Both the position numbers and the translations under genes were made by a program. A model generated the notes under the pieces. The model saw only the letters and a program-made list of their open reading frames with translations, was not told the DNA's origin and made no database searches. A stretch of DNA of 64,000 nt. Origin: Daucus carota subsp. sativus (taxonomy: Eukaryota; Streptophyta; Magnoliopsida; Apiales; Apiaceae). Shown here piece after piece: positions 1 through 64,000 of the stretch. How positions within the stretch are numbered: position 1 is the first letter of the stretch; each line of letters begins with the position of its first letter. Where the stretch lies: the NCBI RefSeq assembly GCF_001625215.2, contig NC_030381.2, positions 1,451,131 through 1,515,130 on the forward strand, written 5' to 3'.

Positions 1-1857
1 AGGTGTTTCCCGTATATTCACCACCTCTATCAGATCTCAAACGTTTAAGTACTTTACCAGTTTGTGTTTCAACTTCAGTTTTAAATCTAATGAATTTTTC
101 AAGTGCTTCATCTTTATGTTTAAGAAAATAAACATAACAATATCTACTACAATCATCTATAAAGGTAATGAAATATCTACAGTGTTCCTTAGTCAACACA
201 CCACCAAATTCACATATGTCCGAGTGCACTAAATCTAACAAGTCAGAATCCCTAACCACACTATGAAAAGGTTTCCTTGTTAGTTTAGCTGTCACACATA
301 CTTGACATTTAGTTTTCTTATCAATGGCATGCTTTGGAATCAACTCTAAGTTCATCATATTCTTTAGAGCACCAAAATTTAAATGACCAAGCCTAGAGTG
401 CCACAAATCGGATGATTCAATATTATTAACAGAAGGAGAAGCAATATCATTAATAAAACCGCCTAAAACAGGCTCCACATTTATTAAAAACAAGCCGTCT
501 GACAAGTAGCCCTTGCCAAAAAACACACCAGTCTGAGTAATAACTACTTTATTACACTTTAAAGAAAGTTCAAAGCCATTTTTAACTAAACAACTTCCAC
601 TAATAATATTTCTACGAATCTCGGGAACATGATGCACTCTAGTAAGGGATAGAACACGCCCTGAAGCAAACTTCAGGTCCACGTTTCCTATTCCACGAAC
701 TTGAGCCGCACTAGCATTCCCCATCGTCACTGTCATCCCATGAGCCTGTTGATAAGATACAAACAGAGTAATATCAGCACAAATGTGCACATTAGCTCCC
801 GTATCAATCAACCACTCATTAGACAGAGTAGTGGAAAATAGTACAGGGTTGTACTTAACATACCCGTCATTGGTTTCAGAAGCAACAGCCTCACCAACAA
901 CCATGTTAAGCACAGGCCCATCAGTGGTTCCAAGCACAGTATTTGCTTGTGCTACCACCTCAGCTTTCTTAGCTTTCTTTACAGGACAGTCCTTACTCCA
1001 ATGACCAACCTGTCCACAAGACCAACATGGTTTGTTGGCCTTTGATTTCTTAGCCTTGCCCTTGTCAGTTTTGGGCTTAGTGTTCACCTTCTTAGCGACA
1101 GACTTTCTTTTCTGTCCCACAGTCACTACATTGACCTTCGAGCTACCAGATTCAGTTGGCATCACATGTCCCTGTTTGGACTTGTGCTGCTCCTGCACAG
1201 AGATGTCCAGCATCAGGTTAGTCCAAGTGATCTCTCCCTTCTGTCTTTTCAGGGAGAGTGCAAACTCTTCCCAAGACTTAGGGAGCTTTTCAATCACAGA
1301 CATAACCAAAAACTTTTCAGGAAGGTCCATTCCGGACTCCTTCAAAGCATGCACCAACGTCTCAAACTCATGCACCTGCTCAGTCATGGATTTTGTATCC
1401 ACCAGTTTGAAGTCCAGGAACTTAGCCACAGAATACTTTTCTAACCCTTGCGAGTCAGTATTGTGTGTCTGATCAAGCTTCTCCCACAAGGTCTTAGCAG
1501 TGTAGGAGTCAGATGAGTAAACATCGAACAAAGTGTTCGTTAAGGCTGCTAGTATAGCAGCCCTAGCCACCCCATCCTTTTCCTCCCACATAGCATATGC
1601 CTTAAGGGTTTCAGCCTTTTCCTGTACCACAACTGGTTTTTCATACTGCAACACCGGCCACAGACCCTTAACCGTAAGCCACAGTTTCATCTTTTTCTGC
1701 CAACGAGAAAAAGAAACTCCCCCACCGAATTTATCAGGAATACCTGATAAATCAATGGGCTGTGGAAAACGATACGTAGTCCAATCGATGTTACTAGTAA
1801 CACCAGACCCAGAACCAGCACCACCACCAACAACAGAATCCGCAATCTCATTAACCA
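1..1857 (-). mobile_element. Ty1/Copia retrotransposon, internal region (partial, cut by window edge)
   Basis: Read on the minus strand, a gag begins near 1857 with a Gly/Ser-rich start and a UBN2-type gag region. A CCHC zinc knuckle follows around 980-1030 (CWSCGQVGHWSKDC). Then come an aspartic-protease segment (IDTGAN) near 800, a GAG-pre-integrase segment with LWHSRLGHLN near 400, and the start of the integrase core (HSDICEF, FIDDCSRY) up to the left edge. The order gag-protease-integrase is that of Copia. Reverse transcriptase, RNase H and the other LTR are outside the window, so I cannot say whether the element is whole; the stretches I read look well preserved, which suggests a fairly young insertion. 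Confidence 0.9.
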
Positions 1858-1898
1858 TCTTGCTTACTACACAATATAACAGATAATCACTTCAAGAT

Positions 1899-2824
1899 TG
1901 TTGGGAGTCACAGTGAAAATCACAGCAACAATGTGTAGAGCAGTTATATTATATAAACAAGAGTAGGCCAACGAAACCACAACAATATAGCATGCACGAA
2001 GATCGTATACACAATAATCAGTGACTGATAAATTACGAGAAAAGAAGAGAAAGGCGCACCTTACACCGTCGCTAGAATTAGTATACAGAACAGCTGAGTC
2101 GCCTAGCCCTTCGATGAAGACTAGACTGTTCTTGAAGTGATTATTGCCCCACTACGCTGTGATGGGTAGTCGCAATATCGCTCCCAGGATAAAACAGCAC
2201 AGACCGAACCGCTCACAGACACGAGTACGATCAACAGCGATCAACACCTCAGTTCGCCCGAGAACAGTATGTATATGTGTATATATCGGAGTAGATGGTG
2301 AGAGTGTAAGAGAGAAGAATGAGAATGGTGTTTGTGTTTTTCCCGTGCTACAACTCAAGTGTCGAGGCTCACTATTTATAGTGAGGCCAAGGCACCAACA
2401 CACCGTCCAGATTCATCTGTCCAGGTTCAATGAATCTGTATCTGTCAGACATTCTGACCAGATTCATTTGTCCAGGTTCAATGAATCTGTATCTGTCAAA
2501 CATTCTGACCAGATTCATTTGTCCAGGTTCAATGAATCTGTATCTGTCAGACATTCGGACCAGATTCATTTGTCCAGGTTCAATGAATCTGTATCTGTCA
2601 GATATACCGACCAGATTCATTTGTCCAGATTCAATGAATCTGTATCTGTCAGATATACTGACCAGATTCATTTGTCCAGATTAAATGAATCACATTCTCA
2701 TTTCAAGCTCTTTCAAGCCACTGTATTCAACTCTATTTCTCAATGGATTTCACTAAGAAAATGTCCCGGAAATTACATCAAGAACATATTAAAAAATATG
2801 CTTTAAACTTTCCATTTTCTAACA
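1899..2824 (-). mobile_element. 5' LTR of the Copia element
   Basis: The segment starts TGTTGGG and ends CTAACA on the plus strand, the inverted TG...CA termini expected of an LTR, and it lies directly upstream of the gag start of the minus-strand Copia element. Its length is about 926 bp. The interior holds an array of 51-bp repeats and a stretch with TATA-like sequence. The partner LTR lies outside the window, so LTR divergence (age) cannot be read. I did not find a textbook initiator-Met primer site next to it, so the inner border could be off by some bases. Confidence 0.75.
2405..2690. repeat. 51-bp tandem repeat inside the LTR, about 5.5 copies
   Basis: Units of 51 bp each begin with GATTCATTTGTCCAG and contain the inverse ATGAATC about 20 bases later, so every unit can fold a short hairpin (GATTCAT / ATGAATC). 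Units differ at a few positions (AGACATTCTGA versus AGATATACCGA). Because 51 is a multiple of three, long open frames run through on both strands; they are by-products of the repeat, not genes. Tandem arrays in the U3 part of LTRs often act as transcriptional enhancers; that role here is inference. Confidence 0.85.
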
Positions 2825-3394
2825 TCTCACTCTGCTGTTTCCGACTTCTGTTTGATGCACTGTGACTTTTAAGTCGAAAAATGTAACTTTATCTAATATT
2901 TAAATTTTTTGAATGCCGGTGTGGAATTGTTCTTTTTAAATAGGAAGAAGAAATGCCTTGGTAAATGGTCAACTACCGGACATTTTTTAAAATTGGCATA
3001 TTTGATCGGAAATAATTTAAAGACAAAATTGGAGAGTCTGTTATATCTATTCGCTCGAGGTTTCTTTTTGATTATTTTTATTTGCTAAATGTCCTTTTCA
3101 GCCAAAACAACCGAGAGAAAAACAAATGAACATTGACTCATAATAATAGCAGTTGAGCATTGTTGGGCCGTAAACAGGATAATAGCAATTTCTAGGAGGA
3201 GGATCAGCTTCAGAACAAATATTGTAAATGGGCCTATAAAACTGTAAAAAAGCCCAAAGGGTTTAGATGAGCCTATTTAAGCCGATATGGTACATAGGCC
3301 ATAGGGCAGAGAAGAAAACAGCAATAGAAATCGATGCATACTCTCCCTGTTTCCCATGTAAATGTTGATGTGTATTAATTATTTTGTGTTTTTA
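2825..3394. other. Intergenic sequence beyond the LTR, no gene seen
   Basis: No supportable reading frame. Around 3160-3310 are several GGGCC / GGGCT motifs on either strand (TGGGCC, AGCCCA, TAGGCC) close to a TATTTAAG box. These resemble plant site II promoter elements, but no gene follows directly, so they may be remnants of a promoter. Confidence 0.4.
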
Positions 3395-4765
3395 ATAACT
3401 AGTTGAGAAACCGCGCGTTGCGGTGGCCTATAAAATTATATTAATAATTTAATATTAATATTTGTAGAATAAAATAATTTTATGACTTTCTATAAAAAGT
3501 ATATTAATGTTTCAAAGTTAATATTTATACCAATACTAATATATAAAATTGCAAAATTGGACTATAATTCATGGTGAAAAAATGAAAATAAATTTATACA
3601 CATAATTAACAATTTAAAGCATGACGAATCTTAATTTTATTTGTTTTTTTTAAAAAAAAATAATCATGTTCTTACATTGTCACTTTATTCCAATTTTTTT
3701 GGATTGATTGTGCACAAAAACATCTAACTTAAATATAACTACCCTCTTAAAAGTTGGTTGAACGGAGCAAAGAGATAATGCATGAATAATTTTTTCATGT
3801 ATACAAAGTAATTAATATAAAAATTAACAACAACAAACATGTCTGATGAACAAAACAAATATTATAAAAAAATAACCAACAAACATACATCACTAATAGT
3901 TAATTTATTGAAATCAACCATCAATATCATGTCAAGACTATATTTTTTTCCAATGTTTGGATTTGTCGACTCCAATATAACGGTCTATAACTACATTTGC
4001 TTGCAACAACCTTTACTGTATAAACAGCTTTCACTTATCGTTGTAGAAGAACGGCACCTTCGAGTTAGAAATCGAGCAAGAGAAAGGTATTTCTAATTTT
4101 TGATATTTTCCATCCAAAAATTTCAGAAAATTAGAAAAATAGAACGGAGCGATGTGAGAGGCGCCACCTACACGCCCCTCGTTTCTCCTTTAAAAATCGA
4201 GTAAGAGAACTATCAGGTAGGTTTGTGGTATTGAGAGAGGAGGCTATGTTTAGATGATCCAAAACCCTACGATCTATACGGGTATTTATAGGTGCAGAGA
4301 GACTTGTTTGCTACTCTTTCCCATAATTAAATAATCTGAACAAAATCAGATTAAAATTTTCAAGCTACTATATTCCATAATAATCTGTCTTTCCCATAAT
4401 TAAATAATCTGAAACAAAATCAGATTAAAACTTTCAAGTTACTATATTCCATAAATAATCCGAAACAAAACCAGATTATGAAACTTGCTTAGCTACTATA
4501 TTCCATAAATAATCTGTCTTTCCCATAATTAAATAATCTGAAACAAAATCAGATTAAAACTTTCAAGTTACTATATTCCATAAATAATCCGAAACAAAAT
4601 CAGATTCTGAAACTTACTTCTAACATACCCAAAACTAAAAAAGGTAGTTCTAATTTTTGATATTTTTCATCCAAAAATTCCAGAAAATTAGAAAAATAGG
4701 ACGGACCGATGTGAGAGGCGCCACCTACACGCCCCTCGCTTCTCCTTTATATAAGTATATTGATT
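3395..4765. repeat. Dispersed repeat with GC hairpin at its left end and internal direct repeats
   Basis: The left end reads ACTAGTTGAGAAACCGCGCG followed by TTGCGGTGG, a GC-rich imperfect hairpin in AT-rich surroundings. The right end is CTCCTTTATATAAGTATATT. The same pair of ends, with a different interior, occurs at 15915-16872, which marks a family of non-autonomous elements; I cannot assign it to a class. The last 700 bp hold a direct repeat of about 110 bp (4081-4193 and 4643-4750), both ending in the motif GCCACCTACACGCCCCTCG. Borders are approximate. Confidence 0.5.
4320..4616. repeat. AT-rich tandem/interleaved repeat between two 110-bp direct repeats
   Basis: Blocks reading CATAATTAAATAATCTGA and CAGATTAAAACTTTCAAG recur three to four times, with variable spacing around the block ACTATATTCCATAA. 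The block ends partly mirror each other (AATCTGA / TCAGATT), so short hairpins can form. No coding content. Confidence 0.7.
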
Positions 4766-7001
4766 AAACACATTCAAAGTTTTGGAAACCTTTTTTACTT
4801 TTTAAATTTTGGACCTACATAAAACAAATCAAAAGAAATATCATGATATCTTAGGTTCTGCTCTCGAGTTTTCTGAGAAGAGAAAACAAGTGAATGTAGG
4901 TGAAACCAAATCTGTTTTTACTTCCATCTCATTTTTGGAGTGAAATTATGTTATGATTGCATCCATTTTTACTTACTTTCGTGCTTTTAAAAAACTCGGG
5001 AGAAACAAATAGAAAATTATATAATTTTACTCCTCTTCACTTGTTTTCATCCGTATTTATAACTCGGGAGCAAGGCCTTATGAACCGAAGACAAATTTTA
5101 CGTATGGAAATTATTAATTTTTCCAATAATATGACTGAAAAATCAAACTTTTAAAATCATGCAAAAATTGTGTAATAAGTCAAAAATCAAAATCGATCGG
5201 TTGTAAATAGTGTTACGAATCAACTTACGGCAAAGATAAAAAAAAGAAAATTGCCATGCCTGCTTATTTTTATAAAAATAAAGTTTATTTTCAAAAAAAG
5301 AACACATTAATATTTTTTTTAATGTGGATTATTATTATATATTTAATAGATAATCATATGTCTCAATTGTAAAAGAAATCATTTAATGTTTAAAAAATAT
5401 AAAAGAAATCAGAACTCTTGCAGGAGACGGGATTACCATGAATCACTTTGCACTTACCTGCTAAGTTTGGCATTCCCATGTGCATCAACACCCAATAATG
5501 CAGCCTAGGCCCCGTATCAAGACCAGACGGCCATACTAACGGGCCAGGCGGCTGCCCCATTCTTCATGTGATTATTAACTTTTATATTTATATTTATACT
5601 TCTTTTCTATGAAATTTACGCGAGCACTCTAATTAATTCTCTAACGATAAAAATACAATCAAATTATTAAATCCAAACAATATTATAATACGATGATGAA
5701 CAAAGAAAGACCTCGATAGTGAATATTTGATTGAAGATCCAAATTAGAACGTGGCTTTTAAGTGAATCAAGCTCACCTACCCTTCTTACTCATTCTTGTT
5801 TACGATCTGTAATAACGGCCTAACTAAGTGCAAGGTCATCTTTCTTGAATTTTGATTCTAGAAGCAACGACACTCTGATTACTCGATATTTTATTCTTAA
5901 ATTTTCAAAACTCTTATTCGATGTTAACGGATGAGAATTTAATCTAAATACTTTATATATGAATTTAGAAATAAATTGAAATTAGTTATTTTATCATAAG
6001 ATTATAAGACCAGTTATATTCGGGCACTCGCCATACTTTACCAAAAAATGAAATATTATTGGGTTGATTCTGAAGAAAAAAAAGGTAAGAATCTTCGATA
6101 GGAATTACTACATTCCCTTTCGAGTTAATAGTTTCATAAATTTTACGTCAAGTGTTTACTTAATATGTTGATACAAAAATGAGCGGGAGTGATTCTTCGC
6201 AGTTAATATGTTTACGTCAGGTGTCTATTTGAATTAGTCTCGATTTAAATATTTTAATAAACCAACTTAAACTCTAAATTAATTGATTAAATAATTTATA
6301 ATATTTTCACTGAGCCAATTATTATTACACAATATTTTTATTAGTTAATTTCAAATCAAGTTTATTTGGACTCGTACTCTTATCCCTTCGACTAGGATCA
6401 AAATTAAATTAAAACAATTCAGAAATTATCAACCGTGAATAAAATTGATATTTATAAAAAAGATTATATTCAAGTTCTGAATATATAAATGACATATATT
6501 TGACTTATTTGATTAGAGAATAATTATTTTCTAATTTCTTGATATAATATTTTATTTCCTCAGTCTTTTCGCTTGTTATATTAATATTTTCATATAATTT
6601 GAGTTACTTAAAATATAATTTTGTGAGATATTTTCCAAATCCTATTTTAGATTATTATTTTAATTTAAAGTTGTGTTATAAGAGCTGATATTTAATAATA
6701 AATAAAATTATTGTTTAAATATTGCACATATAAAATATTAAAATGTTAAAGGAAAGGAAGCGACGGGAATATTATCATATAAATCTCAGACTTCTGAAAA
6801 ATATCAATTTAAAGCACTTTGATTGCGCAATTATTATAAGATATTCATATTCGTCTATAATTATATAAATCAACACACACAAACAACCATATATATATAC
6901 ACACTCTATACACACCTCACTCTATTGGTCACTCTTTCTCGTATAATAATCCATTTTTCCTCTCTCATTCTCCATTTCTGTGGCTGCCAACATCAATTCC
7001 T
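4766..7001. other. AT-rich intergenic sequence and promoter region upstream of ADH3
   Basis: No gene is supported. Most of the stretch is AT-rich with many stops. A GC-richer island of about 150 bp at 5406-5570 stands out but has no frame or RNA fold I can recognise. The last 150 bp before the ADH3 start carry an ATATATATAC stretch near 6886, followed by pyrimidine-rich sequence (CTCTATACACACCTCACTCT). This is a plausible core promoter and leader for the gene at 7002. Confidence 0.5.
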
Positions 7002-9847
<2,846 letters not shown>

Positions 9848-10041
9848 ATTATTTGGCTAGTGCATGCCTCTTCTTAATAAAGAACTTGCCCACCTTTCCA
9901 TGATCCCATCAGTTGTATTTTGGATCCAGAATTTCTTATCTTATGTTTTCTTAAACAGGTTTGAGTTTACAATACTGGACCAGGGTATCTATGCTGAAAT
10001 TTGTTTGCTGTTATAGTTTGTCTCTCGGTTTAGTTAGTTAT

Positions 10042-10280
10042 TATTCCCGCCGTCCCTTTTTACATGCTCAATTTGATTTTCAAGGAGTCAAATTGACCGA
10101 TATTTGACTTAACATTACAAATTACCTATTCATTATTTTTAAAATCTGAAAGTGACATATTAAAATAGATTAAATGAACTTTCTAATATAATTTTTATTA
10201 TTTTTTCTAATTATATGATACGTGTATATTTTAGTCAAAGTCTGGTTAAAAGTTAAAATGAACATGTAAACGGGGAAGTA
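10042..10280. mobile_element. Stowaway-type MITE (Tc1/mariner-like), diverged
   Basis: Imperfect terminal inverted repeats face each other: TTCCCGCCGTCCCTTTTTAC on the left and GTAAACGGGGAAGTA on the right, with TA at each end. The interior is AT-rich and non-coding. About 240 bp long and clearly older than the sharper copies elsewhere in the window. Confidence 0.7.
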
Positions 10281-10480
10281 GTCACTCATTAATAATACAA
10301 GTAAACAGAACTTGGCGTAATATTCTCTCTATATTAATATATGATAATATCGAAGAGCTGCTAATTTAGTAGAGAGAGAGAGTAAAGAAAGAGCAGATGA
10401 AATGAATGGTTCGGGTGCAATTTATGGATGTGACTTCAAAATAAAGAACAAGAGCATCAGGTGTTTTTTCATCTGCCTGG

Positions 10481-10820
10481 CAGTGTTCTAAAAATTCTCA
10501 ATTCAACCGATTAATCTCCGATTAATCCCTGCAAAGTCGGCTACCGATTCGATTTTTGAAATCCGATTAATCCTTATATATATTTCTTAATCGAAATATA
10601 TACGATAAATTATTAAAATTAAAATACTATATTACTTTAAATATGATCAATTATAGAGTTTATAAATATAGTAAATATATTATTTACTAAATAGCTAATA
10701 TAATAATAACTAAATATTAAATAATATTTTAATATTAAAATAAATCCGATTTTCACTCCGATTAATCCCTGAGTCGGTAGCTCAGCTGATTAGGTACGAT
10801 TCCCGATTTCTGTAACACTG
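10481..10820. mobile_element. hAT-type MITE with 8-bp target duplication
   Basis: The element begins CAGTGTTCTAAAAA and ends TTTCTGTAACACTG, inverted repeats of hAT type. Flanks are CTGCCTGG (10473-10480) and CTGCCTAG (10821-10828), an 8-bp target duplication with one mismatch. Inside, ATCCGATTAATCCCT-like motifs recur near both ends as subterminal repeats. There is no transposase frame, so it is non-autonomous. Length 340 bp. Confidence 0.85.
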
Positions 10821-10828
10821 CTGCCTAG

Positions 10829-11954
10829 TCCTATTATTGTATATTTATTGACAAAATATAGAACAAAGGGCATTAAAAAAAATTTATGAATTGAAAAATA
10901 TATTTAAACTGATTTTTTTTTTATGTTCTAATAGTTAGGATATAGAGTTTTCTTATCATATTATCTATATAAGTCAAAATTTCTATTGAAACTTTCCAAT
11001 TTTTCGAGCGGTTATGGTTTATTTACAAAGTGGGTTATAAATTGTTAGTCGTATAACTTAGAGATCATTTGTTAAATCTGGATGATTATTTCTGGATGAG
11101 TGAACTTCTGGATGATGAGTTAATCTGAATGGGTGAATGAATGACGTTGTTTGTTAGTATTTTTTTTTTTTTACGTATCTCGATGATGAGAGATAATGCC
11201 TTGTATAACCAAAATTTGGTTATTCAATGATCAAAATATCATAACTCAGTAATAATGTCTTTTTTAACCATTTGCTGACGCATCCACCAAATGTGCATAG
11301 AAGATTAATTTTAATTATGAGCACGCCAGCTATATGTTTCCATCAGCCAAACAAAAGTTACGAATGAAATACCTCAATCCTATACTCTAATTCATTTTCT
11401 TTCTTTCTAACTTTTAGATCGTCCTCTATCTTTTTTAACGTCATCTTCTTCTCCATCCTCCTTTCTAACTTCCATTCTCGATCTTAATTTATCCTCTTTC
11501 TCGCACCTCACCTTCTACATATGTGTGTATCTGAAAATGAAATTGAATGTTTTTAGAATGATTTTTCCAATTTAATAAGGAACACGGTGAAGATTATAAC
11601 ATCTTGATTCCTGATTAGAAGAGCTTTTGATAACCTTGAGCTCTTGAATTAAAATCCTTCCCATGGAGTATATCACATACGCATCTTTAGTATGCGAATG
11701 TTGAAGGTGAGAAGATGTGGGTATAACAAAAAAGTAACATGGAGTGTGGTTCATGCATATCCTGAGACCTGAGTAGGTAATTTGATCACACACCTTGCAA
11801 TCATAGTGATTATGGCAACAGAATGATTACGCATATTTGTAATGCGTAGTTACTATACACGCATTCTGTGTACACGTATTCAATTGGGTATTTAGGACGC
11901 AATTTCAGACACTCGTTATTTTGGACGCTAGTTCTTTAAAATTAGTTAAAAAGG
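10829..11954. other. Intergenic sequence, no gene seen
   Basis: AT-rich sequence without a convincing frame. GGATGA-rich motifs at 11085-11170 (CTGGATGATTATTTCTGGAT) look like the worn end of a transposon, but I found no partner terminus. Pyrimidine-rich sequence lies at 11390-11510. Confidence 0.4.
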
Positions 11955-12508
11955 GGGTTAATTATCAAGTTGGTCATTGGAGTAGGCTTAATGTATCAAG
12001 TTGGTCACTGAACTCAAAACGGTATCAAAATGGTCACTGACGTCACCATAAATATCAAAAAAGTACCTTGAAATATGAGTTCAAGTAGTAAAAATATTAT
12101 TTATAAAGATTTACACATTATTTTTAAATGTTATCACAACCAAGTAAAAGGTTATGATTTCTAGTATTTAAAATAATATATTTATATTTTATCAAGTTTA
12201 TTTATTATTTATATTTTATTATATAGTTATTTTCTTTGTTTTAATTAAAAATAAATAATAAATAAACTTGATAAAATCTAAATATATTATCATAAATATT
12301 AGAAGTCATAACCTTTAACTTGGTTTTGGTAACATTCAAAAATAATGTGTAAAACTTTATAAATAATATTTTTACTGCTTGAACTTATATTTCAAGGTAC
12401 TTTTTTGATATTTATGGCCACTTCAGTGACCATCTTGATACCGTTTTGAGTTCAGTGACCAATTTGATACATTAAACCCACTTCAGTGACCAACTTGATA
12501 ATTAACCC
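11955..12508. mobile_element. Long-inverted-repeat MITE (Mutator-like), copy 1 of 2
   Basis: Begins GGGTTAATTATCAAG and ends CTTGATAATTAACCC. The two halves are near mirror images over more than 200 bp each, so almost the whole 554-bp element folds into one hairpin. A 10-bp target duplication GTTAAAAAGG flanks it (11945-11954 and 12509-12518). The long inverted repeats and 9-10 bp duplication fit the Mutator superfamily. A second copy at 61917-62468 has the same ends and its own different 10-bp duplication. Confidence 0.9.
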
Positions 12509-12518
12509 GTTAAAAAGG

Positions 12519-13264
12519 GCTTTCACCCTCTGGATGACTAGCACGAGTTACTCTTAAATATATTATTTTATTAAATTTTATTATATTATTGATGGGAACG
12601 GAACTTGAATCATATAATGAATTTTTTAATATTGTATCAAATTACAAAATATACATATATTCTATTATTATATTTTAATATAGATGCCATGCTAAATAAT
12701 CAATATTATTATACAAAATAAATTTTAGCCGACTGATGTTTAAAAACAAATTATACTTCTTGTTACCCATATACTTATATCAGGTGGATTTTATTTCTTT
12801 AAAATTATAATATTTTTTAATAATATAATATATATTTAAAATATTTAATTTTAAAATACAAATGTTAATTTTTTTTATATAATTGGGCTCATTAACATAT
12901 ATTTTAATATTTAAAAGCGAAATTCCAAAATGTTAAAATTTTCAATATTCCAAAATTATAAAATAATTAAATATAAATATATAAAATAATTTAAAAGATT
13001 AGTGTTATTAAGTGATTATTTGTCAAATCTGAATAATATAATAAAAGATTAATTAATTATATGTTTTTTATTGATTTTTTTTTAAAAAAAATGATGCGCT
13101 AGACCTGCTTGCTTCTGAATGACACATGCTACTTTTGCTTGCTTCTGAATGACACATGCTACTTTTTTTTAGGGGGATCTTAACAAAAGAAAATGAATGG
13201 TCCAGGATATTTGGTCTCATCACCTGTTAACAAACGCCGTTTTAGTCTTCCTCCTTAATAAATA
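12519..13264. other. AT-rich intergenic sequence with a short tandem duplication
   Basis: No gene. The only structure I see is a tandem duplication of about 32 bp at 13104-13165 (core GCTTGCTTCTGAATGACACA, twice), just upstream of the SRC2-like promoter. Confidence 0.5.
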
Positions 13265-13377
13265 ACGCGTAAAACGTCCTCATCACATTCTACTACTCTA
13301 CACAGTTTCTCACACATTTGAGCACCCCTTGCGTAATCAAGCAAACCCCACTACCCCTCGCCCGGCTCTCTATATAA
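13265..13377 (+). promoter_or_regulatory. Core promoter of SRC2-like gene A (CGCG box and TATA box)
   Basis: ACGCGT at 13265-13270 matches the vCGCGb box bound by calmodulin-binding CAMTA factors, known from cold- and calcium-responsive plant genes. A TATATAA box lies at 13371-13377, 48 bp before the start codon. The stretch ATAACGCGTAAAACGTC is preserved upstream of gene B at 17541, which argues that it belongs to the duplicated promoter. Regulation by CAMTA is inference. Confidence 0.6.
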
Positions 13378-13424
13378 GTGTATTAAATATCGATATTACC
13401 TGACAAGGCCTCAAGGAAGCAAAC

Positions 13425-14057
13425 ATGGATGGTTACATATTAAATATCCATAGCATTGCTGCACAAGGCCTCAGCAAAGCAAGTCCATACTATGCTCGCG
13501 TCTCCATTCTAGGCGACCATCAGATTACAGAGTGGACGACTCATGTGGAAACACAAGGCGGCAACAATCCAAGATGGAACCAACAGAGGAGCATAATGCT
13601 CAACAAGACTAATGTGCACCGGGAACTTGTGTATGTCGTGGTCAAGATATTTAACAAGAGGCCTGTGCTAGATAAGTGTGTAGGACAAGCACGTGTCCCC
13701 ATTGGCCAAACCATCGACTACGAGACTCAGAGATTTGCGCTTTCAAGAAGCAAGTTTCAGATCAACAAGGCCAAAGGGGCAATAAAACTTGCTTGTCGGA
13801 TCGAGCCACTTCAAGTGACTGCTGAAACTCAGGAGGCTCATCATGCTCAGCAGACTGCTCCTGCTGCAACAGCTTCCTCTTCCAGTTATCAACAAGGTGG
13901 TTTCTGGTATCCACCACCGCCGCCGCCAGCTTATTACCAGCCTATGCCGCAACAGCCCCAGAGGCTAGGACTTGGTGCAATTGCGCCCCTAGGTATGATG
14001 GCCGCTAATATCTTCGGAGCGTCGCTTCCTGATGTCATTCCATCTGACTTCTGGTGA
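13425..14057 (+). CDS. SRC2-like C2-domain protein, copy A
   Basis: Single-exon gene of 210 residues. Residues 1 to about 125 form one C2 domain of the SRC2/BAP type (YILNIHSIAAQGL at the first strand, NPRWNQQ and YVVVKIF in the middle). The tail is rich in Gln, Ser, Pro and Tyr (FWYPPPPPPAYYQPMPQ). It ends in a mildly hydrophobic LGLGAIAPLGMMAANIFG stretch and SLPDVIPSDFW. SRC2 proteins are cold- and stress-induced and associate with membranes, with reported roles in vesicle targeting and regulation of RBOH oxidase. The acidic calcium-binding loops of classical C2 domains are not obvious, so calcium binding is uncertain. It is a close duplicate of copy B. Its 5' leader contains a worn copy of the first 45 coding bases. 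Confidence 0.88.
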   Translation: MDGYILNIHSIAAQGLSKASPYYARVSILGDHQITEWTTHVETQGGNNPRWNQQRSIMLNKTNVHRELVYVVVKIFNKRPVLDKCVGQARVPIGQTIDYETQRFALSRSKFQINKAKGAIKLACRIEPLQVTAETQEAHHAQQTAPAATASSSSYQQGGFWYPPPPPPAYYQPMPQQPQRLGLGAIAPLGMMAANIFGASLPDVIPSDFW

Positions 14058-14392
14058 TCATTTGCTTCAATTCTGGTGTATGATTGTAGAGTGCTTATTG
14101 CAATCATCTTATTTCAGTATTAATGTGTAGAGCCACAGACAGATGGCGAATAATTTAGGGGATGATGATATGTGTGGTTTTGGGCCATCATCCTAGTGTT
14201 TGGTTCTTGATATTTTTGTGTGTGATTGTTGATTTCTTATTGTACTATCTTGTTATTGTAACATCTTGTTTCAATATATTAATGTTTTGTGATTCTTGTC
14301 CATAAATATATATATTCATGCCCTTTTGTTCAACTTTAATTCTCAGTAATAGAGATCAAGTCACTCCAAACTTTAGTGAAAAGGAATAAAGG

Positions 14393-14494
14393 CAAATAAG
14401 AGCCCTACTCATTTGTTCCGTTACGAATCAGTCACTCGTGTAATCCCTGAAAGGCTGAACCTCTTCCCTTATGTTACAGGAAATCAAGGAAAAT
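14393..14494 (+). pseudogene. Copied fragment of ADH3 intron 8 / exon 9 boundary (behind copy A)
   Basis: About 100 bases match ADH3 at 9649-9745, including AAGAGCCCT, TACGAATCAGTCACT and the splice acceptor plus first exon-9 bases (TTATGTTACAGGAAATCAAGG). Divergence is moderate. It cannot encode anything by itself. A related, shorter fragment lies behind copy B at 19203, so the scrap was present before the SRC2-like genes duplicated. Confidence 0.85.
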
Positions 14495-14860
14495 GGCCGA
14501 ATAATCCCTGAACCATGTGTCTTCCTCAATGTAACTAGCTGATATTTTTACTAAAGCCCTTAGTGCACCTCAGATGCGCTTTTTGGGTTACATGCCTGGA
14601 CTTGTCTTGAATCATCTTTCAAGCTTGAGGGAAGGATCTCAAGATACGGTCATTTTAGTAAACTCAGTTTGAGTAATTTGAGCAAATCTGTTAGAGTTTG
14701 TTAGTATATATAGATTGATGTGCTGACATTGTGTAAACTCCTGATTTTGTACATACACTTTTCTGAATACAATTTGAAGCTTTAATGCTTCCGGTTCATC
14801 ATCTTCATATGAAGATATACTTAAATTATTAGAACTACTCCAAATACGTACACTGCACAT
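14495..14860 (+). mobile_element. Fossil 3' end of a Copia element (RNase H end plus possible LTR start)
   Basis: A plus-strand frame reads LADIFTKALSAPQMRFLGY, the conserved end of Copia RNase H, and is followed by a purine tract like a polypurine tract (GAGGGAAGG). The next 200 bases have LTR-like composition with a TATATATAG box. Only this 3' scrap is present; the rest of the element is missing, so it is an old, broken remnant. Confidence 0.75.
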
Positions 14861-15914
14861 GTTAGAGACTTAGAGTGCATGCATGAATTTAGTTTTCACA
14901 TATGATTAATTATTATAAAAGTAATTTTAAATCAAATACATTGCATGTGACTGATTCATGTTTTTAAAAATAATGAATTATAATTTATAAACATATTGAA
15001 ATTCGGTAAAATAATAAAATATAATTTTATCGATAAAGTACTAAAATATTATTATATCGATAAAATAATAAATTCGGTAAAATAATATTTTTTTCCCGGT
15101 CCCAAAGGTATTACTTTAAAGAGGTTTAACTGTACTCCAAATACATATGACCTAATGTCAGTCTTATATTCAGTTTTATATTGATCCTTATTTAAACTAT
15201 TAAATGATATTTGAATTTGTTCATTTTTCTTTAAAAATAAATTATATCTATTTTTAGAAGTCTGAATCATGCTTCGAGCAAGATTAACCATATTCATTTT
15301 TAATTTTAAACTCATTTATGTAAATAATTAGTTTATAAATATTAATTTATCATGTAAACAATACAAAAGATTTAAGAGAAAAAATAACTTGATCTTAAAT
15401 AAATAGAATAATAAGAAAAATAAAAATAAAACAATCTTTTTATACATGTGGTTAATATATTTCAGCATCTAGTTGAATGGTGGTGGTGTTCGCGGGGCTC
15501 GCCGCTTCTGCAGTTCAATCTAAAGAGGCCGAGGCTGTTTGTCTGAGATTAAAGTCTGAGTTTAAACTGAAAAGTGAAAATTCAGTTTAAAATCGGAAAT
15601 AAGTCAAAATCCGGTTAAAATCTTAGTTTGACGTACTTTTTCAATGACTTACAATTTTTTGAATTTTGGTTTTAATAAAAATTTCTTATAAATCATAAAT
15701 TATCAATAAATCAATTTTATTATTATTATTATTATATTTTTAATAATCTATAAATTTTCAATAAATCAACATTATCCAAACAAATATTTCAAACTACCAG
15801 CATTTCACATAAAATCACGTTAAATGTTAAATTATAAATCATAAACTAAAAATTCAACCAAACAAGTTTTAAACGGCATAGTTAAACTGGCCTGCGTAGT
15901 TAACTTTTTAAATG
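14861..15914. other. AT-rich intergenic sequence, no gene seen
   Basis: Short AT-rich repeats (for example ATAAAATAATAAAT-like stretches near 15000-15090) and no supportable frame. A GC-richer patch at 15478-15530 has no recognisable content. Confidence 0.4.
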
Positions 15915-16872
15915 CTTACTAGCTTATAGCCCGTGCAAGGCACGGGAGATTTTTAATCATTTATAAACTTTTTAAATATATTTTAAATGGTGTGAAAAAA
16001 TTTAATTTATAAATAATAAATTAAAATTGCATGTATCATGCCAAAGTATTAAATTCTTTCTATCAAATTTTAAATTATTTTAAGTAGAATATGTGACGCC
16101 AACTCCTATTAGATTATATTTATAAATGTATTTTATATTAGAATTATTATAATGTGATTTAAATATTTTTCTAAAAATTTTTATGGTTCAGGATTAAAAT
16201 TGATAAACACAATTTGTTTTGAATTCAGAAGATGAATCATAAACATGCAATAAGATGGTAGAATTTGTTTTGGATTAAAAAAAGTTTTTGTATTCGTTCC
16301 TCACATAAATCGGGCTTATTAATTTTAAATTATATTAGATAAAAATAATTTTGTGATGGTGCGATTTATATGTTTCTACAAATAAAATTGGTAGAAAATA
16401 TTTATTTTGGATTAAAAAAAATCATAAACACGTAAAATACAGAATTTGTTTTGGATTTAGAAAATGAATTATAAACAAGCAAGTAGATATCAGTTGTCTT
16501 ATGGAACAGAAGTTAATTTTGTTCTAATCTAACAGTGCTTATTTGTTCAATATATGATCCGGTGGATAAAAATCATTTTGTGACGATGCGATTTATACTA
16601 TTCTACAATTAAAGTTTGTAGAAAATATTTATTTTGAATTAAAAAAAACCAAAAACACACGAAAGATAGAATTTGTTTTGGATTCAGAAAAGTAATTATA
16701 AACATGCAAGTAGATGTCAGTTTCCTTATAGAACAGCATTTAATTTTGTTCTAATCTAACAGTACTTATTTGTTCAATATACGATCCAACGATCCAACGG
16801 ATGATAAGCTTTTGGACCATAGGACCATGCGACCAAATTATCTCCCTTACGCTTATTATATATAAGTATATA
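15915..16872. repeat. Dispersed repeat with GC hairpin, second member, with 235-bp internal repeats
   Basis: Starts ACTAGCTTATAGCCCGTGCA and continues AGGCACGGG, a perfect-looking CCCGTGC / GCACGGG hairpin. It ends CTTATTATATATAAGTATAT. These ends match the element at 3395-4765. The interior consists of about 2.6 diverged units of roughly 235 bp, marked by AATTTGTTTTGGATT and TTTGTTCTAATCTAACAG recurring at 16440-16530 and 16670-16770. No coding capacity. Confidence 0.6.
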
Positions 16873-16916
16873 ATGGTTTATTTATGAAGAGGAAGTCATG
16901 GGTTAATAGAATCTTT

Positions 16917-17197
16917 GGCACGGTTTGCTTTTGCTGTTGCAGACAACAAAAATAGCTTTTTGCTCAAAAGTAGGTGAAAAACTGTTTGATAAATCTAAAA
17001 GTAGCTTTTCTGAACAGCGCTGCTACAAATTTCAATGTAAAATTCATCAAAAATATTAATTTTTTATATTATAACTCGAAATAAGCACATACCAAAAAAA
17101 TTACCAAACAGTTATCCGATTCTACAATAACATTTTTTTTACCAGTATTTTTTTCCAAACAGCACAGTAATTTAGAACAGCACTCTCAAACAGACTC
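16917..17197. mobile_element. Possible MITE (PIF/Harbinger-like), worn
   Basis: The left end GGCACGGTTTGCTTTTG and right end CTCTCAAACAGACTC are loosely inverted (xCTGTTTGxGA type), and internal blocks AAAAGTAGCTTTT and GAACAGC recur near both sides. The target duplication is not clean, so class and borders are tentative. Confidence 0.4.
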
Positions 17198-17213
17198 TTA
17201 GTCGGATAACTAA

Positions 17214-17494
17214 TACTCCCTCTGTTTGTAAAAAAATTGACGTTTGAGAGTTTTGCATAAGTATTAAGAAAGTCATTTATTTTTGTTTAGATTTAGTTAA
17301 TGTGGGAGCTTATTTCCTTTTAGGACCTTTGAGATTGAGAACACCTCCTGCCTTCCAAACAGATTACTACTACATTGGCAACGTTGAAAATAATTTGATT
17401 GTCTTATTGTCTGCTTTTGAGAATTGAGAGCGACAATTAATAAAAAACAAAAAAGGATTTCCAAAACCTCATCTAATTACAAACAGAGGGAGTA
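17214..17494. mobile_element. Stowaway-type MITE
   Basis: Ends are TACTCCCTCTGTTTGTAA and its exact inverse TTACAAACAGAGGGAGTA, including the TA target site on each side. Non-coding interior, 281 bp. Confidence 0.9.
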
Positions 17495-17533
17495 ACTTAG
17501 TTTTCCGTATAAAATATAAGACACAAAGCGTCA

Positions 17534-17549
17534 ACGCGCAATAACGCGT
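17534..17549 (+). promoter_or_regulatory. Paired CGCG boxes upstream of SRC2-like gene B
   Basis: ACGCGC at 17534 and ACGCGT at 17544 both fit the vCGCGb consensus of CAMTA factors. The second lies in a stretch shared with gene A (ATAACGCGTAAAA). In gene B the box is about 660 bp from the nearest TATA box because AT-rich sequence has expanded between them. Confidence 0.5.
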
Positions 17550-17578
17550 AAAAACGTCACATTTCGCCGGTCCAAACG

Positions 17579-17603
17579 CCCCCCCCCCCCCCCCCCCCCC
17601 CCC
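17579..17603. repeat. Run of 25 C residues
   Basis: An uninterrupted poly(C) tract next to the CGCG boxes of gene B. Such tracts are rare in AT-rich plant DNA and unstable in copying, so the length may vary between individuals or be an assembly estimate. Confidence 0.9.
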
Positions 17604-18005
17604 GGCAGGCAAAAACCCAGCCACCATAACTTGAATGAACTTAATATGTGACGAATAAGATTAATTTCAAATATTTTATAAATGAATTAAATCACTGTAA
17701 CCGAAAATTCAGATATACATTATAAGACAATTTTTTTTAAAAAAAATGACTTATTTCTTAAAGTAAAGAAATAGATAAAAAGTGATAAGTAAATAAATTA
17801 ATAAATTATTTGAAAAAAAGTAAAAACTCTGAAAAGATAAAATTCTCAAATGAGTAAAAAAAGCAGAAGTTAGAAGTATCTTCTGCTTCCCTTTGTTTTA
17901 AAAGTAAAGTTATTTACTTATTGAAAGTAATTATAAACTTGCATGATCATCAAGTAATTTTTTGAATATATTTAATTGAAATTTTGATAAATTTATATAT
18001 ATATA

Positions 18006-18049
<44 letters not shown>

Positions 18050-18190
18050 CACTATATCTGATTTTTGATTTTATATAGATTTTAAATAAAAATTTCTTTA
18101 AAGTATGATTACAATCTTTTGGAATCCTGGCCCGATACTGAATAGAAAAGATGTCAACTGATGTTGTAAAACTTTTTAGCAGGAAAATGG
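17604..18190. other. AT-rich promoter-distal stretch of gene B with (TA)n repeat
   Basis: No gene. An imperfect TA dinucleotide repeat fills about 17994-18050. The stretch separates the shared upstream block of gene B from its TATA boxes and has no counterpart in gene A. Confidence 0.5.
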
Positions 18191-18208
18191 CGACCACCTC
18201 AATCCCTC

Positions 18209-18276
18209 TATATAAGCAGACACAAACATTTGTTTTGTATACAACCCCTCTTTCTCTCTGACCCCCTCTATATAAG
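18209..18276 (+). promoter_or_regulatory. Duplicated TATA box of SRC2-like gene B
   Basis: Two TATATAAG boxes, 18209-18216 and 18269-18276, sit in a 60-bp tandem duplication in which CCTCTATATAAG and TTTTGTAT recur. Initiation from the upstream box would place the in-frame ATG at 18298 inside the mRNA; initiation from the downstream box would leave only the ATG at 18334. Confidence 0.65.
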
Positions 18277-18333
18277 TTCACCCAACCTTTATTTTGTATG
18301 CAACCATTTCTCCCCCTCCCTAAGAAAGCAAAC

Positions 18334-18927
18334 ATGGATGGTTACATATTAAATATCCATAGCATTGCTGCACAAGGCCTCAGCAAAGCAAGTCCATACT
18401 ATGCTCGCGTCTCCATTCTAGGCGACCATCAGATCACAGAGTGGACAACGCATGTGGATACACAAGGCGGCAACAATCCAAGATGGAACCAACAGAGGAC
18501 CATAATGCTCAACAAGTCTCATGTGCACCGGGAACTTGTGTATGTCGTGGTCAAGATATTTAAGAAGAGGTCTGTGCTGGATAAGTGTGTAGGACAAGTA
18601 CGTGTCCCCGTTGGCCAAACCATCGACTACGAGACTCAGAGGTTTGCGCTTTCAAGAAGCAAGTTTCAGATCAACCAGGCCAAAGGGGCAATAAAACTTG
18701 CTTGTCGGATCCAGCCACTTCAAGTGACTGCTGCTGAAACTCACGACGCTCATCATGCTCAGCCTGCTGCAGCAGCTTCCTCTTCCAGTTATCAACAAGG
18801 TTTCTGGTATCCACCACCAGCAGCTTATTACCAGCCTATGCCGCAACATCCCCAGAGGCCTAATAAACTAGGACTTGGTGCAGTTGTGCCCCTAGTTATG
18901 ATGGCTGCTAATATCTTATTTCAGTAA
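18334..18927 (+). CDS. SRC2-like C2-domain protein, copy B
   Basis: Single exon, 197 residues from this ATG, which has a good context (AACATGGAT) and aligns with the start of copy A. An in-frame ATG at 18298 would add 12 residues (MQPFLPLPKKAN). The C2 domain (residues 1 to about 125) is nearly identical to copy A, with scattered substitutions such as NKTNV to NKSHV. The tail is shorter, keeps the YQQGFWYPPP and YYQPMPQ motifs, and stops after MMAANILFQ. It therefore lacks the final SLPDVIPSDFW found in copies A and C. Function as for copy A: a stress-linked, probably membrane-associated C2 protein. The truncated C-terminus is the main difference and could weaken whatever that tail does. Confidence 0.87.
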   Translation: MDGYILNIHSIAAQGLSKASPYYARVSILGDHQITEWTTHVDTQGGNNPRWNQQRTIMLNKSHVHRELVYVVVKIFKKRSVLDKCVGQVRVPVGQTIDYETQRFALSRSKFQINQAKGAIKLACRIQPLQVTAAETHDAHHAQPAAAASSSSYQQGFWYPPPAAYYQPMPQHPQRPNKLGLGAVVPLVMMAANILFQ

Positions 18928-19202
18928 GACTGTGCCACAGATGGCGAATAATTTAGGGGATGATGATATTTGTGGTTTGGGCCATCATTCTAGTGTTTGG
19001 TTCTTGACATTTTTGTGTGTGATTGTTGATTTCTTATTGTACTATCTTGTTATTGTAACATCTTGTTTCAATATATTAATGTTTTGTGATTCTTGTCCAT
19101 AACATAAATATATATATTCATGCCCTTTTGTTCAACTTAAATTTCTCACTAATAGAGATCAAGTCACTCCAAACTTTAGTGAAAAGGAATACAACTTTTA
19201 AA

Positions 19203-19282
19203 GGCAAATAAGAGGCCTACTCATCAGTCACTCGTGTCATCCCTTAACCTCTTCTCTTATGTTACAGGAAATCAAGGAAAAT
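19203..19282 (+). pseudogene. Copied fragment of ADH3 intron 8 / exon 9 boundary (behind copy B)
   Basis: Shorter version of the scrap behind copy A. It keeps AAATAAGAGGCCTACTC, CAGTCACTCGTG and the acceptor region TTATGTTACAGGAAATCAAGG. It shares the AGGAAAATG continuation with the copy-A fragment rather than with ADH3 itself, so both derive from one capture. Confidence 0.82.
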
Positions 19283-19823
19283 GTCTAAAGTACAGAAATC
19301 AGTTTTTATGAAAATATCAGAGTTTTCAATAGCGAAGACTGCACTTTTCGGATAAACGAATTCCAGGACTTATTTTAATCACAAAAATTGGTTTATACTG
19401 AAATACAATAATTCCGTAATCACTAGACACTTATTGTATTATATAATTTCATCTAAAAGGGATTATCTGATTTTAAAGTAGCATTACATCTGATTCTTAG
19501 AAATAGACCTTTGAAGTTTGGATATTAGAAATTAGAATACTATAAAAACCATTTGACTATATGTTAAACCTTCTGTCATCCATCCTTTTTTGCCTTCCTA
19601 CCCCTCACTTGTTTTAACATTTCAATCGGAAAGGTTTTCTCTCCAACAGACTTATACATGGGGTTTTATTTTCTGATAACCAGATTTTAAGATCTTGGAA
19701 GCAAACATATTAAACACTTTAAGGTCAAAAATCCTCTTAAACCTTATTTTTTAAAGGTTAAGGAGGTTCAAGTCCCCTATAAGTTTAAAAGGTTAAACTC
19801 CCCCCAAGGTTCTGCTTAGCCTC
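19283..19823. other. Intergenic sequence upstream of copy C
   Basis: No gene. AT-rich up to about 19560, then mixed sequence leading into the copy C promoter. AAGGTTAA-type short repeats occur at 19738-19810. Confidence 0.4.
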
Positions 19824-19830
19824 TATATAA
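19824..19830 (+). promoter_or_regulatory. TATA box of SRC2-like gene C
   Basis: TATATAA followed by a pyrimidine-rich leader (CTCTCTCTCTTTATCTCTCT at 19881-19900). It lies 97 bp before the ATG at 19927. Confidence 0.6.
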
Positions 19831-19926
19831 GCTGACTTAAGGTCTTAAGCTTTTGTATCCAACACAACAGATTATCATATCTCTCTCTCTTTATCTCTCT
19901 TGATCCTTTCTAATTCAGTTTTGCCA

Positions 19927-20874
19927 ATGACAAGACCAGCATTGCAGCCTTACCAATCTCTCATAGATACTATTCCCAAAAAAGGCGTGAGTGAAGCAAA
20001 CCTGGATCATATCATTTTCAAAATCCACAGCATTGCCGTGGAAGGCCTGATCAAGGCAAGTCCATACTATGCTGAGGTCTCTGTTGTAGGCGATGATGAG
20101 ATTACAAAGTGGACTACTTGTGTGGATAAACAAGGTGGCAAGAATCCGAAATGGAACAAGGAGAGGACGGTAATGCTCAACAGGACTAATGTGCATCGAA
20201 ACAATGTATATGTTGTGGTGAAGATATATGAGAAAGGGATTGTTTTGGACAACTGTGTCGGAGAAGTACGTGTCCCTGTTGGCGAAAGGATCGACTATGA
20301 GACTGAGAGATTCACACTTGTAAGAAGTAAGTTTCAGGTCAAGAAGGCCAGAGGGGCAATAAAACTTGCTTGTCAGATTGAGGCAGTTCAAGTGACTGCT
20401 GAAACTCACGAGGTTGTCGTTGCTTCTCCAGCTCGATCCGCTAATGCTAAACCAGAAGAAATCTTTAACTCTTCCGTTGATGACGTTGCTGCAGTTTTTG
20501 CCCACCAAGCTGCTCCTGCTCCAGCTCCAGCTCCAGCTTACGCCCACCAAGCTGCTCCTGCTCCTGCTGCTACGGCTTTCTCTGGAATGACTGCACATAA
20601 CCTATCATATGAGCCGGCTCCCTACTCTCAAGTTCCCCCTGTTCCACCTTCGCCAGTAAGTTTTTCTTCGCCTGTTAATTATCAACAAGGTGCCCCAGGC
20701 TTCTGGTATCCACCACCACCACCACCTTATTACCAGCCTATGCCGCAACAGCCCACGAGGCTGAATGATCTAGGAGTTGGTGCATTTGCGCCCCTAGTTA
20801 TGATGGCTGCTAATACGTTCGGAACATCACTTCCTGATGTGGTTTCATCAGACTTCTGGTCATCATTTGGTTGA
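19927..20874 (+). CDS. SRC2-like C2-domain protein, copy C (long form)
   Basis: Single exon, 315 residues from the ATG at 19927. An N-terminal extension of about 32 residues (MTRPALQPYQSLIDTIPKKG) precedes the C2 domain; the base triplet that starts copies A and B is CTG here. The C2 domain at about 33-160 is the most diverged of the three and more charged (DNCVGEVRVPVGERIDYETE). The linker at 165-260 is rich in Ala and Pro, with a HQAAPAPAPAP block repeated twice. The tail shares FWYPPPPPPYYQPMPQ with copies A and B, followed by the LGVGAFAPLVMMAANTFG stretch and SLPDVVSSDFW. It is probably the oldest member of the cluster. No ADH3 scrap follows it, unlike A and B. Role: SRC2-type stress-associated C2 protein. 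Confidence 0.87.
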   Translation: MTRPALQPYQSLIDTIPKKGVSEANLDHIIFKIHSIAVEGLIKASPYYAEVSVVGDDEITKWTTCVDKQGGKNPKWNKERTVMLNRTNVHRNNVYVVVKIYEKGIVLDNCVGEVRVPVGERIDYETERFTLVRSKFQVKKARGAIKLACQIEAVQVTAETHEVVVASPARSANAKPEEIFNSSVDDVAAVFAHQAAPAPAPAPAYAHQAAPAPAATAFSGMTAHNLSYEPAPYSQVPPVPPSPVSFSSPVNYQQGAPGFWYPPPPPPYYQPMPQQPTRLNDLGVGAFAPLVMMAANTFGTSLPDVVSSDFWSSFG

Positions 20875-21301
20875 TTATCTTGATTTCATTAATGATTTCC
20901 AAATTTTGGGGATGATGACATTTGTATTTTGGGCCATCATCTGGGTGTTTGACTGTTGTTGATTGTTTATTGTAATATCTTGTTTCAATGTATTAATGTT
21001 TTGTGATTCTTATCTATAAATACAATATATTCACCCTTTGTTAAACTTCAGTTATCAGTAATAGGAAAGACCAAAAGCTAATCAAGTCACTCCAAACTTT
21101 AGTGAAAAGGTATACAACTTTTGAAGTGGGTAGTTTAGAAAATGAAAAGGCCTAAACTGGCATAGACATTGTTTACAAATATCATTAGTACATGAATGAC
21201 TTTCTTTGCTGATCTAATTCACTCTGAACAACCGGCATACACAACACTTCTAGTCAAAGTATAGAGGATCATGATCTTTCAACTTGTTATTGATGACCAT
21301 C
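20875..21301. other. 3' region of SRC2-like copy C meeting the 3' end of the TTC4 gene
   Basis: Contains the 3' untranslated sequence shared by all three SRC2-like genes (GGGGATGATGA, TTGTTTCAAT, CAAGTCACTCCAAACTTTAG). The two neighbouring genes converge here. Nothing else seen. Confidence 0.6.
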
Positions 21302-24300
21302 TCACGGCGGAGGAGCCCATTTCCCCGCTTTGAACTTCTTATAGAAACTCGACTTAGCTGAGACAACATAGAATACTGCAGGAAAGGTATGAAAGAAGAA
21401 TCAGACAAACAGAACACAACAAAAGTAGACAAGGCTGCAAGGATAACATACCCTACGTCAACTGAAAAAGATGACATACCAGGAATACCAGGGATTAGAA
21501 AGTTGGGTTCTCTCAGAACATCATAAAGTGTTCGCTTTTCATTTACTTTAATCCACTTGGAGCGACCTTGGCCTATGAAATGAAAAACTGTTCTTGTCAA
21601 TGACTGAACTGTATTTCAGAGAAAAAACGTAGAATCCACCGGAGAAATCTAAAAAAGAAATTGCAAAACAGAAGAAAGACAGAATCACGGATCAGGAAAT
21701 GCAGGGATGACGGAACAAACCATTTGAATTGACGTCATTCACTGAGTATTCATCAGCATGTTTCTCATCATCATCAAAGCTTTCAATATGAGAACCAACA
21801 GTCCCCTCCAAGAAATAGCGAAGACTGTCCTTTTTAGAAAGACGAACTCCAGAAGCAGCCTGGTGAATTATTATTTACAAATAATCAAATTGTTTTGAAA
21901 TATAGAATTTCTACCGGATAAAAGGGATGAAGGGGGTGGCAATCAGAACTTCTGCGAGGCTAAAGGCTCACCAGTCCCAATTTGTAGCGGAAAGGACTAA
22001 TTTATACCCAAAATGTCAAGTGGTAAAGCAAAAAATAATATTGAAAGGAAAAATCTGTCTGTTTCAATCTTTTCGACATTCAGCTGAAACAGAAAATATG
22101 TAGTATACATTGTAACTTTTTGAATGTGTAGAAAGCGGGAGCCATATTGGTTGTCGCGATGTATGTTTCATCTGCTGCTTTGCTACTATTGTTATTTATG
22201 TGAATTTCCTATAACATTCTCATAGTTTGCTTTTTTAGGGACAGGCCTTTGCAATAGCTTTTGACAATCAGATAGCAACAATAAACTATAGTCTATAGGA
22301 AGTAAAACACACCTAATTACCGCTTAAAATATATATAACACGAAATATGCTACTGAGAGCAAATTGTAGTTTGTTACTGAAGCCTTTTATCTGGAATTAT
22401 AAGTTTATGACCGTATAATAGTTGGGGTAAATTATTATCAAACAGTAGCTCATAAGTTAGTAAAGAAAGAAAAGGCATATTAGAAAATAAGCAAACCTCA
22501 TAGTACAGTTCAATAGCCTCCCGCTTGTAAGCATTTTCTCTATCCCATGGCAAGGGAGGACTATCTTCTGCAAACATGTTTGAAGGTCAAGGATGGCAGT
22601 TTTTAAGTATTTCTACAAGTGGTAAGCTACTCCTATCTAGCCACGGTGAACAGCATTAAACAATACAACATGGCGTTTTCATGATTTTCTAGTAGTGCTA
22701 GCTATTCCTGGATATAACAAACCCTAACAAGCTAATAAAAAAGGATATCATGTCAAGATGAGCTGAAAACATGTCAGTCTCACAGAAGTCCTCGATGAAG
22801 TCGCTGGACATGACCTCTGCATATAGAAGAAGAACAGGCCAATGAAGGATGTTATCTTTATCTATCATCGGCTTCTTTACTCCGGTGAGTTCCTGGAACA
22901 TGGCCTTCCCAAACTTGATTCCTCTATCTTCAATAGCAGAGACAAGTTTCTGCGTAGTATATAACTAGACAATATGAAGAAGTGCAGGATACACAACAAA
23001 AGTTAATCATTTCCTTCCACTAATTTACGGCAAACTCAGTAAATTTACTACACCTTAGCTGCTGACAGAGCTTTAGAAACTTGAGCTTCGCGGAGCTCAT
23101 TCTCTGATTTCTGCAGAGAAATCTGGCTAAAAAGCTTCTTCAATTCTTCATTATCTGGAAACTGCTCCAGACCTTTTTGACAATATGATTCTGCTTCGGC
23201 CAGCAGTTTTAGAGACAAGGACGCTTTCACGGCTCTATAGTATGCCTACAATTATGATACATACAACCATTCATTGAATATACATAATATAATGTTTAAC
23301 ATAGATGATCCAAGTATTTAAACCTTAGCGTAGGTGGGAGAGAGCTTGATCGCCTGTTCAGCATCTAATAGAGCGCGCCTGTAATTTCCCAGTTGTAAAT
23401 TCACATGAGCTCTATTTGAAAACAGAACCGAGCTCTCAGCATCACTTAAAGCTTTTTGATTAATTGCCCTGGTGTAGCAATCAATAGCATCAGAGTAATG
23501 CTTTTTTCCCATCTTGACATACTCATTACCCTTTTCCTGTAAGACCATTGAAATTTTTTTAAAATATTTTCGTGGAGTGATTACAAAACATCTATAATTG
23601 TATAAAATAAGATATTCTCTTAATATTTTGAAGGAAAAAAACCAGTCTAACAGACAGTCAAGAGCATCCAACTCCAGTCCTTTACTTCCAACATATATGA
23701 TTGTTATCTTAGTCAGGATTCTACCACATGGAAAATTCTCCTTTAAATACATCCTAACGTATCTAATCACTAGCTATGCATTAATCTTTATCAAACTAGC
23801 TACCTCTCTAACACAGTCCGCCCAGTGAACAATATAATCATAGCCTAAACAACTTGCACAACCTTACTTAAGTTCAACAATCTACCCGTTCTTACTTCCA
23901 AGGTACCCATAATCTTACTGAAAAACTATAAATCCTCGAATCATGCCACTATACAGCCAAACTTCCATCTCTTAATTCTTGACATACATAAACCAAATAC
24001 CATCAAATTCTTAACAAAGAAACAAATTGTGCTTAAAAATATGAACTTTACTAACCAAGAAACAAAAATCTTCTTAAAAATGTGAACTTTACTAACCAAG
24101 AAACATAATTGTGCTTAAAATTGTGAATTTTTCGACAAAGAAACAAAACCAAAAAAAAATCACATGGCACAACATTTAATTTAAAACCCATATCAGCAAA
24201 GCTATCAACTTGCACAAAATTTAAGAGTATGTATGTATATGTAAACAAAAAAAATATAAAAAAATGAGATAAAAATGAAAAGGAAAGAGCTAGACCTTAA

Positions 24301-24400
24301 GTTCAACAGCAGCAGACACTTTGATAGCATTGATAGCAGCAAGATCATCTGCCTCCCTCTGGGTTTCGGGTTCTGACCCGGGTTCTAACCATAGTGCCAT
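21302..24400 (-). CDS. TTC4: TTC4 / Cns1-type TPR co-chaperone
   Basis: Eight exons read on the minus strand: 24400-24296, 23536-23324, 23245-23054, 22949-22749, 22577-22497, 21859-21721, 21572-21480, 21375-21302. They join in frame to 365 residues. TPR repeats occupy about 36-145 (EKGNEYVKMGKKHYSDAIDC, NRAHVNLQLGNYRRAL, AYYRAVKASLSL), followed by a charged helix. The C-terminal half is the 'wheel'-type domain of TTC4 (HWPVLLLYAE, SPPLPWD, TLYDVLREPNFLIPGIPVFY) and ends KAGKWAPPP. TTC4/Cns1 proteins bind Hsp90 and Hsp70 and assist folding of essential clients. All introns are GT-AG except the fourth, which starts ATATCCTT and ends AC (see separate entry). The gene looks intact. Confidence 0.93.
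22578..22748 (-). other. Probable U12-type AT-AC intron in the TTC4 gene
   Basis: The exon 4 coding sequence ends HLDM at 22749 and exon 5 resumes MFAEDSPPLPW at 22577. No GT-AG pair joins these in frame at the conserved place. Read on the minus strand, the intron begins ATATCCTT, the exact 5' splice consensus of U12 introns. It ends with a branch-site-like ATCCTTGAC about ten bases before a terminal AC. The 171-bp length and preserved frame both fit. Confidence 0.85.
24009..24155. repeat. About 39-bp tandem repeat in TTC4 intron 1
   Basis: Three to four diverged units with the core ACTAACCAAGAAACA and TGTGCTTAAAA. They lie inside the 759-bp first intron and have no coding meaning. Confidence 0.7.
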
Positions 24401-25253
24401 TTTTCTTCTTGCTTAGAGTGCGTGTATTGTGTGTGTATACAACAACTATATGTATGTAAAGGAACAAGGAAGAGGGAAGGGAGAGTTGGGCCGGAAGGCT
24501 TAGTTCTTAGGAGTGTCATTAAGTTGGGCTTTGTGGCTTGGGCCATCCAAGCCCTTCCAAATTTTATATTTTCTGTTTGTTTTGAATTGTATTTATTTTG
24601 TATTTTCGTGAACTTCACTGACATGTTGCAATAAGGCATTAGGACCGTTGATCTGTGAAGAATAACTACGATTAACTCACTAATCACGATTAACTCGGAA
24701 AATAACACTGAATAATACTTTTCTGATAATTTTAGCTTATATGTCTTGTAATTGAATATCTGTACCAATATTTTTAAATCCGAATAGCCCAGAACGGAGG
24801 ATAAATTCATGATTTGGACTATTCAATGAAGCTCGAGAATAAGAATTTTAATTTAAAAATATTACACGAATTAACTACGACATGGAAACAATATTTTCAG
24901 TTTGAAGTATCACCAATTAAAAGCTAATATTTTTTTATCAAAAATATCACCGTCCATATTTATCTTGCATGTCCACGATTTTAACACCGTCTGAGATCCA
25001 TCTCCTGATTAGAATGACATTTTAATTTCAGTTTGAAATAACAGGAAACAAACAACACATACCTTGCCTCGAGAAAAATAGATACAGATTACAAAATGAG
25101 AGGGCAGTAGTGAATTAAATCTGGGAAAAAAGAGATTTTTTTTTCTTCTTCAAAATAAAAAACCAACTAAGCAAATTACAGATTTTAACTACTGGCTTGA
25201 TTCTGCAATAAACTAATAATTACTCTCCTAGCTACATCTTTAACACCACCACA
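24401..25253. other. Intergenic space between the TTC4 promoter and the RIN13-like 3' end
   Basis: The stretch just above 24400 is the TTC4 leader and promoter (minus strand); no clear TATA box. A GGGCC / GGGCTT / GGGCCA cluster at 24488-24545 resembles plant site II elements, common near housekeeping genes. The remainder is AT-rich without a frame. Confidence 0.45.
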
Positions 25254-28149
25254 TTACAATCCAAAGAAAAAGCTAGAATCTGATATATCTGGTTCTGGAG
25301 AATGTACTGGTTTATCACTACTACCTAAGTTCCAACTATCATACTGAAAGTTTAGCGCATCAAGATTTGGGCTTCCACCAAAAAGGTCATCCTGTTGTTC
25401 AGTACGCGGCAAGGCCTCATGCTCAGTTACTAAACCTATATCTTGATGTTGGGGTGTAGGTTCTTGGTTGCTCTCAGAAGTTAAATTGATGCAACTCAAG
25501 TCGATGTCTTCTTCAGTCGAACCCAGAAAGCTATGGTCCTGATTCAAATTAATATTCTGATACTCGTTTGGAGCAGCATTAAGCTGACCATATATCAGTG
25601 GTTCGGAAGGCATTCTGTTTGTGTAGCTGTTATCGACAATTGGTTGGAGAGACAATTGGGATTGAGGAGGCCTTAAAAAGGTGTTGCCATAATGATATGC
25701 CTGAGTTGGGACTTGGTGTTCAGTGACTGAACTCACAAAGAAATTGGCCGTGCTCGATGGGGGAGAGACCATAGGCTGAGAAGGCATCATGTTCATATGG
25801 TTATTCATCACATTTGGTGTGGAGGATAGCTGGGGTTGGTAAGGCAAGGAATTTGAAAAGTTTGCATGAATATTTGGTTGTGGGGGAAGTTGATAAGTGT
25901 TCAACTCCGGACCCAACTGGGGAAATAAAGGTTGCCATCTCATGGAATTGTTGTGAACTGGTATTGGCATTTGAGGAGGTATGCTCATATATTGGGCTCT
26001 ATATGTTTGGTTAGATAAACAATACCTTCTGTTGGACAATAGAGGACCCCCGCCGGTTCTTTTAAACACTGAGGGAGGAGATTTAACTTGAAGGGCTGCA
26101 TTACCGGCAGTATGTCTTCGATCCCTTTGAAGAAGATCGTTATCTGTACTGCGCAGGTGCTGCAACACCAAGTTCGGCCGAAATCTGTTTCTAGGCACCT
26201 GTCCAGAATGATCAAATCCCGGTGCAAAATTAGTTGACCATGAACATGCACGAATTGTTGCTGGTCCGGGGACCTGACCGGAGGGTACATAGGTGGGTTC
26301 AAATGAAACTGATACCGGACCTTGACTGATTGGGATCATCTCAGCTGACAGAGAAGTGTAAACTCTAGGAACTGATACAGCAGCTTGGTGTCTGTTCTTT
26401 AATGACTTCCTCTCATTTTTCCAATATTCTTCTTTATCGGTGGCATGGCAATGATTTCCATCCCAATGGAGACATGGAGCCAGCAAGTCACAGACATAAC
26501 AGTGACACTGAAATAGGAAAAAAGGATCATGACTGTTAACTGCTGCCAATATCAGTATATTTTAAGTGTAAATCATTCTCAAATCCAGATCAGAAAGAAA
26601 TTCCTAACCTGGCCGCAGTGTGTTTCATGTGCAGTGGAAGTGAACTGATACTTAGCACAGAGATGTCGTGGGTGGGGATAGTCTCTACAAGCCACCTGTA
26701 GATCACGAAAGAGAAAAGAAAGTCAAAAATTAGAATCACACGCCATTAGTATAGACAACCATTAGTAAAAGCAGAATTACTATTATGAAACCATATCGGA
26801 AGCAAGTGTCATCATACATATATTATTTACATCAGAATTTAAATCATCCTACAGGACTCGGCCAAATAGGCAAGAAAGTTTGAATTTACAACAATCTAAA
26901 GAGTAGGGGGGAGGGGGGGTGTTCTGGACTGGCTCCTTTTAATTAGCTGTATTGTCAAATAAAAAAAACACACATAAAAGAATACATATTACTTCAAACA
27001 GTTAATTAAGAAACATATTTATCAATACAATCGCAATACATCAATACTCTGCAGGGGTCATTGAGAACATTGAAAACTCAATATTGCAAATAGATATGTC
27101 TGTTCATACCCACTCAAGCATAGTGACTGTTTAGCAACTTTCTTGCTCCAGTCGAAGCTTGCATCCTTCAGATTATAAAAAATCTTATGCTGGAGCTACA
27201 ATGAACTTTGTCCATCGCTGCCAATAGCACAAGTGATACTAATTTACCCACCTTGTATAAAATACAAGCTGCAAATATATTAGAATTCATTGCACCAAAG
27301 AGCTCCTAAGGCTGACGTTTATTAGACTTCAATATCTCCACATTACACTGATAAAGCATTATCACATATAGAACAAGGACATCTAATTGGTGCATCTGAG
27401 AAAAACGACGTCTAAAACACTATGAAAAAAAATATATCATTCAACTCCAGCGGAGATTTTCTGTGACCAGCTAAAGCAAGATGTTAATAAATTGCTATTA
27501 ATACATCATGCAACATTTTCCACTTTCTCAAGTAGACTAAATTCTGTGAGCATCATTATAAAATTATATCCCTGCATCCAATCGAGCTTAAATATTTGGC
27601 ACACTTGAATTTAGAAAGCAGGCAAACAGCAACTTAAAGCAAGTACAGTTTATAAGCAAGCAGCATAATCAATAACAAGCAAAACCAGCACAAAAGCATA
27701 ACTACTTTGTCGAATCATACTAACACCACCACACACACACAAATATCACAATTAATGGTCAGCTTCCGATAATCCAATACCTGTCCCGTCTCAGCAACAA
27801 TTTGCAGCTCATCAGACTCATCCACCAGCTGATTATTCTCGACTGCTTCCGGCTTATCAGGATCGCCATCCAAAACCACGCAATCATCATCATCTTCCTC
27901 ATCATTCAAATCCTTCAAACCAGTATCAGAATTCTTCAACTTAGACTTAGGACTCACCACAACCTCACTCACTAAAACCACATCATCAGACTCATCAGAA
28001 TCCTCAGTGCTAGTCTGTCTATCAACCTCTTTAAGTAGCTCTTGTATCCAATCACAATCATCTTCTCCACTATCATCAAACACTACCTTCTCATCCAAGC
28101 CCACATCTTCATCTGAGCTCGCATCCAAAACTACATACTCTGGATCCAT
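25254..28149 (-). CDS. RIN13-like protein (RPM1-interacting protein 13 family)
   Basis: Three exons on the minus strand: 28149-27781, 26695-26609, 26507-25254. They join in frame to 569 residues. Exon 1 encodes a very acidic N-terminus starting MDPEYVVLDASSDEDVGLDE. Residues about 124-195 form a Cys/His-rich block (CRDYPHPRHLC, HETHCGQCHCYVCDLLAPC, HCHATDKEEYWKNERK) that looks like a metal-binding module and is the conserved core of the family. The rest is low-complexity, rich in Gln, Pro, Asn and Ser, and ends in an acidic PDISDSSFFFGL. Arabidopsis RIN13 binds the NB-LRR immune receptor RPM1 and enhances its response. The family name rests on my recall of the Cys/His core and should be checked. 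The protein is longer than Arabidopsis RIN13 by my memory. Confidence 0.72.
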
Positions 28150-28493
28150 CAAGAACCATAAAGATTGAATCTTTTCAACTGGGTCTCCAAGATTCTCAAC
28201 AAGAATCACATAAAAAAACCCCAAAATCAACTATACTCAAAAGGGTATCTAAATTTTAGCATAAACAAAAAAACCCATGTCCCCTTTAAGCAAACACGCA
28301 AATCTAAAAAGATTCAAGTAATCTACAACCATAAAACAACTGGAAAAAACTTAAAACAATCTACAACAACAATCTGATAGTTTGCATAAAGAAAGACATA
28401 AATACAAGAGAATTTAGAAGCATAGTTTGAAACGGAGAGTACTGTTAAGATAAAAAAGAAATTAAATATAAATAAATAAAAAATATTTGAGCA

Positions 28494-28647
28494 AACCCTA
28501 GTGAAGTAAAGAGGGGAGACTTGGGATTATGAAGAGGAGGAAAATCTGATAGAGGTAGTGAAAGGGTACGGGTAGGTGAGTCATGACTCGGAGGTGAGTT
28601 TTAGTGAGTGAGTTAAACACGTATGCTACACGCTTCCCCTTATATAA
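28494..28647 (-). promoter_or_regulatory. Promoter region of the RIN13-like gene
   Basis: A TATATAAG box on the minus strand at about 28639-28646 lies roughly 490 bp before the start codon. AAACCCTAG (28494 onward) reads as a telo-box on the plus strand. The long distance to the ATG suggests a 5' leader of several hundred bases, perhaps with an intron. Confidence 0.45.
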
Positions 28648-28833
28648 GTACAAAACACTGGGAGGTTTTTAAAATTTATTAACAATATTTTTTATTATTT
28701 ATCAAAAATACTTTGGGAAAGGTGGGGACGTGGGGTTAGTGATAGAGGATTGTGGATTCTCTCTATATTCAAAAAGAGAAAGAAAAAAGTCCATATACAG
28801 TACTCGGACTGCTGGGTTAAAACTTAAAATTTA

Positions 28834-29466
28834 GGACCCGTTTGATTAGGGTTAATTGAGAAAAGAAAAGGAAAAGGGAAAATTAATTTTAAAGTCCCTT
28901 AACTCTAGACACTTTTTTTTAGGTCCCTGAACTATAAATGTCAATTCATAAATAATTCAACTTTTGAATATTTTTTTTATCTGGGTCCTTCCGTTAAATC
29001 TGATTTGACGTCGTTAGTTCTTCTTGAATCAAAGATAATTTTGAAAGTGATTCCGGTATCCAAATTTGAAGCTTGAGTAATCAAATTACTCGTTTTTCAA
29101 TCTCCTGTCCGTCTATACCATCAAAATTTAGTTTGGTAATTTCCGAATTTTGAGTTGAATATTAATTTTCATTTTAATAGCTTTTATTCGAATTATAATG
29201 ATGTAGATTGATAGATCGTGTGATTATGAGCATGTTCATATAATTTCGTGATTTTTAATATTCAAATTAGCCTCGTCGGAAAATTCGAGTTCACTGGATT
29301 TGAGCTTTTCCGACCAAGTTCGCCGGAAAAACTTGTCATATCATTCTTCATTCCGTTTCCGGATTAAAACCAAACAGGTAAAACAATTCACAATCATTCT
29401 TTCCTTTTCTCCATATTTCCCTTTCGAGATTCCGTTCCGTTTCTCCGAAAGGAACCAAACGCCCCC
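28834..29466. mobile_element. Probable PIF/Harbinger-type MITE
   Basis: Left end GGACCCGTTTGATT and right end GAACCAAACGCCCCC form an imperfect inverted repeat. TTA flanks on both sides (28831-28833 and 29467-29469) fit the 3-bp target site of PIF/Harbinger elements. 633 bp, no transposase. The interior carries a recognisable 'TCCCTTAACTCTAGACAC'-type segment that could be a second insertion. Confidence 0.5.
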
Positions 29467-30392
29467 TTAAGTACTTGTTAGGGTTAAGTATCAAATTGGT
29501 ATCATTTAAAAAATTGATTAAAGTTTGATCAAATTCTTTATATTTTACAAAATTTTAAAAATATTAATATATATTATATATTATAAATAATATTTATTTG
29601 TCACGACGTTAAAGTTTGATAATATCCGAAACAGGTTTCATATTTTATTTTATATTATAAAATATTAAAACATTCTTTGGAGGTTTTAAAAAAAAAAAAA
29701 ACATTCTTTGGAGGTGACTTCGACAATTAAAATTTCGGATACATATACATTTTTGGATCTGATTAATAATTTTGTCTATGTTGAAATTAGGACAGAGATG
29801 ATAAATTTGAAAATTCAGTGACAGAAAAGTCAAAGAAAATATATGTACCTGATGCATGTGAATTGCTGGGTAATTGCCTTTGCCATTCATATATGTACCT
29901 CAACTCCTCAAGGCAAAAGCGAACTAAGTAAAAACAGACAAAGAAAAAAGAAAAGGCAAGTTCAAATAACCAAAAGAGGCTTGACAGGCCTCATTTCTTT
30001 CCCTACTAGTACATATTCAAATTTCAACCGATGCTTCTCTATTTTCGTAAAATATTTTTTTCTTTGATATATATATGCTGTGATCATCAAATATTTAAGA
30101 AAAAAATTCTAAGGCACACTTAGATTAGATGTCTGAATAATTTAATTTAAAAATCAAAATCACTTTTTGACATTTTCTAATCTGTAGGTTCAATTGTTCA
30201 CGTAATCTGCAAGCATAAAACAAGTGAAAAAACCTCAAAGCAATTCACAGCTACAAACTAATGTTGCACGAGCAAAGACAATAAGTACAATAGAACCTTG
30301 AAAGTACTTGCCATATTGACCAGGTAAAATTCAGAAGAAGAAAATAGAAATAGTTTTTTTTTTTCTTTGGGAGCTTAACATATTTTTCTTTA
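29467..30392. other. Intergenic sequence, no gene seen
   Basis: AT-rich. A short direct duplication ACATTCTTTGGAGGT occurs at 29670 and 29701 around an A14 tract, the kind of footprint left by a retroposed fragment. Nothing else supportable. Confidence 0.4.
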
Positions 30393-31283
30393 GGGAAATT
30401 CCATTTAGTACCACTGTACTTTTAGCTTTTCCGTTTGATATCACATGATTTTTGGAACTTCCGTGTGGCATACTGAACTATTGACTTTGTACTGTATATG
30501 CCCTTCTGTCAGACAAAACGTTAGTAGGCTGTTAAAAAAAATATTTTAGTTAAATTAAAAAATGAAAAAGACTAAAATAAAATGTAATACATATTTAAAC
30601 ATATAAATGAAAACAAAACAAGATTAAAATGAGTAAACAGAGGAAAAAAGAGGCAAAAGAAATTAGGGTTGGTGGTGGCGTGTTAAGTTAGAGGTTTGGA
30701 GGGTTGAGGTCTTGTCATGAATAAGTGGCGCTGGGATAGATGGGAGATGAACGGCAAGTGACGTTCTATCGGGATTTGGTGGTCAAAGATGGCGAGAGAA
30801 AGATCTGAGGGAGTGTGCTTGGTGGTGGTCGATTGTTTTGGGAGTTGATTTTGGTGGCTGAAGGGTGGCGGCGTTAGACAGTGATGCAGCTGAAGAAATG
30901 GAGTTGCGGAAGCTGAAGGAATAGAGTTGCGGAATTACAAGAGTAACAGAGAGGGATGATGTGGGTATTAAATGGGTGTATGTTCATATCTTTATGTATG
31001 TAATTAGTGTCCGTGTGGGTGTAAATCGAAGGTGGAGGCGTCGGATTTTAGTGGCGGAGGCAAGCTAGGGTTTAAAGAGATAAGAAATATCCTAATTTTC
31101 TTCACCTTTTCTTTTATCCTGTTTTTTTTTTTTTTGAATTTAACAGTGTAACTAACGTTTGTTTAACAGAATGCTATGTTAAGTAAAAAGTCAATAGTTC
31201 AGTAGTGCCACACGGAAGTCCAAAAAGTCACGTGGTATCAAACCAAAAAGCCAAAAGTACAATGGTACTAAATGGAATTTCCC
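30393..31283. mobile_element. MULE-like non-autonomous element, 891 bp
   Basis: Begins GGGAAATTCCATTTAGTACC and ends with the inverse GGTACTAAATGGAATTTCCC. The inverted repeats run on for over 150 bp (TACTTTTAGCTTTTCCGTTT opposite AAACCAAAAAGCCAAAAGTA). The flanking 9-mers TTTTCTTTA and TTTTATTTA match 8 of 9, as expected of a Mutator-like target duplication. The core at 30650-31080 is G-rich (GGTGGTGGCG) and differs in base composition from the arms, so it may be captured sequence. I see no intact frame in it. Confidence 0.8.
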
Positions 31284-31518
31284 TTTTATTTATAATACAC
31301 GATTTCAAAAATAAACCCAGTAAACTTAATATCTATTTATTTACATGTTGTAAATATTTTCTAGTCATTCAAAAGTTCCCGATCAATTCTTTAAAATATT
31401 TTATGAATTTATTAATTATATTCTAATTTAACTAAAAATTCAAAAAGATGTGAAAAATCCCACATAGGTCAATTGAATTCGAATCCCCATTTTTACCCAC
31501 GCAAGTCTCCCAGTTAAA

Positions 31519-31700
31519 TACTCCCTCCGTCCCTCTCAATTGTTTACATTGGAGGGGGACACGGAGACCAAAACAATGTATAAAAAAATGAGTAAAATTA
31601 GATGAAAAGTTGGTAAAGTGGTGGGACCTATCAATATTTAATAATAGATTTGAGATAGGGGAGGAAAGTAGTGGGTGTGATAGTAGTTTTTATTGTTAAA
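31519..31700. mobile_element. Left half of a Stowaway-type MITE
   Basis: Starts TACTCCCTCCGTCCCTCTCA, a clear Stowaway terminus, but no matching right end follows. The next MITE begins immediately at 31701, so the remnant is truncated or was interrupted. Confidence 0.6.
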
Positions 31701-31933
31701 TACTCCCTCTGTCCCATAATAAGAGTTACTTGGACTTTTTAAACGTAATTTGAGGTGTAAAAAAAACATGTCTCTACATATTTTTTTTAAAATTTTATTT
31801 TTTTGAATAAAAATATAAATGTTAAACTTTTATTCAGAAAAAGAAAATTTGAAAAATAAGAGATATGTTTTTTTTACACCTCAAATTACGTGAAAAAAGT
31901 CGAAGCGACTCTTATTATGGGACAGAGGGAGTA
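31701..31933. mobile_element. Stowaway-type MITE
   Basis: TACTCCCTCTGTCCCATAAT and ATTATGGGACAGAGGGAGTA form perfect ends, and the inverted repeat continues inward (AATTTGAGGTGTAAAAAAAA opposite TTTTTTTTACACCTCAAATT). 233 bp, non-coding. Confidence 0.93.
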
Positions 31934-32045
31934 TGAGATAGTAGGGGAAGTATTTTTTAGCTAGTAAATTTAGGCCGCTTTTCATCTCTCTCCATGGAGG
32001 ACCCCCAAGAGAAGCAGCTTGAGCCTTGAGCACATATTTATAAGT

Positions 32046-33647
32046 ATGTCCTCCAGGAGTGCCAACAGCCTCGACAAAGGTACCCTCTACGATAATATCA
32101 ATTTTGCTCCCTGTGTTTAATCTGTTAGTTCTTGATTTACAATTAATCACATTTTTCTTGGCCCTCGAAAGCTTCGATTTTTCATTAACGTAAATCTATA
32201 TAATGGGCTTATGCAAACCTTTTTTCTGTGATGGGTATTATCTTTAGTTTGTAACTAAGTTTTGTTTTGTTTTGTTTTAGTTAAGTTTGTAGTGACATTG
32301 TACTTTTAATTGCTCATATTAGAGTTTATTGTACTTCTGTCTGATTATTTGCTAGTGATGAATGTGACATTATGACATTATAGCATAATTTTAGGCAGAA
32401 GTTTCTGTGGAACTATTTAATCTACTTTATGCATTGCAATTCCGCAATTGTGATCAATCATGCGATATTTATAGTAGTGCTGTGTTGTAATGTGCAGTAA
32501 CTGCTGATGTTGCCGCGGTTGCAAAGCGCATGCACCTTAAGGTCTTGGGTCCGTTCATGATACCACCAAAGATTATGTGTATTAGATCGAGATTAGGCCC
32601 AGGCCCTAATGGTATGCAATTTGTTTTGATAAAATTATAACCTGTTACGTATTAAATGGTCTATCGTTGAACTTTAGAATATTTGTGGAACTCCGGGATG
32701 AGATTTGTGTGGTTAGAAAAGTGTATAATTTGGGGTCGTCAATTCGTCATTTGTAAAGCAAAACTTGTATAGTTGTGGTAAACGGTGTATTAGTCAAACA
32801 ATTCAAGGTGGTATAAACTTGTACGCATACTTACATGTGTAATCTTGGTTTGGTACTTGATCCTGAAATTGGTCGCTGCTATATAGATGTGGCTGACCTC
32901 ACCTTAAAATGTGATCATGGTAACCCTTAAAGCTTGATAAATCAATAGCAAAGTGGTCTATCGGTGCGTTATTTGATACTCCACTATGCAGGCATGTCTT
33001 CCCGTTTAAGATGTATCATCATTGATAGTTTCACCTGTTTTTTCCACATTTTTCACTGCTGGAGTAGGGAAAAGATAGCAATGTCAAAGTTTAAGAAACA
33101 TCTTCATCCAATTTAAAAGATCTCTACAAATGAACAAGGCGGATTGTTCTTGCAGTCTGTAATATTGCAATCTGTAACTTTATAAGCTTTGTAATGAATT
33201 AATTAATTTGCTGTTTAAGGTTAAACTCTTGGATCTTTGCTTTGACGTATGGATTGTGAATACTGAAATTAAGCGGTGCTTATAGGAGAAACGGGAAACT
33301 TGTGTTGCAGATCTTAGATTTCAAATTTTCTGTTACAAGACTAGCCACGTTAGAATAGCTTGAGGGTTGTAGTTTATATACATTACTTCCTGATCAGCAT
33401 TATGTTCTCGAACTTATGTTTTATGCTACACCTTTCAGGAAATAATCTTCATGGCTACTTTAAGTTATGTATTTACGAGAATCTCATTGAAGTCTTCAGC
33501 TCTACTGAGGTGGTTGAGCAGATCATTGCTGGTTCTAATGAATGCAATGTCAAGATTGAGGTTACAGTTGGTGTAAGAGGGGGGAGCAGTAAGCAGGGGC
33601 AAGTTGGTGAGAGCTTTCTTAGTCAGTTGCCTAAGGGCTCAGGTTGA
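32046..33647 (+). CDS. Small unrecognised three-exon gene, copy A (118 residues)
   Basis: Proposed exons: 32046-32079, 32498-32611, 33439-33647, all with GT-AG borders. They join in frame to 118 residues starting MSSRSANSLDKVTADVAAVA. The same exon sizes and phases (34 bp, then 114 versus 111 bp, then a final exon) recur in copy B, and both copies stay open across all three exons, which argues for a real gene. Shared protein blocks are MHLKVLGP, RLGPGP or RLAPGP, and EVFSSTEVVEQII. I do not recognise the family. There is no signal peptide, membrane segment or known motif. The exon-3 ends differ (copy A extends with a Gly/Ser-rich SKQGQVGESF tail). Either or both could be decayed ends of a larger gene. 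Confidence 0.5.
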
Positions 33648-34062
33648 AGTAATGTTTATTTATATAATTTACTAGCATTATAAATGCAATAGATTAATTT
33701 ACCTCATAACTACAATTTTGTAAGATTTAAATTGTTTCAAAAACTTCAGAATAGAGATTTATTGACTAACTACATGTTTTATAGGTGTCAACTGTCAAGT
33801 AATGATATTGAATAAAACAAATGTTATTTTGTTAAATTTATTTTCATGTTCGATTGAATATACATGAAAAATATACTTTAAATTTTTAGTTCACTACGAT
33901 AATATAATTTCTATTCATAATTATTTTCATCAAATTATATCAGTTCTTCTGAATACGCTACCAGTTAAATAATTTTGTACCCTAGTAATCTTACACCTTC
34001 ACCTCTCTCTCTCTCTCTCTCTGGAACCCAAAGAGAAGCAGCTTCAGCAGATAAAAATCAGA
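33648..34062. other. Spacer between the two small duplicated genes
   Basis: AT-rich spacer with a (TC)n run at 34001-34021 just before the copy B leader. That leader shares AAGAGAAGCAGCTT with the region above copy A at 32008. Confidence 0.5.
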
Positions 34063-35934
34063 ATGTCCTCAAGGAGATTGCAAATCCTCAACAAAGGTAC
34101 TCTCTTGAAGAATATTAGTTGTGCTTGTTGTGATTAATTTATTAGTTCTTTCTTATTATTTGTCGTTGACACCTATTTCAACATGACCATTAATTTATTT
34201 CTTGATTTTTTATAAATTCACATTCTTCTTTGGCTCTCGAAAGCTTCAATTTTTCGTTAACGTAAACCTGCATAATAGGTTTATGCAACAAAAAAAAAAT
34301 TGTGATGGGTATCATCTTTAGTTTGTAATTAAGTTACATTTGTTTTATTTGTAGTGGCATTGTACTTTTAGTTGCTCATGTTCGAGCTTTTGGTACTTTT
34401 ATGAGATTTTCAGCTAGTGAATGAACATGACACTAGCAGTCAGAGCATAATTCTTTACTAAAATTTCTGTGGAACTATTTAATCTACTTTATGCATCATA
34501 ATTCTGCAATTGTGGTCATGTGATATACATATTAGTGCTGTGTTGTGATGTGCAGTAACTGCTGATTTTGTCGCTGTTGCAAAGGGTATGCACCTCAAGG
34601 TCTTGGGTCCTGGCGGGATACTAAAAAAGGCTGTGAATATGACGAGATTAGCCCCAGGCCCTGATGGTATATAGCTTGTTTTGATAAATTTTTAACCTTT
34701 TTGTGCAGTTAAAAAAGTAAATGATCTGGGAATATAATTTGAAAAACAAAGCTTGTGTTGTTGTGGTAAACGTCGTGTGAATTTAACAAGTTAAGGTCCC
34801 AATTAGCTCTAAACTTGTATGCATACTTGCATGCTATGGTTGTGGATGACCCCACCTTAAAATGTGATCTCGTTAAGATACTGGATCCTGAAATTGGTCA
34901 CTGCTATATAGATGTGCCTGACCCCGCCTTAAAATGTGATCACAGTAACCCTTATGTTGTGTTTGGTTGGGGAGAATGGAATGGAATGGAATGGAATGAG
35001 TAAAAATACTTGAAACTAATAGAGATAGGAAGAAAGTTTTGAAAAAAATTTGAAGGAGTGCAAAATTGCTATGATGAGATTTGAGAAGAAATTGAGGATA
35101 GGAGAGAATGGAGCATTCCATCTCAAATAGAAGGTGTGATATCTAGCATATGATGCAAGGAATGGAATGGAGGAAGTAATGAAATTTCTTAAAAAATGTC
35201 CATAATATAGTTCATTTTTCATTCCATTCCTTCCTGTATCATTCATCCCAACCAAACACAACATTAAAGCTTGATAAATTAATAATGGCTGTATTATTTG
35301 ATACTGCATTATGCAGGCATGTCTTCCTGTTTGTTATTTATAATCGTTATTTATTAAAGCTATTTTTTCCACATGTTTCACTGCTAGGGTAGGCAAAGAT
35401 AGCAATGTCAAAGTTTAAAAGAAATCTTCATTCCACATTTTAAAATCTCTCTAAAGATGAAGGTGGATTGTTTTGCAGCATGTAATTCTACAATCTGTAA
35501 CTAATAGCTTTGTCATGGATTAATTAACTTGTTGTTTGAGGTTCCAATCTTGGCATCCTTTCTTTGGCATATGGATAGTGAATGCTGAAATTAAGCAGCG
35601 CTTATAGACTATAGGAGAAATTGGAAACTTGGTTTGCAGATCTTAGAATTCTAAATTTCTGTTACAAGACAAATTATGTTAAAAAAGCTGTGGGGTTGTA
35701 GTTTATATGTATTACTTGCTGATCACAATCATGTTCTAAAACCTATGTTTTATGTTTTGCCGTTCAGGAACCAACCTTGGTGGCAATTTTAAGTTTAAGT
35801 TACTACATATCTATGAGAATTTTGCTGAAGTCTTCAGCTCCACTGAGGTGGTTGAGCAGATCATTTCTGGTTTTAATAAATGGGATGTCGAGATTGAGAT
35901 TTATTTTGTTGTTGTAGGAGTATGGAGCGGTTAG
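34063..35934 (+). CDS. Small unrecognised three-exon gene, copy B (103 residues)
   Basis: Exons 34063-34096, 34556-34666, 35768-35934 join in frame to 103 residues (start MSSRRLQILNKVTADFVAVA, end VVVGVWSG). Introns 1 and 2 are clearly homologous to those of copy A, including intron-2 blocks GATCCTGAAATTGGTC and AAAGCTTGATAAAT. Intron 2 holds a 309-bp MITE absent from copy A. Exon 2 differs in the middle (GGILKKAVNMT versus FMIPPKIMCIRS). Exon 3 keeps the EVFSSTEVVEQII block, then reads into a hydrophobic end. The upstream sequence is in frame for 14 more codons without an ATG (EPKEKQLQQIKIR), hinting that an ancestral protein may have begun further up. Function unknown. Confidence 0.48.
34955..35263. 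mobile_element. PIF/Harbinger-type MITE in intron 2 of copy B
   Basis: TGTTGTGTTTGGTTGGG and its perfect inverse CCCAACCAAACACAACA bound 309 bp, with TTA on both sides (34952-34954, 35264-35266). The matching place in copy A reads ACCCTTAAAGCTTG near 32930 with a single TTA, so it is an empty site. Inside are GGAATGGAATGGAATG repeats. Confidence 0.95.
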
Positions 35935-36600
35935 CAGGGCCAAGTTGGTGTGAGCTCTGGCCGAAGTCGGTGGCCTCAGGCGACGTTAAGTAATGTTTAT
36001 ATATACAATGTATTTTTTTTTTTTGGTTTGCAGGTATATTATAGTGTTGCTTAAGGCTCTGAAGAGCAATTTTTAGTATATTAGTTTTCGTATTACTTGG
36101 ATAAAGCAAGTGTTTTATACTTTCCTTTTTGAACAGTGTCACATATTGCTCAGAATTGGACATATTGAATGACCTTTTTTTTTTTACAATGCAGGCTTAT
36201 ATGCCTTACAAATTAGTATCTGTTCTAATAAATCTCGGGGTGAGCCAGAGTCTAACCCGTATGTCCGGGACAACAGAGGATAAACCCGGACAACAGAGGA
36301 TAAACCCACCAGTGGACTTTGATAAATTGATTAATGAAGTATGGAGTAACATGATAGTATGTCACTGGAGGTACTTGGTTGAAAACGAAAAATTAAGTCC
36401 GATAGCATATCCGATCTAAAAAGAAAAATTCGATATAGCTATATATATTATATAATGGATATGGAGTTTTTAAAGTTCATTCTAGAAGCTTTAATGAAAG
36501 TGTAACCTTATGCATATAATTCATCAGCATGTCCTTTGGTGCTCTTAGCCCGAGTCTCCTGAGTTTTTCTTAAAATCACACTCTCACAGTCTGAGTCCAC
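35935..36600. other. Intergenic sequence between the small gene pair and the YUCCA array
   Basis: No gene supported. A 21-bp unit (CCGGACAACAGAGGATAAAC) is repeated in tandem at 36266-36308. Confidence 0.45.
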
Positions 36601-36911
36601 CACAGTCTTAGCATGTAAAGTTCGTTATATAGTGTCACAAGCTTCCAGAATTCGAATAAAATCACGACATGATCTCTTCACCTGAATCGACGAACACGGA
36701 TTTTCTTTTCCCGGAAGCTACTTTATCGATTAATGTATATCGAAAAAAGAGAAGCATGTAATTTTAAAATATTCTTAATTATATAATATTTGTAATAGTT
36801 GGACAAAATTTGGTTATTAAATCAAATTAAAACAAGACTATTATATTAAGATGAAGGTAATATACATATAATTATGATTTCAGCTACGTATAAGCATGAC
36901 GTCGATATGAT

Positions 36912-37080
36912 GTCAACTATATTTGTCGAATAACAAGATATACAAGGAGAGCAACTACTAAGCTGTCGAGAGTCTCGAAACTTTGACAATGTCAACTATA
37001 TTTGTAAAATAACAAGATATACAAGGAGAGCAACTACTAAGCTGTCGAGAGTCTAAGCTGTCGAGAGTCTCGAGACTTTG
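36912..37080. repeat. 79-bp tandem duplication upstream of YUCCA copy 1
   Basis: GTCAACTATATTTGT through GCTGTCGAGAGTCTCGA occurs at 36912 and again at 36991, with an extra short repeat of AAGCTGTCGAGAGTCT. Other units have the block only once. Confidence 0.85.
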
Positions 37081-37938
37081 GCAAGCAGAAAAGAATCAAA
37101 AAGTAGCAAAGACTTCAACCATTGAACTCAGACATGCATGGATAATTAAACTACGCCTAGCCAAAAGGACTTGATCAAAACCATAAACTGCATTGCACAG
37201 CAATAAAGAATATTCATAAGTTGATCAAAATACACTTTTATCCAGGCTACAAGTTCTTATATCACTCATGTCTTCACTGTGTGGTGATCATGAGTGTCTG
37301 TATATAGTCCGCGATGGCTAGTGCTGAATCAGATCGTAAATGCCCGTAATTTAAATTAAATTCAAATTAAAGATTTATTCGCTGTATCTATTTCATAATG
37401 ATCTATTGGAAGCACATAAAAAAGTAGCCTAGCGCTGATGTAAACATGGGCAAATTCTGACATCAGGGCAATAGTTTTTATGCTATAAATTTATAACTTT
37501 AACTTAATTCTAATATATAAATAGATAATAATATTCAAATACCGCAGAGAAAAGGATAAAGTTATGAAGAGATAAAATGGAAACGCTCAATAGGAAAACT
37601 TATATGTAGATTACTCGAATCAAAATAAATTTCTAAAACTATATAGTTGATATTTAAATTACAGTGAAAAAGGAAAAAGAAAAAAAGAAAAGAGAGAAAA
37701 GAAATCCAGATGAATCTGTACATAACATGCATAATACTGGTCATATCTATTTGGATATTAGAATTTGAAACTGAAAAAGGAAAAAAATAATGTTGAAACG
37801 GAAACAGATGATGAAATACGGCTGATTCTGAATGTAAAACTGAAATAGAATTTTTTTTTAGGAAATCCGAGTGAATTTTTAGTATTTAATGGAATCCAGA
37901 TTAACGTTTTTGCTCAGAACCTGAACCGATTCTCCAGC

Positions 37939-37946
37939 TAGAAAAA
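37939..37946 (+). promoter_or_regulatory. Degenerate TATA position of YUCCA copy 1
   Basis: Where copies 2-4 read CCAGCTATATAAACAG, copy 1 reads CCAGCTAGAAAAACAG. Two substitutions destroy the TATA box while the flanks are conserved. Confidence 0.85.
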
Positions 37947-38045
37947 CAGCTACTTCTGTTGCAAACACAAAGCAAATCTTCAACACAACCAGTAGCTTCT
38001 TGTCTTGCAAACACAAAAAATTTCTCAACAATCTGTTTGCGGAAA

Positions 38046-39457
38046 ATGGCTGGTGGTCCTGAGCAAAATGGCATGTTTTCGCGCAGGTGTGTCTGGGTGA
38101 ACGGTCCTCTGATCATCGGAGCAGGACCATCTGGACTCGCTGTGGGAGCATGCCTTAAAGAACAGTGTGTCCCTTTTGTGGTTGTGGAAAGAGCTGATTG
38201 TTTAGCTTCTTTGTGGCAAAACAGGACTTATGATCGCCTTAAGCTTCACCTTCCCAAACAGTTTTGTCAGCTTCCAAAACTACCATTCCCAGAGGATTAT
38301 CCAGAATACCCTACCAGAAAACAGTTCATTCAGTATATTGAATCATATGCAGATCATTTTGGCATCAAACCACAATTCAATGAGTCTGTGGAGTCTGCTA
38401 AGTACGATGAGGCTGCTCGTGCATGGCGAGTAACAACTGTTTCAACAAAGGGGTCTGTCAGGTCTGAGGTTGACTACATTTGTCAGTGGATTGTGGTGGC
38501 CACAGGAGAAAATGCAGAGCCTGTGATCCCGGAGATTGCAGGACTAGGAGATTTTGGCGGTGAAGTTATACATGGCCGTGAGTACAAGTCGGGTAAAGAT
38601 TATAGTGGGAAAAAAGTTCTTGTTGTGGGGTGTGGAAATACTGGCATGGAAGTTTCACTTGATCTTTGTAATCATAATGCTAAGCCATCAATGGTGTCTA
38701 GAAGCCCGGTAAGTCTTCAATAGAAGTTTTGATATAATTTGACTATGCAAATCATGTGTCAGATGATATCAAGTACTAAAGATTTTTGTAAAATATTTCC
38801 ACAGGTTCATGTATTGCCAAGAGAAATATTCGGCAAATCAACATTTGATTGGGCAATGATGATGATGAAATGGCTTCCCGTGTGGCTAGTCGACAAGATT
38901 TTACTGACACTGACATGGTCTATACTTGGTGACCTTGAGAAGTATGGTATAAAAAAGCCATCAATCGGTCCCATGGAGTTAAAGATCAAAGATGACGGAA
39001 AAACACCTGTTCTTGATATTGGAGCACTGGAGAAAATCCGATCTGGCGGTATCAAAGTGGTTCCTGGAATCAAGAAGTTCTCCAAAACCATGGTAGAGCT
39101 TGTAAATGGTCAACAACTAGAGATTGATTCAGTAATTTTGGCCACTGGATACCGCAGTAATGTTCTCTCTTGGCTACAGGTGAGAAAATGGTGCTTTTAT
39201 TTGTTTCTTCTTTTTCTGTTTCATCTTTTTAAAGAATTGATTGATAACATTATTTATGACAGGAAACTGAGTTTTTCTCTAAATCCGGGTATCCCAAGAC
39301 ACCTTTTCCGAATAGCTGGAAGGGAAAGAATGGACTCTATGCAGTTGGATTCACAAAGAGAGGACTACTTGGTGCTTCTGCAGATGCCATGAGAGTTGCC
39401 CAAGATATTGCTGAGCTCTGGAAGAAGGGGTTGAAGCAGAAGAAACCAAATGTCTGA
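38046..39457 (+). CDS. YUC: YUCCA flavin monooxygenase, array copy 1
   Basis: Exons 38046-38708, 38805-39179, 39263-39457 (both introns phase 0) give 410 residues. The enzyme converts indole-3-pyruvate to indole-3-acetic acid with FAD, NADPH and O2, the rate-limiting step of the main auxin pathway. Motifs: FAD site GAGPSG at 25-30, flavin-monooxygenase signature [11 protein letters not shown] at 170-180, NADPH site GCGNTG at 195-200, ATGY at 334-337. The opening [20 protein letters not shown] and overall match place it nearest the YUC3/5/7/8/9 branch, from memory of Arabidopsis YUC8. The coding sequence is intact. Differences from the others: KRG for QRG and PNSWKG for PNGWKG near the end, and a four-residue shorter C-terminus than copies 2 and 3. 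Its TATA box is lost, so it may be expressed differently or silent. Confidence 0.95.
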
Positions 39458-39814
39458 CCACATATATTGACATTTCTATTGACATATCAGACCAACTTCA
39501 GTCATGTATTCTCTCTCATTAGGACAAATATAACCAACATTAGGGGCTAGTAAATTTGTAGATAAGAAGAATGTGTGATAATTGGAATGCATGAATCTTC
39601 ACATATTCTCTATTATTGTTACTTATGATATTTTTTACTCATTTTAACTAACGATTTTAGAGGGTTGGGATGCTCCATTTAAGCTACAAGGAATGCTTTC
39701 TACAAAAAAAAAAATCCTCAGAGAAATGAGTGCACGTCTCAGAAGTTCACGTCAGCCTAAATGATCGAAGGATCTATTTAAATGTTAGACACTTGGTTGT
39801 GATATTCACAGGAG

Positions 39815-40075
39815 TTTAGGTTTGTGTTTAAAGATGCGGCTACAATTTTTTCCAAGGTCTTGACTTCCTTTTGAAGCTTTGTTACAAGCAACGGCATCAC
39901 TCAACAAAGCCTCTTTGTTCGTCTTAGATCGAGCTATTAGGCACGACTACTCTTAATGCATAAAGTTGCAGGTTCAGTTTTTTCAAGTCTCTGTCTCTCT
40001 GCAGCTCTGCTTCTGCATAATTGAGGGGGTCTTCTCTGCGAATGTTCATTAATGCTAAAATTCTTCCCCTGCCTA
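39815..40075 (-). pseudogene. Decayed bHLH (MYC-type) domain fragment in spacer 1
   Basis: On the minus strand one frame reads REDPLNYAEAELQRDRDLKK then LNLQLYALRVVVPNSS, matching the MYC-type basic region and first helix (usual form REEPLNHVEAERQRREKLNxRFYALRxVVPN). A second frame continues SKTNKEALLSDAVAC and, after another shift, LQKEVKTLEKIVAASL, matching the loop and second helix. Stops and frame shifts break it, and the DNA-contact residues are partly lost. It covers only the bHLH region; I see no start or N-terminal part. It resembles MYC2/bHLH13-like factors of jasmonate signalling. Confidence 0.75.
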
Positions 40076-40453
40076 CTTAAAATTTTAAGGAACTCATATA
40101 CAATATGTGAGCTGAAATCCCATCAGAAGTTTGTTCACTGTATTATTCTGGTTGATGTAAGTTTGTAATATAGTGTCACAAACTTCCATGCCTGTCATTT
40201 TGAAGAAACAGAATGCAGAGAATGAGAACTTCAACTAAAGAATTTATTTGAAGTAGTAAATCCAAGAAATAAAACAAGGAACAGAGAGTCAAACAACATC
40301 AAACACAGAAAAACTTTGATCATAAACATGTTCAAGTGCAAGACATGCAGCAACTACGACAAACCATATACTCATTTCCATTTCCATCCCAAGATGACCC
40401 TCTTGTTAAATGATTTGGTTTTTCTCCATCTCTACTGTAAAGACTTCCGCTAG

Positions 40454-41029
40454 TATTCTTTCCGTCCCGAATTTAATATATTTTTTTCATGTTAGTTAGA
40501 AGTTAAATTGACCAATTTTTGATAAAATATTAAAAAAATAGTATCTATCTATTATATTAAAAAATAGAAAGTTATGTTAGATAAATTTCAGTCGATGTAT
40601 AGTATATTTACTAATTAAAAGGGAGATGCACAGTGGCGGAACCAGGATTAATTTCGACCCCGGGCTAAACTATTATTAAAATTTTAGCAAAAAAATTAAA
40701 AGTAAATATGCATACCTTAATTGTTTAAGTGATGACATCTTTATTGTCTTTTTTTTAAGAAGGAATGGATGACAACTGAATTCTAGGATTTTGCATATTT
40801 TGATAGCGTTGTAAGACAACTTCATCGTTTATGTCTTTAAATATGACTTTCTCGATGTAAACCACCATGTTAAATGGGCTATTTTTTATATATATAATCA
40901 TATTTAAATTTATCCCCGGGCTAAAAAATTAAAAATAAATTATATTTATTATTTTTTTCTTAGCCGGGGCTGGCGCCGGGGCTAGTCCCCTGGTTCCGTC
41001 CTGGACATGCATGATGAGATGAGGGAGTA
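40454..41029. mobile_element. Stowaway-type MITE of the array, split by a hAT element (unit 1)
   Basis: The left part TATTCTTTCCGTCCCGAATT and right end GAGGGAGTA correspond to the elements at 46100 and 51005 in the later units, but here the right portion is replaced by the 373-bp hAT insertion. The Stowaway predates the array duplication. Confidence 0.75.
40631..41003. mobile_element. hAT-type MITE, only in array unit 1
   Basis: CAGTGGCGGAACCAGG and CCTGGTTCCGTCCTG are inverted ends. Flanks GAGATGCA and GACATGCA give an 8-bp target duplication with one mismatch. The GC-rich arms (GGGGCTGGCGCCGGGGCTAG) contrast with an AT-rich middle. Confidence 0.9.
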
Positions 41030-41843
41030 TTAAATATATAGTATATTGAAAATGCAAATAAGGAGTGGAATTTTGAAAGAGTGTTGGAAAATGCATGTCT
41101 TAAAAGGAGAAGGGTTCAGCTAATTTTGTTTTATAAATTTTTTGACTATTTGGACATAATTTTAAGAGTTTTAACTACACAACAAAAAAATATTATTTTT
41201 AAAATTATTTTTTCATGAATAAAATTATTCGATTAGCATGATAATTACAAAAAAAATTAAAAGTAATACTTTTACTGTATAATAAACAATTTAGAAATAT
41301 GAATCAAAAGCCAAACGACCTATAGACATATAAAATATATATAATGGTTTGTCAAATAAAATATATATAATGGTTTGTCCAAATTTGGACACTAAATGAA
41401 ATCAAAACAAGAGCGTTAGATTGACATGCAGGTTGAATACATGTAAGCACGATTTCAGCTATGATTAAGCATGACCTCACCATAATATCAAAATATATTT
41501 ACTTTGCATTTTGTTTTAGCTATATTTGTCTATATTATATTGTCCGGTTTTTTCTTTAATATAATTTTTTAATGTTAAGAAAATGTTAAGTATCTTAAAA
41601 AACGTTTCCTCATTCTTGTTTTCAAATAAAGTTGGCCATCGATTCCACGCATATTAATAATAATACGATTCTCATTTTTTTCACAATTGATGTATGGAAG
41701 TCTCATTGGTTCGAATAATAATGAGACCGAGACCCACCTCGTATATACTTCAATCTATATCTTCCTCTTGTCACACATCATTTGGTAAAGAAATTTAAAA
41801 TTTTTTTTGGGTATCTAACATTGTTCTTGTTTTTCTTGTAATT

Positions 41844-42101
41844 TACTCCCTCCATCCCAAATTAGATAAGCCTTTTGGAAATTTTTTTTATTCCAAAATA
41901 GTTGTGCTTCTCCTTTTTTGATGCATATTTATCACCCATCTTCCATCTTTACCCTCTATTATTTATTATTTCAATGTACCACTATACAATAAGAAGTCAA
42001 CACAATAAATATGGGTAAAGATGGAAAAAGAAACAACCATTTAATAATTCTTAATATACGTGAAATGAGCAAAAGCCTAATCTAAATTAGGATGGAGGGT
42101 A
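41844..42101. mobile_element. Stowaway-type MITE, only in array unit 1
   Basis: TACTCCCTCCATCCCAAATT and AATTAGGATGGAGGGTA are inverted ends at a TA site. The later units have the uninterrupted sequence AATTTATATTTCTTGCAAC at this place. Confidence 0.9.
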
Positions 42102-42126
42102 TAAATTTTTTGCAACATTAACATAA

Positions 42127-42322
42127 TGGCCTGTTTGGGAATCATGATTTCATTTGAAATTCTGGATTTGATCAAATAACTTGTTTGAGAATTTGGATTT
42201 GGATTTCATTTGAAATCCAGACATTAAAATGTTAGTAGAAATCTGAAAATTTGAAATGACAACTCAAACCCTGTCATTTGAAATCCATCATTTGAAATGA
42301 AATGCATGTTTCCAAACGGTCT
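42127..42322. mobile_element. Tourist-like (PIF/Harbinger) MITE, only in array unit 1
   Basis: TGGCCTGTTTGGGAA and TTCCAAACGGTCT are inverted ends flanked by TAA on both sides. The interior repeats ATTTGAAAT motifs. Units 2 and 3 carry the empty site (TAAAGATAAAGTCAATT). Confidence 0.85.
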
Positions 42323-43469
42323 TAAAGTCGATTCGCGTATTTACAGGGAACGAACCTTCATTGGCAACACAGATCTGAGTGACATTGTTAAGTAGTGACT
42401 AATCTTTTGAGGACTAACAGATAGACTTGCACTAAAACAAGCCTAGCCCTGTTTAGACTCACTTGGACTAAAAAGACTTCTACTAAGCTGCATTCATACA
42501 AAACCTGGCCATACCTGCATTTTTCCGAATCCAAGGCAAACAATAACTGCACAGAATAAGAGGATATACAAGGAGAGCAAACTACTAAGCTGTCGAGATT
42601 CTGACAAGCAGAAAGGATTCAGAAAGTAGCAAAGACTACAACATTGAACTTTGCAGATATGCATGGATAATTAAACTACGCCTAGCAGAAAGGACTCAAT
42701 CAAAACCATAAACTACATTGAACAGTGACAGCAGTAAACAAAATTCATAAGTTGATCAAGTTCCACTTTTATCGAGGCTAGCTACAAGTTCTTATCACTC
42801 AATGTCTTCGCTGTCTGGGGATCACGAGTGTCTGATAGTCCGCAATGGCTAGTGCTGAATCAGATCGTAAAAGGCCGTAATTAAATTAAATTAAAATTAA
42901 AAATTTATTTCGCGGTATTTAATTTTATAATGATATATTGGAAGCGAATAAAAAAGCAATCCAGAGCTGATGCAAACAGGCGCAAATTCTGACATCACCA
43001 CATTAGTTTTTATGCTATAAATTTAAAATCATTAACTTAATTCTAAGATAAAAATAAATAATAATTTTCAAATACTGCATAGAAAAGGATATAGAAAAAA
43101 AAGAAATAAAATGAAAACGCTCAATAGGAAAACTTATATGTAGATTACTGAAATCAAAATAAATTTCTAAATCTATCTAGTTGAAATTTGAACTGCACTG
43201 AAAAAGGAAAAACAAAAAAGGAAATCCGGATGAATCTGTGCATATTACGCGGGATACTCGTCATATTCATAAATCTATCTATTTGGAGGTCAGAATTGAA
43301 ACTGAAAATAGAAAAAAATACTGTTCAAAACGGAAAGAGATATTGAAATTCGGATGATTCTGAATGTAAAACTGAAAAAGAAATTTTTTTTAGGAAATCC
43401 GAGTGATTTTTAGTATTCAATGGGATCCAGATTAACGTTTTTGGTCAGAACCTGAACTGATTCTCCAGC

Positions 43470-43477
43470 TATATAAA
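43470..43477 (+). promoter_or_regulatory. TATA box of YUCCA copy 2
   Basis: TATATAAA, 100 bp before the start codon, in a leader conserved between units (CAGCTTCTTCTGTTGCAAAC). Confidence 0.8.
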
Positions 43478-43576
43478 CAGCTTCTTCTGTTGCAAACACA
43501 AAGCAAATCTTTAACACAAACAGTAGCTTCTTGTCTTCCAAACACAACAAAAGTTTCAACAATCTGCTTGTGGAAA

Positions 43577-44990
43577 ATGGCTGGCGGTCCTGAGCAAAAA
43601 GGCATGTTCTCGCGCAGGTGTGTCTGGGTGAATGGTCCTCTGATCATCGGAGCAGGACCATCTGGACTAGCTGTGGGAGCATGCCTTAAAGAACAATGTG
43701 TCCCTTTTGTGGTTGTCGAAAGAGCTGATTGTTTAGCTTCTTTGTGGCAGAACAGGACTTATGATCGCCTTAAGCTTCACCTTCCCAAACAGTTTTGTCA
43801 GCTTCCAAAATTACCATTCCCTCAAGATTATCCAGAGTACCCTACCAGAAAACAGTTCATTCAGTATATTGAATCATATGCGGATCATTTTGGCATCAAA
43901 CCACAGTTCAATGAGTCTGTGGAGTCTGCTAAGTACGATGAGGCTGCTCGTGCATGGAGAGTTACAACTGTTTCAACAAAGGGGTCTGTCAGGTCTGAGG
44001 TTGACTACATTTGTCAGTGGATTGTGGTGGCCACAGGAGAAAATGCAGAGCCTGTCATCCCGGAGATTGCAGGACTAGGAGATTTTGGCGGTGAAGTCAT
44101 ACATGGTCGCGAGTACAAGTCAGGTAAAGATTATAGCGGGAAAAAGGTTCTTGTTGTGGGGTGTGGAAATACTGGCATGGAAGTTTCACTTGATCTTTGT
44201 AATCATAATGCTAAGCCATCAATGGTGTCTAGAAGCCCGGTAAGTCTTCACTAGAAGTTTTAATTTGATTGTGCAAATCATATTAAATTAGGTTGATATC
44301 AAGTACTAATTTGTTCTAAACATTTTCACAGGTTCATGTATTGCCAAGAGAAATATTCGGAAAATCAACATTTGATTGGGCAATGATGATGATGAAATGG
44401 CTTCCTATCTGGCTAGTCGACAAGATTTTACTGACACTGACATGGTTTATACTTGGTGACCTTGAGAAGTATGGTATAAAAAAGCCATCAATTGGTCCCA
44501 TGGAGTTAAAGATCAAGGATGATGGAAAAACACCTGTTCTTGATATTGGAGCACTGGAGAAAATCCGATCTGGCGGTATCAAAGTGGTTCCTGGAATCAA
44601 GAAGTTCTCTAAAACCATGGTGGAGCTTGTAAATGGTCAAGAACTAGAGATTGATTCTGTTATTTTGGCCACTGGATACCGCAGTAATGTTCTCTCTTGG
44701 CTACAGGTGAGAAAATGGTGCTTATATTTTATTTTCCTATTTCATATTTTTAAAGAATTGATTTAGAACATATTTTCTGACAGGAAACTGAGTTTTTCTC
44801 TAAATCCGGGTATCCCAAGACACCTTTCCCGAATGGTTGGAAGGGAAAGAAAGGACTTTATGCTGTTGGATTCACACAGAGAGGACTACTTGGTGCTTCT
44901 GCCGATGCCATGAAAGTTGCACAAGATATTGCTGAGCTCTGGAAGGAGGACTGGAACAAGGAGTTGAAGCAGAAGAAACCAAATGTCTGA
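43577..44990 (+). CDS. YUC: YUCCA flavin monooxygenase, array copy 2
   Basis: Exons 43577-44239, 44332-44706, 44784-44990; 414 residues. All cofactor motifs are present at the same positions as in copy 1. Specific marks: [11 protein letters not shown] at the start, FPQDYPEY where the others have FPEDYPEY, and a C-terminus carrying EDWNK ([18 protein letters not shown]), also in copy 3 but absent from copies 1 and 4. The TATA box is intact, splice sites are canonical and there is no break. It should be a working indole-3-pyruvate monooxygenase. Confidence 0.95.
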
Positions 44991-45344
44991 CCACATATAT
45001 TGACAATTTTATTGACATATCAGACCAACTTCAGTCATGTAATATCTCTCATTAGGACAAATATAACCAACATTAGGGGCTACTATATTTGTGGATAAGA
45101 AGTGTGTGTGATTGGAATGCATGAATTTTCACACATTCTCTATTTTTTGTATCTATGATATTTTTTTCTCATTTTAACTAACGATTTTAGAGGGTTGGGA
45201 TGCTCCATTTAAGCTATAAGGAATGCTTTCTAAAATATGAAAAATTCTCAAAAAAAAGAGTGCATGTCTCAGAAGTTCACGTCAGCCTAAATGATCGAAG
45301 GATCTATTTATATATTAGACACTTGGTTGTAATATTCGCAGGAG

Positions 45345-45598
45345 TTTAGGTTTGTGTTTAAAGATGCGGCTACAATATTTTCCAAGGCCTCGACTTCCCT
45401 TTGAAGATTGGTTATACAAGCAACGGCATCACTCAATAAAGACTCTTTGTTCGTCTTAGATCGAGCTATTTGGCACGACTACTCCTAATGCATAAAGTTG
45501 CAGGTTCAGTTTTTTCGAGTCTCTGTCTCTCTGCTTCTGCATAATTGAGGAGCTCTTCTCTGCGAATGTTCATTAGTGCTAAAAATCTCCCCCTGCCT
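45345..45598 (-). pseudogene. Decayed bHLH (MYC-type) domain fragment in spacer 2
   Basis: Same fragment as in spacer 1. Minus-strand frames read NIRREELLNYAEAERQRLEK, then, shifted, SKTNKESLLSDAVACITNLQ continuing REVEALENIVAASL. Here the basic region keeps EAERQR, so it is closer to a functional motif than unit 1, but a deletion shifts the first helix out of frame. Confidence 0.75.
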
Positions 45599-46099
45599 AC
45601 TTAAAATTTTAAGGAACTCGTATACAATATGTGAGGTGAAATCCCATCAGAAGTTTGTTCACTATTATTCTGGTTGATGTAAGTTTGTAATATAGTGTCA
45701 CAAACTTCCAGAATTTGAATAAGATCTACTACATAATGTATGAATTAATTTAATTAAAATGAATACTTAAAGGCAACATTTACTCTGAATAAGTTTTTTG
45801 ACATGTTCACATAACAAATGCGCTGGGGTAGTTGTTGAATGCCTGTCATCTTGAAGAAATAGAATGCAGAGAATGAAAACTTCAACTAAAGAATTTATTT
45901 GAAATAGTAAATCCAAGAAATAAAACAAGGACAGAGTCAAACAACATCAAACACAGAAAAACTTCGATCATAAACATGTTCAAGTGCAAGACATGCATAA
46001 CTAAGATAAACCATATACTCATTTCCATTTCCATCCCAAGATTTGACCCTTTTTTCAAATGATTTGGTTTTTCTCCATCACTACCCATAAAGACTTCAA

Positions 46100-46363
46100 T
46101 AGTGCTCTCTCGGTCCTAAATTTCATAATTTTTTAATTATTTAGAAGTTAAATCGACCAATTTTTGACAAAATAATTAAAAAAAAATTATTTTTAATTTT
46201 AGAAAATAGAAAGTTGCATGTTAAAACTGATTAGATATACGTTGGTATATATATTTTCCTAATTATATGATATATATAAATTTCAGAAAGTATAGTCAAT
46301 TAACTAGAAAAAAAAATTAGTCAAAAGTCAAAAAGGACATATATTATAAGCCGGAGGTAGTAT
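46100..46363. mobile_element. Stowaway-type MITE, unit 2
   Basis: CTCTCTCGGTCCTAAATTTC and TTATAAGCCGGAGGTAGTA are worn inverted ends. Orthologous to 51005-51260, hence inserted before these units separated. Confidence 0.7.
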
Positions 46364-48335
46364 TAGATATTTGGTATGTTGAAAATGCAAATAAGGAGGG
46401 TAATTTTGAAAGATTGTTGAAAAATGTGCGCCGTAAAAGGAGAGGTTCGGCTAATTTGTTTTATAGGCCGTTTGATTTTTTGACATACAATTCAAGAGTT
46501 TTGACTAGATAGCAAAAAAATATTACTTTTAAAATTTTATTTTTGTGAATAAAATTATACAATAAGAATAATAATTCATAAAAAGTTTAATAATAATATT
46601 TTTTTATATAGCCAAAAGTTGACAAAAACGTGTCAAAAGTCAAACGACCTCTAAAAATATAAAATATAAATATAAAATATGTGTAATGGTTGGTCAAAAT
46701 TTGGGTACTAAATCAAATTACATCAAAATTAAAACAAGACTATAACATTAGAGGTAAAGTTCAAAAAAAAAAACATTAGATGTAGGTTGTATACATGTAA
46801 GCATGATTTTAGCTATGTATAATCCTGACGTCACCACGATATCAACTATTTTTACTTTGCATTTCGTTTAAGTTATGTTTCCTTATATTTTATTGTAGGT
46901 TTTTTCTTTTAATATAGTTTTTTAAGATTGGAAAAATACTTGGTATATTTCAAAAATTATTTTCTAATATTTTTTTTCAAATCTAATTGGCGATTGGTTT
47001 CACGTATATTAATAATAATAAGATATCATGTATATATATAAATCATCTAATTAATTAGTGATGTCATTTGGGAAAAAATTGGAACCATAATTTGACAGGA
47101 GTAAATATTATGCATTTATGTTTTTCTTTTAATTTATATTTCTTGCAACATTAACGTAAAGATAAAGTCAATTCGCGTATTTACAGGGAACGAACCTTCA
47201 TTGGCAACACAGATCAGGGTGACACTGTTAAGTAGTGACTTATCTTTGAAGGACTAACAGATAGACTTGCACTGAAACAAGCCTAGCCCTGTTTAGACTC
47301 GCTTGAACTAAAAAGACTGCTACTTGAGATTATTTTTTATCACCAACTTAAAATTACAACAACATGCATTCATACAAACCTCGTCATACCTGCATTTTTC
47401 CGAATCCAGGGCAAAACAAGAACTGCATAGAATTACAGGATATACAGAGCAAACTACTAAGCTGTCGAGATTCTGACAAGCAGAAAGGACTCAGAAAGTA
47501 GCAAAGACTACAACAACATTGAACTTTGCAGACATGCATGGATAATTAATTAAACTATGCCTAGCAGAAAGGACTCATTCAAAACCATAAACTACATTGC
47601 ACAGTGACAGCAGTAAACAACATTCATAAGTTGATCAAGTTCCACTTTTATCGAGGCTACAAGTTATTATCACTCAATGTCTTCTGTGAGCGGATCACGA
47701 GTATCTGTATATAGTCCGCTATGGCTAGTGCTGAATCAGATGGTAAAAGGCCGCAATTAAATTAAATTAAAATTAAAGATTTATTTCGCGGTATTTATTT
47801 CATAATGATCTATTGGAAGCAAATGAAAAAGCAATCCAGAGGGCAGAGCTGATGCAAACAGGCGCAAATTCTGACATCACAGCATTAGTTTTTATGTTAT
47901 AAATTTAAAACTTCAACTTAATTTTAAATTAAAAATAAACAATAACATTCAAATACTGCATAGAAAAGGATATAGAAAAAAATGGATAAGAAGGAAACGC
48001 TCAATAGGAAAACTTATATGTAGATTACTTAATACTATCAAAATAAATTTCTAAATCTATCTAGTCGAAATTTGAATCACAATGAAAAAGGAAATCCGGA
48101 TGAATCTGTGCATATTACGCGGGATACTGGTCATATTCACAAATCTATTTGGAGGTCAGAATTGAAACTGAAAACGGGAAAAAATAATGTCCAAAACGGA
48201 AAGAGATAATGGAAGTCGGATGATTCTGAATGTAAAACTGAAAAAGAAATTTTTTTTAGGAAATCCGAGTGATTTTTAGTATTCAATGGAATCCAGATTG
48301 ACGTTTTTGGTCAGAACCTGAACCGATTCTCCAGC

Positions 48336-48343
48336 TATATAAA
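48336..48343 (+). promoter_or_regulatory. TATA box of YUCCA copy 3
   Basis: TATATAAA, 101 bp before the start codon. The surrounding leader is almost identical to copy 4. Confidence 0.8.
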
Positions 48344-48443
48344 CAGCTTCTTCTGTTGCAAACACAAAGCAAATCTTCAACACAAACAGTAGCCTTCTTG
48401 TCTTGCAAACACAAAAAAATTCTCAACAATCTGCTTGCGGAAA

Positions 48444-49863
48444 ATGGCTGGTGGTACTGAGCAAAATGGCATGTTTTCGCGCAGGTGTGTCTGGGTGAAC
48501 GGTCCTCTGATCATCGGAGCTGGACCATCTGGACTCGCTGTGGGAGCATGCCTTAAAGAACAATGTGTCCCTTTTGTGGTTGTGGACAGAGCGGATTGTT
48601 TAGCTTCTTTGTGGCAGAACAGGACTTATGATCGCCTTAAGCTTCACCTTCCCAAACAGTTTTGTCAGCTTCCAAAACTGCCATTCCCAGAGGATTATCC
48701 AGAGTACCCTACTAGAAAACAGTTCATTCAGTATATTGAATCATATGCGGATCATTTTGGCATCAAACCACAATTCAATGAGTCTGTGGAGTCTGCTAAG
48801 TACGATGAGGCTGCTCGTGCATGGAGAGTTACGACTGTTTCAACACGAGGGTCTGTCAGGTCTGAGGTTGATTACATTTGTCAGTGGATTGTGGTGGCCA
48901 CAGGAGAAAATGCAGAGCCTGTCATCCCGGAGATTGCAGGACTAGGAGATTTTGGCGGTGAAGTCATACATGGTCGCGAGTACAAGTCAGGTAAAGATTA
49001 TAGCGGGAAAAAGGTTCTTGTTGTGGGGTGTGGAAATACTGGCATGGAAGTTTCACTTGATCTTTGTAATCATAATGCTAAGCCATCAATGGTGTCTAGA
49101 AGCCCGGTAAGTCTTCACTTAAAGTTTTGATATAATTTAATTATGCAAATCATATTTAGGTTGATATCAAGTACTAATTTGTTCTAAACATTTCTAAAGG
49201 TTCATGTATTGCCAAGAGAAATATTTGGAAAATCAACATTTGATTGGGCAATGATGATGATGAAATGGCTTCCTATCTGGCTAGTCGACAAGATTTTACT
49301 GACACTGACATCGTTTATACTTGGTGACCTTGAGAAGTATGGTATAAAAAAGCCATCAATTGGTCCCATGGAGTTAAAGATCAAGGATGATGGAAAAACA
49401 CCTGTTCTTGATATTGGAGCACTGGAGAAAATCCGATCTGGCGGTATCAAAGTGGTTCCTGGAATCAAGAAGTTCTCTAAAACCATGGTGGAGCTTGTAA
49501 ATGGTCAAGAACTAGAGATTGATTCAGTTATTTTGGCCACTGGATATCGCAGTAATGTTCTCTCTTGGCTACAGGTGAGAAAATGGTGCTTTTATTTTAC
49601 TTTATTTTCCTATTTCATATTTTTGAAGAATTGATTTAGAACATATTTTCTGACAGGAAACTGAGTTCTTCTCTAAATCGGGGTATCCCAAGACACCTTT
49701 CCCGAATGGCTGGAAGGGAAAGAATGGACTTTATACTGTTGGATTCACACAGAGAGGACTACTTGGTGCTTCTGCAGATGCCATGAAAGTTGCACAAGAT
49801 ATTGCTGAGCTATGGAAGGAGGACTGGAACAAGGAGTTGAAGCAGAAGAAACCAAATGTCTGA
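48444..49863 (+). CDS. YUC: YUCCA flavin monooxygenase, array copy 3
   Basis: Exons 48444-49106, 49200-49574, 49657-49863; 414 residues with all FAD, NADPH and signature motifs. Start [16 protein letters not shown] and LYTVGFT are shared with copy 4 and differ from copies 1 and 2 ([14 protein letters not shown]). Its own change is TLTSFILG for TLTWFILG in exon 2. The intron 1 acceptor is CTAAAG rather than the CACAG of the other copies; it is still an AG but a weaker context. It has the longer EDWNK C-terminus. It looks functional. Confidence 0.95.
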
Positions 49864-50208
49864 CCATATATATTGAAATTTCTATTGACATGTCAGACCA
49901 ACTTCAGTCATGTATTCTCTCTCGTTAGGACAAATATAACCAACATTAGGGGCTACTAAATTTGTGGATAAGAAGAATGTGTGATTGGAATGCATGAATT
50001 TTCACACACTCTCTATTATTTTTTTTTTATGATATTTTTTACTCATTTTAACTATCGATTTTAGAGGGTTGGGATGCTTCATTTAAGCTATAAGGAATGC
50101 TTTCTACAAAAAAAAATTCTCAGAAAAAAGAGTGCACGTCTCAGAAGTTCACGTCAGCCTAAATGATCGAAGGATCTATTTAAATATTAGACACTTGGTT
50201 GTGATATT

Positions 50209-50466
50209 CGCAGGAGTTTAGGTTTGTGTTTAAAGATGCGGCTACAATATATTCCAAGGCCTCGACTTCCTTTTGAAGCTTAATTATACAAGCAACGGCA
50301 TCACTCAATAAAGAGTCTTTGTTCGTCTTAGATCGAGCTATTAGGCACGACTACTCCTAATGCATAAAGTTGCAGGTTCAGTTTTTTCAAGTCTCGGTCT
50401 CTCTGCTTCTTCATAATTGACGGGCTCTTCTCTGCGAATGTTCATTAGTGCTAAAATTCTCCCCCT
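50209..50466 (-). pseudogene. Decayed bHLH (MYC-type) domain fragment in spacer 3
   Basis: Minus-strand frame DAVACIIKLQKEVEALEYIV continuing AASLNTNLNSCEY gives the second helix. The basic region and first helix lie upstream in another frame, with stops between. Third copy of the same fragment; none follows YUCCA copy 4. Confidence 0.72.
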
Positions 50467-51004
50467 GCCTACTTAAAATTTGAAGGAACTCATATGCAAT
50501 ATTTGAGGTGAAATCCCATCAGAAGTTTGTTCACTATTATTCTGGTTGATGTAAGTTTGTAATATAGTGTCACAAACTTCCAGAATTTGAGTAAGATCTA
50601 CTACAAAATGTCAAAATGTATAAATTAATTTAATTAAAAGGAATACTTAAAGGCAACATTTACTCTGAATAAGTTTTTTGACATGTTCACAGAACAAATG
50701 CACTGGGGTAGTTGTTGAATGCCTGTCATCTTGAAGAAAATCAGAAATAGAATGCAGAGAATGAAATCAGAGAATGAAAACTTCAAATAAAGAATTTATT
50801 TGAAATAGTAAATTCAAGAAATAAAACAAGGACAGAGTCGAACAACATCAAACACAGAAAAACTTCGATCATAAACATGTTCAAGTGCAAGACATGCATA
50901 ACTAAGACAAACCATATACTCATTTCCATTTCCATCCCAAGATTTGACCCTTTTGTTAAATGATTTGGTTTTTCTCTATCACTACCCATAAAGACTTCCA
51001 ATAG

Positions 51005-51260
51005 TATTCTCTCCGTCCTAAATTTCATTATTTTTTAATTATTTAAAAGTTAAATCGATCAATTTTTAATAAAATATTTAAAAAATTTATTTATAATTTT
51101 AAAAAATAGAAAGTTACATGTTAAAACTAACTACATATACGTTGGTATATATATTTTCCAAATTATATGATATATATAAATTTCAGAAAGTATAGTCAGT
51201 TAATTAGAAAAAATATAGTCAAAAGTCAAAAATGACATATATTATAAGACGGAGGGAGTA
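51005..51260. mobile_element. Stowaway-type MITE, unit 3
   Basis: TATTCTCTCCGTCCTAAATT and TTATAAGACGGAGGGAGTA form the inverted ends, sharper than in unit 2. Confidence 0.8.
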
Positions 51261-53229
51261 TGAGATATATGGTATATTGAAAATGCAAAAGAGGGTAATT
51301 TTGAAAGATTGTTGAAAAATGTATGCAATAAAAAGAGAGGTTCGGCTATTTTTGTTTTATAGAACGTTTGATTTTTTAACATACAATTTAAGAATTTTGA
51401 TTAGATAGCAAAAAATATTACTTTTAAAATTTTGTTTTTGTGAATAAAATTATACAATAAGTATAATAATTCATAAAAAAATTAATAATAATATTTTTAT
51501 TATTTTATAGCCAAAAGTTTAAAAAATGTGTTAAGAGTCGAACGACTTATAAAAATACAAAATATGTGTAATGGTTTGTCAAAATTTGGACACTAAATGA
51601 AATCAAAACAAGACTATTATGTTGAGATGTAGGTTGTCTACATGTAAGCATGATTTCAGCTATGGATAAGCCTGACGTCACCATGATTTCAACTATTTTT
51701 TACTTTGTATTTGGTTTAGGTTATGTTTCTCTATATTTTATTGTAGGTTTTTTCTTTTAATATAGTTTTTTAAGATTGGAAAAATACTTAGTATATTTCA
51801 AAAATTATTTCTTAATATTTTTTTCCAAATTTAGTTGGCAATTGGTTTCACGTATATTAATAATAATAAGATACCTTGTATATATACAAAATAATCTGAT
51901 TAATTAATGATGTCATTTGGGAAAAAATTGGAACCACAATTTGACATGAGTAGTTAATATTATGCATTAGTTTTTTTTTTTTGAAACTAATATTATGCAT
52001 TAGTTAACATGTTTTTCTTTTAATTTATATTTCTTGCAACATCAACATAAAGATAAAGTCAATTTGCGTATTTACAGCAGGGATAGAACCTTCATAGGCA
52101 ACACAGATCAGAGTGACATTGTTAAGTAGTGAAATCTTTCAAGGACTAACAGATAGACTTGCACTGAAACAAGCCTAGCCCTGTTTAGACTCACTTGAAC
52201 TAAAAAGACTGCTACTTGAGATTATTTTCTATCACCAACTTAAAATTACAACAACATGCATTCATACAAACCTCGCCGTACCTGCAGTTTTCCCAATCCA
52301 AGGCAAACCAAGAACTGTACAGAATAACAGATATGCAAGGAGAGCAAACTACTAAGCTGTCGAGATTCTGACAAGCAGAAAGGATTCAGAAAGTAGCAAA
52401 GACTACAACAAAACTGAACTTTGCAGACATGCATGGATAATTAATTAAACTATGCCTAGCAGAAAGGACTCATTCAAAACCATAAACTACATTGCACAGT
52501 GACAGCAGTAAACAACATTCATAAGTTGATCAAGTTCCACTTTTATCGAGGCTACAAGTTATTATCACTCAATGTCTTTTGTGTGCGGATCATGAGTATC
52601 TGTATATAGTCCACGATGGCTAGTGCTGAATCAGATCGTAAAAGGCCGTAATTAAATTAAATTCAAATTAAAGATTTATTTCGCGGTATTTATTTCATAA
52701 TGATCTATTGGAAGCAAATGAAAAAGCAATCTAGAGGCCAGAGCTGATGCAAACAGGCGCAAGTTCTGACATCACAACATTAGTTTTTATGCTATAATTT
52801 TAAAACTTTAACTTAATTCTAAAATAAAAATAAACAATAACATTCAAATACTGCATAGAAAAGGATATAGAAAAAAAAGAGATAAGAAGGAAACGCTCAA
52901 TAGGAAAACTTATATGTAGATTATACTTAATTCAAAATAAATTTCTAAATCTATCTAGTTGAAATTTGAATTACAATGAAAAAGGAAATCCGGATGAATC
53001 TGTGCATATTACGCGGGATACTGGTCATATTCACAAATCTATTTGGAGGTCAGAATTGAAACTGAAAACAGAAAAAAATAATGTCCAAAACGGAAAGAGA
53101 TAATGGAAGTCGGATGATTCTGAATGTAAAACTGAAAAAGAAATTTTTTTTAGGAAATCCGAGTGATTTTTAGTATTCAATGGAATCCAGATTGACGTTT
53201 TTGGTCAGAACCTGAACCGATTCTCCAGC

Positions 53230-53237
53230 TATATAAA
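53230..53237 (+). promoter_or_regulatory. TATA box of YUCCA copy 4
   Basis: TATATAAA, 101 bp before the start codon. Confidence 0.8.
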
Positions 53238-53337
53238 CAGCTTCTTCTGTTGCAAACACAAAGCAAATCTTCAACACAAACAGTAGCCTTCTTGTCTTGC
53301 AAACACAAAAAAATTCTCAACAATCTGCTTGCGGAAA

Positions 53338-54740
53338 ATGGCTGGTGGTACTGAGCAAAATGGCATGTTTTCGCGCAGGTGTGTCTGGGTGAACGGTCCT
53401 CTGATCATCGGAGCTGGACCATCTGGACTCGCTGTGGGAGCATGCCTTAAAGAACAATGTGTCCCTTTTGTGGTTGTGGACAGAGCGGATTGTTTAGCTT
53501 CTTTGTGGCAGAACAGGACTTATGATCGCCTTAAGCTTCACCTTCCCAAACAGTTTTGTCAGCTTCCAAAACTGCCATTCCCAGAGGATTATCCAGAGTA
53601 CCCTACTAGAAAACAGTTCATTCAGTATATTGAATCATATGCGGATCATTTTGGCATCAAACCACAGTTCAATGAGTCTGTGGAGTCTGCTAAGTACGAT
53701 GAGGCTGCTCGTGCATGGCGAGTTACAACTGTTTCAACAAAGGGGTCTGTCAGGTCTGAGGTTGACTACATTTGTCAGTGGATTGTGGTGGCCACAGGAG
53801 AAAATGCAGAGCCTGTCATCCCGGAGTTTGCAGGACTAGGAGATTTTGGCGGTGATGTCATACATGGTCGCGAGTACAAGTCTGGTAAAGATTATAGCGG
53901 GAAAAAGGTTCTTGTTGTGGGGTGTGGAAATACTGGCATGGAAGTTTCACTTGATCTTTGTAATCATAATGCTAAGCCATCAATGGTGTCAAGAAGCCCG
54001 GTAAGTCTTCACTAGAAGTTTTAATTTGATTATGCAAATCATATTTAGGTTGATATCAAGTACTAATTTGTTCTAAACATTTCCACAGGTTCATGTATTG
54101 CCAAGAGAAATATTTGGAAGATCAACATTTGATTGGGCAATGATGATGATGAAATGGCTTCCTATCTGGCTAGTCGACAAGATTTTACTGGCACTGACAT
54201 GGTTTATACTTGGTGACCTTGAGAAGTATGGTATAAAAAAGCCATCAATTGGTCCCATGGAGTTAAAGATCAAGGATGATGGAAAAACACCTGTTCTTGA
54301 TATTGGAGCACTGGAGAAAATCCGATCTGGCGGTATCAAAGTGGTTCCTGGAATCAAGAAGTTCTCTAAAACCATGGTGGAGCTTGTCAATGGTCAAGAA
54401 CTAGAGATTGATTCAGTTATTTTGGCCACTGGATACCGCAGTAATGTTCTCTCTTGGCTACAGGTGAGAAAATGGTGCTTTTATTTTACTTTATTTTCCT
54501 ATTTCATATTTTTGAAGAATTGATTTAGAACATATTTTCTGACAGGAAACTGAGTTCTTCTCTAAATCGGGGTATCCCAAGACACCTTTCCCGAATGGCT
54601 GGAAGGGAAAGAATGGACTTTATACTGTTGGATTCACACAGAGAGGACTACTTGGTGCTTCTGCAGATGCCATGAAAGTTGCACAAGATATTGCTGAGCT
54701 CTGGAAGAAGGAGTTGAAGCAGAAGAAACCAAATGTCTGA
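53338..54740 (+). CDS. YUC: YUCCA flavin monooxygenase, array copy 4
   Basis: Exons 53338-54000, 54089-54463, 54546-54740; 410 residues, motifs complete. N-terminal half nearly identical to copy 3; own changes include [19 protein letters not shown] (Phe and Asp where the others have Ile and Glu), GRSTFDW for GKSTFDW and LALTW for LTLTW. The Glu-to-Asp change lies within the flavin-monooxygenase signature but is conservative. The C-terminus is the short form ([14 protein letters not shown]), as in copy 1. Unit homology ends soon after its stop codon. Confidence 0.95.
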
Positions 54741-55728
54741 GACCACATTTTGACATATCAGAACAACTTCAGTCTGCATTAATCTCTCTCATTAGGAGAT
54801 TAACATTTTTAGTCTGCATTTCAGTCTTCTATGTCTTCCATTGTCATTTTATTTTGTATTTTGTAATAACAAATGGATTCTCATATGCCATGCTGGTACT
54901 GATATTGGCATGTATTAGATACTAACATGGGCATGTATTAGATATTGGAACTGTGTTCTTTTTCAATTATTAGACTTATATGTCTTATAAATGAATATTT
55001 GTTTACATCAATTTCGAAATGAGTTATAATCGAAGGAGGGCTTAATATGAAAAGAGATATGTATCTCTTCATATGTTATTACATAAGTTCTATTTTATGA
55101 TATTAATTTCAGAGAAAATTTGAATCACATAAAAGTCATAAATAATTTTTACGAATTTTCTCAAGTTAGTATGACATTGACTAATATGTGAAACCGAAAA
55201 TTTGTCTGACAAAACTAAAATTTAAGAAAATCTCATCTAAACTTGAAAGATAAAATATGGTTATACAAGGAAATTTTTTGCATATAATGAAATACTGTAA
55301 ATGAATTCATAGAAGTTCCATTTTCTCTCTGAAAAACAGATAAATATAAATATGCTGACAGCACAAGTATATTCTTAAGCTCATTTCACAGTTAAAAGAA
55401 AGTGCAATACATCTCCGTCTAATGCACTATCATCTCGCTACATATCCTTGTCTCCAGGATGGAAGTAGTTACGAGGCTAACCCAGACCAAACCCCTTGAA
55501 TATGAATCAATGATTTTTGTTAGTCATGTTTTGTTCTTATAATCAATACTGTATTAATCTTGAATAATCAGTATACTACTTATTTTTATTTATTACTCCC
55601 TCCATCCTAGCTGATTGTTTACGTTTACTTTACTGTTTGCACGCATTTGAGGCTCTCAGAGCATCTTAGCACATTCCTTAAATATAATATAAAATATTGG
55701 ATCCTAGTGACTTAAGATTAGACCTGGC
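54741..55728. other. Intergenic sequence right of the YUCCA array
   Basis: Unique sequence from about 54790. GGCATGTATTAGATA is repeated at 54907 and 54931. A lone Stowaway left end (TACTCCCTCCATCCTAG) sits at 55593 without a partner. No gene. Confidence 0.5.
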
Positions 55729-56229
55729 AATTCGGTACATGACACAAAAACACGACACGAAAAATTTGGGTTTGGTTTTCAATATTCGGTACACGAACAC
55801 AAAAAATACACATTACTATTAGTGTCGGGTTCGGTTTTTAATATAAGTACACGAACGACACGAAAGTACACGAACTAAACAAATAAATATAAATTAAAAT
55901 ATATATTATACTTATTTTTATATATTCTTTAATTCAATTTCAGTTCTATTATTTTATTTTTGTTATCCTATGAATTTATTATATGTCTAATCCATGTACT
56001 TTCGTGTACAAATATGTATTTCGTGTATATTTCATCCGGACTGTTCGTTGTACACGGAAGGTACACGAATTTTTTCGTGTACTTAACGTGTACAGTTCGT
56101 GTTGACACGAAATAATTTGGTTCATGTACGTGTTCTAAGACTGGTACACGAAACCAAAACAGTTCGGGTTCAGATTTAGGGTGGTGTACACGAAAATACA
56201 AAAGTACACAACACGAATTGTTTGCCGGG
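55729..56229. repeat. Dispersed repeat rich in ACACGAA motifs
   Basis: The ends CTGGCAATTCGGTACA and CACGAATTGTTTGCCGG are loosely inverted. The interior repeats GTACACGAA / TTCGTGTAC on both strands, giving many small palindromes. This type is common in plant genomes as non-autonomous hAT-like elements; I found no clean target duplication, so the class is tentative. Confidence 0.5.
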
Positions 56230-56426
56230 ATGATAATAGCTATTCTCACCTCCAACAATATTCCTTATATTCATTCCTTATATACTATTTTATTATTAAA
56301 AGTTACCATTATTACAATAGGTGAAGAGTGAGAACATGTTTGTTTTCAAATTTTATTATAAAATACAATAAGATTTAGAAGAGGAGAGAGGTTAGCTAAA
56401 AGATAAGTCATGGCTAATGTATCTTA

Positions 56427-56832
56427 GAGCATTCCCATCCCATTCCCCATATATCCTCTATCCCCATATTTTAAGGAAAATAATGAATTTTAGTTAAAAT
56501 TTCATCTCCATCCGGTTCCCCATAATAGGGGAAAGTTTAGGGGCAACAAAATGAGTCCCCAAATTTGGGGACTTACTATTCATCCCCCATTTCATATTTT
56601 ATATAAATTTAATATGTGATAGAGGAGTGAGAAACTAAAAAATAATAGTTTGTAAATAATGTTGTAAAGAGAAGAGAGAGAAAGAATTAATTAAAAAGAA
56701 TATAGAGATGAGGATGGGGATTGGGATGTAGAAAATTTTTAGAAGATAAATAAAATTTGAAGATAATTTTAGGGATTTACTATTTTTAGTATGATTTTGG
56801 GGATGAGGAAGGGGAACCCATTGTGAATGCTC
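56427..56832. mobile_element. PIF/Harbinger-like MITE with TTA target site
   Basis: GAGCATTCCCATCCCATTCC and GGAACCCATTGTGAATGCTC are inverted ends, with TTA on both sides (56424-56426, 56833-56835). 406 bp, non-coding, with GGGGA/TCCCC-rich subterminal blocks. Confidence 0.75.
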
Positions 56833-56897
56833 TTAGTGATTTAGAGAATGACTAGGATACTGTTAGTGATTTAGAGAATGACTAGGATACTCTTGGA
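56833..56897. repeat. 33-bp tandem duplication
   Basis: TTAGTGATTTAGAGAATGAC continuing TAGGATACT is present twice in a row immediately beside the MITE. Confidence 0.85.
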
Positions 56898-57614
56898 GTG
56901 GATTATTTTCCCATATTCTTTCATATTTTGGTTTAAGACTCCAAATAACTAAGTTATTGGAGTTGCTCTTATAAAGTATGGTTCAATATTATTTTTTTAA
57001 TTTATTTATTTTTTGAAAAAATCTGGATAAAAAATATTTTGATTGGACAATTTTAAATTTTTTTATAAGACAAAAAAATAGATATTGAGGCCTGACCAAA
57101 ATAGATTATAACAGTAATATAAACACTAAGCTTGGAAATACAAATTACCATAAAATTTAAACGTCAAACTTTTATTTAGATGAAAAAGTTTTTGAAAGAA
57201 AACCATTATGAAACTATACTTTATGAAAGCCAAAAACTGTGTTAAAAAGTAACCTAAAAAACCCGGCAGATATGGCTCACATTCAACGATCAAAACGTTC
57301 CAGTCTTAGTTTCATCACAGACCAGACATATTCTCATTCGGTGGGGTTAGAGCTGGATTTGATTTTTAACGAATGCAATTTAAAAGTTCAAGGTTTATTT
57401 CCATTTCTTTTGAATAATAAAAAAAATACAAATAATACAGGTTTTTGGAATCATTCAACTGTGTCTCTCCAACACTTGGTTAATTTGCTTTTAAGATAAA
57501 GTTTGGACATCAATCCATAAGAAATAACCAGGAAGTGCCAATTCTTACAAAACTAGTTAAAGAAAGAAATCTCCAGACTAATAAAGGCAACTAATCCGGA
57601 ACTTCAAAGTGCAC
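56898..57614. other. Intergenic sequence and 3' flank of the uL14 gene
   Basis: AT-rich. An open stretch at 57270-57497 has no recognisable protein similarity and no second copy, so I do not call it a gene. The last 100 bases are the likely 3' untranslated region of the minus-strand uL14 gene. Confidence 0.45.
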
Positions 57615-61004
<3,390 letters not shown>

Positions 61005-61106
61005 CTTGATTGATCAGTTATCTCTCTCTCTGAATCTCTCTGGATCTCTCCCTGAGGCGCTGTTGATGAGGCGAGGAGGAGTTTATATGGAGTGATCGGG
61101 CTTGTC

Positions 61107-61114
61107 TAGGGTTT
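61107..61114 (-). promoter_or_regulatory. Telo-box in the uL14 promoter
   Basis: AAACCCTA on the minus strand, about 100 bp upstream of the start codon and just above a CT/GA-rich leader (61019-61050). Telo-boxes are a hallmark of plant ribosomal-protein and translation-factor promoters and link expression to cell division. Confidence 0.75.
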
Positions 61115-61916
61115 AAGTGTTGTCAAAACGACACCGTAAGTTTCACTTTCCTGAGGGGTAATTTGGTCACTATCTGCATACAATAAATAGATTAAATTAA
61201 AATTCTGAAAGTCATATAAAATAGAATTAAGCCTCCACCAACTCACATAAAAATTCCTTAGTTAAAAATGAATTTTGGTAAATTAAAAATAACAATATAA
61301 TTTCGTCAAAAAAATAACAATATAATGATGTAATGAAATATCATATTTCAACCATACTCTTGTGCATTTATAATTTTAGTTAAATTATTATGAATAATTA
61401 TATTTGTCAAACAATTATAAATCTACAACATATGTTACATAATCAATTATAGTATTAAAATAACATGTTTTATTTATAACAATATGAAATAATTTGAAAT
61501 GTAGTCGATTAATACAATCACTACTGTCAAAGTATAATATGTTATACATTCAGCAAATTTTACGTAGTATCTTACGCATCCAATTCAGCCGTTCAGATAA
61601 CCAATTCCATTGAATACTTTCACGTAATTCTACCATTATTATAGTGTATTTTGAGTTTTGTAGAATTCAATTTTTAATGTGTGTTAGATTCATGAACAAA
61701 TCAATGGGTTATGTATAAATTTAATTCATTTGAAGTTCGTATATAATGTTCGTGGAATATATGATTACGGTGTTTCTAGTGTGTATCCGTGGGCACATGC
61801 TAAGCGCTAAAATTTATAAATTTGACTCATTTTTATTGGCTATCATGTGTTAATAATGATGGACCCCTGCATGTGCAATCACCACACCAATTAAAATCTT
61901 TCCAAACATATAAAAC
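61115..61916. other. AT-rich intergenic sequence
   Basis: No gene or repeat recognised apart from a short duplication of AACAATATAAT near 61288 and 61316. Confidence 0.4.
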
Positions 61917-62468
61917 GGGTTAATTATCTAGTTGGTCACTGAAGTGGGCTTAATATTTCAAGTTAGTCACTGAACTGAAAACATATCAAGATGTTCACTA
62001 AAGTCACCATAAATATCAAACAAGTATCTCGAAATATGACCTCACGCATTAAAAATATGATTTATAGAGTTTTATACATTATTCTTAAATGTTACCACAA
62101 CCAACTAAAAGGTTATGATTTCTAGTATTTATGATAATATATTTAGATTTTATCGAGTTTATTTATTATTTATTTTTAATTAAAACAAAGAAAATAACTA
62201 GATAATAAAAATAAATAATAAATAAACTCGATAAAATGTAAATATATAATCATAAATAGTAGAAGTCATACCCTTTTAGTTGGTTTTGACAACAATTAAA
62301 AATAATGTGTAAAACTCTATAAATTATATTATTAATGTTTGAACTCATATTTCGAAGTACTTATTTGATATTTACGGTGACTTCAGTGACCATCTTGATA
62401 TCGTTTTCAGTTCAGTAACCAACTTAATTCATTAAGCCCACTTCAGTGACCAACTTGATAATTAACCC
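61917..62468. mobile_element. Long-inverted-repeat MITE (Mutator-like), copy 2 of 2
   Basis: Same family as 11955-12508: ends GGGTTAATTATC and GATAATTAACCC, 552 bp, whole-element hairpin. Flanked by a 10-bp duplication CATATAAAAC (61907-61916, 62469-62478), different from copy 1 and perfectly preserved. Confidence 0.93.
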
Positions 62469-62686
62469 CATATAAAACTTCGCGCTTCGCGCTTAACATG
62501 TGACTATGGACACAAACTATATGATTATCATGTATTTACATGAAATGCAACTTTTTAGAATAACATTTGACAAATTGAGCGAGTAAACGAGTAGTATTTT
62601 TTTTTTTTTCTGCTAAATAAACGAGTAGTATCTTGTAATGAGTGGTACTAGACTACTCTTGACTTGGCAAAGGCAAAAACACCAAA

Positions 62687-64000
62687 ATGCTTAACTCCTC
62701 GTTCATAGGCTCCTCACTCCCTACCACCACTACTTTTTACTCGAAACCCACCAAAACCCACAAACACCACCCTACAATAACCTCTCTCAACCGCCCACCA
62801 CCACCACAAAACCCTAACCCTAGCCCTAATTTCATAACCACAATCTCTAAATTCTTATGGGGCCCATCTCTTCCACCTCAACTCCTCATCTCCACCGTAC
62901 GTTCCACTTGGTCCACGACATGGCAAATCATGATGTCCCAGCTCGCCCCGTCCGACCCATCTGGCAGTTATACCCGACCCACTTCCCAATTTCGCGCCAA
63001 ACCTGGGAACCAATTTTCCCGCCAAAACTTCAAGAATCTCCATCTCTATGTTGGCTTGCCTTGCCCTTGGGCTCACAGGACCCTCATGGTCAGGGCTCTG
63101 AAGGGTCTCCAAGAATCAATCCCGGTGTCGATTGCGGCCCCGGGACTCGATGGTTCTTGGATTTTCTTGAATAGTGGAACCCGGGACAAGGACAGGCTTG
63201 TCCCGGGCTCGGATAACGTGAATGGGTGTAGGAGTCTTAGGGAGGTTTATAAGCTCAGGGCAGGCGGTTATAGTGGCAGGTCAACTGTTCCGATGCTTTG
63301 GGATGTCGATAAGAAAGATGTAGTGTGTAATGAGAGTTATGATATTATCGAATTGCTCAATGCAAGCTTTAATGACATTGCCTTGAATCCTGATTTGGAC
63401 CTTTCGCCTCCGGAATTGAAGAAAGATATAGAGAAGTGGAATGCCATTATCTACCCGAATATCAACAACGGTGTTTATAGGTAATGTAGTATACTAAAAA
63501 TTAAATTATTACTGTCTTTACTTGGCTTGCTTTAATATACTCTGGATATTATGCATTCACGGTGTTATAGATTGGTTATGTGGGTTGATTAATGATCCAA
63601 TTTTTCTGGTCTCTCCTTAGCTTGCATCACATTTTTTAAATTTATATGTAGGGAATGGTGTTGTAGGTGATGTGTGAATTTGAAAGTTTTAACTCTTTGC
63701 TAAATTCATTCTGATCTAATGTGCTTCTAATGTTGTGTAATGTATGTTGTAGGTGTGGGTTTGCACAGAGTCAGGAAGCGTATGATAAAGCAGTAAATCA
63801 GTTGTTTGACGCATTGGATCTGATAGATAATCATTTGGGCACTTCACGGTATCTATGCGGCGATAGGCTTACACTCTCTGATGTATGCCTCTTTACCACG
63901 TTGATTCGGTTTGATATTGTATACAATGTTTTGTTCAAGTGCACAAAGAAGAAGCTTGTTGAATATCCCAACCTTCATGGCTATATGAGAGATATATACC
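62687..64000 (+). CDS. Glutathionyl-hydroquinone reductase (xi-class GST, ECM4/YqjG-like), plastid-type, partial
   Basis: Exon 1 is 62687-63480 and exon 2 starts at 63753 and runs off the window; the junction AG|G keeps the frame. The first 60 or so residues are rich in Ser, Thr, Pro and lack acidic residues, like a plastid transit peptide. The thioredoxin-like GST domain follows, with the catalytic motif CPWAHR at Cys126, then a substrate loop (STVPMLWD) and the helical domain ([33 protein letters not shown]). Family members reduce glutathionyl-hydroquinones, forming a mixed disulfide at that cysteine, and help recycle quinones. The C-terminus is outside the window, so completeness is unknown. 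The start ATG is the first in frame after an upstream stretch with stops. Confidence 0.92.

What the first reader, a model, noticed from the sequence alone, without database searches (positions are those of the whole stretch)
22578..22748. U12-type AT-AC intron in the TTC4 co-chaperone gene
The sequence shows ATATCCTT at the 5' end, a branch-like ATCCTTGAC ten bases from the 3' end, and a terminal AC; with these borders the protein reads HLDM-MFAEDSPPLPWD in frame. AT-AC introns are a very small class, spliced by the minor spliceosome, so expression of this essential chaperone would depend on it. The start and end calls come directly from the bases; minor-spliceosome use is inferred.
Basis: partly seen in the sequence, partly recalled or inferred. 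Interest (0 to 1): 0.72.

Follow-up and report, generated by a model that had tools for sequence, protein, structure and literature searches.

The report
Minor-spliceosome intron in plant TTC4 gene
A plant gene for a TTC4-type heat-shock co-chaperone carries one intron with the textbook signals of the rare minor (U12) splicing machinery; this looks real, but it is one more member of a well-known class and has not been seen in RNA here.

Summary
On the minus strand, 22748-22578 (171 nt) begins ATATCCTTTT, ends AC, and carries TCCTTGAC with its A ten bases from the 3' end. Removing it joins exons 4 and 5 of an eight-exon TTC4/Cns1-like co-chaperone gene in phase 0, giving HLDM-MFAEDSPPLPWD; a solved TTC4 chain aligns across this join without a gap. 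The gene's other six introns are GT-AG. No GT-AG, GC-AG or mixed pair tested gives as good a protein: 114 at best versus 125. Retention gives a stop after 253 residues. The same genome has U11, U12 and U6atac genes whose recognition stretches pair with this intron; models for U4atac and two minor-spliceosome proteins found nothing. A pattern scan also turned up an ATATCC...AC intron in a FANCM-like gene. Minor-spliceosome splicing is very likely, but no RNA and no other plant's TTC4 could be examined. 'Essential' is not supported for plants: an Arabidopsis TPR2 insertion line is reported with about 10% smaller seeds. An ordinary member of a known class.

The parts
22578..22748 (-). U12-type AT-AC intron 4, 171 nt, phase 0
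   Evidence: ATATCCTTTT...TCCTTGAC...AC in register with the junction asked for by homology
22739..22748 (-). 5' splice site ATATCCTTTT
   Evidence: Positions 3-10 make 8 contiguous pairs (one G-U) with the 5' end of both U11 genes; positions 4-11 make 8 contiguous pairs (one G-U) with U6atac AGAAAGGA in all four U6atac genes
22586..22594 (-). branch-site string ATCCTTGAC, branch A at 22587 (intron position -10)
   Evidence: TCCTTG makes six contiguous pairs (one G-U) with U12 TAAGGA; nine bases follow the A
22749..22949 (-). exon 4, ends ...HLDM
   Evidence: aligned to a TTC4 chain, 6hfo_A
22497..22577 (-). exon 5, begins MFAEDSPPLPWD
   Evidence: aligned to a TTC4 chain, 6hfo_A
21302..24400 (-). 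TTC4/Cns1-like gene, 8 exons, 365 aa; exons 24400-24296, 23536-23324, 23245-23054, 22949-22749, 22577-22497, 21859-21721, 21572-21480, 21375-21302
   Evidence: the other six introns are all GT-AG; TPR and Wheel domains. Exon borders are read from sequence and homology, not from RNA

Best explanation
This is a genuine U12-type intron of the AT-AC subtype in a plant TTC4/Cns1-like Hsp70/Hsp90 co-chaperone gene. U11 pairs with the 5' splice site and U12 with TCCTTGAC, bulging the A; U6atac then replaces U11, and the 171 nt are removed to join HLDM to MFAED inside the Wheel domain. If it is retained, translation stops after 253 residues. Shown: the sequence, the frame, the homology across the junction, and the presence and complementarity of U11, U12 and U6atac genes in the same genome. 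Inferred: that splicing happens here in the cell and that the minor spliceosome does it; the order of events is established knowledge of that machine, not tested here.
For: Exact match to ATATCCTT, one change from TCCTTAAC, and AC acceptor (consensus as given in passages of PMC2831892). Best of 289 stop-free junction-and-frame combinations against a TTC4 stretch (125; next 118, another AT-AC form losing one Met and the donor motif; best GT-AG 114). Pfam Wheel 52.8 bits versus 44.6 (that GT-AG form), 48.5 (one-Met form) and 28.0 (retained, truncated). Alignment FSAHLDMMF / FIDHLMVMF across the junction without a gap; gaps begin five residues after it. snRNA genes over cut-off with matching pairing: U12 x1, U11 x2, U6atac x4. 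C, not G, at +5; the U2-type AT-AC introns of sodium-channel genes have G there (passages of PMC2831892). A second such intron in the same genome, in a FANCM-like gene.
Against: No RNA evidence. The branch has G where the quoted consensus has A. Its distance to the 3' end (nine bases after the A) is just under the 11-13 nt optimum quoted in PMC3584512 (passages; how that paper counts was not checked). U4atac, zf-U11-48K and PDCD7 models found nothing in the genome; the U4atac and PDCD7 searches rang in 0 of 14 control genomes and 48K in 1, Sulfolobus acidocaldarius, so they do not show absence. The T run makes 7-pair U11 and U6atac matches possible in other registers, and no chance level was computed for the pairings. 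Motif alone is not enriched genome-wide once one repeat family is set aside. No other plant's TTC4 was reachable.
Confidence: 0.94

Rival explanations
1. [quoted passage not shown]
For: Termini alone do not fix the class; U2-type AT-AC introns exist, including a reporter in Arabidopsis (passages of PMC2831892 and PMC6283158).
Against: The full ATATCCTT with C at +5 and a TCCTTGAC branch close to the 3' end are the U12 signature; the sodium-channel U2-type AT-AC introns have G at +5, and the Arabidopsis reporter is said to lack the U12 motifs.
Confidence: 0.03
2. A GT-AG or GC-AG intron with shifted borders, the AT-AC reading being a coincidence.
For: In-frame GT-AG pairs without stops exist, e.g. 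22722-22561 and 22728-22561.
Against: They replace MFAEDS with foreign residues and score lower against TTC4 (114 and 112 versus 125) and, for the one scanned (22722-22561), against the Wheel profile (44.6 versus 52.8 bits).
Confidence: 0.02
3. The segment is retained and yields a truncated protein, the gene being decayed.
For: The retained frame is open for 16 residues past the junction, then stops.
Against: All eight exons join into one open frame and the domain continues past the junction. A truncated copy of part of intron 1 and exon 2 lies elsewhere; this is not that copy.
Confidence: 0.01

Closest known systems
U12-type introns, AT-AC subtype (minor spliceosome)
   Same: 5' site ATATCCTT exact, branch TCCTTRAC, short branch-to-3' distance, AC end, complementary U11/U12/U6atac in the genome
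   Different: Nothing categorical; branch has G for A, and the distance is slightly short of the quoted optimum
AT-AC intron in the FANCM-like gene of the same genome (C3:51547874-51548046, minus)
   Same: ATATCCTTTT start, TCCTTAAC branch with ten bases after its last A, AC end, at a coding junction
   Different: Different gene, phase 1 rather than phase 0, 173 nt
U2-type AT-AC introns
   Same: Terminal dinucleotides
   Different: The described ones lack the U12 5' and branch motifs or have G at +5 (passages)

Membership tests
U12-type intron | Extended 5' splice site [A/G]TATCCTT | tested here: met
   ATATCCTTTT at +1 to +10
U12-type intron | Branch site close to TCCTTAAC | tested here: met
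   TCCTTGAC, one change, at the R position
U12-type intron | Short branch-to-3' splice-site distance | tested here: inconclusive
   Nine bases after the A; quoted optimum 11-13 nt, way of counting not checked; the FANCM-like case has ten
U12-type intron | Terminal AT-AC or GT-AG | tested here: met
   AT-AC
U12-type intron | No distinct polypyrimidine tract | tested here: inconclusive
   Last 20 bases 65% pyrimidine, including the branch motif
U12-type intron | Pairing with the organism's own U11, U12 and U6atac | tested here: met
   8, 6 and 8 contiguous pairs, one G-U each; no chance level computed
U12-type intron | Complete minor spliceosome in the organism | tested here: inconclusive
   U11, U12, U6atac found; U4atac, 48K zinc finger and PDCD7 models found nothing and had no informative control
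U12-type intron | Splicing depends on the minor spliceosome | not testable with these tools
   No RNA data
TTC4/Cns1 co-chaperone | TPR domain followed by Wheel domain | tested here: met
   TPR_1 40 bits and Wheel 56.5 bits, both over cut-off
TTC4/Cns1 co-chaperone | Hsp70/Hsp90 binding | not testable with these tools
   Needs binding assays; AtTPR2 is reported to bind Hsp90 (PMC2939883, passages)

The most novel reading that the evidence does not exclude
The off-consensus branch site makes this intron a slow, regulated step, so that the level of this co-chaperone, whose Arabidopsis relative is heat-induced and affects seed size, is set by minor-spliceosome activity under stress.
Probability: 0.07. 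Interest if true: 0.5.

Novelty: new member of a known kind. Interest (0 to 1): 0.2.

Why it matters
It adds a well-supported AT-AC intron in a chaperone gene, which a gene finder that insists on GT-AG would probably mis-annotate (inference), and it could serve as a single-gene readout of minor-spliceosome activity in this plant. It does not change understanding of the class.

Tried and rejected
Cross-species comparison: one scan each of viral contigs and genome contigs with the 94-residue stretch around the junction confirmed no relative (0 of 2 and 0 of 22 pattern matches); by their descriptions these collections hold viruses, bacteria and archaea. A retrocopy showing the spliced junction was sought in the same genome with the joined 114-base sequence: only the two exons of this gene matched. 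The second TTC4-like place (C1:2768687, L006) proved to be an 88% copy, 732 bases, of part of intron 1 and part of exon 2, not reaching the junction.

Papers, by search: 'U12-type intron'+Arabidopsis+TTC4, 0; 'AT-AC intron'+U12+plant+'minor spliceosome'+tetratricopeptide, 0; TTC4+'minor intron', 0; TTC4+'U12-type', 1, a dog copy-number paper seen only in the listing; At1g04130, 4, of which passages of two were read and neither main text holds 'U12'; 'U12-type introns'+'AT-AC'+Arabidopsis, 35, of which passages of four were read; DROL1+'AT-AC'+intron+Arabidopsis, 3, none read; 'U12-type intron'+tetratricopeptide+maize, 1, not read; 'minor introns'+'Daucus carota', 1, not read; FANCM+U12+intron+plant, 3, none read. 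The pan-eukaryotic survey PMC10639083 holds no 'TTC4', 'Daucus' or 'carrot' in its main text. So I found no print statement of this intron in the held open-licence library; intron databases and supplements could not be checked, and I expect that it is listed there. Two papers on Arabidopsis or plant U12 introns (PMC169882, PMC423220) are not held.

My first exon table had several borders off by one or two bases and gave stops; corrected.

Full report
What is there. On the minus strand the stretch 22748-22578 is 171 nt long, begins ATATCCTTTT and ends CTTCAAAC. It sits between exon 4 (22949-22749) and exon 5 (22577-22497) of an eight-exon gene, 24400-21302, that translates without a stop into 365 residues once seven introns are removed; the other six introns are GT-AG. 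The protein has TPR repeats and the Cns1/TTC4 Wheel domain, TPR_1 and Wheel being over Pfam's cut-offs.

Is the junction right? A solved TTC4 chain (PDB 6hfo, human by recall) aligns across it without a gap, FSAHLDMMF against FIDHLMVMF; gaps begin five residues later. I listed every GT-AG, GC-AG, AT-AC, AT-AG and GT-AC pair at least 60 nt apart in the segment 22946-22497, leaving 60 bases at its start, in three frames. 289 combinations had no stop, and the claimed one scored best against the TTC4 stretch (125). Next was another AT-AC form with the same acceptor and a donor three bases upstream (118), which loses one Met and the donor motif; the best GT-AG pair scored 114, GC-AG 112, AT-AG 110, GT-AC 105. 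The Wheel profile agrees: 52.8 bits for the claimed form, 48.5 for the one-Met form, 44.6 for the best GT-AG form, 28.0 for the retained form. Retention stops translation after 253 residues.

Is it U12-type? The 5' site is an exact match to the ATATCCTT quoted for the class, and TCCTTGAC differs from the quoted TCCTTAAC at one base (passages of PMC2831892). The genome that holds the window (441 Mb, 11 contigs) has one U12, two U11 and four U6atac genes over Rfam's cut-offs. Their recognition stretches pair with this intron: U11 with intron positions 3-10 (8 pairs, one G-U), U6atac with positions 4-11 (8 pairs, one G-U), U12 with TCCTTG (6 pairs, one G-U). The branch A has nine bases after it, slightly short of the 11-13 nt optimum given in PMC3584512 (passages).

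Results against. The U4atac model and the Pfam models zf-U11-48K and PDCD7 found nothing; the controls rang in 0, 1 (an archaeon) and 0 of 14 genomes, so this is not evidence of absence. The 8-mer alone occurs about as often as expected in the window (5 versus 4.0). Genome-wide, ATATCCTT N132-162 TCCTTRAC N5-11 AC gives 32 matches against 11 for the reversed pattern. 25 of the 32 rows are, by eye, one repeat family, often in pairs about 9 kb apart; of four comparisons between its loci, two within pairs gave 99.9% and 98.7% over 1.8 kb and two between pairs gave 96% and 89%. The remaining 7 rows are 6 places. In 2 of these 6 the flanks are coding and join in frame: this gene and a FANCM-like gene. 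The other four were only read by eye in translations of 150 bases on either side and not searched. I did not look for repeats among the 11 control matches.

The FANCM-like case. At C3:51547874-51548046 (minus) a 173-nt stretch starting ATATCCTTTT, with TCCTTAAC and ending AC, separates two coding stretches that join into a helicase segment aligned over all 93 residues to a chain named Fanconi anemia group M protein (9el5_A, E 2.6e-22). It is a second AT-AC intron of the same make in this genome, found by the pattern and not chosen beforehand; it too has no RNA evidence.

Function and consequence. TTC4/Cns1 proteins are Hsp70/Hsp90 co-chaperones (family knowledge; Cns1 binding both is stated in PMC2939883, passages). 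I take Arabidopsis TPR2 (At1g04130, 360 aa) as the orthologue from its TPR sequence, and from its primer ends (MALWMDAG and AGKWTPPN by my translation), printed in PMC2939883; that paper reports that it binds Hsp90 and is heat-induced (passages). Its insertion line has about 10% smaller seeds (PMC12428041, passages). Essentiality is recalled for yeast Cns1 and is not supported in plants by what I saw. The splice-site variant in PMC12428041 concerns a GU site at exon 3, not an AT-AC site, and the paper does not mention U12.

Verdict. A real, ordinary U12-type AT-AC intron, very probably spliced by the minor spliceosome. The plant is not named by any tool. Novelty is low: one more member of a known class.

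Noticed in passing
G000:C3:51547874-51548046 (L031): A second ATATCC...TCCTTAAC...AC intron, in a FANCM-like helicase gene, phase 1.
   Followed up: partly
L006 (G000:C1:2767187-2770336): An 88% identical, 732-base copy of part of TTC4 intron 1 and part of exon 2, about 1.3 Mb from the gene.
   Followed up: partly
37070-54756: Four similar stretches in tandem, about 4.9 to 5.5 kb apart, whose pieces are 80-96% alike; contents not examined.
   Followed up: no
11955-12508 and 61917-62468: A 554-base stretch that matches its own reverse complement at 89% (a long inverted repeat), with an 85% copy near the window's end.
   Followed up: no
genome-wide, e.g. L022/L023, L029/L030: A repeat family holding ATATCCTTTATCG...TCCTTRAC...AC, in pairs about 9 kb apart as long terminal repeats would be (inference); it would inflate naive U12-intron scans of this genome.
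   Followed up: partly
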